Part shown: one piece after another, positions 1 to 64,000 of the stretch | How positions within the stretch are numbered: the stretch's first letter is position 1 | Layout: every line of letters begins with the position of its first letter | Assembly (NCBI GenBank): GCA_015178975.1 | Contig: WHVD01000236.1 | Span: 1-64,000 of the forward strand | DNA: 64,000 bases | Direction: 5' to 3' | Source: Hysterangium stoloniferum | Lineage: Eukaryota; Basidiomycota; Agaricomycetes; Hysterangiales; Hysterangiaceae | Translations under genes and position numbers: made by a program | Notes under the pieces: generated by a model | What the model was told of the DNA's origin: nothing | What the model saw: only the letters and a program-made list of their open reading frames with translations | Databases searched by the model: none

Positions 1-3000
1 TTTGTTCTTTCGATGGCCTTGAATTTTGCAGTCAGGTCTGAAAGCTTGGGAGTTACTTTAACTTGAAATGCTTGACCCTTTTCATCCTGCAACATTGGCC
101 CAATAGAGTTTTCGACTTTGATAGATCTTCCACTTGAACCAAAATTCAAAGTTGAACCCTCTTCTCCTCGGATGACTGAGATTGCATACTGATCTGCAAA
201 GTCATTTCCAATGATAAAAGGAGTAGTCATTCCTTTGACTACATAAGCCTCAATGACTAACTCCACTGGTCCCTCATCTGTGTCAAAGTAGACGGGTAAT
301 GAAACGAATCCCGATATAGTTGATGCTCCAGTTACTTGAATCAGATTGACTCGCTGTCCATTCTTAATCTTTGGAGGATTATCAAGTCGAGATAAGGTAG
401 AGTGTGATATCAATGAAATGTCTGCACCCGAGTCTACAATGATCTTAGTTGGATTCTGGCCATAACATCCTAGCCATCCTTTGGCTGAAGTGGCTTGTGC
501 TCCAAGGAATGCACATCCAGGAGGCCTGGCCATTAGTTTGGGTAAGGAAAAGATTTCTTTCTTCGTTGAATTAGCCAGTTTTATAATATAGTTTTTGACA
601 TTGAAGATTCCATTAAGCATTTTGCGTTGAAGCTTTTGCTCAGAAGCCTTTTGATGTATAGGAGTGTTGTTAGGAAATGAGTGTTCAATCTCTAATCCCC
701 TCTGTATAGACTGAGGTTTTAAAGACTGGCTGTTCGGACTTGAATCCAGATTAACAGTTCTGCATACATTGAAAGCTTCACAAGTATTTGAATCGGAGGA
801 GTCAGAATCAAGATTGATTAAATTCCCTGACTCTGAGGATTCCTGTATTGACTGATGGGAGTCTTCATCCTCTGAGGAACAATTGTAGTACAGTTCATCG
901 TATTCTGATTGAGCTTGAACATCTTCATCAGTTTGGCTAGCAAAATTGGCCCTAACATTTTTCGTTCCCTTCCGAGAGTACTTGCAGTCATAGTCCCAGT
1001 GCTTTGGACTGCCACAGTGTCGACAGGGCCTAGCCTTCTTGGATTCCGGAGTATTCCCCTTAGAGACAATAGAGTCATCCCTTGGGAACTGAGGTTTTCC
1101 GATATTGGGACTCCAACCTATTAAGTTCGACCTTGCAAACCGGAATTGATTACGATTTGAAGAAGGACCCTTTGATTGGCGAATTGACTGTTCAACTTGC
1201 TTCAGGCGCCTTTCAATTGAAGAGTCCTGTGATCCGAAAGGAGAGTGTTGAAGTGCTTGTTCATGATGTTTGATGGCAGTAGCAAACTCGCGCAAGGTTC
1301 TACATCGATGTGTATCCAAAATTGTAGACCAAAATTCAGGTGCACCATTCATTACTTCCATCATCATTTCAGAGTCTGATAATCGATAGACCATACTCAA
1401 GAGCTCTGATTTGTGTATGAAGTAAGTCGTTGGTGATTCGCTTGAATGACCTGATTCTCGGTAGCTTGCTTTGTTGGCTCGGCCCTTTTGACGATCAAGG
1501 CAGGACCGGTTCATGTAATACACACAAATGGCTCGTCTCAAAGTACTCCAAGAAGCTGTAATTTCACGACGATAATCGGTGGGCAATGACCAGAACCATA
1601 AGTCTGCATCCTTCTCAAGTCTTAAAGGTACTAGTTGTCCTAGTTGCTTGAAAATGTAGTTACTTTGTTCTGACAAGTTATTGATCTTGAAAATCCATTT
1701 TGACAATGTATCAGGATCACCATCCCACTTAGGAATGATTTCGGGTTTCAGTTTCAAGTCGAAATGTGCTTCTTGAATGCCTTTAGAGTTTGTAAAGTCA
1801 AGTGGCTTGCCTTTTCCACGGTTCAGATTATTGAAGTCTTTAGGACCACCTGGATCATAGGGGTCATCATCTCCACCACCTGGAGGACCTCCTCCATAAG
1901 GGAGATTTCGATTTTCAAAGAAACCTGGCCTGATTGGTCTCCAATATGAAGTACGTCTATCTCTGTCAGGGTCATGAGGGAAATGATGTCCACTGTTGTT
2001 TCGATCAGGGGGCTCTTTAGGAGGTTCGTAAGGAGGATCTCCCGAAGCTACTTGAGTATGAGGCAATGAACTCCTCTTCTCCATAGTCCTTCTTTCTTGA
2101 GGATCTTGAAGTAGCTCTGATAGTCTCCTAGATTCTGACATATATGCAGGCAAGTCATTGTATGGTGAAGTGATACTTGAATGTGGACTGAATAGTTCTT
2201 CAGATGCCTTCTTTTTAGCATCTTGAAATCCATGTTCTTCAAACAAGGGTACACTTCGCTTGGTTTCATGCTGTATAATATTAGAATCAACTTCATCTCC
2301 TTGTGCAGCTTGACTTTTGTGATTTGAAGGTGCCTCTGGAGGTGGCAATTCAAATCTAATTTCGCTTGTGAGCTGCTTCGGAGTTGAGTGAATGATTTCT
2401 AAAGGTTGGTCACTGGTTGGTAATGGAGAGGGTGTTTGCCTAATCCCCTCAGATCTGATCCTGGGGGAGGAAGCCACAGGCTGTGGTGCTTGAGTCGTTC
2501 CCATAGGCATCAGAGCATCATGTGAATATAGATAGGCAAGTGTATTCTCCACTTCCTCACGGTAAAGGACTGAGATGACTTCAAAATCACCCTGGCCCCA
2601 AGCTTCACGAGGATCATTATTTGGTCCCCAGATAGGAACATTTGGAATAGGTAAGCCCTTGGCTTCTAATAGTGGAGAAGCTGTCTGAATATGTTCAAGG
2701 AGTATATCAGACAGTATCTCATAGCAGCCAGGGTCAATGTAATAGCCTGCCTGATCTGCAGGTAAATTCCTATTCTCTTCACTGGGTACTCCAACTAACA
2801 AGTCCTTCATCAAATAGAGAGCATGGGTTGCCACCCTTTCTGCAGGAATTGGCAAAGGCATTGAAGGAAGCCTATCTTCTTTTGGAATATATTTAGTACC
2901 AATCTTTAGAATAACATCTCTTCTAGCCTTATCCTCAAATGAAGGCTCATACAACCTCCTCAATTGGATTGTGCTGGGATAGAGATGGGTAAGATCACCT

Positions 3001-3170
3001 GGTCTTGCTCTGTCACTTCTCGGTTGGTGCTTTTGAGGTGTACCAGAGAAGCTAAGGACAGGACTGTCTGGAATGGTGACATTAAGATGGCGGAATGCTT
3101 TGGGGGTAATGGGTCTGTTAGGAGAAATAGATCTCTCCCGTTCGGGTTGTATACTTGATGTTTTTGACAT
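1..3170 (-). CDS. Gag-protease polyprotein of LTR retrotransposon, partial at window edge
   Basis: I followed one open frame on the minus strand from ATG at 3170-3168 to base 1, about 1056 codons with no interruption seen. In order: a Pro/Ser-rich N-terminal half; a Gag-like core around residues 465-620 with Trp/Leu-rich helical segments; a CX2CX4HX4C zinc knuckle near residues 715-728 (bases about 985-1027); an acidic Ser-rich linker; and an aspartic protease with the DSGAD catalytic motif near residue 909 (around base 430-445). Gag would assemble the particle that packages element RNA and the protease would cut the polyprotein. Start choice is the first ATG after the leader and is tentative. 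Polymerase parts are expected outside the window. Confidence 0.8.
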   Translation of the reverse strand, partial: MSKTSSIQPERERSISPNRPITPKAFRHLNVTIPDSPVLSFSGTPQKHQPRSDRARPGDLTHLYPSTIQLRRLYEPSFEDKARRDVILKIGTKYIPKEDRLPSMPLPIPAERVATHALYLMKDLLVGVPSEENRNLPADQAGYYIDPGCYEILSDILLEHIQTASPLLEAKGLPIPNVPIWGPNNDPREAWGQGDFEVISVLYREEVENTLAYLYSHDALMPMGTTQAPQPVASSPRIRSEGIRQTPSPLPTSDQPLEIIHSTPKQLTSEIRFELPPPEAPSNHKSQAAQGDEVDSNIIQHETKRSVPLFEEHGFQDAKKKASEELFSPHSSITSPYNDLPAYMSESRRLSELLQDPQERRTMEKRSSLPHTQVASGDPPYEPPKEPPDRNNSGHHFPHDPDRDRRTSYWRPIRPGFFENRNLPYGGGPPGGGDDDPYDPGGPKDFNNLNRGKGKPLDFTNSKGIQEAHFDLKLKPEIIPKWDGDPDTLSKWIFKINNLSEQSNYIFKQLGQLVPLRLEKDADLWFWSLPTDYRREITASWSTLRRAICVYYMNRSCLDRQKGRANKASYRESGHSSESPTTYFIHKSELLSMVYRLSDSEMMMEVMNGAPEFWSTILDTHRCRTLREFATAIKHHEQALQHSPFGSQDSSIERRLKQVEQSIRQSKGPSSNRNQFRFARSNLIGWSPNIGKPQFPRDDSIVSKGNTPESKKARPCRHCGSPKHWDYDCKYSRKGTKNVRANFASQTDEDVQAQSEYDELYYNCSSEDEDSHQSIQESSESGNLINLDSDSSDSNTCEAFNVCRTVNLDSSPNSQSLKPQSIQRGLEIEHSFPNNTPIHQKASEQKLQRKMLNGIFNVKNYIIKLANSTKKEIFSLPKLMARPPGCAFLGAQATSAKGWLGCYGQNPTKIIVDSGADISLISHSTLSRLDNPPKIKNGQRVNLIQVTGASTISGFVSLPVYFDTDEGPVELVIEAYVVKGMTTPFIIGNDFADQYAISVIRGEEGSTLNFGSSGRSIKVENSIGPMLQDEKGQAFQVKVTPKLSDLTAKFKAIERT

Positions 3171-3425
3171 GATAGGATTGTTGCGGCTCCTACCGAAGGT
3201 GTATCAAATACTAAGAGGTGGTAGTAGAGTAGGTGTATTCGAAGGAGGAATGGGTGTTATAGGAATATAGGGAGTAATGTATTGATTCGAGGAAAGCTGT
3301 TGTAACTTGGTAGTCACTTGATTTAACCTTGATTTAATTTCTTGTTGTTCGGGATGAAAGCCTTGATCCAGAATATAAGTGAATTACTGAAAGATTGCTG
3401 CAACGATAGATTGAAAGCAAGATTT

Positions 3426-3441
3426 CCCAGAACGTCCACCA
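3426..3441 (-). other. Primer-binding site of the LTR retrotransposon
   Basis: On the minus strand TGGTGGACGTTCTGGG starts four bases after the LTR end. It begins with TGG, complementary to a tRNA CCA tail, and continues as a plausible acceptor-stem complement. The priming tRNA was not identified. Confidence 0.65.
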
Positions 3442-3445
3442 ATTT

Positions 3446-4777
3446 TGTAAGGTATCCGGCTATTTACTCTCTCAAATAATTAACAAGCGTTGACACGGCA
3501 AGGGATTCAAGAAATAAACAAATAAAGGTCCAGTAATTTAAATACTGATAGATTAATTAGCTGCGCTATTAAGCTTAAACAACTAAAGTCAATATTTGTT
3601 TGGTCTCTTGACAAATTCAGATGAACTTGTAGTGACGTGCTCTACGAAAGTTAAGTTCTCTTTGAGAATAAAGGTTCGGGAGCTGAATGTATGCGCAATA
3701 AGTTGGCGGAAACTTGTCGTAAGCCTTCGCTTTCTTGTAGCCTTTTAGTTTACTATTTATAAAGATTTAACAAGCTGTTAAATAATTTATAAATAGAGAG
3801 ATTGTCCGAGAGTCGAATATCCAAGCGTTTGTTTAAAGATCGATTAACTGTGCTGTTAAAATGGGCTCTTGAATAACCTAAACGGGCAGGGATTTCAGTA
3901 ATGAGAATTTATTAGGTTTACTTAAGTGATTAGTAAGCCTAAGGGTTTTCCGGGAAGCTGAGGGAACTTAGATGAATTAGCTAAGTTCAAGAGTTGCTGA
4001 GAAAGAGTTCAAAATGCTGCAAGTGTAGGTGCTTGCAGTTAGTAAATCAGACTAAGGCTATTTTTGTCCTTAGGATGATTAGATAAGCTTATGAGCTGGT
4101 GCTGTTGATAGTAGTAAAGTAGTTGTTATTTATTCAGTGATTTAGGCCTCCTTTTATACATGTAGAGATTTTTGCTTAATAATAGCTAAATAACTAATTA
4201 GGAAATTATTGGAAGCTTCTAAAAGTTTCTATAATTCCGCTATGATGTCATAGCTATCACCCGACTCGAAGATCCGAACCGAAGATCCGAACCGGTCGAG
4301 TCAGAGAATAAACCCGAGATGGCCGAGGGTGGAAGCAAAATAAGCCGTGGCGCCGAAACGGAAATAAACGCGGCCGGCGGCTGCGAAAACTACTCGCGAC
4401 AAATTGTAAACACGTCGTGACGTCGTCGTCACGTGATCGCGCGATAATAATGCGCATATATGTACTAATATAATATAATAAAAACCCGGTCTCTCGAAAT
4501 CAGATAACCCGGCTTTATTATACTTATATTTCGACCGCTCTAGGCTTCGATTACATAATATGATGTCATTCGAAGCTTTGAGTATTCGAAGTTAAAAGGA
4601 AAATAGCCTAATTCTTGAATTAATAAATAAAATAAAATAAAATAAAATAAAATAAATTGAAATAAATTCTGGAAAATTAAGGGAAAATTCGTGAATATAT
4701 ACTAGATACATCACACAAGTCCTCCCGGATATCCCGCGGGTTTCTCTGGAAACCCGGCCTGTGTGTGTATCCTAACA
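3446..4777 (-). repeat. 5' LTR of the retrotransposon
   Basis: 1332-bp LTR bounded by TGTTAGGATAC at 4777 and GGATACCTTACA at 3446 in the sense direction. Its first 55 or so sense bases, including the palindromic stretch around 4725-4760, are shared with the solo LTR at 29817-30684; after that the two diverge. It contains an (AATAA)n tract at about 4621-4656. Confidence 0.85.
4621..4656. repeat. AATAA pentanucleotide microsatellite
   Basis: About seven tandem AAATA units inside the LTR. Similar pentanucleotide tracts occur at 28706-28757 and 32936-32967. Confidence 0.85.
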
Positions 4778-4936
4778 GTGGTGGGCATTTTTAGGCGCTG
4801 CAGGCGCCCCAATGCGTGAGGGCGTGGAGCGCCTGAGCTTCTTCCCCATCAGGGTCGAAAAATCCCGATGAGGGTGCATGTGAGTGTGTGACTAAGCTGA
4901 GGGCGCGCTAGCGCCCGAAGTCTCTTATTAGTCAGT

Positions 4937-5065
4937 GCGGGGGCATTTTTGCACACGCGGGAGTATTTAATGACGCCGCGGGAGTATTTGTGACACCGCG
5001 GGAGCTTTTCCGTGACATTTGTGACATACCCGGAACTATTTTGCGATGCGTGGGAACATTTTCGG
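4937..5065 (+). repeat. Iteron-like GCGGGAGYATTT repeats, Helitron 1 head
   Basis: Units of the form GCGGGAGYATTT start at 4937, 4957, 4978 and 4998, a 20-21 bp period, with two looser units (CCGGAACTATTT, GTGGGAACATTT) further on near 5030 and 5050. The same array stands at the same place in copies 2 and 3. Directly repeated sites beside an origin are what HUH initiators of rolling-circle replicons bind, so a Rep-binding role is inferred. A GC hairpin (GGGCGC loop GCGCCC, 4901-4916) precedes it. Confidence 0.7.
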
Positions 5066-5199
5066 CCATAGCTGCGGGAAGCCCGGAAGCCCGCTGTAAA
5101 GCCTTGAGGCTGCCATACTTTCTCCCTTCCCCTCTCCCTCCCCCGGCTTTGTCCTCTTTAAATTGTGAGGGGATCCTCTCTGGAATATTTCTCAAGGTA

Positions 5200-6100
5200 T
5201 CTGGGCCCATATCAAGGTGTGTTGAGGGCTCTATTTAATTGTATTAAATTTCGCTTTTTTAATAATTAAATATATTATTCTGCAGTTAGAGTCTGGCCAT
5301 CCACTGGCCCTGGACCCCCCATATTGAGCATTTATCATCTCTGAACCCTTCTCCAACTCCCCAGGCAATATAAAAGGTGTGGTGAGCTTCTACCAATTAT
5401 TATTTAATTTTCGCTTTTTTTAATGATTAAATAATTTATTTGCAGTCAAATTACCCTTTCCCGGGTGTTCTTCTCATTCATAATTTTTAAATACACAGTC
5501 TGAACACTATCCTATAATATCAGGTATGTTTTGGGCTTTCTCATGCTGTTGTAATATATTTATGCATTATTTTACCCATTTTTGGGTTATTTTAGATCTA
5601 TTTGTTTGAATTTCCTTTCCATAGGACTCTCCACTGCTTTTTGAGTCTTCTCTGTGATTATAAGTCGAGTATTGAAGGTGATGCCTGTCCCTGTAATTAA
5701 TCTTACCTTTTTTTGCTCAAATATTGTTCTTACAGTGAAATTGACCATCTATTCTGGGCCGTTTTGCCTTGATTGCTGTTTCTATTGTTACTGGAAGATA
5801 TAACATATCTCCAGGTTTGTATTGGTACCTTCCCTCATGCTATTAAAAAATATTTATGCATTATTTTTCACATTTTTAGGCGATTTTAGACCTATTTGTC
5901 TGCATTTCTTTTCTGCCACTCTCTACTGTGTTTGTGACCACTCCATATAAGTATAAGTGGAGTATTGAAAGTGAGTCCTTTCCCTGTAATTTTCTTTGGC
6001 TTATTTTAGTCTAATTCACCACAACTTTCTGCCCCTCCTCTCTTCCCCCTCTCTTCCAGGGTTTCTCTCTCTGCTGCTACTGCTGTGATTGCTATATTAG
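5200..6100 (+). other. Intron-like leader of Helitron 1
   Basis: AT-rich leader between head and coding frame. It holds successive GT...AG candidates, for example GTGTGTTGAG near 5216 to TTCTGCAG near 5284, and GTGAGCTTC near 5382 to TTTGCAG near 5445. Two degenerate copies of a roughly 292-bp unit begin near 5517 and 5809, each with a CAGGT start and a TTATTTTAGAYCTATTTGT core. Inferred to be a spliced 5' leader; transcripts would decide. Confidence 0.5.
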
Positions 6101-6101
6101 T

Positions 6102-9100
6102 ATGGATCGAACACCTGAGCGTAATCGGGAGGAGGAGCGAAGGCAGCGTAGGGCACAATTGCAAATGACATCTCCATCTGATCGTCATCGACGTTTAGCT
6201 GTGAATTCTAATATATTACTCCCTCCTCGACCATTTGGAGATCTCCCTGTTGGTAGAGGTCAACCTGATAATCCATTTTTGGTTGCTCAGCCAGGTGGCT
6301 CTACTGCAGGTGGCTCTACTGCAAGTGGCTCTGCTGCAAGTGGCTCTGCTGCAAGTGGCTCTGCTGCAAGTGGCTCTGCTGCAAGTGGCTCTGCTGCAAG
6401 AGGCTCTGCTGCAGGTGGCTCTGCTGCAGGTGGCTCTGCTGCAGGTGGCTCGGATATAGTTGGCTCTGATGCAGTGGCTCTTTTGCGTAGGCAGTATGAA
6501 GATTTGCCACCATTACAACCTCTTAGGCAGGGTCGTGGACAGAGAAATCCAGCTGCTCAATTGCAGCGACCAATTTTGCAGTTAGCACCACATATCCAGC
6601 AGGGTCATCAACCAGCAAATGCACCTGTTCAGCCACAGGCACCAGGTCATGTACGAGGCAATGTAGCTGCTCAATTGCAGCAACCAATTTTTCAGTTAGC
6701 ACCACATATCCAGCAAGGTCATCAACCAGCAAATGCACCTGTTCAGCCACAGGCACCAGGTCATGTACGAGGCAATGTAGCTGCTCAACTTCAGCAACCA
6801 CTTTATATACAACAGGGTGCACCTGCAGATGAAGCTGTCCAGCCTGCAGTTGGCTCTGCTGGAGTAGCTGCTCTGTATGCTCAGTATGCTGCTTTACCAC
6901 GGTTAGACCAACCTGCTCAACTGCAGCCACAAATTTTACAGTCAGCACCACATCCACAGCATGGTCATCAACCAGGAAATGTAGCTGCACCACTACAGTA
7001 TCACCATCCACAGCAGCAACAACCACCTATTTTACAGTGGGAACCACCACAGCATTACCATCCACAGCAACAACAACCACCTATTTTGCAGTGGCAGCCA
7101 CCACAGCATTTCCATCCACCTGGACATCCAGCTCCACAACAACAACAACAACCTATATTGCAGTGGGCACCACCACAGCTTCACCATCCACCTGGAAATG
7201 AACAGCAACAACAGCTACAGTTAGTACTACCTCCTGCCATTCCACAACTCCAGGCACAGGTACCTATTTTTCAGTTACCACCACCACAGCAGCATCATCC
7301 ACCTGGAAATCCAGCTCCACAACAACAACAAGCACCTATTTTGCAGTGGGCACCACCACAGCTTCACCATCTACCTGAAAATCCAGCTCCACAACAGCAA
7401 CAGCAACTACAGTTAGCCCCACTTCCAGTTATTCCCCCACCTCCAGCCATTTTACAGCCTGCAGCTATGCCTCCACCTCCCATTCCCTAATTACCTATTG
7501 GACGGCAACCAGTTGTGGAGGACAGGTTTCAAAGACATGACTTGGGACATATGGACATACAGTGTTCAGACTGTGGAGCTTTGCACTGGATGGATGAGGG
7601 TATCTCAAATAGCTCTAAGACACATCCAAAATTTGGCAAGTGTTGCAAGCGAGGAAAGGTGGCCCTCCCAATACTTGAGCCAGTCCCTCACACTTTAAGG
7701 TCTCTCCTGGAGGGTAATACAGACAATAGCAGAGAATTTCTCAAGAATATTCGTGCCTATAATAATGCATTTGCATTTACATCACTCGGTGTCAATTTGG
7801 ATGAGTCTGTCTTGCAAGGTGGTGGTGGCCCATATGTCTTCAAAATCCATGGTGAATTGTATCACCAGCATGGTGCCTTGATTCCTTATGGAGAAGGTGT
7901 ATCACGTAGTTATGCTCAGCTTTACATCCATGATCCTGCATTGGCACAGGAGGATGGACTGAGGCAGGCATTGCAGCAGAGGCAGAATCACAGGGCAAAT
8001 AGAAACCTAAATAACCAAAATTTTTCTGACTTGCAGGATATGATAGAGCAATATAATCCCTTTATACAACTCTATCGCCAGGCACTTGAGCGATTGAGGA
8101 CACAGGCAGAGACTCCAAGGCTACATGTCAGGCTGAGCTACAAAGCTTTTAATGATCCCAGACAGTACAATCTTCCAACCGGTGATGAACTTGCCGTCAT
8201 TCTCCCTGGAGATGGTGATACAGGTCGTGGTGACCCAAGGGATATTATTGTTCAGAGGAGAGGAGGCCAGTTCCATCATGTCCATGATGCACAAGCCATT
8301 TATACACCCCTTCATTATGTTATGCTCTTTCCCAGGGGTGAGCGTGGTTGGTCATGGGACATTCCCTATGCCAATCAAAATTGGCAGCCCCAGCCTGGAC
8401 AGCAGGATGAAGAAGGTGAAGATGAAGATAAAAGTCGGAAGGTGACCCAATGTGAATATTATGCCTATCGCCTATTTCCCAGAGCATATGAAGCCATGGC
8501 CCTTTTTTATGCACAAAAGCTATTCCAACAGTATATTGTCAATGCCTGGGCAGTAACAGAGCAGCGCAGATTGAGATTTCTCAGGGATAATCAACCAAGG
8601 TTACGTGCAGAACTCTACAACCAGGTGGTCGATGCATTTACACGTGAGGATGTCAACATAGATGCCAATAGTATTGGTCAGAGGGTCATACTCCCTTCTA
8701 CATTTACTGGCAGTTCAAGGGATATGAGACAAAGTTTGCAAAATTCATTTGCAATTGCACGAAAGTATGGCAATGCCAGCTGCTTCATCACCATGACAGC
8801 CAATCCCAAGTGGAAGGAGGTTACTGATGAATTGCTTCCTGGCCAGACTCCAGCTGATCGTCCTGATTTAGTCTCCAGGGTCTTTGCTGCCAAGAAGGCT
8901 AAGTTGAAGATGATCACAGAGGACCACATCTTTGGTAGAACAGTAGCCCATATCCATGTCATTGAATTCCAAAAGTGTGGTCTTCCACACATGCACTGCC
9001 TCATATGGTTTGATGACCAGAATAAGCCAAGGACACCAGAAGATATTGACTCCATGGTTTTTGCCTGTTTTCCAGATCCTGAAACACATCCCAGACTGTT

Positions 9101-11750
9101 TAATTTAGTAGGTCAACTCATGACCCATGGTCCCTGTGGAACTGATCATCCAAATGCTGCCTGTATGGTAGATAAGGAATGCAGTAAACACTATCCAAAG
9201 GATTGGTGTGAAGCTACCATTGTCAATGAGGAAGGCTATCCAACATGCCGTCGCCCCAACAATGGAAGGGTTTATGAAACTCCCAGGTTTACATATGACA
9301 ACAGACATGTTGTCCCTTACTCCCCCATTTTGATTCTCACCTTTGAATGCCACATCAATGTAGAATTGACCTTTACCAATAGGTCAATGAAGTACATGCA
9401 TAAATACTGTTACAAGGGCCATGATCATACAACTATGGAATTTGGAAAGACACCAGATGAAATTCAACAGTACCTTGATGCACGTTATGTCAGTGCACAT
9501 AAATCTGTCTGGCGATTAATGTGTAATGAACTCCACACCCAGGTTCCTGCAGTAATGGCACTTCGTGTCCATCTTCCTGGGGAGAACACTGTACTTTTTG
9601 ATGGTGATCAAGGTCCTGCTGAGGCTTTACAAAAGGCAGAGCGTTCAGGGACAACTCTCATGGCTTATTTTGAAGCTAATGCCAAGGGTCTCATTGGTTA
9701 CAATAATGGACAGCGTGCCCAGGACACATTTTATATGGACTTTCCTGAGTATTTCACATATGTCCCCAAGAAGAAATCACGGAAGCCACGTCAAAGTGGT
9801 TTTTCCATAGGGTGCATTCATTTTGTCAATATTGCCAGTGGGGAAAGATTCCACCTCCGTACTTTGCTCACTGTTGTCAAAGGTGCCACCTCATTTGAAC
9901 AACTCAGGACTTTTCAGGGTGAGACTTATCCCACATTTCAACAAGCCTGTGTTGCACGTGCTTTGCTTGAAGATGACCACCAGTGGCACATGTGCCTCAC
10001 AGAAGCCAGTCGCATAGAGTCTGGGTTTCAACTTCGTAGGTTGTTTGCCATCATTTTGACCATGTCCTCCCCTGCACAACCCCATGAACTCTGGAATGAC
10101 TTCAAAGCATTTCTTTGTGATGATTTGAAGTTCATACTTCAGCAAAAACATGGCATTGTCAATCCATCACCATACAGGATTTATGACTTTGGTCTCTATG
10201 AGATTGATAAGATCCTCTGCTATTCTGGAAAGTCCCTCTCACACTATCCAACCATGCCAAACTGCACTGATGGTTGGGATGGGATGGTTGGCAACCGTCT
10301 CATTAGAGAGCAGTCAGATTATGATGTTGATATTGAGCATGCCAGTGCCCAAGCCAATCTTGAAAAGTGTAATCCTGAACAACGAGCTGCCTTTGAGACT
10401 ATCATGAAGGCAGTGGATGAGGAGCAGCAGGGCAAATTGTTTTTTGTGAATGGTCCAGGTGGCACTGGCAAGTCCTTTGTATGGAATACTCTGGCACATG
10501 CATGTCGTGCCAAGGGCTACATTGTGCTTTGTGTGGCATCTTCTGGAATTGCATCAATGATTATCAAGGGTGGTCGCACTTCTCACAGCACATTTTCAAT
10601 CCCTGTTCCCTGTGAGAAGGATGCTCTATGTCATATCAAAAAGGGTTCAGAAAAAGCAGAGCTCATGAAGAAGGTCCGACTGATTATCTGGGATGAAGTT
10701 CCCATGCAGTCACGTTTCACATGTGAGGCAGTTGACAGAACCCTGAGGGATTTATTAGACAAGGAGGATCTTCCCTTTGGAGGGATTCCTGTGGCCTAGG
10801 GAGGTGACTTCCAGCAGACTTTGCCTGTTGTACCCAAGGGTTCAAAAGAACAGATCATTGGACAATGTATCCAGAAATCAGAACTATGGAAGCATATCAA
10901 GGTACTCTTCTTAAAAAAGAATATGCGGGTGGACCAGGATGATCCAGACAGTCAACAGTTTGCTCAGTGGCTATTGGATATAGGCCATGGAAAGGATTTA
11001 CCTTTGGATCATACAATGGATATTCCTCCTCATATGATCTGTGGTCCAGAAATGTCTGATCTAATTGCTGAGATATATCCAGACATCCATGTGGATAGAG
11101 ACCAAAGGGATTGGCAAGATGAAGACTTCTTAGACCGGGCAATTCTGTGTCCAAGGAATTCAGAAGTAGATGAGATTAATTCAGAACTTCTGAATAAATT
11201 CCCTGGAGAGAGTCGTATGTACCACAATGCTGATACTGCAGAGGGAGACAGTGAGACAGAGATGTATCCTGTAGAGTATTTGAACGGCCTGAATTTTGGT
11301 GGAATCTCACCAAGTCGACTTGAGGTGAAGCCAGGAGTGCCATTAATGCTATTATGGAACATAGATCCACAGAGGGGGCTTTTCAATGGGACACGATTGC
11401 GATTGGTGAAAATGGAAAATCATTTGCTTCAAGTGTGGATCCTGACTGGACCATGTACTGGAAAAATGGCATTTCTTTCACGGATCAAAATAATTACAAA
11501 TGATGATCAACTGCCATTTAAACTGCATCGTATTCAGTTTCCAGTGCGGTTAGCATTTGCAATGATGATTAACAAGTCACAGGGACAATCTTTGAAAGTG
11601 GTAGGAATAGATTTGAGAATGGCAGTGTTTGGACATGGGCAATTGTATGTGGGACTTTCAAGGGGAAGAAGTTGGAATAGGATAAAAATATTATTAAAGG
11701 AGACAAAGAGAACAGCAAATATAGTGTACAAAGATGTATTATTAGATTGA
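6102..11750 (+). pseudogene. Helitron Rep/PIF1-helicase, copy 1, two in-frame stops
   Basis: Full-length relative of the intact copy 3 protein, same frame throughout from ATG 6102 to the stop after VLLD at 11748-11750. It carries the Gly-Ser-Ala repeat, the Pro/Gln-rich region, the CX2C...CC zinc-like segment, the Rep core with HMH and the two-Tyr motif, and helicase motifs GPGGTGKSF and DEVPM. Two nonsense codons interrupt it: CAA to TAA at 7488-7490 (end of the Pro/Gln region) and TGG to TAG at 10797-10799 (helicase, in AWGGDFQQ). Small in-frame indels relative to copy 3 include one codon missing near 8905 and one extra near 9702. Otherwise it is very close to copy 3, so it died recently. 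The Rep half alone (7515-10796) is still open. Confidence 0.88.
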
Positions 11751-11886
11751 AGTTTTAATGTATTTTGATTGATTGTTTCTAACTTTTCTAACTTCTAACA
11801 GTGATTGTGATATGTAAATACTTAGAAATGCTCAGAAATACTTAGAAGTGCTGAGAAATACTTAAGAGTCATGGACGTGGGGGGGT

Positions 11887-11959
11887 TTGGGGGGCTTCGC
11901 CCCCCAACAAGCCGGAGCCCGCAGTGAAGTTGTGGGGCCAGTCGCGAAGCGACTGCCCC
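11887..11959 (+). other. Two GC hairpins at Helitron 1 tail
   Basis: First hairpin 11887-11907: TTGGGGGGC, loop TTC, then its perfect complement (9-bp stem). Second 11934-11959: a 12-base arm ending CAGTCGC, loop GAA, GCGACTG and CCCC, with one unpaired C. Helitrons typically carry a hairpin just inside the 3' end that acts as transposition terminator; here there are two and they lie further from the next head than usual. Confidence 0.7.
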
Positions 11960-12164
11960 GCAGCGTAGCAAGGGTTCCCAGGCTTGTCAAATAAGTGAAA
12001 GGAGCATGGTGGGTCCGTGGGCGCTTTTAGGCGCTGCGTGAGGGGGCGGAGCGCCCGAACTGTCCCTGATACGTCCCAGAAATCCCGATCCAGGTGAGTT
12101 GTCCCGATGGGGGTGAGTCGCCCTGATGAGGGTGCATTAGCGCCCGAATTCTCTTATTACCTCA

Positions 12165-12282
12165 GCGTGGGAGCATTTCTGCGTTCGCGGGAGTATTTCA
12201 TCATGCTGCGGGTGTTTTTCTCCACTCGCGGGAGTATTTTTGGCGCCGTGGGAGTATTTTCGAACAGGCGCGGAAGTATTCT
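12165..12282 (+). repeat. Iteron-like repeats, Helitron 2 head
   Basis: Six units of the GCGGGAGTATTT type begin near 12165, 12187, 12208, 12228, 12248 and 12269, a strikingly even 20-22 bp spacing (two helical turns). This is the best-preserved of the three arrays. Confidence 0.75.
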
Positions 12283-12469
12283 GTCACACGTGATGCGTAG
12301 ATGGCACTGTAATGGCGCGGGAACTTTGTCAACCCCGTGGGAACTTTCTCTTTGCCGGCGTGGGAACACAGGAAGCCCGTGGTCAAGCCTCAAGGCTGCC
12401 ACTCTTATCTCCCTTCTCTCTCTCACCCAGCTGTCTTCTACTCAAAGTTGCCACCTGGAATTATTTCTC

Positions 12470-13330
12470 AAGGTATTAAACCTTTGTCAAGGTGTGTTAA
12501 CACTGTATTAAATCCCATTTAATGTTCCTTTTTTTAATTAATAATTAATTATTATCATATTATTCTGCAGACAGAATCTGCCTCCCTTCTGGCCCTCTAC
12601 TCTCCATATTACAGGAGGCTCTTCTCTGAAGTATTTTTGGACTCTTGGGGATATATCATAGGTGTGGTGAGTCTGTAGTTATTATTAATCAATTCTTGCC
12701 TTTTGATTGATTAAATAATTTATTTGCAGTCAGATTGCCTTTTCTTGGCACTTCTTCTTATTCCTAATTTTCCCATACACTGTTTGAAGGCTATTCTATA
12801 ATTTCCAGGTGTGTTTTGGGCTTCCTGATGCTGTTTTAAATTATTTATGCTGTATTCTTTGCATTTCTGGACTATTTTAGAGCCTATTATCCAGCTTATC
12901 TTTCTCTGACACTCTCCACTGCTTTTGTGAGTGCTTCCTGTGAGTATAGGTAGAGTACTGAAGGTGAGTCCTGTGTCTGGAATTAATTTTACCTTTTTTT
13001 GCCTAAGGATAATTTATACAGTTGCCATTGACCCCTATTGTGTGGCCTTTTTGGTTCATTGCTGTTTCTACTCTCTCTGGGAGATATAAAACACCTCCAG
13101 GTTAGTATTGATACTCTCTTTCATATTATTAAAAAAATATTTATGCTTTATTTTTGGTATTTTTGGGTTATTTTAGACCTATTTGTCTGATTTCTTTTCC
13201 CCTGGCACTTTCCACTGCTGTTGTGAGTACTCCCTGTAAGTAGAGTGGAGTATTGCAGGTAAGTCCTACCCCTGTGCTTAATTTCACCTTTCTTTGCTTA
13301 AGGATTATTCATATAGTAATCCCTCTATCA
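12470..13330 (+). other. Intron-like leader of Helitron 2
   Basis: Same layout as in copy 1: GT...AG candidates (GTGTGTTAAC near 12491 to TTCTGCAG near 12570; GTGAGTCTG near 12666 to TTTGCAG near 12729) followed by two copies of the roughly 292-bp unit starting near 12803 and 13096. Confidence 0.5.
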
Positions 13331-13332
13331 TT

Positions 13333-16300
13333 ATGGATCGAACACCTGAGCGTAATCGGGAGGAGGAGCAAAGACAGCATAGGGCACAATTGCAAATGAC
13401 ATCTCCATCTGATCGTCATCGTCGTTTAACTGTGAATTCTAATATACCACCCCCTGCTCAACCATTCGGACATCTCCATCTTCCTGTTGGTAGAGGTCAA
13501 TCTGATAATCCATTTTTGGTTGCTCAGCCAGGTGGTTCTGCTGCAGGTGGTTCTGCTGCAGGTGGTTCTGCTGCAGGTGGCTCTGCTGCAGGTGGCTCTG
13601 CTGCAGGTGGCTCTGCTGCAGGTGGCTCTGCTGCAGGTGGCTCTGATATAGTTGGCTCTGATGCAGTGGCTGCCTTGCATAGGCAGTATTTAGCTTTGCC
13701 ACCATTAAGAAAACCTATTAGGTGGGGTCGTGGACAAGGAAATGTAGCTGCTCAGCCACAGGCACCAGGTCATAGACAAGGCAATGTAGCTGCTCAGCCA
13801 CAGGCACCAGGTCATAGACAAGGCAATGTAGCTACTCAATTGCAGCAACCGATTTTGCAGTTAGCACCACATATACAACAGGGTCATCAACCAGTAAATG
13901 TATCTGTTCAGTCACAGGCACCAATTGCCCAATTAGCACCAGACCAACATGGTCATACATCTGTACCACTGCACCATGATGCCATTCCACAATTCCAGGA
14001 ACAGGTACCCATTTTGCAGTTAGCCCCACCACAGCATCACCATCCACCTGGAAATCCAGCTGTACAATTACCACTACCACCTATTTTGCAGTGGGTACCA
14101 CAGCATCCACCTGGAAATCTAGTTCCACAACAACAACAACAGCCTATTTTGCAGTGGGCACCACCACACCATCCACCTGGAAATCCAGTTCCACAACAGC
14201 AGCACCCACCTATTGTGCAGTGGGCACCACCACAGCACCACCATCCACCTGGAAATCCAGTTCCACAACAGCAACACCTACCTATTGTGCAGTGGGCACC
14301 ACCACAGCTTCACCATCCACCTGGAAATCCAGTTCTACAACAGCAACACCCACCTATTGTGCAGTGGGCACCACCACAGCATCACCATCCACCTGGAGAT
14401 CCAGTTCCACAGCAACAACACCCACCTATTGTGCAGTGGGCACTACCACAGCTTCACCATCCACCTGGAAATCCAGCTCCACAACAACAGGTACCCATGT
14501 TGCAGTTAGCACCACTACAGTATCACCATGCTCCTGTTCATCCAGCAGTAAATGTACAGCAACAGTTACAGTTGGCCCCACTCCCAGCCATTCCTCCACC
14601 TCCAGTTATTCTCCCACTTGCCCCACCCCCAGCTATTGCCCCACCTGCAGTCAATGCCCCACCTCCAGCCATTCCAGATCCTGCAGCCATCCCTCCACTT
14701 CCACTTCCTGTTGCACAATTACCCATTGGAAGGCAGCCAGTTGTGGAGGCCAGGTTTCCAAGACATGACGTGGGACATATGAACATACAGTGTTCACACT
14801 GTGGAGCTTTACACTGGATGGAAGAGCGTCTGTCAGCTAGCTCTCGGACAACACCAAAGTTTGGCAAGTGTTGCAAGCAAGGAAAGATCATCCTTCCAAT
14901 ACTTGAACCAGTCCCTCCTACCTTAAAGTCTCTTCTTGAGGATAATACAGACAATGCCAAGGAATTTCACAAAAATATCCATGCATATAATAATGCATTT
15001 GCATTTATATCACTTGGTGTCAAATTGGATGAGTCTGTCTTGCAAGGTGGTCGGGGCCCATATGTCTTTAAAATACATGGTGGATTGTATCATGAGCATG
15101 GTTCCTTAATCCCATATGGGGAAGATGTATCACCCACTTATGCTCAGATTTACATCCATGATCCTGCACTGGCACATGAGGATGCACTGGGGAATGCATT
15201 GCAGATAAGGCAGAATCACAGGGCAAATCGGAATCTAAACAATCAAACCTTTTCTGACTTGCAGGACATGATGGAGCAATATAATCCCTTTATAGTACTC
15301 TATCGCCAGGCACATGAGTGATTGAGGACACAGGCAGAGACTCCAAGGTTACATGTTAGACTGAGCTACAAGGCTTTTACTGATCCCCAATGGTACAACC
15401 TTCCAACCGGTGATGAACTTGCAGTCATTGTGCCTGGAGATGGTGATACAGGTCAGGGTGATCCAAGGGATATTATTGTTCAGAGAAGGGGGGGGCCCTT
15501 CCATCGATTGCATGAAGGACAGGCCATTTGTACACCCCTTCATTATGTCATGCTCTTTCCCAGGGGTGAGTGTGGTTGGTCATGGGACATTCCCTATGCA
15601 AATAACAATTGGCAGCCCCAGGCTATACAGCAGCATGAACAAGCTGAGGAAGAATACAAAAGTCGTAAGGTGACCCAGCGTGAATATTATGCCTATCGCC
15701 TATTTCTTAGAGCAAATGAAGCCAAAACCATTTTTTATGCACAAAAGCTGTTCCAACAGTACATTGTTGATGCCTGGGCAGTCACAGAACAGAGCAGATT
15801 GAAGTTTCTGAGTGAAAATCAACCAAGGATACGTGCAGAACTCTACAACCAGGTCGTTGATGCTTTTTCAAATGATGATATCAATCCCAATAGTATCGGT
15901 CAGAGGGTCATACTCCCTTCTTCATTTACTGGCGGTTCAAGGGATATGAGGCAAAGTCTGCAAAATTCTTTTGCAATTGCACGCAAGTATGGCAATGCCA
16001 GCTGCTTCATCACCATGACTGCTAATCCCAATTGGGAGGAGGTCACCCGTGAATTGCTTCCTGGCCAGACCCCTGCTGATCGCCCTGATTTGGTCTCACA
16101 TGTCTTTGCTATCAAAAAGGCTAAAATGCTGAAAATGATTACAGAGGGCCATATCTTTGGTAAAACAGTAGCACATATCCATGTCATTGAATTCCAAAAG
16201 CGGGGTCTTCCACACATGCACTGTCTTATATGGTTTGAGGAGCAGGATAAGCCAAGGACACCTGCAGATGTCGATTCAATTATTTCTGCCTGTTTTCCAG

Positions 16301-18976
16301 ATCCTGAAACACATCCCAGACTATTTAATTTAGTAGGTCAACTCATGACCCATGGCCCCTGCGGTCTTCATCATCCAAATGCTGCCTGTATGGCCAATGG
16401 TACATGTGGTAAATTCTTCCCAAAGGATTGGTGTGAAGCCACCATTGTCAACCAGGAAGGCTATCCATTCTACCTTCGTCCCAACAATGGGAGGGTTTAT
16501 GTAACTCCCAAGTTTACATATGACAACAGATATGTTGTTCCTTACTCTCCTATTCTGCTTCTCACCTTTGAGTGCCATATCAATGTCGAGTTGGTCTTTA
16601 CCAATAGATCAATGAAGTATATGCATAAATACTGTTACAAAGGCCCCGATCGCACAACTATGGAGGTTGGAAAGACACCAGATGAGATTAAACAGTATCT
16701 TGATGCATGATATGTTAGTGCACATGAGTCTGTCTGGCGATTACTGCGCAATGAACTCCACACCCAGGTTCCTGCAGTAATGGCACTTCGTGTCCACCTC
16801 CCTGGGGAAAACACTGTCATTTTTGATGCTGATCAGGGTCCTGCTGAGGCTTTACAAAGGGCAGAGTGTGCTGGCACAACTTTAATGGCTTATTTTGAAG
16901 CTAATGCCAAGGATCTTATTGGCTACAATGGTCGCCGTGCCAGGGACACATTGTATATGGATTTTCCCAAGTATTTTACATTTGTAGCTAGGACTAAATC
17001 ATGGAAGCCACGTCAAAGTGGTTTTTCCATAGGACGCATCCATTTTGTCAATGCTGCCTGTGGTGAAAGATTCCACCTCCGTACATTGCTCACTGTCATC
17101 CAAGGTGCCACCTCATTTGAAAATCTAAGGACTTTTCAGGGTGAGACCCATCCCACATTTCAACAAGCCTGTGTTGCACGTGGTTTGCTTGAAGATGATC
17201 GCCAGTGGAACATGTGCCTCAGAGAAGCCAGTCGCATACAGTCTGGCCTTCAACTTCGCAGGTTGTTCGTCATCATTTTGACCATGTCCTCCCCTGCACA
17301 ACCTCAAGAACTCTGGGATGAGTTCAAAGAATTTATCTGTGATGATTTGGACTGGATCCTGAGGGTTACATATAACATTGAACAATGCAGCACCTCACAC
17401 AATTTATGACTTTGGTCTCTATCAGATTGATAAAATCCTCCGCTATTCTGGAAAGTCTCTTTCACTCTATCCAACCATGCCACACATCAATGAGAATTGA
17501 GATCAGTTCATTGGCAATCGTCTCATTAGGGAGCAGAAGAATTATAATCTTGATCATGAGCATGCCAGTGCCCAAGCCAATCTTGAAAAGTTCAATCCTG
17601 AACAACAAGTGGCTTTTGACACTATCATCAAGGCAGTTGATGAGCAGCAGGAGGGCAAAATGTTCTTTGTCAATGGCCCAGGTGGCACTGGCAAGTCCTT
17701 TGTATGGAATACTCTTGCACATGCATGTCATGCCAAAGGCTACATTGTCCTTTGTGTTGCCTCATCTGGAATTGCATCAATGATTCTCAAAGGTGGTCGC
17801 ACCTCTCATAGCATGTTTGCAATTCCTGTTCCCTGTGAGAAGAACTCCTCATGTCACATCAAAAAGGGCTCAGAAAAGGCAGAGCTTATGAAGCAAGTAC
17901 GCCTCATCATCTGGGATGAAGTTCCAATGCAGTCACATTGCATATGTGAGGCAGTCGACAGAGCTCTGAGGGATGTATTAGACAAAGATGCTCTCCCCTT
18001 TGGAGGCATTCCTGTTGCCTGGGGAGGTGACTTCCAGCAGACTTTGCCTGTTGTACAACGTGCCTCTAAAGAACAGATTATTGGTGAATGTATTCAAAAA
18101 TCTCAACTCTGGAACCATGTCAAGGTACTTTTCTTGAAAAAGAATATGCGGGTTGATCAGCATGATCCACACAGTGATCAATTTGCTCAGTGGCTCTTAG
18201 ATGTAGGCCATGGAAAGGATTTGCCTTTGGATCATACAATGGATATCCCTCCTCATATGATCTGTGGTCCAGAAATATCTGATCTAATTGCTGAGATATA
18301 TCCAGACATCCATGTGGATGGAGACCAAAGAGATTGGCAAGATGGAGACTTCTTAGACCGTGCTATTCTGTGTCCCAGGAATTCAGATGTGGAAGAAATT
18401 AATTCAGAACTTCTGAATAGATTCCCTGGAGTGAGTCGTGTCTACCACAGTGCTGACACTGCAGAGGGTGACATGGAGGCAGAAGTCTATCCTGTGGAAT
18501 ATTTAAATAGTCTCAACTTTGGTGGAATTTCACCAAGTCGACTTGAGATGAAGCCAGGAGTACCTTTAATGCTACTACGGAACATAGATCCACAGATGGG
18601 ACTTTTCAATGGTACAAAATTGCGACTACTGAAAATGGAAAATCATTTGCTTTTGGTGCAGATCTTAACTGGACCATGTGCTGGGGAAGAGGCATTTATT
18701 TCAAGGATTAAAATCATTACAAATGATGATGAACTCCCTTTTAAACTTCATCGGGTTCAGTTTCCAGTACGACTGGCATTTGCAATGATGATTAACAAGT
18801 CACAGGGACAATCTTTGAAATTAGTAGGATTAGATTTGAGAACGGCTGTGTTTGGACATGGGCAATTGTATGTGGGACTTTCAAGGGGAAGAAGTTGGAA
18901 TAGGGTTAAAATATTATTAGAGAAGGAGTCAAAGAGAACTGCAAATATAGTGTACAAAGATGTATTATTAGATTGA
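13333..18976 (+). pseudogene. Helitron Rep/PIF1-helicase, copy 2, three stops and a frameshift
   Basis: ATG 13333 opens the same MDRTPERNREEE start as the other copies. The N-terminal region has about eight Gly-Gly-Ser-Ala-Ala units and an expanded Pro/Gln/His region in which a 25-27 residue module ending in QWAPP recurs. Rep HMH, two-Tyr and Walker A motifs are present. Disabling changes: TGA at 15319-15321 (CGA in copy 3), TGA at 16708-16710 (CGT in copies 1 and 3), a frameshift between about 17360 and 17400, and TGA at 17498-17500 (TGG in copies 1 and 3). The helicase end reopens to the normal C-terminus. Clearly the oldest of the three. Confidence 0.88.
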
Positions 18977-19105
18977 GAATTTGATATATTTTGATTGTTT
19001 TTTTCCTAACAATGAGTTGTGGATGTGGGGGGTTTGCATAGCAAAGTGGTGGGGTAAGTCATTTTAATTGTGATAAATACTTAAGAGTTGTCGACGCGGG
19101 GGGGT

Positions 19106-19126
19106 TTGGGGGGCTTTGCCCCCCAA
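19106..19126 (+). other. GC hairpin at Helitron 2 tail
   Basis: TTGGGGGGC, loop TTT, perfect complement. The second hairpin present in copies 1 and 3 is missing; the CGCAGCATAGCAAGGGTTCC stretch follows directly, so a short deletion removed it. Confidence 0.7.
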
Positions 19127-19213
19127 CACGCTGGAGCCCGCAGCATAGCAAGGGTTCCTAAGCTTGTCAATCAATATATAGTAAAGTTGTACGGTGGGCG
19201 GTGGGCGTTTTTA

Positions 19214-19339
19214 GGCGCCGAAGGCGCCCCAATCCGTGAGGGCGCGGAGCGCCCGAATTTTTCCTCAATTTGTGAGGGCGCGGAGCGCCCGAACGCTACC
19301 CCGATTAGGCCGCCCAGAAATGAGGGCGCGTTAGCGCCC
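19214..19339 (+). other. Cluster of four GC hairpins, Helitron 3 head
   Basis: Perfect stems: GGCGCC-GAA-GGCGCC (19214-19228), GGGCGC-GGA-GCGCCC (19240-19254), the same again (19276-19290) and GGGCGC-GTTA-GCGCCC (19324-19339). Each of the last three is followed by GAA. Copies 1 and 2 hold subsets of these. Confidence 0.75.
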
Positions 19340-19358
19340 GAATTCTTCAATTAGTCAG

Positions 19359-19435
19359 CGCGGGTGCATTTCTGCACTCGCGGGAGTATTTAATGGCGCC
19401 GCGGGAGCTTTTCTGACGCGTGGAAGTACTTTTGT
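19359..19435 (+). repeat. Iteron-like repeats, Helitron 3 head
   Basis: Units GCGGGTGCATTT, GCGGGAGTATTT, GCGGGAGCTTTT and GTGGAAGTACTT begin near 19359, 19380, 19401 and 19421, a 20-21 bp period matching copies 1 and 2. Confidence 0.7.
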
Positions 19436-19569
19436 GACGCGTTTCGTGACACTGTAACGGCGCGGAAGCCCGTGGTCAAGCCTCAAGGCTGCCACTCTTA
19501 TCTCCCTTCCCCCTCTAACCTGGCCGTCTCCTCCTCAGAGTTGCCATCTGGAATTATTTCTCAAGATAT

Positions 19570-20700
19570 TAAACCTTTATCAAGGTGTGTTAAGACTGTA
19601 TTTAATCCCATTTAATGTTGCTTTTCTAATTAATAATCATTTATTATCATGTTATCATGCAGACAGAATCTGCCTCCCTTCTGGCCCTCTGCTCCCCATA
19701 TTAGAGGTGGCCCTTCTCTGAAGTATTTCTGGACTCTTGGGGCTATATCAAAGGTGTGGTAAGTCTGTAGTAATTATTAATCAATTCTTGCTTTTTTCAT
19801 TGATTAAATAATTTAATTGTAGTCAAATTGCCTTTTCCTGGCACTTCCTCTTATTGATAATTTTCCCATACACTGTTTGAAGGCTTTCCTATAATTTTCA
19901 GGTGGGCTTTGGGCTTCCTTATGCTGTTTTAAATTATTTATTCTTTATTTTCTGTATTTGTGGATTATTCTAGAGCCAATTGTGCAACTTATTTTTTTCT
20001 CCCACTCTCCCCTACTTTTGTGAGTGCTCCCTATCAGTATAGGTGGAGTATTGAAGGTGAATTGTGTCTCTGGAATTGATTTTACCTTTTTATCCTTATG
20101 GATAATTTATACAGTTGCCATTGACCTCATTGTGTTGTGTTTTGGGTTTATTGCTATTTCTACTCTCCCTGGAAGATATAAAGCACCTCCAGGTTAGTAT
20201 TGATTCTCTCTCTCATGTTATTAAAAGTTATTAATGCTTTATTTTTCATGTTTTTGGGTCATTTTAGACCTATTTGTCTGATTTCTTTTTGTCTCACACT
20301 TTCCACTCCTTTTGTGAGTACTCTCTGTGAGTAGAGTGGTGTATTAAAGGTAAGTCCCATCCCTGTGTTTAATTTCACCTTTCTTTGCTTAATGATTATT
20401 CATACAGTGGAATTAACTCCTATTGTGTGGCTTTTTTGCTTTTTTGCTGTTTCTATTCCTCCTGGAAGATAAGGAGCTCCTCAAGGTTAGTATTGATAAC
20501 TTCCCTTATTCTGTGAAAACTGATTTATACTTTATTTTTCACATTTTTGATTGATTTTAGCCTAATTCAATTCAACTTACTCTGTCACTCCTCTCCCTCT
20601 TTCTTTAATAGGTTTTCTACATCTGCTGCTGTTACTTTGTTTTAGATAAGCCATACAGCTCCCTTTGTGATATTGCACTGGCATTTTGCTCTTGAGTGGA
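19570..20700 (+). other. Intron-like leader of Helitron 3
   Basis: GT...AG candidates near 19584-19662 and 19757-19822, then three copies of the roughly 292-bp unit starting near 19898, 20190 and 20483, one more than in copies 1 and 2. Each has a CAGGT or AAGGT start and a TTTTAGACCTATTTGT-type core. Confidence 0.5.
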
Positions 20701-20713
20701 TCCCTCCATTATT

Positions 20714-23700
20714 ATGGATCGAACACCTGAGCGTAATCGGGAGGAGGAGCGAAGGCAGCATAGGGCACAATTGCAAATGACATCTCCATCTGATCGTCAT
20801 CGGCGTTTAGCTGTGAATTCTAATATACCACCTCCTCTTCAACCATTCCGAGATCTCCATCTTCCTGTTGGTAGAGGTCAATCTGATAATCCGTTTTTGG
20901 TTGCTCAGCCAGGTGGCTCTACTGCAAGTGGCTCTGCTGCAAGTGGCTCTGCTGCAAGTGGCTCTGCTGCAGGTGGCTCTGCTGCAGGTGGCTCTGCTGC
21001 AGGTGGCTCTGCTGCAGGTGGCTCTGCTGCAGGTGGCTCTGCTGCAGGTGGCTCTGCTGCAGGTGGCTCTGCTATAGTTGGCTCTGATGCAGTGGCTCTT
21101 TTGCGTAGGCAGTATGAAAATTTGCCACCATTACAACCTCTTAGGCGGGGTCGTGGACGAGGAAATCCAGCTGCTCAAATTGTCCAATCTGCACCAGTCC
21201 AGCATAGTCATCCACCTGTTAATGCCATGCCACACCTCCAGGCACAGGTACCCATTTTGCAGTTAGCCCCACCACAGCATCACCATCCACCTGGAAATCC
21301 AGCTGTACGACTACCACCACAACCTATTTTGCAGTGGGCACCACCACAGCTTCACCAACCACCTGGAAATCAAGTTCCACCACCAGCACCACCACCACAA
21401 CAACAACAACCTATTTTGCAGTGGGTACCACCACAGCTGCACCATGGTCATCCACCTGTTAATGCCATGCCACAACTCCAGGCACAGGTACCTATTTTGC
21501 AGTTAGCCCCACCACAGCATCACCATCTACCTGGAAATCCAGTTCCACAACAACAGCTACCTATTTTGCAGTGGGCACCACCACAGCTTCACCATCCACC
21601 TGGAAATCCAGTCCCACAACATCAGGCACAGGTACCCATTTTGCAGTTAGCTCCACCACAGCCCCACCATCCACCTGGAAATCCAGTCCCACAACTTCAG
21701 GCACAGGTACCCATTTTGCAGTTAGCCCCACCACAGCCCCACCATCCACCTGGAAATCCAGTTCCACAACAACAACAACCACCTATTGTGCAGTGGGCAC
21801 CACCACAGATTCACTATCCACCTGGAAATCCAGTTCCACAACAGCAACAGCTACAGTTAGCCCTACCTCCAGCTATTCCCCTACTCCCAGCTATTTTACA
21901 GCCTGCAGCTATGCCTCCACCTCCACCTCCACCTCCCATTCCACAATTACCCATTGGACGGCAACCAGTCGTGGAGGACAGATTCCAAAGACATGACTTG
22001 GGACGTATGGACATACAGTGTTCAGACTGTAGAGCTTTACACTGGATGGATGAGCGTATCTCAAATAGCTCAAAGACAAATCCAAAATTTGGCAAATGTT
22101 GCAAGCGAGGAAAGGTGGCCCTTCCAATACTTGAGCCAGTCCCTCACACTTTAAGATCTCTACTGGAGGGTAATACAGACAATAGCAGGGAATTTCTCAA
22201 GAATATTCGTGCCTATAATAATGCTTTTGCATTTACATCACTGGGTGTCAATTTGGATGAGTCTGTCTTGCAGGGTGGTGGTGGCCCATATGTCTTCAAA
22301 ATCCATGGGGAATTGTATCATCAGCATGGTTCCTTGATTCCTTATGGAGAGGGTGTATCACGTAGTTATGCTCAGCTTTACATCCATGATCCTGCATTGG
22401 CACAGGAGCATGGACTGATGCAGGCATTGCAGCAGAGGCAGAATCACAGGGCAAATAGAAGCCTAAACAACCAAACCTTTTCTGACTTGCAGGATATGAT
22501 GGAGCAATATAATCCCTTTATACAACTCTATCGCCAGGCACATGAGCGATTGAGGACACAGGCAGAGACTCCAAGGTTGCATGTTAGGCTGAGCTACAAG
22601 GCTTTTAATGATCCCAGACGGTACAACCTTCCAACTGGTGATGAACTTGCAGTTATTCTTCCTGGAGAGGGTGACACAGGTCGTGGTGATCCAAGGGATA
22701 TTATTGTTCAGAGGAGGGGGGGCCAGTTCCATCATGTCCATGAAGCACAAGCCATTTATACACCCCTTCATTATGTCATGCTCTTCCCCAGAGGTGAGCG
22801 GGGTTGGTCATGGGATATTCCCTATGCAAATCAAAATTGGCAGCCCCAGCCTGGACAGCAGGATGAAGAAGGTGAAGATGAAGAAAAAAGTCGGAAAGTG
22901 ACCCAATGTGAATATTATGCCTATCGCCTATTTCCCAGAGCATACGAAGCCATGACCCTTTTTTATGCACAAAAGTTATTCCAACAGTATATTGTCAATG
23001 CCTGGGCAGTAACAGAGCAGCGCAGATTGAGATTTCTCAGGGATAATCAACCAAGGTTACGTGCAGAACTCTACAACCAGGTGGTCGATGCATTTACAAA
23101 TCAGGATGTCAGTACAGATGCCAATAGTATTGGCCAGAGGGTCATACTCCCTTCCACATTTACTGGCAGTTCAAGGGATATGAGACAAAGTCTACAAAAT
23201 TCATTTGCAATTGCACGCAAGTATGGCAATGCCAGCTGCTTCATCACCATGACAGCCAATCCCAAGTGGAAGGAGGTCACTGATGAATTGCTTCCTGGAC
23301 AGACTGCTGCTGATCGTCCTGATTTGGTCTCCCGTGTCTTTGCTGCCAAGAAGGCTAAGTTGCTCAAGATGATTACAGAGGACCAGATATTTGGGAGAAC
23401 AGTTGCCCATATCCATGTCATTGAATTCCAAAAGCGGGGTCTTCCACACATGCACTGCCTTATATGGTTTGATGACCAGAATAAGCCAAGGACACCAGAA
23501 GATGTTGACTCATTTGTTTCTGCCTGTTTTCCAGATCCTGAAACACATCCCAGACTATTCAATTTAGTAGGTCAACTCATGACCCATGGTCCCTGTGGAG
23601 CTGAACATCCAAATGCTGCCTGTATGGTTGACAAGAAGTGCAGTAAATACTATCCAAAGGATTGGTGTGAAGCCACCATTGTCAATGAGGAAGGCTATCC

Positions 23701-26206
23701 AACATATGCTCGCCCCAACAATGGAAGAGTTTATGAAACTCCCAAGTTTACATATGACAACAGACATGTTGTCCCTTACTCCCCCATTTTGATTCTCACC
23801 TTTGAATGCCACATCAATGTTGAGTTGACCTTTACCAATAGGTCAATGAAGTACATGCATAAATACTGTTACAAAGGGCATGATCGTACAACTATGGAAT
23901 TTGGAAGGACACCAGATGAGATTCAACAGTACCTTGATGCACGTTATGTCAGTGCACATGAGTCTGTCTGGCGGTTAATGCGTAATGAACTCCACACCCA
24001 GGTTCCTGCAGTAATGGCACTTGGTGTCCATCTCCCTGGGGAAAACACTGTACTTTTTGATGGTGATCAAGGTCCTGCTGAGGCTTTACAAAGGGCAGAG
24101 CGTTCAGGGACAACTCTCATGGCCTATTTTGAAGCTAATGCCAAAGGTCTCATTGGTTATAATGGACAGCGTGCCCAGGATACATTTTATATGGATTTTC
24201 CTGAGTATTTCACATTTGTACCCAAGAAGAAATCATGGAAGCCACGTCAAAGTGGCTTTTCAATAGGGCGTATTCATTTTGTCAATATTGCCAGTGGGGA
24301 AAGATTCCACCTCCGTACTTTGCTCACTGTTGTCAAAGGAGCCACCTCATTTGAACAGCTCAGGACCTTTCAGGGTGAGACTTATCCTACATTTCAACAA
24401 GCCTGTGTGGCACGTGGTTTGCTTGAAGATGACCGCCAGTGGCATATGTGCCTCAGAGAAGCCAGTGGTATACAATCTGGGTTTCAACTGCGGAGGTTAT
24501 TTGCCATCATTTTGACCATGTCCTCCCCTGCACAACCCCATGAACTCTGGAATGACTTCAAAGTTTTTCTTTGTGATGATTTGGAGTTCATACTTCAGCA
24601 AACACATGGTATTGTCAATCCATCACCAATCCAAGTTTATGACTTTGGTCTCTATGAAATTGATAAGATCCTACGCTATTCTGGAAAGTCCCTCTCACAC
24701 TATCCAACCATGCCAAACTGCACTGATAATTGGGATACCATTGTTGGCAACCGTCTCATTAAGGAGCAAAAGAGTTATAATATTCAACATGAGCTTGCCA
24801 GTGCCCAAGCTAATCTTGAAAAGTGCAATCCTGAACAACATGCTGCCTTTGAGACTATCATGAAGGCAGTGGATGAGCAACAAGAAGGCAAATTGTTCTT
24901 TGTCAATGGTCCAGGAGGCACTGGCAAGTCCTTTGTATGGAATACTTTGGCACATGCATGTAGGGCCAAGGGCTACATTGTGCTTTGTGTGGCATCCTCT
25001 GGAATTGCATCAATGATTCTCAAGGGTGGTCGCACTTCTCACAGCACATTTTCAATCCCTGTTCCCTGTGAGAAGGATGCTCTATGTCATATCAAAAAGG
25101 GATCACAAAAGGCAGAACTCATGAAGGAAGTGCGACTGATTATCTGGGATGAAGTTCCTATGCAATCACGTTTCACATGTGAGGCAGTTGACAGAACCCT
25201 AAGGGATTTATTAGACAAGGAGGATCTTCCCTTTGGGGGGATTCCTGTTGCCTGGGGAGGTGACTTCCAGCAGACTTTGCCTGTTGTACCCAAGGGTTCA
25301 AAAGAACAGATCATTGGACAATGTATCCAGAAATCAGAACTCTGGAAGCATATTAAGATACTATTCTTGAAAAAGAATATGCGGGTGGATCAGGATGATC
25401 CAGAAAGTGAACAGTTTGCTCAGTGGCTCTTAGATGTAGGCCATGGAAAGGATTTGCCTTTGGATCATACAATGGATATCCCTCCTCATATGATCTGTGG
25501 TCCAGAAATGTCAGATCTAATTGCTGAGATATATCCAGACATCCATGTGGATAGAGACCAAAGAGATTGGCAAGATGGAGACTTCTTAGACCGGGCAATT
25601 CTGTGTCCAAGAAATTCAGAGGTGGATGAGATTAATTCAGAACTTCTGAATAAATTTCCAGGGGAGAGTCGGATGTACCACAGTGCTGATACTGCAGAGG
25701 GAGACAGCGAGACAGAGATGTATCCTGTAGAGTATTTGAACAGCCTGAACTTTGGTGGAATCTCTCCGAGTCGACTTGAGATGAAGCCAGGAGTACCTTT
25801 GATGCTGTTACGGAATATAGATCCACAGAGGGGACTTTTCAATGGGACACGATTGCGACTGTTGAAAATGGAAAATAATTTGCTTCAAGTGCGGATCCTA
25901 ACTGGACCATGTACTGGGCAACCAGCATTTATTTCACGGGTGAAAATCATTACGAATGATGATCAACTGCCATTTAAACTGCATCGTATTCAGTTTCCAG
26001 TGCGGTTAGCATTTGCAATGACTATTAACAAGTCACAGGGACAGTCTTTGAAGGTGGTGGGAATAGATTTGAGAATGGCAGTATTTGGACATGGACAATT
26101 GTATGTGGGACTTTCAAGAGGAAGAAGTTGGAATAGGATAAAAATATTATTAAAGGAGAAAAAGAGAACTGCGAATATAGTGTACAAAGATGTATTATTA
26201 GATTGA
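20714..26206 (+). CDS. Helitron Rep/PIF1-like helicase, intact, 1830 aa
   Basis: Initiates and carries rolling-circle-like transposition: the Rep part nicks and joins one DNA strand, the helicase unwinds it. Visible in order: basic Arg-rich start; Gly-Ser-Ala pentapeptide repeats (about residues 70-125, a 15-bp DNA repeat); Pro/Gln/His-rich module repeats with LQWAPP or LQLAPP (about 150-415); a CX2C...H...CC zinc-like segment (about 436-463); the Helitron Rep core with HUH motif HMH at 912-914 and catalytic tyrosines in YMHKYCYKG (1047 and 1051); PIF1-type helicase with Walker A GPGGTGKSF (about 1399), DEVPM (about 1478), GGDFQQTLP, and INKSQGQS/GLSRGRSW near the end. ATG 20714 was chosen because the same MDRTPERNREEE start is kept in all copies; a further in-frame GTG lies 18 bases upstream. 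No stop or frameshift seen. Confidence 0.93.
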   Translation: MDRTPERNREEERRQHRAQLQMTSPSDRHRRLAVNSNIPPPLQPFRDLHLPVGRGQSDNPFLVAQPGGSTASGSAASGSAASGSAAGGSAAGGSAAGGSAAGGSAAGGSAAGGSAAGGSAIVGSDAVALLRRQYENLPPLQPLRRGRGRGNPAAQIVQSAPVQHSHPPVNAMPHLQAQVPILQLAPPQHHHPPGNPAVRLPPQPILQWAPPQLHQPPGNQVPPPAPPPQQQQPILQWVPPQLHHGHPPVNAMPQLQAQVPILQLAPPQHHHLPGNPVPQQQLPILQWAPPQLHHPPGNPVPQHQAQVPILQLAPPQPHHPPGNPVPQLQAQVPILQLAPPQPHHPPGNPVPQQQQPPIVQWAPPQIHYPPGNPVPQQQQLQLALPPAIPLLPAILQPAAMPPPPPPPPIPQLPIGRQPVVEDRFQRHDLGRMDIQCSDCRALHWMDERISNSSKTNPKFGKCCKRGKVALPILEPVPHTLRSLLEGNTDNSREFLKNIRAYNNAFAFTSLGVNLDESVLQGGGGPYVFKIHGELYHQHGSLIPYGEGVSRSYAQLYIHDPALAQEHGLMQALQQRQNHRANRSLNNQTFSDLQDMMEQYNPFIQLYRQAHERLRTQAETPRLHVRLSYKAFNDPRRYNLPTGDELAVILPGEGDTGRGDPRDIIVQRRGGQFHHVHEAQAIYTPLHYVMLFPRGERGWSWDIPYANQNWQPQPGQQDEEGEDEEKSRKVTQCEYYAYRLFPRAYEAMTLFYAQKLFQQYIVNAWAVTEQRRLRFLRDNQPRLRAELYNQVVDAFTNQDVSTDANSIGQRVILPSTFTGSSRDMRQSLQNSFAIARKYGNASCFITMTANPKWKEVTDELLPGQTAADRPDLVSRVFAAKKAKLLKMITEDQIFGRTVAHIHVIEFQKRGLPHMHCLIWFDDQNKPRTPEDVDSFVSACFPDPETHPRLFNLVGQLMTHGPCGAEHPNAACMVDKKCSKYYPKDWCEATIVNEEGYPTYARPNNGRVYETPKFTYDNRHVVPYSPILILTFECHINVELTFTNRSMKYMHKYCYKGHDRTTMEFGRTPDEIQQYLDARYVSAHESVWRLMRNELHTQVPAVMALGVHLPGENTVLFDGDQGPAEALQRAERSGTTLMAYFEANAKGLIGYNGQRAQDTFYMDFPEYFTFVPKKKSWKPRQSGFSIGRIHFVNIASGERFHLRTLLTVVKGATSFEQLRTFQGETYPTFQQACVARGLLEDDRQWHMCLREASGIQSGFQLRRLFAIILTMSSPAQPHELWNDFKVFLCDDLEFILQQTHGIVNPSPIQVYDFGLYEIDKILRYSGKSLSHYPTMPNCTDNWDTIVGNRLIKEQKSYNIQHELASAQANLEKCNPEQHAAFETIMKAVDEQQEGKLFFVNGPGGTGKSFVWNTLAHACRAKGYIVLCVASSGIASMILKGGRTSHSTFSIPVPCEKDALCHIKKGSQKAELMKEVRLIIWDEVPMQSRFTCEAVDRTLRDLLDKEDLPFGGIPVAWGGDFQQTLPVVPKGSKEQIIGQCIQKSELWKHIKILFLKKNMRVDQDDPESEQFAQWLLDVGHGKDLPLDHTMDIPPHMICGPEMSDLIAEIYPDIHVDRDQRDWQDGDFLDRAILCPRNSEVDEINSELLNKFPGESRMYHSADTAEGDSETEMYPVEYLNSLNFGGISPSRLEMKPGVPLMLLRNIDPQRGLFNGTRLRLLKMENNLLQVRILTGPCTGQPAFISRVKIITNDDQLPFKLHRIQFPVRLAFAMTINKSQGQSLKVVGIDLRMAVFGHGQLYVGLSRGRSWNRIKILLKEKKRTANIVYKDVLLD

Positions 26207-26311
26207 AGCTTTAATGTATTTTGTTTGATTGAGATTTTGTAAGAGTAGAGTGATTGTGATAAATACTTAGAAGTACACAGAAATACTTAAGAGTGATGGA
26301 CGCGGGGGGGT

Positions 26312-26384
26312 TTGGGGGGCTTTGCCCCCCAACAAGCCGGAGCCCGCAGTGGAGTTGTGGGGCCAGTCGCGAAGCGACTGCCCC
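26312..26384 (+). other. Two GC hairpins at Helitron 3 tail
   Basis: 26312-26332 (TTGGGGGGC, loop TTT, complement) and 26359-26384 (CAGTCGC-GAA-GCGACTG core). Nearly identical to the tail of copy 1 including the following 60 bases, supporting recent common origin of copies 1 and 3. Confidence 0.7.
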
Positions 26385-26427
26385 GCAGCGTAGCAAGGGT
26401 TCCCAGGCTTGTCAAATAAGTGAAAGG

Positions 26428-26535
26428 AGCATGGTGGGTCCGTGGGCACTTTTAGGTGCCGTGTGAGGGCGCGGAGCGCCCGAACCCTGAGGTGGGAGAG
26501 TATGACTAAGCTTAGCGCCCCTAGCTTAGTCAATG
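26428..26535 (+). mobile_element. Truncated head of a fourth Helitron
   Basis: GCATGGTGGGTCCGTGGGC, then a TTTTAGGTGCC start, a GGGCGC-GGA-GCGCCC hairpin (near 26467) and a TTAGCGCCCCTAGCTTAG stretch follow copy 3 exactly as copy 2 follows copy 1. The similarity to Helitron heads fades by about 26540, before any iteron array or coding region. Either a truncated copy or the head of a non-autonomous element whose interior is the minisatellite DNA beyond. Confidence 0.6.
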
Positions 26536-26619
26536 CAGGAGCAAATCACCTGTGCCTGTTCCTGTCACGGGCATTGCCAGGTGTGATGCATGCCGCGTTG
26601 TCTGCGCGTGAACAGGCAC

Positions 26620-26895
26620 CGCGCACCCACTCCCATCCACCGCACACCCATCCACGACACATCCACTCGCACCCATCCACCACGAACCCATCCACCCGCA
26701 CCCATCCACCCGCACCCATCCACACCCATCCACCTGCACCCATCCACCGCGCACCCATCCACCGTGCACCCATCCACCGCGCACCCATCCACCACGCACC
26801 CATCCACCACGCACCCATCCACCCGCACCCATCTGCCGCCCACCCATCCGCCGCCCACCCATCCACGATGCACCCACTCCCATCCACCGCGCACA
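26620..26895 (+). repeat. CGCACCCATCCAC minisatellite
   Basis: About 20 imperfect tandem units of the 12-14 bp motif GCACCCATCCAC with variable CG/AC/TG dinucleotides. All six frames stay open for long stretches simply because of the repeat; I do not consider them genes. Confidence 0.9.
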
Positions 26896-27029
26896 CACTC
26901 CCATCCATGGGCACATGTCTGCCCGCCCACTCGGGCACAAACCAGCAAAGCGTGTTCCGTTTGCCAACGCGCGCACGCGCCGTGCCCATTTGTGCACGAT
27001 TGGGCGTGCACCCTGCTCTGATCGGCCCC

Positions 27030-28610
27030 TCCAGTTGGTGCGTGTCCCCTTTCCTTCTCTCTTCATCCTCCTCTGATCGTCCTCATCTCTTTCCTCCAGG
27101 ATGTGTATGTGTGTCCCCTTTCCTTCTCTCTTCGTCCGTCTGTCTTTCCTCCAGTTGGTGCGTGTCCCCTTTTCTTCTCTCTTCGTCCTCCTCTGATTGC
27201 CTCCTCTCTCTTTCCTCCAGGATGTGTGTGTACCCTTTCTTTCTCTCTTTGTCCTCCACTCATGGGCCTCCTCTCTTTCCTCCAGGAGTGCATGTACCCT
27301 TTCCTTCTCTCTCCGTCCTCCTTTGATGGGCCTCCTCTTTCCTCCAGTCCGTGCACATTCCTTTTCCCCTTCTCTCTGTTCTCCTTTGATTGGCCTCCTC
27401 TTTCCTCCACCCGGTGCGTGTTCCCTTTCCTTCTTTCTGTCCTCCTCTGATCAGCCTCCTCTCTGTCCTCCAGCCGGTGCATGTTCCCTTTCCCTCTCTC
27501 TCCATCCTCCTCTGACTGGCCTCCTCTCTTTCCTCCAGCCGGTGAGCGTTCCCTTTCCTTCTATCTCCGTCCTGCTCTGATTGGCCCTCTCTTTCCTCCA
27601 GGTAGTGTGTGTACCGTTTCTTTCTTCCTCCGTCCTCTGATCGATCCTCTTATCTTTCCTCCAGGTGGTGTGCGTTCCCTTTCCTGCTCTCTCTATCCTC
27701 CGGTGCGTCTACCCTTCCCTTCTCTCTTCGTCCTCCTCTGATCGGTCCTCTCTCTTTCCTCCAGCCGGTGCGTGTATCCTTTGCTGGCTCCCGCCATCCT
27801 GTTCTCATCGGCCCTATCTCTTTCCTCCAGCTGGTGCGTCTACCCTTACCTTCTCTCTTCATCTTTCTCTCTCTTTCCTCCAGCCGGTGCGTGTCCCCAT
27901 TCCTTCTCTCTTCATTCTCCTCTGAGCAGCCTCTATTCCTTTCCTCCAGATGGTGCGTGTACCCTATCCTTCTCTCTCCGTCCTCCTCTGACCGGCCTCC
28001 TCTCTTTCCTCCAGGTGGTACGTGTATCGTTTCCTTCTTCCTCCGTCCTCCTCTGATTGGCCTCCTCTCTTTCCTCCAGGATGTGCATGTCCCTTTTCCT
28101 TTCTCTTCGTCCTCCTCTGACTGGCCTCCTCTCTTCCTCCAGCACGTGCAAGCACCGTTTCCTTCTCTCTTTTCTCCAGCCAGTGCGTGTACCCTTCCCT
28201 TCTCTCTTCATCCTCCTCTGACCGGCCTCCTCTCTTCCTCCAGCACGTGAAAGCACTGTTTCCTTCTCTCTCTTTTCTCCAGCCGGTGCATGTCCCCTTC
28301 CATTCTCTCTTCGTCTTCCTCTGACCGGCCTCCTCTCTCTTTCTTTCAGCCAGTGTACTTACCATTTCCTTCTCTCTTTGTCCTCCTCTGACTATCCTCC
28401 TCTCTCTTTCCTCCAGCCAGTGTGTGTCCCCTTTCCTTCTCTCTCTGTCCTGCTCTCATTGGCTTCCTCTCTCTTCCCTCCAGGTGGTACATGTCCCCTT
28501 TCCTTCTCTCTTCATCCTCCTCTGATCCGCTCTCTCCTTCCTCCAGCCAGTGCGTGTACCGTTTCTGTCTCTCCCTCCTCTGACCGGCCCCCTCTCTCTT
28601 TCCTCTAGGA
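27030..28610 (+). repeat. 62-bp pyrimidine-rich minisatellite, about 27 intron-like units
   Basis: Degenerate tandem unit: GGTGCGTGT, a run of CTTTCCTTCTCTCT, CGTCCTCCTCTGAY, GGCCTCCTCTC, TTTCCTCCAG. TCCAG ends recur at roughly 60-65 bp intervals from about 27040 to 28600; two spots have shorter spacing (near 28130-28180 and 28230-28280). In each unit a donor-like GTGCGTG, a CTGAY branch-site-like motif and a polypyrimidine-CAG acceptor stand in the order of a 50-60 nt fungal intron. Long open frames here on both strands are by-products. Confidence 0.88.
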
Positions 28611-28705
28611 GGTGCGTGTGCCCTTTCCTTCTCACTCCGTCCCACTCTGATCAGCCTCCTCTTTTCCTGTTCCTTCTCTCTCTATCTTGCTCCCACACCT
28701 TTTTT

Positions 28706-28757
28706 GAATCAAAATAAAATAAAATAAAATAGAATAGAATAGAATAGAATAGAATAA
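28706..28757. repeat. AAAAT/AGAAT pentanucleotide tract
   Basis: About five AAAAT units followed by five AGAAT units, directly after the pyrimidine minisatellite. Confidence 0.88.
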
Positions 28758-29811
28758 ATCAAAATTAAATGACAATATTAAATGACAATAAAATGCTTCA
28801 ACATAAAAGGAAATCAGAAAAATAAAAATAAAATACATTAAGTCAAAATAAAAAGGGAAATTTCCAATCAAAGCAAATAATTGCAACCAATTCAAAAACC
28901 AATCACTTCAACTACTTGAATCAAAAATGAAGTACCAACTGACCAAATGCAAGCAAACTGTGGAATTGCTCAATTCTCCTTAATTACAAAAGGTTTTCCC
29001 AAAGTGGATGTATGTATTAGAGGGAAGTGTTAAGAGTGGGACAAAATTCCAGTTACTAAAGAGAAGTGGAGCTTAGACTTCAACATACAGCATGTTCCAC
29101 CCTGCACAAAACTGTCAGATGCTCCAGTACTTCAAAACAGGCAACAAAGTATGTACCAGGAAGTACATATAATGACACTTACTGTAGTTATAAATTGGGC
29201 TCCATGGCTAAGCTTGCAAAGGGAGTAAGTCTCAGTCTGGCCAGACACCAGCAAAAGGATTAAGCAGTATGAACAATACTTTGAAGGTATTATTCCATCA
29301 GCTTCTAAACATGAGAGGGAGATTCTAAAAATGTAGCTGTAAATGGGGGTTCAGAGGCTAAGGTCAAAAAGGGTCATAAGTCTCAGTCTGGCAGACACTA
29401 GCAAAAGGATTAAGCAGTATGAACAGCACTTAAAAGTAAATGAAGATATTATTGCATACACCTCTAAAGATCAGAGTGGGGTTCTACATGAGTATTTATG
29501 TAAGTCAATATTCAAACTGAAGGATAGTAGTGTACATCATGGGGTTTTATGTATGTATACTAAAATAAATGGAAGCACAGAGCTGAAAGTGGAGATTCGA
29601 TATTCACAGAACAAAGGAATTTGGGAAACAGAACTGGATATTAAGAAGAGGAATACAAGACAACAAAAAAAAGATGAATATTCTGAGATGGCAAATAATA
29701 TGGTGAAGTGATGCAAGGAATAATAGAATGTCATTAGAACAGAACTGAGATAGAGTGGCTGGAAAAGGAAAGCATTAAGTGGGTGTGTTGCTGAGTATCA
29801 CCATGCTAGAG
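28758..29811. other. No gene; degenerate direct duplication
   Basis: AT-rich. A block at 29197-29330 is repeated with many differences at 29345-29480 (shared phrases AAGTCTCAGTCTGG and GCAAAAGGATTAAGCAG). A 122-codon open stretch (29343-29711) follows but its upstream duplicate is full of stops; possibly an old transposase relic, not identified. Confidence 0.4.
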
Positions 29812-29816
29812 GACAG

Positions 29817-30684
29817 TGTTATGACCGGACAATCCCGCCGGACTCCGGGCACTAACCCGTACGCCCCCACGCACTACAAGCACCAATCATCTGTTTATAG
29901 GATTTCCTGCCCAGACTCTGTTACGTCAAGACTCGTTATGTTCGACCTCATTACGAAACATATCAGTCACCGGACTTCCCCCAGACTCTGTCTCTGTCTA
30001 TGTCCGTCTTCGTCCCACACATCAGTCACTGGTCCCCACTTAGAATCCCATCACCACTCTAATCGAGCCCCGTTCCCGTTTTAGTCAAATGACCTGTCAC
30101 GATTTAGGACTCCGCTCCCACTCCATTTCCCGTTATGGGTTATGCTTTGTCACGATTCGGACTCCGCTCCGTTCCGTCCCATTCCTAACACCAATTTGGT
30201 GTTTACTATTCCCATTTCATGTTTTGTTAGTTTCGTTTCATTATTACTGGATTTGGTATGTCATGCATTCCACAGTCTATATAAACTGGCAGATGTTGTA
30301 CATACAATCCAGTCAGAAAATTAGCTTAGATTCCCCCCAGTAATCTAATAATATTTTCCGCTCTAAAACCTTACTCGATTCACATTGCTCGCACTAGTTG
30401 GGGCCCACAGGCTCTGGCACATCTACCTCTCTCAACCAACTCGACTTACGACCCACGACCCCCAACCTACAACCCACGACCTCCGACTTACGACCTACAA
30501 CCCACGACCTCCGACTTACGACCTACAACCCACGAACCCCGCCCGGACTCCCCGGGATCCCCGTCCGTCTGTTTGAAATTGGACAACACGATCTAGCGAG
30601 GGCGCAGCCTATAAGCTGAAGCCAAGTCCTACCGGATATCCCGCAGGTTTCTCCGGAAACCCGGCCTGTGTGTGTATCCTAACA
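29817..30684 (-). repeat. Solo LTR with target duplication GACAG
   Basis: 868 bp, ends TGTTATGACC and TATCCTAACA, flanked by GACAG at 29812-29816 and 30685-30689. Its right end shares about 55 bp with the LTR at 3446-4777, which sets the sense as minus. It contains the conserved block (30600-30630) found in twelve places in this window. Pyrimidine-rich ACGACC repeats lie at 30440-30540. No internal region: a product of LTR-LTR recombination. Confidence 0.88.
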
Positions 30685-30689
30685 GACAG

Positions 30690-31239
30690 TATACATATGT
30701 AGGTTGAAAATACACATAGGGGTGTGAACAATGTTATAAGTAGAATACAAGACAATAATTTATACTAAACGATTCAATGACAGATGGATGAGTGGAATGG
30801 AAGGAAAGTGGGGTATGAGTATGGGGGAGAATAAATGGGGAGCTAGAATCTGCAGAAGTCCTCAATATGACATGGGAAGGACAATCACAGCCATATGGGA
30901 AGTTGGAAGTCCAATGTAGAACAAAACACCTGACACTTCAAGAGAAAAAAATTGAGGAAGAATGAAAATGCTATTCCAAGCCAAATATACATATAGTGCT
31001 TAAGGATGTTATTATTGATCCATGAGTAAGTATTCAGCAAGGTTCCAAAAAGAGACTGACTTATGTTTTTTAGGTTCAGTGAATTTACAAAAGTATATAA
31101 TGCATATAATTTAAAATTTAAGCACTTTAAAAATAAGTCTCTGAATGAGAATAAATGAGAAGCTGGAATGTAGAAGTCCTCAATATGACATGGTCATAGA
31201 TAATTGACCCAGCAGGTCATGCAGTGACCAAGTAAAGTT
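30690..31239. other. No gene recognised
   Basis: AT-rich sequence without convincing frame, repeat or RNA gene. Confidence 0.3.
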
Positions 31240-31499
31240 GTGGGGTGGTAGCATCTATCACTCGACCTCCGACTCATCTCCACCTGACCCCTTGACTTCC
31301 ATGGGATTCTCACAGTCAACCCTCTGACCTCACAACCCACCAACTGCTCCTGGACTCCCTGGGATTCCCATCTGCCCATCAGACATTGGATGACATGATC
31401 TTGTGAGGGCACAGCCTATAAGCTAAAGCCAAGTCCTACTGGCATTCCCACAGGTTTCTCCAGAAACCCTCTGATAAGCTCCATGCACACCTCTTAACA
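31240..31499 (-). repeat. LTR fragment
   Basis: Resembles the solo LTRs at 29817 and 61824 over their U3-proximal third, including the conserved block (31405-31438), and ends CTCTTAACA at 31499. The rest of the LTR is missing. It directly adjoins the Tc1/mariner fragment. Confidence 0.65.
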
Positions 31500-32029
31500 C
31501 CAAACATACCTACAAGAAGGCCCAAACTTGGTTTCAAAATAATAATTTTAATGTCCTCCGATAGCCAGCATAGTCACCAGACCTCAACCCCATTGAATAC
31601 TTGTTGGATCATGTAAAGAGGAGGCTGGGGGAGTATGAGGTCTAACTGAAAGGGATACTGGAGTTGTGGGAGAGGGTGGAGGAGGAATGGAACAAGATTG
31701 ATGCAGAGGTATGTCAGAAGTTGATTGAGAGTATGCCTAGGAGGGTTGAAGCTGTGTTGAAGGCAAAGGGTGGCTATATTAAGTACTGAATATAAGTAGT
31801 TTTGTGGGTCAGAGTTGTCAGCCAAAAAACCCTTCCAATGAGACTCCTGTATATATATATTTGTAGTATTTCCATATTTGGAGCTTATGTAATAGCATTG
31901 TATTTCAACAATCTAGATATGATAGAGTATATTCACAAATATTTTTGATATTCCTGCAATTGTATCCTCTGAGTTATCAAGGATATACATATTAAGTACC
32001 AAACATTGGAAGGGTTTTTTGAGTCACTG
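31500..32029 (+). mobile_element. Tc1/mariner transposon, 3' fragment
   Basis: The plus strand encodes the C-terminal part of a Tc1-type DDE transposase: TWFQNNNFNVL, then SPDLNPIEYL (the E of the catalytic triad), DHVKRRLGEYE and a tail ending GGYIKY with stop TGA at 31786-31788. Three Trp positions are altered (two TGG to TAG within the WPAW motif near 31564-31578, one TGG to TTG after EYL) and another stop follows EYEV. The right end CATTGGAAGGGTTTTTT...CACTG (32004-32029) is followed by TA, the family's target dinucleotide. An inverted copy of the first 18 bases sits at 31823-31840. The left two thirds are absent. Confidence 0.82.
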
Positions 32030-32031
32030 TA

Positions 32032-33268
32032 TGTGTAAACATTATTTGCCACCTCATATCTTTTAGAATACTTTTGTTACCTCACATTTAGTCTTGTTTG
32101 GATCCCCATACTTCTTTTAATCTGTCATAACTCTCACTTCTCTAATCAGACCCCTGATCATCTGTTACACTTAGTATAAAGTCTTTCTCATGTATGCTAC
32201 AGTTCCTTAGTTTGAAACTAGATTACTCCCCTCTTGTTTAAATCCTCTTACATTCCTCTTAATACTCTTTACTCTATGACTCTTACTATTTTTGGCCCTC
32301 CAGTTGATTGGGCTAAGTGTCTTCTTTAGTCTTTATTGTACTATCTGCTCTGTTTGAAATACCAGAGCACTTTAATGGTTCGTGCAAGGGTGCAACACAT
32401 ACATTGAAGCCAAGCTCCACTTTGCCTTATAGAATTGGACCTCCTGATTAGTATGATTAATCATTTTCAGACCTTCCAATTTGTACATCCACCATTTTCA
32501 GACTACCAAAATCATCCCCTTTTTGTCCCCTTGCTTAGATCTTAACACCCTCACTGTACCTCTATTTCTCTCTTTGCTCCATCCAATTCCCTGATGATCA
32601 GGCCCATATTCATTGGGCACTTCTGTTAGGATCACCTTTTTGGGCCACTGCAGTTTGTTTTCACTCTGACAACCCTCTGGCAACCTGATATCAGTATCCC
32701 TGACTATAGCATCACTGCCTGTGGCATCCCAAGACTTGGTTTACTATGGATTATCCTTTTAGTCATCCCATTCCACTCCCATCCCAATGCTTTCCCATCA
32801 TCCACTCTACATGTATTTGCCACCTCAACCATTTTAGTTTTCTCCTATTACTTTGTATTTAGTTCCTATTGTCCCTCCATCTGTCAGGGCTCTGAATATT
32901 TTTCTTGTTTTTTATCTCTGTTTAAATTTGTGATTATTTTATTTTATTTTATTTTATTTTATTTTAGTTTATTTAGTTACATATTGAACAATATGTGACA
33001 CACATATCAAAATATTAAGTTGAAACCATATTTAGTTTTCTCTTTAAATTTTAGTCTTTTAAAGTTTAGTTTTTCAAACTTTTATTTAGTTTTTTCTTTA
33101 GTATAAATACTTCAGGATGTACATACTGTAACTAGACCTCAGTTTCAATCTCTTAGGGTTTCCAGTAAACACAAGTGTGATATTCTTAAGTCATTAGAAC
33201 CTCTCTTCCTTTATTCCTTATCCTTCTCTTATCTCTTGTTTCCACTTTGTGTTTTGGTAGCTTTGTTA
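32032..33268. other. No gene; LTR block remnant and TTTTA tract
   Basis: Low-information AT/CT-rich DNA. A remnant with the conserved LTR block (32345-32450; block 32386-32418) matches two others at 55862-56230. A TTTTA pentanucleotide tract lies at 32936-32967. Confidence 0.45.
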
Positions 33269-33273
33269 GTATT

Positions 33274-33997
33274 TGTTACGACCATGTCGCAACCCTATCG
33301 GTCCTGAGGTTATTGCCACTTATCAACGTTTCAAGTCACCATCTCAGAAACCATCGGCCCCGAAGCTGACATATGTTTTCGCGAAGATCAAACTCCATTT
33401 ATGCCCATGTCAAAATAACTCGTATTGTCTGGTCAAACTTTTGATACGTCCCCTTTATTATGTTGATCCATTCAACCTTATGTTTCACATATGTCTATCT
33501 ATATTTGTAGTCCTTGAACTATTTCCTTTTATCGTAATTACGCTCTCGGTTATCATCGGCCTCCAAACTAATCATAAACTTCCCGTTCCTAGTCAAGCTT
33601 ATTGTTAATGCCATTTTCCGCCCTTCTCCCCATTAGTATTTTCTAGATGCCTGTTACTTGTATATGAACCCACTGTAGTTGTAGTTACTAGGCAATCAGA
33701 ATATTGACTCAGAACACCCTCATACGCCTGTAATAGTCTCATACTAAGAATCCCCCCATCCGCCTCCGCGTGTGCTCGCCCACTCCCAGCCCTGACCCCT
33801 AGGCCCGACGCTCGACTTGTCCTTCAGTTCCGATCGGTATATCGCCGAAAAGAGCTCTTTAGGATTAGTCTTCACCCACCCGAAATCTAAGGACACCCTA
33901 CGGATATTTGCGAGGGCGCAGCACATAAGCTGAAGCCAAGTCCTTCCGATCGGACCCTGTTGGCCACCGACATTAGTCAGTTTTTCAGTTCTTAACA
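33274..33997 (-). repeat. Solo LTR with target duplication GTATT
   Basis: 724 bp, ends TGTTACGACC and TTCTTAACA, flanked by GTATT at 33269-33273 and 33998-34002. Same family as 62645-63188 judging by the shared GACCATGTCGCAACCC-type start and by the block at 33912-33943. Sense minus by the block's orientation. Confidence 0.88.
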
Positions 33998-34002
33998 GTA
34001 TT

Positions 34003-35482
34003 GCCCTAACAGAAGACTGAAACCTCCATCCTATCAACCTCTCAGGCTTTGTATACTGTCAACAAATCTCCTTTATAGTCTGTGTGACCTTAATACATAG
34101 ATAGGAACACCAACTGTTGGGGCTGATCCTTGTACAAGGCAATTCTTAGTTCTCCAGAAAATATCCAGGTAGTCATCCCTGTGATACTGAGAATAGGCCA
34201 GAGTGCTGACAATTGGGTGTTCAGTAGTTAGCTAGTTTTTTAGTTTACAATAGTTACAATAGTTAGACCAACGACACTTTTGTAGCTAGTTTTCTTCTCC
34301 ACACACACTCCTGAGGGAAAGTCCAAAGACTTTGAGGTCAGTCAGGAAAACCCATGAGTTCTGAGAATATGCTGGTACAAAGTCAACAATTAACTGGTAG
34401 GGTGCTAGAGGTATATATGCTAAGTTGATTACATCTGAAGGTGGTTAGCATGGTTCTGCACTGGCATAGGAAAGGGGCAGGGTGGACCTGGAGCTGGTCC
34501 ATAGACAGGAGTTGGCATAGGTGCAGGCCTACTCAGAGCAGGAATAGGATGTGCAGGGGGGCCTGAGAGCACTGAAGGGCACCCGGAAGTGTTGAACACT
34601 TGGTTAGCTGCCTGATTGGCATCAAAGGGACATGTCATACCAGTCCAAAGGATCTTCATTAGAAGGGCAATCAGAACCCAGTCCAGCAATGTGGTATGAG
34701 GGGTACCCCCCTCTAGGGAATATAATTATTTTATTGCATCATATTCCATATATTTTTCTTAATTTTCTGCTATTTTTCTAATCAGGATATTCTTCATACA
34801 TGTATATCCTCACCTGCATTAGTTCAAATATCTATGTATGCTTGTGGGTACTGACATCAAATGAATTTCTCTTGATTAAGTTGAATAATATTTTACAAAT
34901 CGAGTGTGGAAGCCTCCTTCAATGAAGTATACTGTAAATTTTCCCTGTCAATGAAGTGAGAGGCTAATACCAGTTGCAAAAGCTTGCAGATGAATGTGTC
35001 AACAGGTTACAATGATTATGTAAGAGAAGATCGAAACTAGATTAGAGATACAAATAAACTAATGTACAATTGGGGGAGATTTTCTGACTGACTCTCCTCA
35101 TTCTTTTCATTGTCCTTTTATGCTTTTCTTCATTTAACTATGACTATAGTATGTTCTAAGAATGAAATCATATGTGTCATTGAAATGAGACAAGTCAAAT
35201 AGTAGTCAAATGTTTTTTGAGTTGTCAAAGATATTGAATAGAAGTTGAGTCAAAGTTTTGGTTGAAGATGAGTTGAAGGGTTGTTGAAGATTACCTTGGA
35301 TGTTTTGTGACAATGTTGTGACTGTGATAGTCATGACAGGTACATAGACTCTTGTGGATGCACACATACTATACTCTTGTGTACTCTAGTACATAGGTGT
35401 ACAAAATATTCAGACACTTTTACCCAGAAACCACAATTTGCTAGACATGCTTTGAAGTGTCCACTGCAAGTTGTGATTGGCA
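34003..35482. other. No gene recognised
   Basis: A Pro-rich open stretch on the minus strand (34429-34689) has Gag-like composition but no motif. Otherwise plain AT-rich DNA. Confidence 0.3.
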
Positions 35483-35487
35483 TATTG

Positions 35488-36308
35488 TGTTAGGACCAGA
35501 AAGCCCGCTGGGCTCCGGACTCCGTCCTACATGCACCCAACTCACTATATCAAGTTACAGCTAAACCAGAAAACCTGTTGGGACCCAGATGTCAAGCCTG
35601 TCCATGCCCAACCCTCTGTTTCTCATGCACCAGTCATTGGACCCTGCTGGGACCCACACACATCAAAGCCTGTCTATGTCTGACCCTGTTCCATGCACCA
35701 GTCACGGGGCTCTGCCTGGATAACGTGACAGCTCTCTAACTGAGCCCTGTTCCCATTATGGTCAAATGACCTGTCATGTTTTGGACTCCACCTCCATTCT
35801 GTTCCTAATACCTAGTTTGGTGTTTACTCATCCTGTTTCATGATTACTTGTTTAGGGTTTCATTATTACTGGATTTGGTATAACATACATTCCACAGTCT
35901 ATATAGTCTGGCAGATGTTGTACATACAATCCAGTCAGAAAATCAGCTTAGATCTCCCCAGTAATCTCAGTATATTTTCCACTCTATTCCACTCCTCTCT
36001 TTTAAACACACAACTATTTACCTCATTGGAGCCCACAAGCTTTGACCTACTGTATGTATCCATCACTTGACCTCTGATCCATCGCCACATGCCCCCCTGA
36101 CCTCATTGGAGCCCATGGTCTTCCTGACTGGTCTTTCGACCTATCAACCCCTGACCTATCTACTACACCCTGGGTTTCCCGACCACCTGTTTGAAATTGG
36201 ATGCTACAATCTCATGAGGATGCAGCCTATAAGCTGAAGCCAAGTCCTACTGGAGTACCTGCAGGTTTCTCCAGAAGCCCTCTGCTAAGCCTTGCACACA
36301 ACTTAACA
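35488..36308 (-). repeat. Solo LTR A of an inverted pair
   Basis: 821 bp, ends TGTTAGGACC and ACTTAACA. Left flank TATTG, right flank GGTGA: no target duplication of its own, but see LTR B. Contains the conserved block at 36216-36250. Confidence 0.85.
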
Positions 36309-36537
36309 GGTGACTAGAATAAGGAAAATGGAATAGACCTTAACAGTACAATCTACAGTTGAATAGACTAGATTAAGTAGAGTTAAGATGAAGGCTATCC
36401 ACCCTAAGAAGTAGGACGAGTGAGGAGTGAGGCAATCAATGAGTGAATTTGCATGAAGAATTCTACACTTTGACTGTAAAAGTACAAAATGGGATGTTCA
36501 AGTTTGAGTATGGCTATTTGAGATGGCTGAGACAATA
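36309..36537. other. Inverted segment between two solo LTRs
   Basis: 229 bp bounded by GGTGA at its left and CAATA at its right. Flipping it would restore perfect 5-bp target duplications on both neighbouring LTRs (TATTG for A, TCACC for B). Confidence 0.85.
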
Positions 36538-37180
36538 TGTTAAGTTGCATGCAGGGCTTAGTGGAGGGTTTTGGGAGAAACCCACAGGTATTCCAGTAGG
36601 ACTTGGCTTCAGCTTATAGGCTGTGCCCTCATGAGATTGTAGCATCCAATTTCAAACAGGTGGATTGGAAACCTGGGGAGTCCAGGTGTAGTAGATAGGT
36701 CAGAGCCTGTGGGCTCCGACAAGATAAATAGCGGTGTGTTTCAAAGAGAGGAATAGAGTGGAAAATATACTGAGATTACTGGGGAGATCTAAGCTGATTT
36801 TCTGACTGGATTGCATGTACAACATCTGCCAGACTATATAGACTGTGGAATGTATGTTATACCAAATCCAGTAATAATGAAATCCTAAACAAGTAATTAT
36901 GAAACAGGACGAGTAAACACCAAACTAGGTATTAGGAATAGAATGGAACAGAGGTGAAGTCTCAAACATAACAGTTCATTTGACCATAATGGGAACAGGG
37001 CTCAGTTAGAGAGCTGTTGGGTTATCTGGGCAGAGCCTGGTGACTGGTGCATGGAATGGGGTTAGACATAGACAGGCTTTGATGTGCATGGGTCCTGGTG
37101 AAGTTTGGTGACTGATGCATGAGTTAGTCGGGTACATGTAGGATGGAGTCTGGAGCCCAGTGGGTTTTTTAGTCCTAACA
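36538..37180 (+). repeat. Solo LTR B of an inverted pair
   Basis: 643 bp, ends TGTTAAGTTG and AGTCCTAACA, opposite in direction to LTR A. Left flank CAATA, right flank TCACC. Block at 36598-36632. Shorter than LTR A by about 180 bp. Confidence 0.85.
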
Positions 37181-38157
37181 TCACCTCTAACAACTGTACA
37201 GTTGCTGATGGTGACTACTACTACTTAATACTTGCTTGTATTGTGCTTTGACAATCAATACACTTGTATTGTACCTAGATCATATATTGAATAGTTAGAA
37301 TTCTTATGACTCTTCACATGTGGTTCTGAAGATGCTTGTCTAGACCTCTTCTGAACTTCATAACAATCACTCATCTCTCTATATACCTTGCTTCAGCAAT
37401 CAATTCTTCAAAATGATTTGTAGTCATCAGGATGAACAACTACTCACCTAGCAGAGGGATATCCAAAGAGAAAAGGATTAGGGGGGGAAGGCCTCTGCTA
37501 CATAGGTGTTTCAAAATATGGGGTCCTAAAAACAGAGTGACAATCCACCCCAAATAATCCACCTTAGAATATTCCTAGAGGGTGGAACAACTATCTGAAA
37601 ATATGAGAAAATTACAGGGAACTATATAAAAGAACCTCTAAGGGTTAAACTAGTCAAGGGAATTTATAAAAGAGCTGGTGACCCCAGAGGGGTAGTTGAG
37701 ACTGTAAATAATTGGAAATGGGTTGAGAAGAAAAAATACTGAAACTGAAAATCCAAGGGCTTGAATGTCCCCTTACACTCACTGTGTGGGTGCCACACAC
37801 TGCTGTGAGGGGTGTCGCGAAAAGTGGACAATTGCCGCGAAAATACATGTTAGCTTCAAACTAAAACATAGCAATATTTTGAATAGTCATACTCAAAATA
37901 CCATTTTAAATCATATAAAAGGGGCTAATTCACAATTTTGAACATTAAAGCCCAGTCTTAAAGTAAATTGCCAGGGCCAAGTACACAGATTGATTGTTAT
38001 GTTATGAAGAAGATATACAAAACTATATCTATTTTATGCTAGTTAAATGCGTGTTTAAGGGCACTTTGAGGTGTTCGGGCGTGACACCCTGCGCGGCACT
38101 TTCCCATTGTTCGTAGTATACCGTCTGTACAAGACCTGACGAACAGACGTGTAGACC
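37181..38157. other. No gene recognised
   Basis: AT-rich up to about 37800, then more balanced composition towards the gene island. No convincing frame. Confidence 0.3.
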
Positions 38158-38376
38158 GCTCAAAGCTCACAATGCAGGGGTGAAGAGCGCATAATTATCA
38201 CAATAGAAATGCCTATAAAAACAACTGATGTCTAGGGGGGGTTAAGAATATCAAGCGAGGACAATGCTCAAAGCTCACAATGCAGGGGAGAAGAGAGCAT
38301 AATTATCACAATCGAAATGCCTATAAAAAAAAACAACTGGTGCCTAGGGGATTAAGAATATCACGCGAGGACAATG
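38158..38376. repeat. 108-bp tandem duplication
   Basis: Two copies, 38158-38265 and 38266-38376, sharing CTCAAAGCTCACAATGCAGG, an ATAATTATCACAAT core and a GCGAGGACAATG end, with a few substitutions and small indels. Confidence 0.8.
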
Positions 38377-38879
38377 GGAACACCTTGCTCCAAAAACAGG
38401 TGTTTGGTGGCGTCGGTGTTTAAACTTGCTTCTTCCAGGCCCCGCTTGTCCCCTTGTTTCCGCTTCACGCTCATTTCATGGCCTTTCTTCCGATTCTGCG
38501 CTCTCAAAGGGCTTTTTCGCATGCCGGATATTTTGAACGAGTAGGATGCGTATTGCGAGCACAGCGCCCCTTGTACTCGGATTGCACTGAGACAAACATC
38601 AAGGGGGCTTCTCACCTTTCCCGTTAATTTATCTGCCAATGCCGTTACGGATTCTGGATTATGAGGATATTACAAGCCCCTGGCTGGTGCGGTGAATCTT
38701 AAATTTTCTTCTGGGGCGTATATATGTAGGACGAGTTGGCATTCGGTCCTACTCCCCATTTGTTTCTCGAGTCCCCTCTATCTTTATATCAAATTTATCG
38801 CTATCAGTCTACCTACCTCGAGTCACGTACACCCACACACTCGCTCGTCATATATCCATCTTTGCTCAACACTTAAATA

Positions 38880-39430
38880 ATGTCTCCCTCACCATTCACC
38901 GCATCCATCCGCATTCTCGTATTTGCTTTGCTTATCGCATTTTGCACACGTTCCGGTATGTCTTGCCCCTACATCATATCCCATCCAATATTTTAAGCCA
39001 ATACTTACGAACAACGTCTTGAAAATAGCTACAGCACGCCCATTTTATTTCCGCCCGTATTTCCAGGCACTCTCTGCGACTGGACCGGAGAGTGAAGGCG
39101 CAAGGGTAGCGATGGCGCCCGCGAGTCCGCCTCAGGCCTCTGGCGTGGGCGGGGGCCGAGTGCCACCCGGCGATAATGGGAATTCCACGGTGCTTGACAG
39201 CGCAAGCAATGCTACGCTTACTGTATGTCTCTCATGGCGATTTCGCCCATGCTATCTTGCATGCCATCACATTAACTCATACCAATGTGTAGAATTCGAC
39301 CACGACCGCGCCCGGGTCTGTCCCTTCCGGTGGTGCTGCATATCCGAATGGCGCAAGAGGGGCTGGCTTCCCATCGTCGTTCGTCTTGTCGGTTGTCGCC
39401 ATTGGAGCGGTTGGGGTGCAGTTGATGTGA
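38880..39430 (+). CDS. Small secreted protein with GPI-anchor-type C-terminus, 135 aa
   Basis: Three exons: 38880-38955, 39029-39222 and 39293-39430, phases compatible, introns of 73 and 70 nt with GTATGT donors and TAG acceptors. Exon 1 is a clean signal peptide: MSPSPFTASIRI followed by the hydrophobic run LVFALLIAF. The middle is Gly/Pro/Ala/Ser-rich with two N-glycosylation sequons (NST, NAT); the end has a small-residue stretch (GARGAGFPSS) followed by a hydrophobic tail FVLSVVAIGAVGVQLM and stop, as in GPI-anchored cell-wall proteins. An alternative acceptor six bases on would drop two residues. Convergent with malate dehydrogenase, 437 bp apart. Function unknown. No database check made; the exon model is mine. 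Confidence 0.7.
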
Positions 39431-39867
39431 GAAGTATGTTAGATCAGGCGAGGATCATCACGAGACGGAAGATCATTAGTTGAACTGACATTTCGGAGTT
39501 GAATCTGGATCTTATGGACAAACGGACTCACCAGGAGTGAGCGTATATTAGAATCACTGTAGCAAGGTATAATGATGTTCACCTCATGTAGCCTGTAGCT
39601 AAGTTTTAAAACGGATGCATATTCTGAGTCAATATATCCCGTTTGCGAGTCCTTGTTGTGTCCTTGCTCATTGTTTGACATCATTCGTGGCATGTAGATT
39701 TGACCAAGTGCTGCCGCTAACTGCAAAACGTGTCTTGAAGTTCCCCCAATGATCTCACACTGAATTATGAACGAAATGATCATGCATTTAATTAGCCTCT
39801 GCTTCTACTACAGGGGGTATTTTATGCGTGAAGGCGTAGATCGATCGCCACGCTCGTCTAGAACATA
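39431..39867. other. Intergenic region between convergent genes
   Basis: 437 bp holding the 3' ends of both transcripts; no repeat or extra gene seen. Confidence 0.5.
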
Positions 39868-41219
39868 TTAAGCACCGGCAACGAACGCCCTGCCTTTCTC
39901 GATGTTCTTCTTGAGCTCGGGAAGCGCAGCCTTGATAAGCTCCACTTCCTCTGGGGAGACCTTTCCGAGTTCATGAATCTTCTCAACACCTTCAGTCTAT
40001 TAGTGGAAACACGACGGACGGTCAGTAAGTGACGAAGCGACACAGTCAAAAATGCCACATACTCCAAGCTCGACATTACTCGAGAAGAAGTCGATTCCTT
40101 CACTCTTGTACAATGGGCTGTACACGAATGTCGGAGTGACAATGCCCTTCTCGCCCTTCAACGCCTTCAAGAGCGAATTGGTAAACTTCGCAGCAGCATA
40201 CGCCATACTCAAAGTCGCGCTCCCCGCACCATCCTTAGCCTTCACAACCTCATCGCCTCCATACTGAATACGATGAACAAGCGCTTTCCAGGCCTCGCTT
40301 CCAAGTGGCGCAGCAGAGCCTGCGGGGGTCTGCGAGATGAGAGGAACGATGGTGACGCCAGAGTGTCCGCCGATGACGGTGACGGGGGTAGCTACGGGGT
40401 CGGTGCCTGCGATGCCGCTGAGGAAGCGCGAGGCGCGGACGACGTCGAGGGTGGTGATGCCGAAGAGGCGGCGGGGGTTGAAGACGCCGGCTTTTTCGAG
40501 GACGGAGGCGACAATCGGGACGGTGCTGTTGACGGGGTTGGAGATGATGAGCATGTGGGCGGTGGGGGACACGCGTGCGACGGCGGCGGCGAGGTCGCGG
40601 ACGATGCTTGCGTTCGTCTGTGGGATGGAGGAGGCAATATTAGAGGTGGGTTGGCGGTGGTGTTATGGGGAACTTACGTTGAAGAGGTCGTCACGAGTCA
40701 TCTGGGACATGTGAGGAGACGTTGGTGCAGAAAAAATGATCACTTACACCAGGCTAGATGCATGAAAGGACAAAAAGTCAACACTGCAATGGGAAATATA
40801 TTTGTAGAATCAGCACACCTTCCTCGGGACACCAGCGGGAATAACAACAACCTCAACATCTTTCAACGCAGCATCCAGCTGGTCCGAAGTATATCCAATA
40901 ACCTACAAGAAAAAAAGAGCCGTTTAAACACAATTCAGTGCTGATCTCCCAGAACCAAGACTGCCCGAAAGAAACACACCTCACTTGCAGTGTCAACATG
41001 TCCAACGTCCGCAGCAACACCCGGCGCGCCCCTAATATCATATAGACTCAAGCTCGACACAAGAGGGTCGGACTTGAGCAGCAGAGATAGAGGCTGTCCA
41101 ATACCTCCACCAGCACCGAGTACAGCAACCTTTGTCGATCGCAACGATGAAGTGGAAAATGCGCGGGTCGATGTTAAGAGGGTAGAGCGAAGGGCTGAGC
41201 GGGCTGAGCGAGCGAGCAT
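39868..41219 (-). CDS. MDH: Mitochondrial malate dehydrogenase, six exons, 345 aa
   Basis: Interconverts malate and oxaloacetate with NAD in the TCA cycle. Exons on the minus strand: 41219-40980, 40902-40819, 40753-40748, 40701-40678, 40617-40063, 39996-39868; all junctions GT-AG and in phase. Residues 1-28 are Arg/Ser/Thr-rich without acids, a mitochondrial presequence. Then the NAD-binding GAGGGIGQ (35-42), the substrate-binding Arg segment VPRKPGMTR (106-113), ISNPVNS (144-149) and the catalytic His in GGHSG (about 203). C-terminal [13 protein letters not shown] is typical of the mitochondrial form; total length fits the family. The third exon is only six bases (Pro-Gly). The last acceptor was placed so that TEGVEKI matches the family's PEG/PNG stretch. 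Intact. Confidence 0.95.
40748..40753 (-). other. MDH: 6-nt microexon in malate dehydrogenase
   Basis: Minus strand GCATCTAG, CCTGGT, GTAAGTGATC: an acceptor, six coding bases (Pro-Gly, phase 0 on both sides) and a strong donor. The two residues are needed to complete the conserved VPRKPGMTR motif and are not supplied by the neighbouring exons. Flanking introns are 65 nt and 46 nt. Confidence 0.88.
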
Positions 41220-41394
41220 CGTAGGACGAACTAGGGAAACAGGAGGGTGTAGTGGTAATACGATGGTGGTGGTCGAGGGAAAGGAATCGAATTATGCAAT
41301 AGCCGATGCGGTCCAGCTCGGTGGACGGCTCCCCGACCATCAGGAATAACCGAGTGAAAGAGCTTTATTGGTCACTTGAGATTTGGGTGGTATG

Positions 41395-41494
41395 GGTAAC
41401 GTGGCCGAGTTGGTCTAAGGCGCTAGTTTCAGGCTTCTTAGCTTACGTAATACTAGTCTCTTCGGGGGCGTGAGTTCGAATCTCACCGTTGCCA
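41395..41494 (+). tRNA. tRNA-Leu(CAG) with 17-nt intron
   Basis: Acceptor GGTAACG pairs with CGTTGCC, discriminator A at 41494. D arm, a long type-II variable arm (TCTCTTCGGGGGC) and a T arm GTGAG-TTCGAAT-CTCAC are present. Anticodon stem CTAGT (41423-41427) pairs with ACTAG (41452-41456); anticodon CAG at 41430-41432, intron 41434-41450 one base 3' of the anticodon, the canonical place. A T run just downstream (41498-41502) can end Pol III transcription. Divergent from the malate dehydrogenase start 175 bp away. Confidence 0.93.
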
Positions 41495-41502
41495 TCCATT
41501 TT

Positions 41503-42051
41503 TATTGTAAACACCTTACAGTTAAGGTATGACCTACAATACCTCGAAAATTTGTGAAAACAAGTGGTAAACCCATAGAAGGCAAGCCCCAGCCCTCCCA
41601 AATTTCCACAAGCTTTTCCCTTTTTAACAATTTTAATTATTTATCAGAGAATGTGATTTACTTCAGAAACTTATTTAAATTTTATTAATTATCTATAATT
41701 CTCTACTTTTTGAAATCATTGATACTGTTGATACAGCTGACAATACAATTCAAATCACAATCATTTTAGAGGTGGAATAGGTGTTATTCAAGTGATAAAT
41801 ACCAGCTCTCTCTATATATATTCTTGGTATGTTGAATCAAGTAAAAATCTGTTCAGATTGACAGACCCATTCCAATGTAATACATATGTATTCAGAGATG
41901 TCAATGACATACACACACATGAAATGGATCATTTAAAAGGACATGTTTTTTAAATGTTTAAATGTTTTAAGCTACTAAACTGTTTCATAATATACTAATA
42001 AGTTTTAAACATTCCCAAAGTTTGAAAACCCAAATTATGTTTGAATCAAAT
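41503..42051. other. No gene recognised
   Basis: AT-rich intergenic DNA without visible repeats. Confidence 0.3.
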
Positions 42052-42490
42052 TGTTAGGACTGGGAAACCCACTGGGACCTGGAACCCATCCTATAGGTAT
42101 TTGACTCTCTATATCGTATGAATTAGCCACCAGACTCTGCCCAGGCATCCTAGACCCTTTGTTCCCAATTCATCTTTGCCTGTTTGACATCTGGTTCAGT
42201 CTGCCCCTTCTTCCAAATCAGTTTGACATCTCGTTTATTGTCTTATTGTATGCCTATTATGTCTTTTTGTATCTCTGGATATGTAATGCAATAATCTACT
42301 AGTCTATGTATATAGTCTAGCTACTACCTGTACTTACAATCTGATCAGAAAATCAATTTAGCTTTGACTTAGTATCTGGCTCAGCATATTCTCAGAATCC
42401 ACAAGTTTCCCATCTGCTCCTGTCTGAAGTTGGACAATGTGATCTTGTGAGGGTGCAGCACATAAGCTGAAGCCAAGTCCTTCTATTAGG
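42052..42490 (-). repeat. LTR fragment
   Basis: Starts TGTTAGGACTGGGAAACCC, like LTR A at 35488, and keeps the conserved block at 42449-42480, but the other end could not be recognised and there is no target duplication. Degenerate. Confidence 0.55.
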
Positions 42491-43450
42491 ATCCCATTGT
42501 TTCGAACCTCCACAACCTGTTTTAGGTCCAAAACCCACTGTCAACTCACTGTCAGAACCACCCTAAGTATTACTACTTGCAGTACCCCCAACACTTGTTT
42601 CATTACAGTATTTAACTCTTTAGTTTTCCATTCCATCACTGTCCCACTCACCTTTCTGTTACCAGTCCCCTTTACACATCTCACTTGCCACCTGTTACCC
42701 GTGTGCTCAGCACACTGTCAGACCCAATTGGACCTCATGCAAAACTCCAACCGCTCGCAAACTGTTGGTATCCCGACTAACCCCATTAAGCACCTTCATT
42801 GTTCCCGATTGGTATTTCTGTCTGCCCTTATCCTATACAACAGTTTATACCTTTTCTGCCCCTGTAGTCTACATCCAGATTTATAATGTTCCGTCTATTG
42901 GTCTCTGTTTTTGCATCACTCTATATGTAGTTCCATCTTCTCCATTAGTACTTCTCTTTGTTCTGTTTTTGTTTGGATAACCCTTTTCGTCATTCACTCT
43001 GTTTCTTTTCCTGTTGTGATGATAATTAGGTACATGTATTTTGACTTGTGTTATACGCAGTTTACCTGTTATTAAACCTTTTTCTTCCAGCACTTTCCTG
43101 CAATCCGCCGCCCATTAATCAGTTTCTTTGCTGGAGCCATGGAAAAAATCCCTACCAAGATGCTAAGATGCTAATATTAACCGTTCGCAGGTTACACGTA
43201 AACCCTCCTTTTCTGACAGTGCTCCATCAATAGTCGCCGCCATTAACGTCCTTCGCCCGTATGGTGCTGCACCCATACTGGCCACCATTTCAATTTGTTG
43301 TTCTGTCGGTACCTCTAGGTTACCGTCATCCATGTTTACCCAAATACAAATATAAACCGCTCAACCCAATGTCTTCACGCAAGGATATAAATTTTCCAAC
43401 TGATGTAATGGTCTCCTAACATGTAGGAGTGTTTTGAAGAGTATAAGGTA
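42491..43450. other. No gene recognised
   Basis: CT-rich, possibly more LTR-derived DNA; open stretches at 42497-42886 lack motifs. Confidence 0.3.
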
Positions 43451-43458
43451 CGCTTTTT

Positions 43459-43931
43459 TCATGAGTTGTCTGTTGGCGGCGATAGGAGTCGTGACACTTC
43501 AAGGAGAGAAACTTCCGCAAGCGCTGCATCATGTATAGTGACGACGCCTGCGGTGGGGTGAAAGCAGTTCTCCAAAATGTTGCATAATTTCTCCTTTACG
43601 GCTAGTTGGCACAAGGCCATCCGCAACTGTTGACATTTTTTAGCACCTGCTACAGCCCTAAGTGCCTTGTTAACTGCCTCCTCCGATGTGGAGTTTGCAA
43701 TCACCCATGCCAGGCATCAGCTTCAAGTTCGGCCCGTGGAGGCCTGCTATACAATTCGGCGAAGAACCGAGAAAGGTTTTCTAGCCATTCTGAAATTCTA
43801 AATGTATACGTCCTTGTCGGTGGCGAAGACCAACAGCAATCTGATGTGGACGAGTCATACTTTGCGTTTGTAGAGACGAGTGGGAAAAGCCGTGACGCTG
43901 TTGTCTGAAAGGGACAAGCGGGGGAAAACAA
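43459..43931 (-). pseudogene. Unidentified protein-coding remnant
   Basis: Two overlapping minus-strand frames with protein-like composition: 43931-43701 (with SEWLENLSRFFAELY) and 43704-43459 (with EEAVNKALRAVAGAKKC and a helical, Leu-rich C-terminus). They are one base out of register at about 43702, so either a frameshift split one gene or a splice site was missed. Family not recognised. Confidence 0.4.
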
Positions 43932-45939
43932 GGGAAAAACGGTGCCGAGTATATTAACACGATTGCGTATATGATCAAAAAAGCATAAGAACCCCCAAAG
44001 CTACACTGTTATTCCAGGTGAATAAGACGAGACCTACAGAGAAAAGGAAGAGAACTAGTTGAAGCAAAAGCGGGATTCCAGCAACAACTGACTCGAGGTG
44101 CGATTGCTGTGCTCTCTTAACACGAAGGAGACGTTGGCATGCATCACTTGAGCGACTTGCGGTGGATAGAGGAATATACTTCGCCAGCTATTCTCTTGCA
44201 AGTACCGCACAAAGAGCGCCGAAGAGAGTGAGACCGGGACTAGTGAACCACAAATAGTTGACAATGAGGGATGATTTGAAGACATAAAAAGGCTGAGAGG
44301 TATATACAGCGAAGTGATATTGAAGCGCCTGAAGGATTTGGATCTACTTGGAAATCCTTCCTACTTTCGATCAGGAACGCAGTAAGAATTGCTCCAAACA
44401 AACCCGCGTCAACAGCTGATATCTATCAAGGAAAACGTATTAAACATACAAATATTAGAAGTTCGTCGCACACCAACTTGCCATGAGTTGGCAAGTTCCT
44501 TGTCCTCTTTTTCCGTTTACTTCATATATGATGACCATATGGTTGAATCCGATTCGACGTGCTTGTTATAGGGGTTATCGTCCTCGCTTTCTAAGCCATT
44601 ATCGCTACCGGATGCTGCCCCAGTTAAGGGCTTCAAACCTCAACAACGGTTGTGCTCCATTTCAACGCCCGAAACCCGATGGTGCACGAGAATCACATTA
44701 GCTATAATAAATTCGGTGTGGCCGACGAGTGGCGCACGTTAACCAAAGCTAATTTGCCATCTATTATCCTGTTTTATTTCTCCCTCTACCAACCTCCCTT
44801 GCCGGTAGCCTTTTAGGGTATACTGTTCGTAGAAGACTGTACACAATTTTAGTAGATGGGTTTGTAGAAAACTTGACAGTTTTTGTAGAAGACTTTTAGT
44901 CGTGGCAGCCTCCCGGTCAAACAAAAGAGAGTTTAAGGTTTATTCGATTCTGTACCGTGGTTTGGTACCCACATGTACTTATCGTGGCACTGTCTGCATG
45001 TTGGCAATCTACCACTGCCGGTCATTCAAGTTTGAGTCTGAGTCTGAGTTTGGTCGCTCCTGGTTACTTCTGTATCTTTCGATCATCTATTCTAACAATT
45101 ACAAATTAAACGGGGAATGGGCCTGTTAGTCGTCCGTGTGTCCCCTTTGTATCCATTTATTTGATAATCACCCGGACCAAAACAGCACACCTTGACGCAA
45201 AAAAATCGCCCGGGAGATAGGGAGGAAGAATACAAAGTGGTCAACACAATGCCTTCATGCATAGACTAAGTTTGATAGCTTTCCTGTGAAAGTCGGTCCA
45301 GGTTCCGGCGGTCGCTTCGCACGGTGGGATAGTTCAAGTTGCTCAGGTCATAGCAAGTCACTGTGGACTTGAATTCACCGTATGCGTTGCAATGCTTTTT
45401 GTCCCCAAGGGCACGCCATGCCATCACGCAAGAGACCTATACTTACATGTTCCTTGAATGTGCTCTGATCGAACCAAGGCGACTATAGCTAGTCGCCCTT
45501 ATCGATTGGGCACGACGATATGCACGCAATAGATTGAATTGTTTGGTTGCGCTATGAATTTTGTAGTGCACGCTAAAGTGGCGATGAATATATTTTCCGC
45601 TGCAGAGGACCAAAGGATATCCGGCTTCAATAGCGAAGCTACTAACGGGGGCTTAGCGAAGGTCTGTCAATACTAGAAGAGTGAATTAATGATTCGCAAC
45701 TGCTCAAAACCGAATATCTTAGTATGCTGAATATAAGTGAGATAGGTCGATCCTGGAGCGTTAATGTTGGTAATATACAAACTATACAGTGCAGAATAAA
45801 CACAAGGGGCAAAAGGCAACGGCAGAAGCAGAACGTAGAACTTAGAGACCAAAAAGAACATATAAAACGACACATGAACAAGAAAGATATGAGGGGCTCC
45901 TTGGGCTCTGCGAGAGGTACTTTGGTTGATAGTACGTTG
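43932..45939. other. No gene recognised
   Basis: Balanced composition but only short scattered frames. A GAGTCT-type short repeat lies at 45028-45047. Confidence 0.3.
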
Positions 45940-46984
45940 TCAGTTCTTTGAGGTATACGCTGTAAGGGTAATGAAATCAGTAATTGCGTCAGGATAGTCT
46001 GGACGGAGTTCAGTGGCAGGTAAAGTAAAAAACAATGGCTTCTCACAAGAAAGTCCCGAAGCGTAGCATCCGGGAACCCATAGAGGAATCAAGACTGGAT
46101 GGCAAATAATTTGGTCGGATGCGATGGCTAGCGGTGAGTGTAAGCAAGAGTCGGTACCAGTGACAATTAACAATCATCAACTCACAGTTGTATCGTTTCA
46201 AGGAATCGATGTCCTCCGAGCTGATAAGGTGTAGTGATGTCGATACCTATGTAAAATGTCAGAATAATACACATCAAGGGTAAGACCCGAGTAGCCTCAC
46301 TATTGACTTGGCCGAAGAATGCTAAATATGTCGCAGATGCCAAGCCGATACCTACAGAATCTAAGAAGGAAGTTAGAACCGGGAAGACCGGAGCCTTTAG
46401 AGCACTGCGGTCAAATACAGGGAGTGTAGGATTATTAGTCCATATGACATGTGTCGTATGGGGGACAAACTTACATAGTTTTAAATGGTGTATTTCAGCC
46501 GCCTTGACTACATGTTGTATAGCGAACAATCGCTGTCGTCGTGAACCTCTGGCCTGGAGTAATAATCTGTGTTAGAACTAGTACGATTAACATAATTCTG
46601 TACCTACAGCAGCCAGTGTGGACCATTTCACTTGGCGCTGTGATTCCTTTTGCGAACATTCCATGCATTTGACCTTTCTAAGAAAAAATAAAGAGCAACA
46701 TGATCAAGGAAATGCATGAAGATAATGTATTGGGGGCTTACATATGCGAGTCCAGTAAACGCGTCATCCTCATGGTTGCCCATACGCTCCGCAACATGGG
46801 ATCCCATATTATCAGACTTACCGACTTCACACCAAGCTAGGCAATGCAGCGTCAATGTTGCAATAAGGAGTCGCGAGAGCGAAAAGAGGCTAACCGTATC
46901 CTCAAAGATGACAATGTCAGCCTTCAGAGCCCCGCAATTACAAAAAAGAAAAAGAAATGCAAAAAAAATGCAAATGTTGAACAA
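45940..46984 (-). pseudogene. Intron-containing gene or gene remnant, unidentified
   Basis: Minus-strand exon candidates: one ending at 46742 (with GNHEDDAFTGLAY) joined in phase over a 64-nt intron (46678-46741, GTAAGC to CTTAG) to 46677-46614 (KGQMHGMFAKGITAPSEMV), then about 46560-46470 (RQRLFAIQHVVKAAEI), and hydrophobic pieces around 46400-46190 suggesting membrane segments. I could not carry one frame through to 45940. A similar piece of DNA lies at 58350-58480. Family not recognised. Confidence 0.4.
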
Positions 46985-47044
46985 AAATAAAAAGTAGTGG
47001 GGAAACGAGAATAAAAAAATAAAATAAAAAGGTTCAGGCCCGTC

Positions 47045-49920
47045 TCATCCCACTTTCCTCCTCATAGGTAACGGCAAAATTTTCCCCTGAGTTTGTATAG
47101 GTGAGGTCTCGTCCCGAGAACGCTCGGGCGCAAGTGGCGGCGGGGATGGGGGCGGCGCGACCACAGCCTGAGCCAATGGGTGGGGCTCTCCATTGTCAGG
47201 AATATCCATCGCGGGTCCTCCGTCAGAAACGGCAGCTTTCTTTTTCTTCTTCTTCTTCTTTTTCTTCTTGCCGTCGCTCGTCGCCGGTTCGGCCGCTGCC
47301 TGTTCGGAAACTGGCTCATCGACTCCCGACTGTTCCTCGGCCTTCTCCCCTTCTTCAGGGATCTCTTCAGTTTCAGCTGGCCGGAGAACGGCACTAGGAG
47401 AGATCTCCGCGCCTTGCTGGTCTTCTGTGTCCCTCCCTGCCGGAAGACCCGGGCCAACCTGTAAAGTGAGTTGTTATCCCGTCAATCAGTAATCCATCAA
47501 CGGACAATGCCATAAGCCATGACTTACCGAATCTCCAGAACGATTCATTGATATGTTCACCATTGCCCACATATTTTGAACGCTGTCAATGAGTATATGG
47601 ACTGTATCTAAAGACTCGAATACAAGGAACACTCACGCCGCGGTATATTCCAGCATGGGATCATAACTTTCTGGAGGCATCCCACGGCTTTGTTTCTCTT
47701 CTGTTTGTTCGACTACAGAAAGACTTGGTTCGCTCGGCGGGTTTTGGGCCACCTATAGGGATGTTTCAGATTATTATTATTATGGTACCCTATAGTCCGA
47801 TGAACCTACACTTACAACATTCCTCCCGATGATGTCCATGAACTCATTCATGGCTCCAGGAAGTGTTCTAAGACTTCCAAATGCGATAAGGCGCTAGATG
47901 AACGATTCAGAAAAAAATCACACTTACGCAACAGATCCATCATCACCCCCAAATTCTGGGCCTATGTTGGTATGTCCCACTGTTGGACTTGCGGAAACGG
48001 TCGAGGCCACGGCCGCACCCACAAACGAATCCGTCATAGATCCTTCTTTGGCGGGTACAGGCGCATAGTTGTTTTTTAGCATATCTACTCCCTCGGCTCG
48101 CTCAAGAACGACGTTTTGAGGAATGTCCACTTCCCTCTGTTCTTCGGTTTCCTTGCTGGCCGGAAGATTCACCTCGCTCGTCAGATTCGAGCCAACCTGT
48201 AAAACGATATGTTATTCGTCAATTTGTGCCATATCAACAAAGAATTATATAAGCCTTCACTCACACAATTCACAGAGCAATTTATGAACACGTTCGCGGC
48301 TGGAACCACATCTTCAATGCTGTTAAATGACATAAGACACTAACTAAACGATTTGGATACGAAGGGAACTCACACAATGACTTTTTCTTCAGTGTGGGCT
48401 GGCTTAAGATCAACTTCTGGAAGCCTTGATATGCTTCCAGAAGTTGATCTTAAGCCAGCCCACACTGAAGAAAAAGTCATTGTGTGAGTTCCCTTCGTAT
48501 CCAGATCGTTTAGTTAGTGTCTTATGTCCCTGCAACCAATATTCAATGAGAATTAAAACTTTAATAAGATGGGACTCACAACTGTGGGCGTGTTGCGATC
48601 TGTGGTGAATACTGGAGCCCCAGACTCATATCCATAAGTGATTGGCATATATCTGGGATTTTGTTCACATATTCCGAACCAACTAAAATGTTGAAGATCT
48701 CTGTCGCTATGGCGGCATGGTCGTCCCATGTACTTCCTTCGCCCCAGGTAAATATTGGCGGAAGGGCAACGACACGATAAACGGTGCGTCCGGTGTAACG
48801 CAAAATTCCATCTAGTTCATCCTCATCCAGATATCTGCACAACACATTTCAAACCTGATTACAAGGATAGCTAGTAACCAGACGCATACTGAGGTGTCCA
48901 GGGCGAAGGCAGGTCTCCATGAAAGGACTTGTCTAAAAAGAGGTGCATTTTGTTTCCAAGTTCATATATGAAGCAAATTTTGATTAGCTCACCTTTTTCC
49001 TTATCGTCACCGCTGTACAAATACTCTGTTATATCATTTTATTCGGATAAATAGAGTATAACTTACGTTGTCGGCCTCTCATGCTCTGTGATACCAACTG
49101 GTACAGACTTTGATCCTAAATTTCATAAGCGTTAATCTCCACAATGACAAAGGCTAAGAGATAAGTAGCCCATTACCTTCTCCGACTGTCTGATCATCCA
49201 TCTCTTCAATGTTCACTAAGGTAGCATCAGTGCTCGCAAACGATGAATCGACTTCACATGGCACATCGTGAATGCAGGGAACTGCTGGGGGCATTTCCGG
49301 AAGTGTCTCAGACGTACCTGCGTTGGGCATGCGTTCAGCTTTTCATCCCAGAAATCTCACAAAGGAATGCTTTAAAACGTACCAAAGGCCATGACATGGA
49401 GATCCTTATCACTGGGAGGTTGCGATTGTTCCGGTACAGCACGTTCCATGAAGTCGAGGATGTTCGCAATAGGTCGTTTACCAAGTGCAGATGGGCTTGG
49501 GGCGGATGTGGGGTGATCTGTTTGTATGCTGATATCAACAAGAACCTTTTTGGGCGTGGCGGGATGATTGCTGTCACTGAACTCTGGACCATCTTCTTGG
49601 GTGGGAGCGATATTGGCATTGAGTATTTTAATAATACCATTAATAAATATAGGAAACAAACCGGAATGTGCCGTGTTGTTACCGATTATGTAGCGCTGGG
49701 GAAGGGTGGGGAGAGGTATATATTGTTGTTTTACTGTAAGGTAAGTAGATATATTCAAGACAAGTGTTCCTGAACGAACCTAACACCCCACCATCTGATC
49801 TTACCTGCCCGGTGCCGTCAATACCTTTCGCCGCTTCCGCTTCCTGGTTCTTCACATCTGAGATCGACTATTTCTGCATTGCCGACCTTAATATTACCTT
49901 TTTCCTTTCTGATTCCGCGA
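47045..49920 (-). CDS. Intron-rich hypothetical protein gene with duplicated exons
   Basis: 3' half modelled with confidence: exons 48374 (donor side) upward unresolved, then 48319-48265, 48196-47928, 47867-47816, 47752-47637, 47582-47528, 47458-47045 (stop TGA at 47047-47045), all in phase with 52-73 nt GT-AG introns. The last exon has an acidic stretch, a Lys tract of eleven or twelve residues (near 47240-47275) and a Pro-rich end: a likely disordered, possibly nuclear protein. Upstream exon candidates: 48834-48580 (LDEDELDGILRYTGRTVYRV, the only globular-looking part), about 49320-49180 and 49760-49390, and 49880-49810 (SDVKNQEAEAAKGIDG). The 5' end is unknown. The 55-nt exon and the one after it occur twice. 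Family not recognised. Confidence 0.55.
48329..48528. repeat. Near-perfect palindrome, 96-bp arms
   Basis: Arms 48329-48424 and 48433-48528 with an 8-base centre and about one mismatch (GATTTGG versus GATCTGG). The left arm contains an exon end (LPEVDLKPAHTEEKVI) and its donor GTGAGT on the minus strand; the right arm is its inverted duplicate. Confidence 0.92.
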
Positions 49921-50199
49921 CAGCAATGCCATGGACCGGTGCGTAGTGCGATAAGCGATGATCAATCAGAGCTTCCTTGCATCGAAAAACGCGTTTTGTC
50001 GGGGTGTATTTCGTCGCCGACAGAACCGCATCGTCCTCCACTACCCCAATCCCCGTCCGCGAAATAGATGGGCTTCCAACAAGCCAGTCGCGTTAGCCTT
50101 CACCGAGCCCGCCGCCGCCGGCGCTTCCTGGTAGTCAGTGCACCCATGTGCTCGAGGCTACCCACACGAGGTAGGCATGGACTGTTGTACAATCCGTGA

Positions 50200-51650
50200 T
50201 GACCCCCCTTTGGTGGAAACTCCGGAAGGCCTCGTCGCGATGAATATAGTTTGCGGGACAACCCTGAGCTTCTGGAGCTCGACGCCAGACGTCGTTTGCG
50301 CCATTGCTTCTGGTTCTGGTTCGTTCGACCGTGTAGTAAACCTAGATCATGTCAGTCTCATATGTCGACCAGTTTCCTTGATATATCTCACCTTGATAGC
50401 ACATTGGAAAGTTTAATGATATAGTCACGAACTGCTAAAAGTTTGATCTCGTCAGTAGAAGTCATCCCAAGCTTTTGAAGCTTGGAGATATTAGCTTTAT
50501 CCCTGTATTATCATTCAGGAATAGAACAGATAGAATAACTGGTCACATACTCTTCTGCCCGGTGTGCATCTGTACGAGTGGTTCCTGACTTTCTATTGGA
50601 TATCAAAGTCTCCCTGGGCGTCTCAGTCTTCCGGAACGGTCTTGCCTTTTGAGCTTTGAGCTTTCCAGAAAATATTTTTATCGGCTTTCATCGCCCAAAG
50701 CACTGCCGCATCGAACACTTGGGGTGAAAGCTGTATGAAAGATGTGGTGAGCTGATAGATATAGGAGCAATTTGTAGTGATCCAATAACATACAGGAGTT
50801 TTCAACGTTAAAAGGAGACTTCCTCGCTTATACTTCGCAGATCCGAACGCAAGAAATGTTTTAAAGAAGGATATAGTATACACCAGACTTCTGCTGAGGG
50901 CAACCTCTTCGTTGCTCCTGCAATAAATGCGGAGGCGCCTAAATTTCCTTGAATGTTATTCGTATTCAACAAAATACTGGCAGGACACACCTTCTCTGAT
51001 CCATATATTCAAATGATAAAGGAAGCCCAAAGTAGCACTCATGAGTTCCCACAGACGCATTCTTTGGAAAAGACCCAGTTCACAAAGACTTGTCAACGAA
51101 GTGAGAACACGAGCGACAACAGTTTCTCCATCGTCTTCAAAGAACAGCACTTGTCAATAAAAGACATTAAAGGAGGAAAATAGTTTTACCAGATAAAGCT
51201 TGGATCATCAATGGAAATAAGCTTCGACCGCCAACACACGCCGCAACATCAACAATCGTCTCGAAAAATGCCTACCGCAGAAGCCAATCTCGATCATTGA
51301 GATATGTGATCATGTGCCCCGAGCAATACATCATTAGTATTCTGCCGTCCAAGGAAAACACAGAGCGAAGAGACGTTAATATGTACAGTGCGTTTCACGA
51401 CACTGAGTCGATCAATAATGAAAGTAATAAGTCTTGAATGGATGATTGTAAGTCTTGTAGACTGGCATCGTAAGAAACCTAGATAAAGACGCATCTGAGC
51501 ATCAAAAAGGACAGAAATACTATTTTCTCTCACCTCGTGAAGTGCATTTGGATCATCAATGGAAATAAGTTTCAACCGCCAGCACACGCCACAACATCAA
51601 CAATCGTCTCTAAAAATGCCTACCGCAGAAGCCAATCTCTAATGATCATG
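50200..51650 (-). pseudogene. VPS15-like (PI3-kinase regulatory subunit) pseudogene fragment
   Basis: Known: VPS15 is a kinase-HEAT-WD40 protein that activates the VPS34 lipid kinase in vacuolar sorting and autophagy. Seen here, minus strand, only the HEAT and linker part: VVKRTVHINVSSLCVFLGRQ (about 51395-51335), NDRDWLLR then AFFETIVDVAACVGGRSL (51300-51215), RVLTSLTSLCELGLFQRMRL and LWELMSATLGFLYHLNIWI (51110-50995), RLPSAEVWCILYPSLKHFLR (50910-50840), LSPQVFDAAVLWAMKADK (50730-50680), KLQKLGMTSTDEIKLLAVRD (50485-50425) and GVELQKLRVVPQTIFIATRP (50290-50230). An in-frame TAG at 51274-51272 follows WLLR, and frame breaks lie near 50825 and 50660. Short introns are retained (for example 50989-50944), so it is a decayed genomic duplicate, not a retrocopy. 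Kinase and WD40 parts are absent. Confidence 0.82.
51206..51641. repeat. Direct repeat inside the VPS15 pseudogene
   Basis: 51206-51294 and 51551-51641 are about 90% alike (TCATCAATGGAAATAAG, ACATCAACAATCGTCTC, TGCCTACCGCAGAAGCC). Both carry the RDWLLR/ETIVDV exon segment, so the duplication of about 345 bp arose inside the gene copy. Confidence 0.85.
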
Positions 51651-51800
51651 AGGACACAAAATCAAGATAATAAATTAATAATACCCATATCACTTGCATT
51701 AATGTTCGCAAGCCTGCATTTCCAACAATATTACAGAGCAGACAGAAACAGCTTGTTTGAAACATTGTAGCGGGTGGCAGTCAATAACATGGTCATGTGA

Positions 51801-52423
51801 CGTGGGCCCTGGAGCGCGCGAAGGCTCGCTCTCTGAGCCTTTGGCGCAAAGACTGGCTTGGCCTCCCCCACACCAATGCTGCCGCCATTTCACTACACAA
51901 ACCTCCCGCCCTGCACCTCTCGAAGTTCCACAAGGAATACGGAGGGCCCCACCGCACTCACACCCGCATCATCCAGGCCATCACGGGCCATGTATTCTAC
52001 GGTGCCTACTGCCACCGTTTTCTCCCCGACCTCCCATCATCCTGCCCCTGCGGCACATCACCCATTCAGTCCCGCCTTCACATATTAACCGAGTGCCCCC
52101 TCTACGAGGAACACCGCCACCTCCTGCTCGCCGCCTCTCAGGACCTGTCCCCCTCCGCCATCCCCAGAACCCACAAAGGAATCACCCCCCTAGCAAAGTT
52201 CATCGACGCCTCCAACACCTTTGGCAAGTCGTAGCCCCCCCTTTTGGTCCCCATCTCTCCCTTCCGCCCCTTTCCCCCTCCTTACAATTGACCCTCATAC
52301 CCACACCTACTCGCCCCGGCATCTACATACATTTATCTACCTACCCTTAGGGTCCCTGTTCCCAACCGCTATGTATCTTAGTTATGCGATGCGGTATATA
52401 AATGTATTAAAAAGAAAAGAAAA
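51801..52423 (+). mobile_element. LINE, 5'-truncated 3' end with target duplication
   Basis: Perfect 15-bp target duplication AACATGGTCATGTGA at 51786-51800 and 52424-52438 encloses an insertion ending in an A-rich tail (TTAAAAAGAAAAGAAAA). The insert encodes the last 145 or so codons of a LINE ORF2 (51797-52234): WRKDWLGLP, HRTHTRIIQAITGH, then CPCG...H...CP, the zinc-knuckle-like end found after the reverse transcriptase/RNase H of fungal LINEs. The frame is open to its stop. 5' truncation is normal for target-primed insertion. The intact target duplication suggests a fairly recent event. Confidence 0.88.
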
Positions 52424-52438
52424 AACATGGTCATGTGA

Positions 52439-53360
52439 TTGAACCGTGTATCATGCTCTAGCATTACTTACTCTCATTTCCTTCCTTGAACTGTCTCTTA
52501 CAACTTTCTTTCTTACCACCATGTTAACTCAATATGACTCAATTTAATTGCCACACCACTTCAGTCTTCTCTCCAACTGAACTAGGCCCAGTGGCCACGA
52601 CATTTAAGATGATTATTGGATGTTTTTTCAACCCCCATTTAGCATTTCTGAAGCTTTTCATTGCTTATCACTTACTTTATATAGCATGAACCTAACCCTC
52701 CCTGCTCCCTCCTATGAGATCCCATATGGACCTACCTTACCCGCACCTACTGCTTCAAAAAGGACCTAGCCCAAGAAGGAAAAAACGATGGAACTGTCAA
52801 AGACAATTACAGCATGTACAATTTTTTCATTGCGTTTGTCTCTGTGGTCTGACAAAACAAAAATAGTAATCTTAATGCACTAATTACCTTAAAAGAGCAC
52901 CTGGTACGACAGCAGCTGAGTTCAAGAAGGTTTTCAATAATATTAACAAGGAGACACGAAAGGTATGTCAATCGCGATTTAAACTTATGAAATTTATGAA
53001 ATTATGTCATCTTCTAGAAGTACGATGTGCTTGCTAAGGAACAAAGAAAAATTCTCATCGTTGTTGCCAACTAATCGATGCATAAAGTCAGACGTTTTTT
53101 CTTCATCTTTCACCTTAATCTCGCCTCACTAACTAAACGTCGTTTTTTTTTATAATAGATTCACTCACAAATATGTTTATTTCTCAAAAGATGAAAATCG
53201 GCAGAGCAGGAAATGGCGAGTATCCAGAGCTCAGATGGACACAGTAGACAGAATATACCAGAACAAATATGTATTATAGCAGAATTAATAATTAACTAGC
53301 AATTTAAAACATCTACAACATGCAATAGACCACCTCAGACCACACCAACTAGAGCTAGAA
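52439..53360. other. No gene firmly recognised
   Basis: A possible two-exon remnant on the plus strand, about 52880-53074 (AAEFKKVFNNINKETRK, intron from GTATGTC, KYDVLAKEQRK), resembles the end of an HMG-box-like helix but is too short to assign. Confidence 0.3.
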
Positions 53361-53760
53361 GCGCTCAGCATTTTGATTGAGTTTACAAATTTCGGACAGA
53401 GAACGTGTCAGCAGAGAGCAGCAGATCTTCTGGAGAGTGGCCAAAATCTGGAAATATCTGGATCCAATCTGCTCTTCAGTTCTCAGCAGATTCCCATGGA
53501 CAATAACCAGATCCTTCCAGAGGTTTTCACTGGGGTTCAATATGTCAGGCCCAGATGTACAGATATCCGTGCAATAGGCGTATTCTGCAATCTCTGTAGG
53601 TGAAATCTGCCCTAGGATTCCTGGGGGACAATGGTAGGCAATCTTACAATAAAGTCTTGGCCAGAGGATTTCCCAAAGAGACACAGGGGGAAAGGGGGGA
53701 GCACTGCACATAAGCAGAAGCCAAGTTCTACCCATCATCAGACTCCATGGCTGTTCTTTT
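53361..53760 (-). repeat. Degenerate LTR-like remnant
   Basis: Carries the conserved LTR block (53699-53730, GCACATAAGCAGAAGCCAAG variant). Boundaries not recognised. Confidence 0.4.
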
Positions 53761-54639
53761 CCAGTAACATCTATGGGGATGAGGGTGATCAAAAGCATTC
53801 ATCATGGAGAGCCGAAGTTTGGCTTAAACATGCAGATAGTTATTTGGTGTTCATGATATATGTAGACTACAAGTGATAGATTCCGCCTTCGTCTTGTTGT
53901 ATGGACGTCAACAAAACCCGATCCAGCAGGTTTCCCTGCTGGACTCGGTCCACGACTTGTCGGCTTCGGTGATCGTTGATCTCGGGTTGAAACCTCCCTC
54001 CCCTGACAGGTGTACTGGCCAACCGTATACTACCCACCATTGGGTCTCAAGATTCTCAGAGTTCGATGTTGGTCGGCACGAATCCAGTATCTTATCACTC
54101 CCTTCGGCTCTCAGGCTTAGTAGTAGACTCCTAATCGGTAATTCTGGATGGGCGAAACGGTAGCGGTAGCGATATCCCCCTGATGAGAGCTTTCGTCGGC
54201 CCGAAACCGTTATCCACCCTCTACCTTAGCTGACAAAGTTCGATCTTCGGAGACAACAGATTGCGGCGAGTGATAAGGTGGCGGTCTGCCCAGCGGCGCT
54301 CTGGTGGACGCTGGTGATCAGGCGTTGCCTTGGTCACTGTGCTATCTCGTCTAAGTATGACCAGGAGTGGAGATGTAGTCTTCGGTCGAGGAATTCCCGG
54401 AAAACAAATATCTTTATGCGGCCATACCAACCACAAGAAATAATTTGCTTCACGAAGGTGAATCGGATCGTACACGTCCCGACTTCCAGAGTCCAGAGTA
54501 AAACCCTGTCTAATAGCCGATATCATTAATTATTTTCTTCACATAGTCTCGGATCCACGAAATTTTTGATACGGGACGACACGGAGGGGGAACCCCAGGG
54601 TGTTGTGTGCGTAATGTGTAAAGTATGCCAACATAAATA
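53761..54639. other. No gene recognised
   Basis: More GC-balanced than its surroundings; only short frames. Confidence 0.25.
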
Positions 54640-55340
54640 GCCGTTCTTTTTGATAGTATTGTAGCCACCCATGGCTTAGGTGGTAACCGAGAAAGCTCCT
54701 GGGCAACACTTTCTGGCTTCGAGATTTTCTTCCGCGTGACCTCCCTAACACAAGAATCGTAACCTATGGCTACGATTCGGCGAGAGCCAGTGTGCAGCTG
54801 TCGGTTCGAGCTATACGCGACCATGCGGATGATCTCATCAACCAACTTGCGAAGGATAGGCGAAATTCAGAGAGCAGGTAACGTTCCTTTCACTGTACGC
54901 AATGTATTGTCTTATATATTAAGATAGGACCGCTGGATCATTGTCGTGGCGCATGGCCTAGGAGGAATTATTCTCAAATTTGTATGTGCAATCAGTGCCT
55001 TTCCTTGAACATAATTCACATAAAATAAAATACATCGAAGGTCCTAATTATCGCGAATAAAGCGCGTGCTCAATATTTAGTAGAGCGCGGGTCAATCGCG
55101 GATAATGCTCTTGCTCAAATAGTAGAGCGATGTCAATCGCCACATCAACGACCGGCCTTGTTTTCTTGGGAACTCCATATCAAATATTAGATAATATTGA
55201 TTTAATTCTTGTTCTCCTTAATATTCCATCTCGACTACGGCCCACAAACAAGAAGTTAGCGCAACATCTCACGGCAACATCAAATGCGTGGGAAAACCGA
55301 CTCGCTCAGTTTTGTAGTCATCCTCCGTTTTGGAATTGAA
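54640..55340 (+). pseudogene. Alpha/beta-hydrolase (DUF676/SERAC1-like) domain fragment, NLR-associated type
   Basis: Seen on the plus strand: VLFDSIVATHGLGGN (54642-54690), then in another frame WLRDFLPRDLPNTRIVTYGY (54713-54770) with DSARASVQLSVRAIRDHADD after it, an intron-like gap (54880-54925, GTAACG to ATAG), RWIIVVAHGLGGIILKF (54930-54980), a second gap ending TCGAAG, then VLIIANKARAQYLV and GLVFLGTPY (55151-55180). This order (HGLGG, RIxTYGYDS, xxHSLGG, IxFLGTPH) is the N-terminal hydrolase of many fungal NACHT/NB-ARC-type proteins. The nucleophile position reads Gly (AHGLGG), and the frame change before WLRDFL plus the lack of any nucleotide-binding domain downstream suggest a decayed fragment. 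Confidence 0.65.
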
Positions 55341-55861
55341 CTTGGACATGCTGGTATAGGTTTTATAGAGGCCAATCGCTCTCACATTGTCGAAGCCAGG
55401 AACATTTTCCGCATTAACTATAATCCGACGTGTCAGGTTATTCATTTATAATAAAGGGAATATAACCTATCGCTTCTGGCAACCTTTGCAGATTAGGTTA
55501 GGATCAATGCATAGAATGAGGCTGTAGGGTACGGTCAAGCAATGAAATTATATGGACAAGTACGTGGATACCGAGGTCGGGAGGGTCATCACTACTGCCA
55601 TGTAGGAATGGCATGATATCTCTCAAGACACCTATACATGGAACCACAAAGCAACAAGGTGTATTGAGATGTGGGTGGTGAGTTGCAAACAGGTGTTCGG
55701 ATTTGGTTTAAAAAGTAGGCTGAAGCAATGTTACACCACAGCACGTGTCTTGTGAAAGCGTCAGGTGGTCAACCGGGAAGAATAATCAACTAATAAACCC
55801 TCCCCATCATTATATATGGTCGTATCATGCCTGATTAAATCAAATGTGAACTTTAGTCTGT
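55341..55861. other. No gene recognised
   Basis: May contain further decay products of the hydrolase gene; no motif seen. Confidence 0.25.
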
Positions 55862-56230
55862 TACATACTATTTGCTTGTTTCAAAATACTGGAGCACCCC
55901 AACAGTTCATGTGAGGGTGCAACAAATAAGTTGAAGCCAAGCTCCACTTGTCCTGTAGAACCTAGTTAGGTATGTTCTAACTTTATGGACCCCCAGAGCC
56001 CATCCTATTTATCCCTAGAAACCCCCCTTGTTTAGACTTTAAGAACCTTCAACCTTAGACTTAGGGCTCCAATTATTAGGTAAGTGTTGATTGACTTATA
56101 GATTTTCTTGCTTGTTTGAAATACTGGAGCACCCAGACAGTTCAGATGAGGATGCAACACATAAGTTGAAGCCAAGCTCAACTTGTCTTCAGAACTGGAC
56201 CCAGTTAAGTATGTACAGACCTCCCAGTCT
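55862..56230 (-). repeat. Two tandem LTR-block remnants
   Basis: Two related copies about 240 bp apart (55865-55980 and 56100-56215): GTTTCAAAATACTGGAGCACC or GTTTGAAATACTGGAGCACC, then the conserved block (55911-55947 and 56147-56182). A third is at 32345-32450. They represent a further diverged LTR subfamily or a piece of one. Confidence 0.55.
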
Positions 56231-56825
56231 TCTGCCTACTCTCCCCTTGTTCCCAACACCTTAACAATTCCTAACAATACAAGTCTTAACAAACCCAACC
56301 TAAGTGCTCATTGGTTATTATTAGGGTTAGTTAATGGCTTATGTCACCAGTCCGAATATTGAGGTTGGCCAATAGTTCACAGAGAATTTTCATATTATAA
56401 TTACTCCAAAATGAACTTCAAAAAAATTCAACTATTTCAAGATGATGCATGAAAGCTTTCTGGGAGTACCCTGTACCCACAAATATCTTTTATTAGCCTA
56501 TGCAGCTTGAGCACCAGACAATCACTTCTGGTAAGCATTAACAAACCTGGGTGGTTAGCATATTGAAAAAATCGTAAGAATAAGAATAAACATTAGGGAA
56601 GCATAAGGTGTGCCACGGAAGTTGTACTTTCCTGTCTCCCACTCCAAAGTAGCTGTGAGAGCAGTACATTTTCAATGGCCACCCTATACAATCTTCGTTT
56701 TAACTTTGTGTTTTCAGTAATGGAGTTTTTTTCTCTACTATCCCACAGGTTGAGCCTGTGAATGGCACATCGGGAACAACGCCATAGACGAACACTTCCC
56801 TTGGGGAGCTAACTCACCCGAAGGC
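56231..56825. other. No gene recognised
   Basis: AT-rich; nothing to report. Confidence 0.25.
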
Positions 56826-57633
56826 TGAGAAAAATGAAAATGTTCCGTGAGATTTATGTACATTATTTTAATGGACTCTAATGGAGGACGATGAATTCAC
56901 GGAACATGTCCTTGCGTCACAGAAGGCGGGTTTTCAAACGTGTCTAATTATCCAATCACAACTCCGACGTAAAAATACAAGGCAGAATTTTTGTATCTTA
57001 TTTATTGAGAAACGTTCAACTTCACACTAGACCCAGACTCACGTGATTCCTCCGGACCGCGATAACCAAGGTGTAACGACAAACGTGGCGACCCATCGAT
57101 CTATCCTTCATCACGCCAGAGAGTCTTCACCGTGGACGTGTAGTATCCGGGTGGCTCTATCTGTGAGTGCTGACGAAGTTCTCGTTGTATCCCAATGCCT
57201 CTCGTAAAACCCGGAAGTCTCTGAGGTCAAGTTGCCTCTTGCGCTCCTCTTCTTTTCCCGGGTCACAGGGATAACTTCCGGGTTTTACGAGAGGCATTGG
57301 GATACAACGAGAACTTCGTCAGCACTCACAGATAGAGACCCCAGATACTATATATGCACGGTGAAGACTCTGGCATGATGAAGGATAGATCGATGGGTCA
57401 CACACTTTGGTTATCGCGGTCTGGGGGAATCACGTGGGTCTCGGTCTAGTGCGAAGTTGAATGTTTCTCCATAAATAAGATACAAAAATCCTGCCATGTA
57501 GTTTTACTAGTAGACACGTTTGAAACAACCGCCTTCTGTAACGCAAGGACATGTGCCGTGAATTCATCGACCTCCATTAGAGGTCCATTAAAATAATTTA
57601 CATACATCTCATGTAACATTTTCATTTTTCTCA
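56826..57633. repeat. Large foldback (inverted repeat)
   Basis: Arms 56826-57218 and 57274-57633, 55-bp spacer. Matching ends include TGAGAAAAATGAAAATGTT outside and CTCGTAAAACCCGGAAGT inside; identity is high near the centre (GTGAGTGCTGACGAAGTTCT shared) and drops outward with several indels. No terminal target duplication seen. The right arm's minus strand has an 81-codon open stretch (57691-57446, MKMLHEMYVNYFNGPL) that is broken in the left arm. Foldback element or inverted segmental duplication. Confidence 0.8.
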
Positions 57634-58345
57634 CCACGTGGCAGCTTTGGACCATCGTGGATGTGGACAGTCCCTGACCCTCCCGACTCAAGACCTAGTG
57701 CTCGCAATACTCCAATACACCCCCTCGAGAGTAGAGGCTCGAAAATATATGCAAACGATCTGAAATGTGTGTGAGTTTGTGGGCTGGTGAGAAAGTCGCT
57801 CGCCATTGTCGTCGTCCTGTGTGATGCGCCTCGAAGTAAAATTCTTGATTTTCTTCTTCCAATTCGTCACCCCATCACCAACATTCCCTCGCCCATCCAG
57901 CTAATCACCCGGTTCAGCATTCCTCCAGTAGGGCTCTTCCGTCCCTCTGGCTCACGACGAGACCGCGATCGGCCGACGCCTGATTTTCCATTCCTTGCAG
58001 TCATCTGAATTGCTATGGACACTTGAGGAAGTGAGGCGAAATATTGCAAGGTTACTTGTACTTGCTATCAGTATGAATAGCCATAGGTAGCACCTCGGTG
58101 AAGGGTGATTGTTTTTATGGAAAATTACCGCACCAACCAAGAACGGACACGCCAAATACTCTGACTTCTAAGGATCTTACACAAACCTAATTGTGCATGG
58201 TGTCAAAGCCTTTAAAAATCGTACGGGCATGGATTGGTCTCGCCCTTTAGTCGGCATGCATGGAACACATTACCCGATTAAGAGTAGTGCTGTTTTGACG
58301 GCCGGCCCTCCGATATCGGACCAGTCTGCGCGGATTAATCATTGA
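57634..58345. other. No gene recognised
   Basis: Balanced composition; short frames only. Confidence 0.25.
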
Positions 58346-60540
58346 CTCCGGGATGCGATGGCAATAACTTGGTTGGACGAGGTGGCTAACGGTTGACTAT
58401 AAGCAAGAGTTCATGACAGTGGTTTTGAACAACCAACACCTCACAGACCAATCGTTGCAAGGAATCGATATCCGTTTCGTCCAATATAGAATGATGTACA
58501 AAGTTTGAGAACGGCGTCATGAAATGCCATTTTACAAGCATGGCTAGACTAGTCGGTGACCTATCCTTGTCTCCCATCCTCTACTGGTCGATCAGCCTAA
58601 ATCCCACACCAAGGAACGTCCGACACTACCCAATGAATGAAATTGAAGGAACATTCACTTGGCATGGGCGTCTGATCTGACGAGTCTTCAGCCTAGTTGA
58701 TAGAAGACACAGACTGAGCAATATACACGTCCACTTACAGATATCGCCATATTATTGAACAAGTTCATGGCTTACTAAACCATAGAAACGAAAAGGACAC
58801 TCACGATACTCAGGAGTCTGGAGAGCCGGGTCGGCGCTTATTTCTTTTGTTCTACTCAATGATGGTGCTGTGTCTGTGGATCGAAATAGAATGGATTTTT
58901 CCCACTTGTAATATAATAATTGTCAGCATTTCAGCCCAGACGTCAAAGTTTCTTCTTCTGTGCAGACCAGAGATGTTGATATTTCGTGAGTTAAGTACGC
59001 GTCCAGTTGCAGATATGGCAACATGATTGAGTTAGTCCATGGTTTGTGAATATAAAGAGCCTTAAGCACTGTAATTTGTGACAAAATAAATAATAAGCCA
59101 TGTAAATGAAAAGGATACTTACAAAATGGATTCTTGTTTTTTCCCTCATTCTTGAGCCTGGCCGGCGCTTGTTTCCACATTGTCATTCGATCCCATTACT
59201 GTCTTGTGGATGTACGTGAATAGAATTAGTAGAATTCGCCCCGTCAAAGTTTGATTATTGTTAATGTTGCAGCACAGACGTCGGAGTTGATCCTTTTGTA
59301 CAGCACTCAGACGTTAATATTTCTCGAGAGTCGACATGAAGAGAAACTGAATCATCACCTTCTGTAGATTGCCGTTCATTATATCTCCCCTCTTTGTGAA
59401 CCAATGGAGCATCATCACTCGAAAAAAACCAATCTGAAGTGGCAAGTTGTGATAAATAGCGTGAACTTGGGAGTGTCCTTGATGGTATCGGAGGCATGTC
59501 TGCGATGATCGCGCATTCGAGCAAAGATCACAGGAAGGGACGATGCGTGAAGAAAAAATCCCGGAAGCCCATGTCCTTGTCATCGTATACTATTGGAATA
59601 TGTTCTGTAGAAATGGTATAAGTTTATAAGAAGGGGATAACTGAGCCACGGACCTAGCACCATACTAGGACAATTCACTTATTGATCGTATCCAATTCTT
59701 GCAATGGCACCTCCGCGCGGCCGGCAACGCTTTGATGGTGGTGGTTTAGGTGGGGCAGGGGAGGGAGGTATATCTTGTTCTTGTTCTCTTAAAGTAGTAA
59801 GACTCTAGGTAAGTATACGATAGAATCAATAAACGAGACTATACGAGCCTAGAGCCGCGCCGCCTGATATTGCACTGTGCTGAACGTCTGCGTCCTATGT
59901 GATGCAGTTCCATGATCTTAGGTAAGTATATGATGGAGGTAACACATGACACTACACGAACTTAGCTGTGCAGTGCCATTAATATCTCCCAGCTCTTCCT
60001 CATCCTTGACATCCGAGTACTGGGCTGGCCTGTGAATTATCGTTCGCGGCCACTAGCAGAAGGTCCACATCAATCACAATATGAATACTAAGTCGACATC
60101 GTCGAATGCGTTTAAATTCGGAGCAGGAACATGTTCATGTTGGTTCTTCGACTCTGGGTCCAGATCCTTCAACGTGGTGAAGGGTAAGTGAAGGGATGAT
60201 ATGGGAATGGTTATAAGGGAGGGATAGATGGCGCGACCAAGGCGTAATAGGGGGATAGAAGAAATGCTTGCGAGACGCTGTAACATAGCTGGATGATACA
60301 ATAGCACGAGTAACAAGATAATAGGCAACAAAAAGTGTATGTCGCCCAAATCGGACTTGCCACTTTGAATATAGACCTGTGGCAAGAAATGCGTAATCAT
60401 CTTCCTTTTATGACGCCTCAGGTGACACAGCATTAATAAAACCTTCAGAAGATGTAGTGACAAGGAAGGCTCACTAGATTGTGTTAATGGTGAACTAGTG
60501 GCTTTTGGGCGAACGCCACGCGCGAGCTTCTGCAATAGGT
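58346..60540 (-). pseudogene. Diverged second copy of the 46-50 kb block
   Basis: 58350-58480 resembles 46096-46215 (AAGCAAGAGT, CAAGGAATCGATRTCC in the same order and direction). On the minus strand 59524-59270 (MPPIPSRTLPSSRYLSQL, SDDAPLV) resembles 49330-49180 (MPPAVPCIHDVPCEVDSS, STDATLV), and near 60020 DVKDEEELGDINGTAQ resembles DVKNQEAEAAKGIDGTGQ near 49840. Order is kept. A 153-codon minus-strand stretch (60535-60074) with a hydrophobic segment (HFLLPIILLLVLLYH) may be an exon or decay product. Whether any of this is expressed is unknown. Confidence 0.45.
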
Positions 60541-61823
60541 CCGAATCGATGGATAGTCCCTAAACTTCATCTTATGTTTACAATTTAGTTATGCCAGCGC
60601 ATTTTGTGGTTGCCATGAGTTATAGATATTGGCTGTGGCGTTTGGAACCCTAAGTACCCACATGTATCCATAGTAGTCCTTATCCATAGTTTTGGATGTG
60701 GTCAATCTGAGTCTGAGTCTGAGTCTGAGTGGGATGCCTGCAGAGGATATGGGTTGTAGTACTTGGTCTAAGTGGTTAAGAAGGCACAATCTGGAGGGGG
60801 ATACCTGGTCCTAGATTGACTAGGTTTTGTAAGTCATCCAAAGATAGCTTTTCCATAAAAGTGACTTCGAGGTTTTCAGACCTGCAGGGTGGAAGTCATT
60901 GACATGCTCATCTTCAGAACAAACGAGAGGTGATTCAGGGCTGAAGATTTGTTCCTCTTCCAACTCAGAAAGGCTTTCTATCAAGTGGGCAATTTTAGTA
61001 GTGGTGGACTGCATGGTTTCTCTTTCAACACATGGTCGTGGTTTTTGGGCCCTTTTGTTAGCATTGTTGATCACACCAATGGTTTCTCACTTCCAATGTA
61101 CAATGGTTGTATCATTATTCATCAACTTGCTCCACTGAGGGTGTTGAATTCTGGGCCCTTTCCCCTCCTTTTGCATAGCTAGTTGAGCATTTCTATGGCC
61201 TATCCTGCTGGTTGACACCTGCAAGGGACTGTCCATGAGAGATTCCTTGTCTTCTCTGGTTCAGAATACTCACAAAACATTATGGTAGGAAGTTGTCTAA
61301 GGTCAAAGGGGAAAAGTCTCTTCCTCCGATCCATTTCTCATCCCTTCTGCTGAATATTTCTTGTCTGCAAGTCTGGATTGGTTAAAAAATATACTTTCAT
61401 TGGCAATGTCCTTGATAGGAAACCTGATCCCTAGAGGTTCTTGGGTGTCGGTCAGACCTTTGTGGTACTGACAATGAGGTTCTTACCAATCTCCTTTCTC
61501 AATGAAGTCCTCATAGGTTATAGATATGTATATACACCTCTGAATGCATTGTTTAATCTGAATTTCTCTTTGTTTCAGTGTAAGGTAGTTCTCTGGTCAA
61601 GAAGTATGTATAGATGAGAACAAAAATTGATTTGTTATCAATGTTATTTACTTGACCTTGTATGCTTAGTCTGTGAACTGCTTCATACAAACCTTTGATT
61701 GGCTGCCTCTTTGTTAGGAGTCTGTGTAGTGCACTTGTTGATTGAGACATAGTGAGAAATCTTGCCCATGTGCAGTGTATAGACCTTACACTGCAATTTG
61801 GTAATAGTTAGGTCCATTGTTGT
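60541..61823. other. No gene firmly recognised
   Basis: A GAGTCT-type microsatellite at 60712-60731. Minus-strand stretches at 61074-60820 and 61750-61553 have protein-like composition but no recognised motif. Confidence 0.3.
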
Positions 61824-62618
61824 TGTTAAGGGTGTGTACACGGAGGGTTTCCAGAGAAACCCAGTAGGACTTGGCTTCAGCTTATAGGCTGCACCCTCGC
61901 GAGATTGTCTTGTCCAATTTCAAATGGGCAGATGGGAATCCTGGGGAGTCTGGGCAGGGGTCATGGGTCAAGAGGTCGGGGAGTCGAGATAGATAAGTCA
62001 GAGGTTGAGTGATAGATGCATCGGAGCCTGTGGCCTCCGACTAGTAAAAGCGGTGTGATTCAAAGAGGAATTTAGAGCAGAAAATATACTAGATTACTGG
62101 GGAGAATCAAAGCTGATTTTCTGACTGGATTGTATGTACAACATCTGCCAGACTATAGACTCTGGAATGAATAACATACCAAATCCAGTAAAAATGAAAA
62201 CAATACTAACAAACATAAAATGAGATAAATAAACACCAAACTTGGTGTTAGGAACGGGATGGAACAGAGTGGAGTCTGAATCATGACAGGTCATAAAACC
62301 ATAATGGGAATGGAGCGGGAGTGGAGTCTGAATTGTGACAGGTCATTTGACTATAACGGGAATGGGGCTCAGTTAGAGGGCTGACAGGTTTTCCGAGTGG
62401 GGTCCGGTGACTGATGTGTGGGACAGGGTCAGAGATAGACAGGGATGGAGTCTGGCAGGTATTCCAGTGACTGATACATGAAGGAATGAAGTCAAACATG
62501 GACAAGTCTGACATATGGAGTCCGGCAGGAATTCCAGTAAACTGACAATTGGTGTGTATAGGGTGTGGGTGCATATAAGTTAGTGCCCGGGAGTCCCACT
62601 GGAATTCCGGTCATAACA
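61824..62618 (+). repeat. Solo LTR with target duplication GTTGT
   Basis: 795 bp, ends TGTTAAGGGTG and CGGTCATAACA, flanked by GTTGT at 61819-61823 and 62619-62623. Block at 61865-61900. Closest to 29817-30684 (both end in the GGTCATAACA type). An internal ACTGATAC/ACTGATGTGTG motif recurs near 62410-62480. Confidence 0.9.
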
Positions 62619-62644
62619 GTTGTCCACATCCCATTGTTGCTTAC

Positions 62645-63188
62645 TGTTAAGTGCCGTGTTGGGAACTTATTCCAGAACTATTGGAAAGTCACCAGAAAGT
62701 CGGGAACTGTCGGATAGGGTCAAGACGTTGGCTTCAGCTTATGTGCTGCACCTCTATGCAAACGCTCAAAGTCCTTAATTTCAGAGGTGAGACTTACAAT
62801 GGAAGATATGGATATTCAGAGTTCCGAAGAGTTCTGAATATTGAGCATACAGAAAGACAGAAGAAGGAATAAGAAACTAAGTTGATATTAGATCTAAGGT
62901 AAAGTACAAATTCGCGGAAACTAATATAAGTCTTCTCGTTATTGTACTACAAACTGAGACCATAATAAGACGGAAACGGAAGTATTCTTAAAACAGAAAT
63001 ACAATAAGACATATTGGGGAGACAATATTCCGAAATGGGAATATAATAGACAAATGAGTGAATACTTGTCAACAGACAAATTACCAAATGCGGAACAAGG
63101 GAAGGATGCGGAAGATACAGTAACTATGATGTTCCGTAGTCGGAGATTGGGAGTCAGATATTGAAACATCCGGGAATGGGTCGTAACA
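62645..63188 (+). repeat. Solo LTR with target duplication CTTAC
   Basis: 544 bp, ends TGTTAAGTGCCG and GGGTCGTAACA, flanked by CTTAC at 62640-62644 and 63189-63193. Only 26 bp from the preceding solo LTR. Same family as 33274-33997; block at 62724-62752. Confidence 0.9.
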
Positions 63189-63193
63189 CTTAC

Positions 63194-63844
63194 ATCCCAT
63201 TGTTCTCCACTTGTATATATATATTATATACATACATGTGTATTTCAATACAGTAGTGGTTTTACTCCTGTGATGTATTAGCCTTATTTTAATACTATTT
63301 TCCGAAAAAGGAGTCCAATGCTCTATCAAAATGTGCAAATACTCAATTCACTGCAAGGTAAAATAATTTAAGTATTTGATATTAATCAGTGGCAGCCTAA
63401 ATAGACTTAGAACCCCTGAAGTCAAGAGTTTACTTGAATATATGCACCCTACTTCGCAAAGAAGGTTTTGAGAGCTGCTTGTGCAAGCTTGTTCTTTTTC
63501 TGTTAAAACACTACTAAAATATGAATAACAATTCACTGATTCCGAAACTAGATTCAACTTCGATTCTAGCTAGTTTATATATATTTTATACTATTTATCA
63601 AACAGTAAAAATATTAATAAACAGGTCAAAAGATTAGATATAGAATAAAACACTATTTGGCTAATATATGCTTTATTTACACTAACCTACAGGGTCTACT
63701 GTGATACTAACTTATCAGGATCTTAATGTAGTCTTAAGGATTCTGCAAGAATATTCTCAGTATTTGTTTATGCCAAAAACCGGGTAGAAATTAGAATATA
63801 TGTATTTCTAATCTCAATATAACCTAAAATATTTATTACTTTAA
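63194..63844. other. No gene recognised
   Basis: AT-rich with a TATATATATATTATATA stretch near 63216. Confidence 0.3.
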
Positions 63845-64000
63845 TTGATAACCAACAACTCAACTAGAGGTGGATTAGTAATAAAGGATAGCCAGCTACT
63901 CAACTAAGAGGTGGCAAAAGGGGAACAAGTTGTTTGTCAGAAGCTCAACTAGAGGTGACAAGGGGGTAGGATTATTACCAGAAGCTCAACTAGAGGTGGC
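63845..64000 (+). repeat. CTCAACTAGAGGTGG direct repeats at window edge
   Basis: Motif CTCAACTAGAGGTGG (one unit CTCAACTAAGAGGTGG) begins near 63859, 63899, 63944 and 63986, about 40-45 bp apart, with related spacers (ACCAGAAG, GTCAGAAG). Continues past the window. Confidence 0.75.

Follow-up and report, generated by a model that had tools for sequence, protein, structure and literature searches.

Two long terminal repeats (LTRs) of one family, LTR A and LTR B, lie in opposite orientation 229 bp apart in the window, which is the whole stretch of 64,000 nucleotides analysed here, and the 5-bp target duplications at their ends are exchanged between the two copies. The simplest account is that the 229-bp spacer was inverted by a crossover between the two opposed LTRs, a reading to which we assign a probability of roughly 0.8.

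Structure of the inverted LTR pair

LTR A is an 821 bp repeat at 35488-36308 on the plus strand, beginning with TGTTAGGA and ending with ACTTAACA; it is taken as a solo LTR, as no partner LTR of the same orientation lies beside it. LTR B, a 643 bp member of the same family at 36538-37180 on the minus strand, is likewise taken as solo. The start TGTTAGGA and the end CTTAACA are common to both repeats, each in its own direction, and the TGTTA/TAACA LTR ends are intact at all four junctions. The spacer occupies 36309-36537 and is probably inverted relative to an earlier state; the letters and coordinates of the arrangement were checked and are exact. Read on the plus strand, LTR A is bordered by TATTG on the left (35483-35487) and GGTGA on the right (36309-36313), while LTR B is bordered by CAATA at its 3' end (36533-36537) and TCACC at its 5' end (37181-37185); TATTG is the reverse complement of CAATA, and GGTGA is the reverse complement of TCACC. 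TCACC also forms the outer end of a near-palindrome at 37181-37214 with 17-nt arms that are 76% complementary and have no spacer, and for this reason GGTGA is found again 29 bases to the right of TCACC.

Termini of the form TGTTA...TAACA are found in four copies of the family, LTRs A, B, C, and D, and blastn matches link the copies within the window. LTR D (29817-30684, plus strand) is flanked by the direct duplication GACAG/GACAG and LTR C (61824-62618, minus strand) by ACAAC/ACAAC; perfect direct 5-bp duplications are therefore present in both further copies of the family that could be recognised as complete in the window, which makes the A/B pair the odd one. Two partial copies without one end, E (from 42052) and F (31249-31499), were left out of the duplication scoring, as were shorter matches at 33912-33944 and 56146-56176. 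In the pieces that match, the likeness of LTRs C and D to A and B is only about 71-79%.

Exchanged target duplications

The flanks of LTR A agree with each other at 1/5 bases, and so do those of LTR B; when the flanks are exchanged and reverse-complemented the agreement rises to 5/5 for both comparisons, or 10/10 bases, confirming to the base the swapped flanks that the initial annotation had described. With the 5-bp length set by the other family copies, base composition puts the chance of both exchanged matches at 1.1e-6 and the squared empirical 5-mer match rate puts it at 1.6e-6, each for one pair whose places are fixed by the LTR ends; random draws of four places gave both matches in 3/3,000,000 cases. 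An earlier estimate of about one in a million is thus borne out, although all of these figures treat one given LTR pair and leave any LTR pairs screened beforehand uncounted. When the A/B geometry was slid along the window, both exchanged matches occurred in 1/61,800 placements, this being the real one; at least one exchanged match occurred in 149/61,800 placements, and both own-flank matches in 0/61,800.

Proposed history of the locus

Two LTR retrotransposons of the same family would have inserted in opposite orientation at two targets separated by 219 bp, TATTG and TCACC, and each insertion would have made a 5-bp duplication; the flanks are observed, and the order of events is reconstructed from them. 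Each element would have been cut down to a solo LTR either before or after the inversion, as the missing partner LTR suggests. A crossover between the inverted LTRs, likeliest in the block of LTR A that is most alike to LTR B (35858-35990), would then have flipped everything between the crossover points, leaving each LTR flanked by one copy of the TATTG duplication and one of the TCACC duplication. Two opposed insertions followed by one crossover, a single conservative event, would cover all four flanks. As reconstructed, the arrangement is an inversion scar for which no function is demonstrable. It is doubtful that the spacer still flips between the inverted LTRs in living populations; if it does, both orientations would segregate, and the site would serve as a gauge of how often short-range inverted repeats recombine in this genome.

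No second copy of the spacer or its flanks was found in the window (blastn, E up to 10), where the spacer matched over stretches of 11-26 bases only; for relatives in IMG/VR, a single exact-pattern scan returned 0 matches. Composition was considered as a cue to the original orientation of the spacer and set aside: its purine content is 63% on the plus strand against 52% in each 500-bp flank, which favours neither orientation.

Divergence of the two LTRs

LTRs A and B share 638 ungapped aligned columns, of which 555 are alike and 83 differ; 65 of the 83 differences are transitions and 32 are of the CpG-decay type, a spectrum that suggests decay of the two LTRs through cytosine methylation or a RIP-like process. 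The gap in length between the two repeats is made up of two longer stretches absent from B, one per half; the indels form no clean mosaic, since a longer stretch of A is missing from B in both halves. The inverted arm pair formed by A and B measures 202 nt and is 97% complementary. Identity peaks at 98-100% at A positions 378-497, and LTRs C and D are also most alike there (90%). Gene conversion of the alike block was entertained as an explanation of this peak; it is not required, because the peak shares its bins with the C-D maximum.

A crossover within the LTRs would be expected to leave left/right chimeras, and copies C, D, E, and F served to polarise the 83 differences between A and B; after the 32 CpG-type differences were dropped, 4 of the remaining 51 were tied and 47 were scorable. 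The best switch in polarity lies between A positions 439 and 516, which is within the most alike block or at its border. To the left of this break 13 sites place the relatives with A and 9 with B; to the right the counts are 3 and 22, respectively. A permutation test that allows for the choice of break gives p of 0.0099-0.011 on the 47 sites, and 0.23-0.24 on the 33 sites that are left without zone 556-700 of A, where indels make the alignment doubtful. The Fisher p at this break, which was picked before the test, is 0.0016 when all sites are counted and 0.034 for the reduced set of 33. Among five other pairs, C-D (p 0.003) and A-C (p 0.019) show switches of similar or greater strength that also fall below 0.05 on all sites; A-D (0.11), B-C (0.75), and B-D (0.74) lie above it. 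Only C-D among these pairs is free of both A and B, and its break falls near the LTR end where alignment is poor. The polarity test does not discriminate, and the weak switch is not counted as support for chimerism; for a mosaic to be demonstrated, the window offers too few relatives, and these have diverged too far.

Alternative explanations

The alternative that survives best, though it is unlikely, is an assembly artefact in which the spacer was misjoined by way of the alike block, the real chromosome having ordinary direct duplications at both LTRs. In this block A and B are identical, in inverted orientation, over runs of 68 bp and 64 bp with one mismatch between them, and assembly from words shorter than these could have turned the segment round, producing an identical signature that includes chimeric LTRs. 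However, any read exceeding these runs in length (about 70-135 bp) would resolve such a block, and ordinary reads would normally span it; furthermore, the window contains no N, and it runs gap-free through the exact repeats, as long as 122 bp, that Helitron copies share.

Integration at two sites at once is a far less probable source of the pattern. Two retrotransposon DNAs would be joined simultaneously to two staggered cuts with the spacer inverted at insertion, so that each element bridges both targets and no later recombination is involved; this would carry the hybrid-insertion model of DNA transposons over to LTR elements. Such an event should yield the same exchanged duplications. Hybrid insertion by DNA transposons is described as having an outcome that closely resembles, to a striking degree, the one left by ectopic recombination, the exception being that its copies are identical and not chimeric (PMC2775673). 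For LTR elements, a single event would have to involve two elements and make four strand transfers, at two sites; moreover, A and B are unlike copies from one burst because they differ at 83/638 columns, although later decay adds differences.

Chance, by which two old solo LTRs would have lost their true duplications to decay and acquired accidental exchanged matches, can practically be dismissed: short duplications could have mutated between repeats this diverged, but the probability is about 1e-6 for fixed places and both other complete copies, C and D, keep perfect duplications. Inversion by crossover between the opposed LTRs is accordingly preferred as the simplest account; the recombination between inverted LTRs that the initial annotation had proposed is supported on this ground, and by its match to a published diagnostic pattern.

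Surroundings of the LTR pair

The content of the window is eukaryotic, with three Helitron-type coding regions: one at 20714-26206 is a single ORF of 1830 aa with Helitron_like_N and PIF1 domains (Pfam), while those at 6102-11750 and 13333-18976 are split into three and four ORFs, respectively, and were recognised by likeness to the region at 20714-26206, judged by eye, and by shared exact runs. One ordinary host gene was recognised in the part of the window that was annotated, a C-terminal piece of malate dehydrogenase at 40000-40554 on the minus strand. Two tandem units at 38158-38376 have pieces 108-112 bp apart that are 91-94% alike. Inverted repeats at 48354-48503 and 57155-57337 have exact arms of 71 and 64 bp, respectively, and match small foldback or MITE-like elements in size.

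Comparison with known systems

The closest published parallel is inversion 2z3 of Drosophila buzzatii, in which two Galileo (Newton) copies in opposite orientation carry exchanged target site duplications; both copies are chimeric, and ectopic recombination is concluded to be the cause (PMC2775673). In both systems opposed elements of the same family bound an inverted segment, the duplications are exchanged as reverse complements, and other copies of the family have perfect direct duplications (PMC2775673). The two differ in that 2z3 involves a DNA transposon with 7-bp duplications and a polymorphic chromosomal inversion, whereas the A/B pair involves LTRs, 5 bp, and a segment of 229 bp; in addition, non-inverted chromosomes were sequenced for 2z3 and chimerism was supported there by a maximum chi-square test (P<1e-7), while the A/B inversion is read from one sequence alone (PMC2775673). 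The A/B case is thus an instance of a documented process with an established mechanism, and its pattern and logic are already in print for Galileo.

A literature search, covering mainly the open literature with most subscription journals outside it, found no LTR case of exchanged duplications, and within the same scope the wording of exchanged or swapped TSDs was found in Drosophila papers only. Recombination between LTR elements after insertion is recognised by REANNOTATE, whose description states that target duplications survive when a solo LTR forms within one element (PMC2672092). By its own account, REANNOTATE leaves target duplications unchecked and better detection of inversions for the future (PMC2672092). 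Genome-wide, inversions of the A/B sort could be counted by scanning for LTR flanks that match those of a neighbour in reverse complement.

Mismatched flanking duplications were reportedly taken as a trace of inter-element recombination for human endogenous retroviruses by Hughes and Coffin in 2001, and are said to have been read in the same way for plant solo LTRs by Devos et al. in 2002. In contrast to those cases, the A/B locus has both reciprocal products side by side, and because they adjoin, the event is readable as an inversion from one sequence; the pair is a compact example of inverted-LTR recombination, with both products legible without a second genome.
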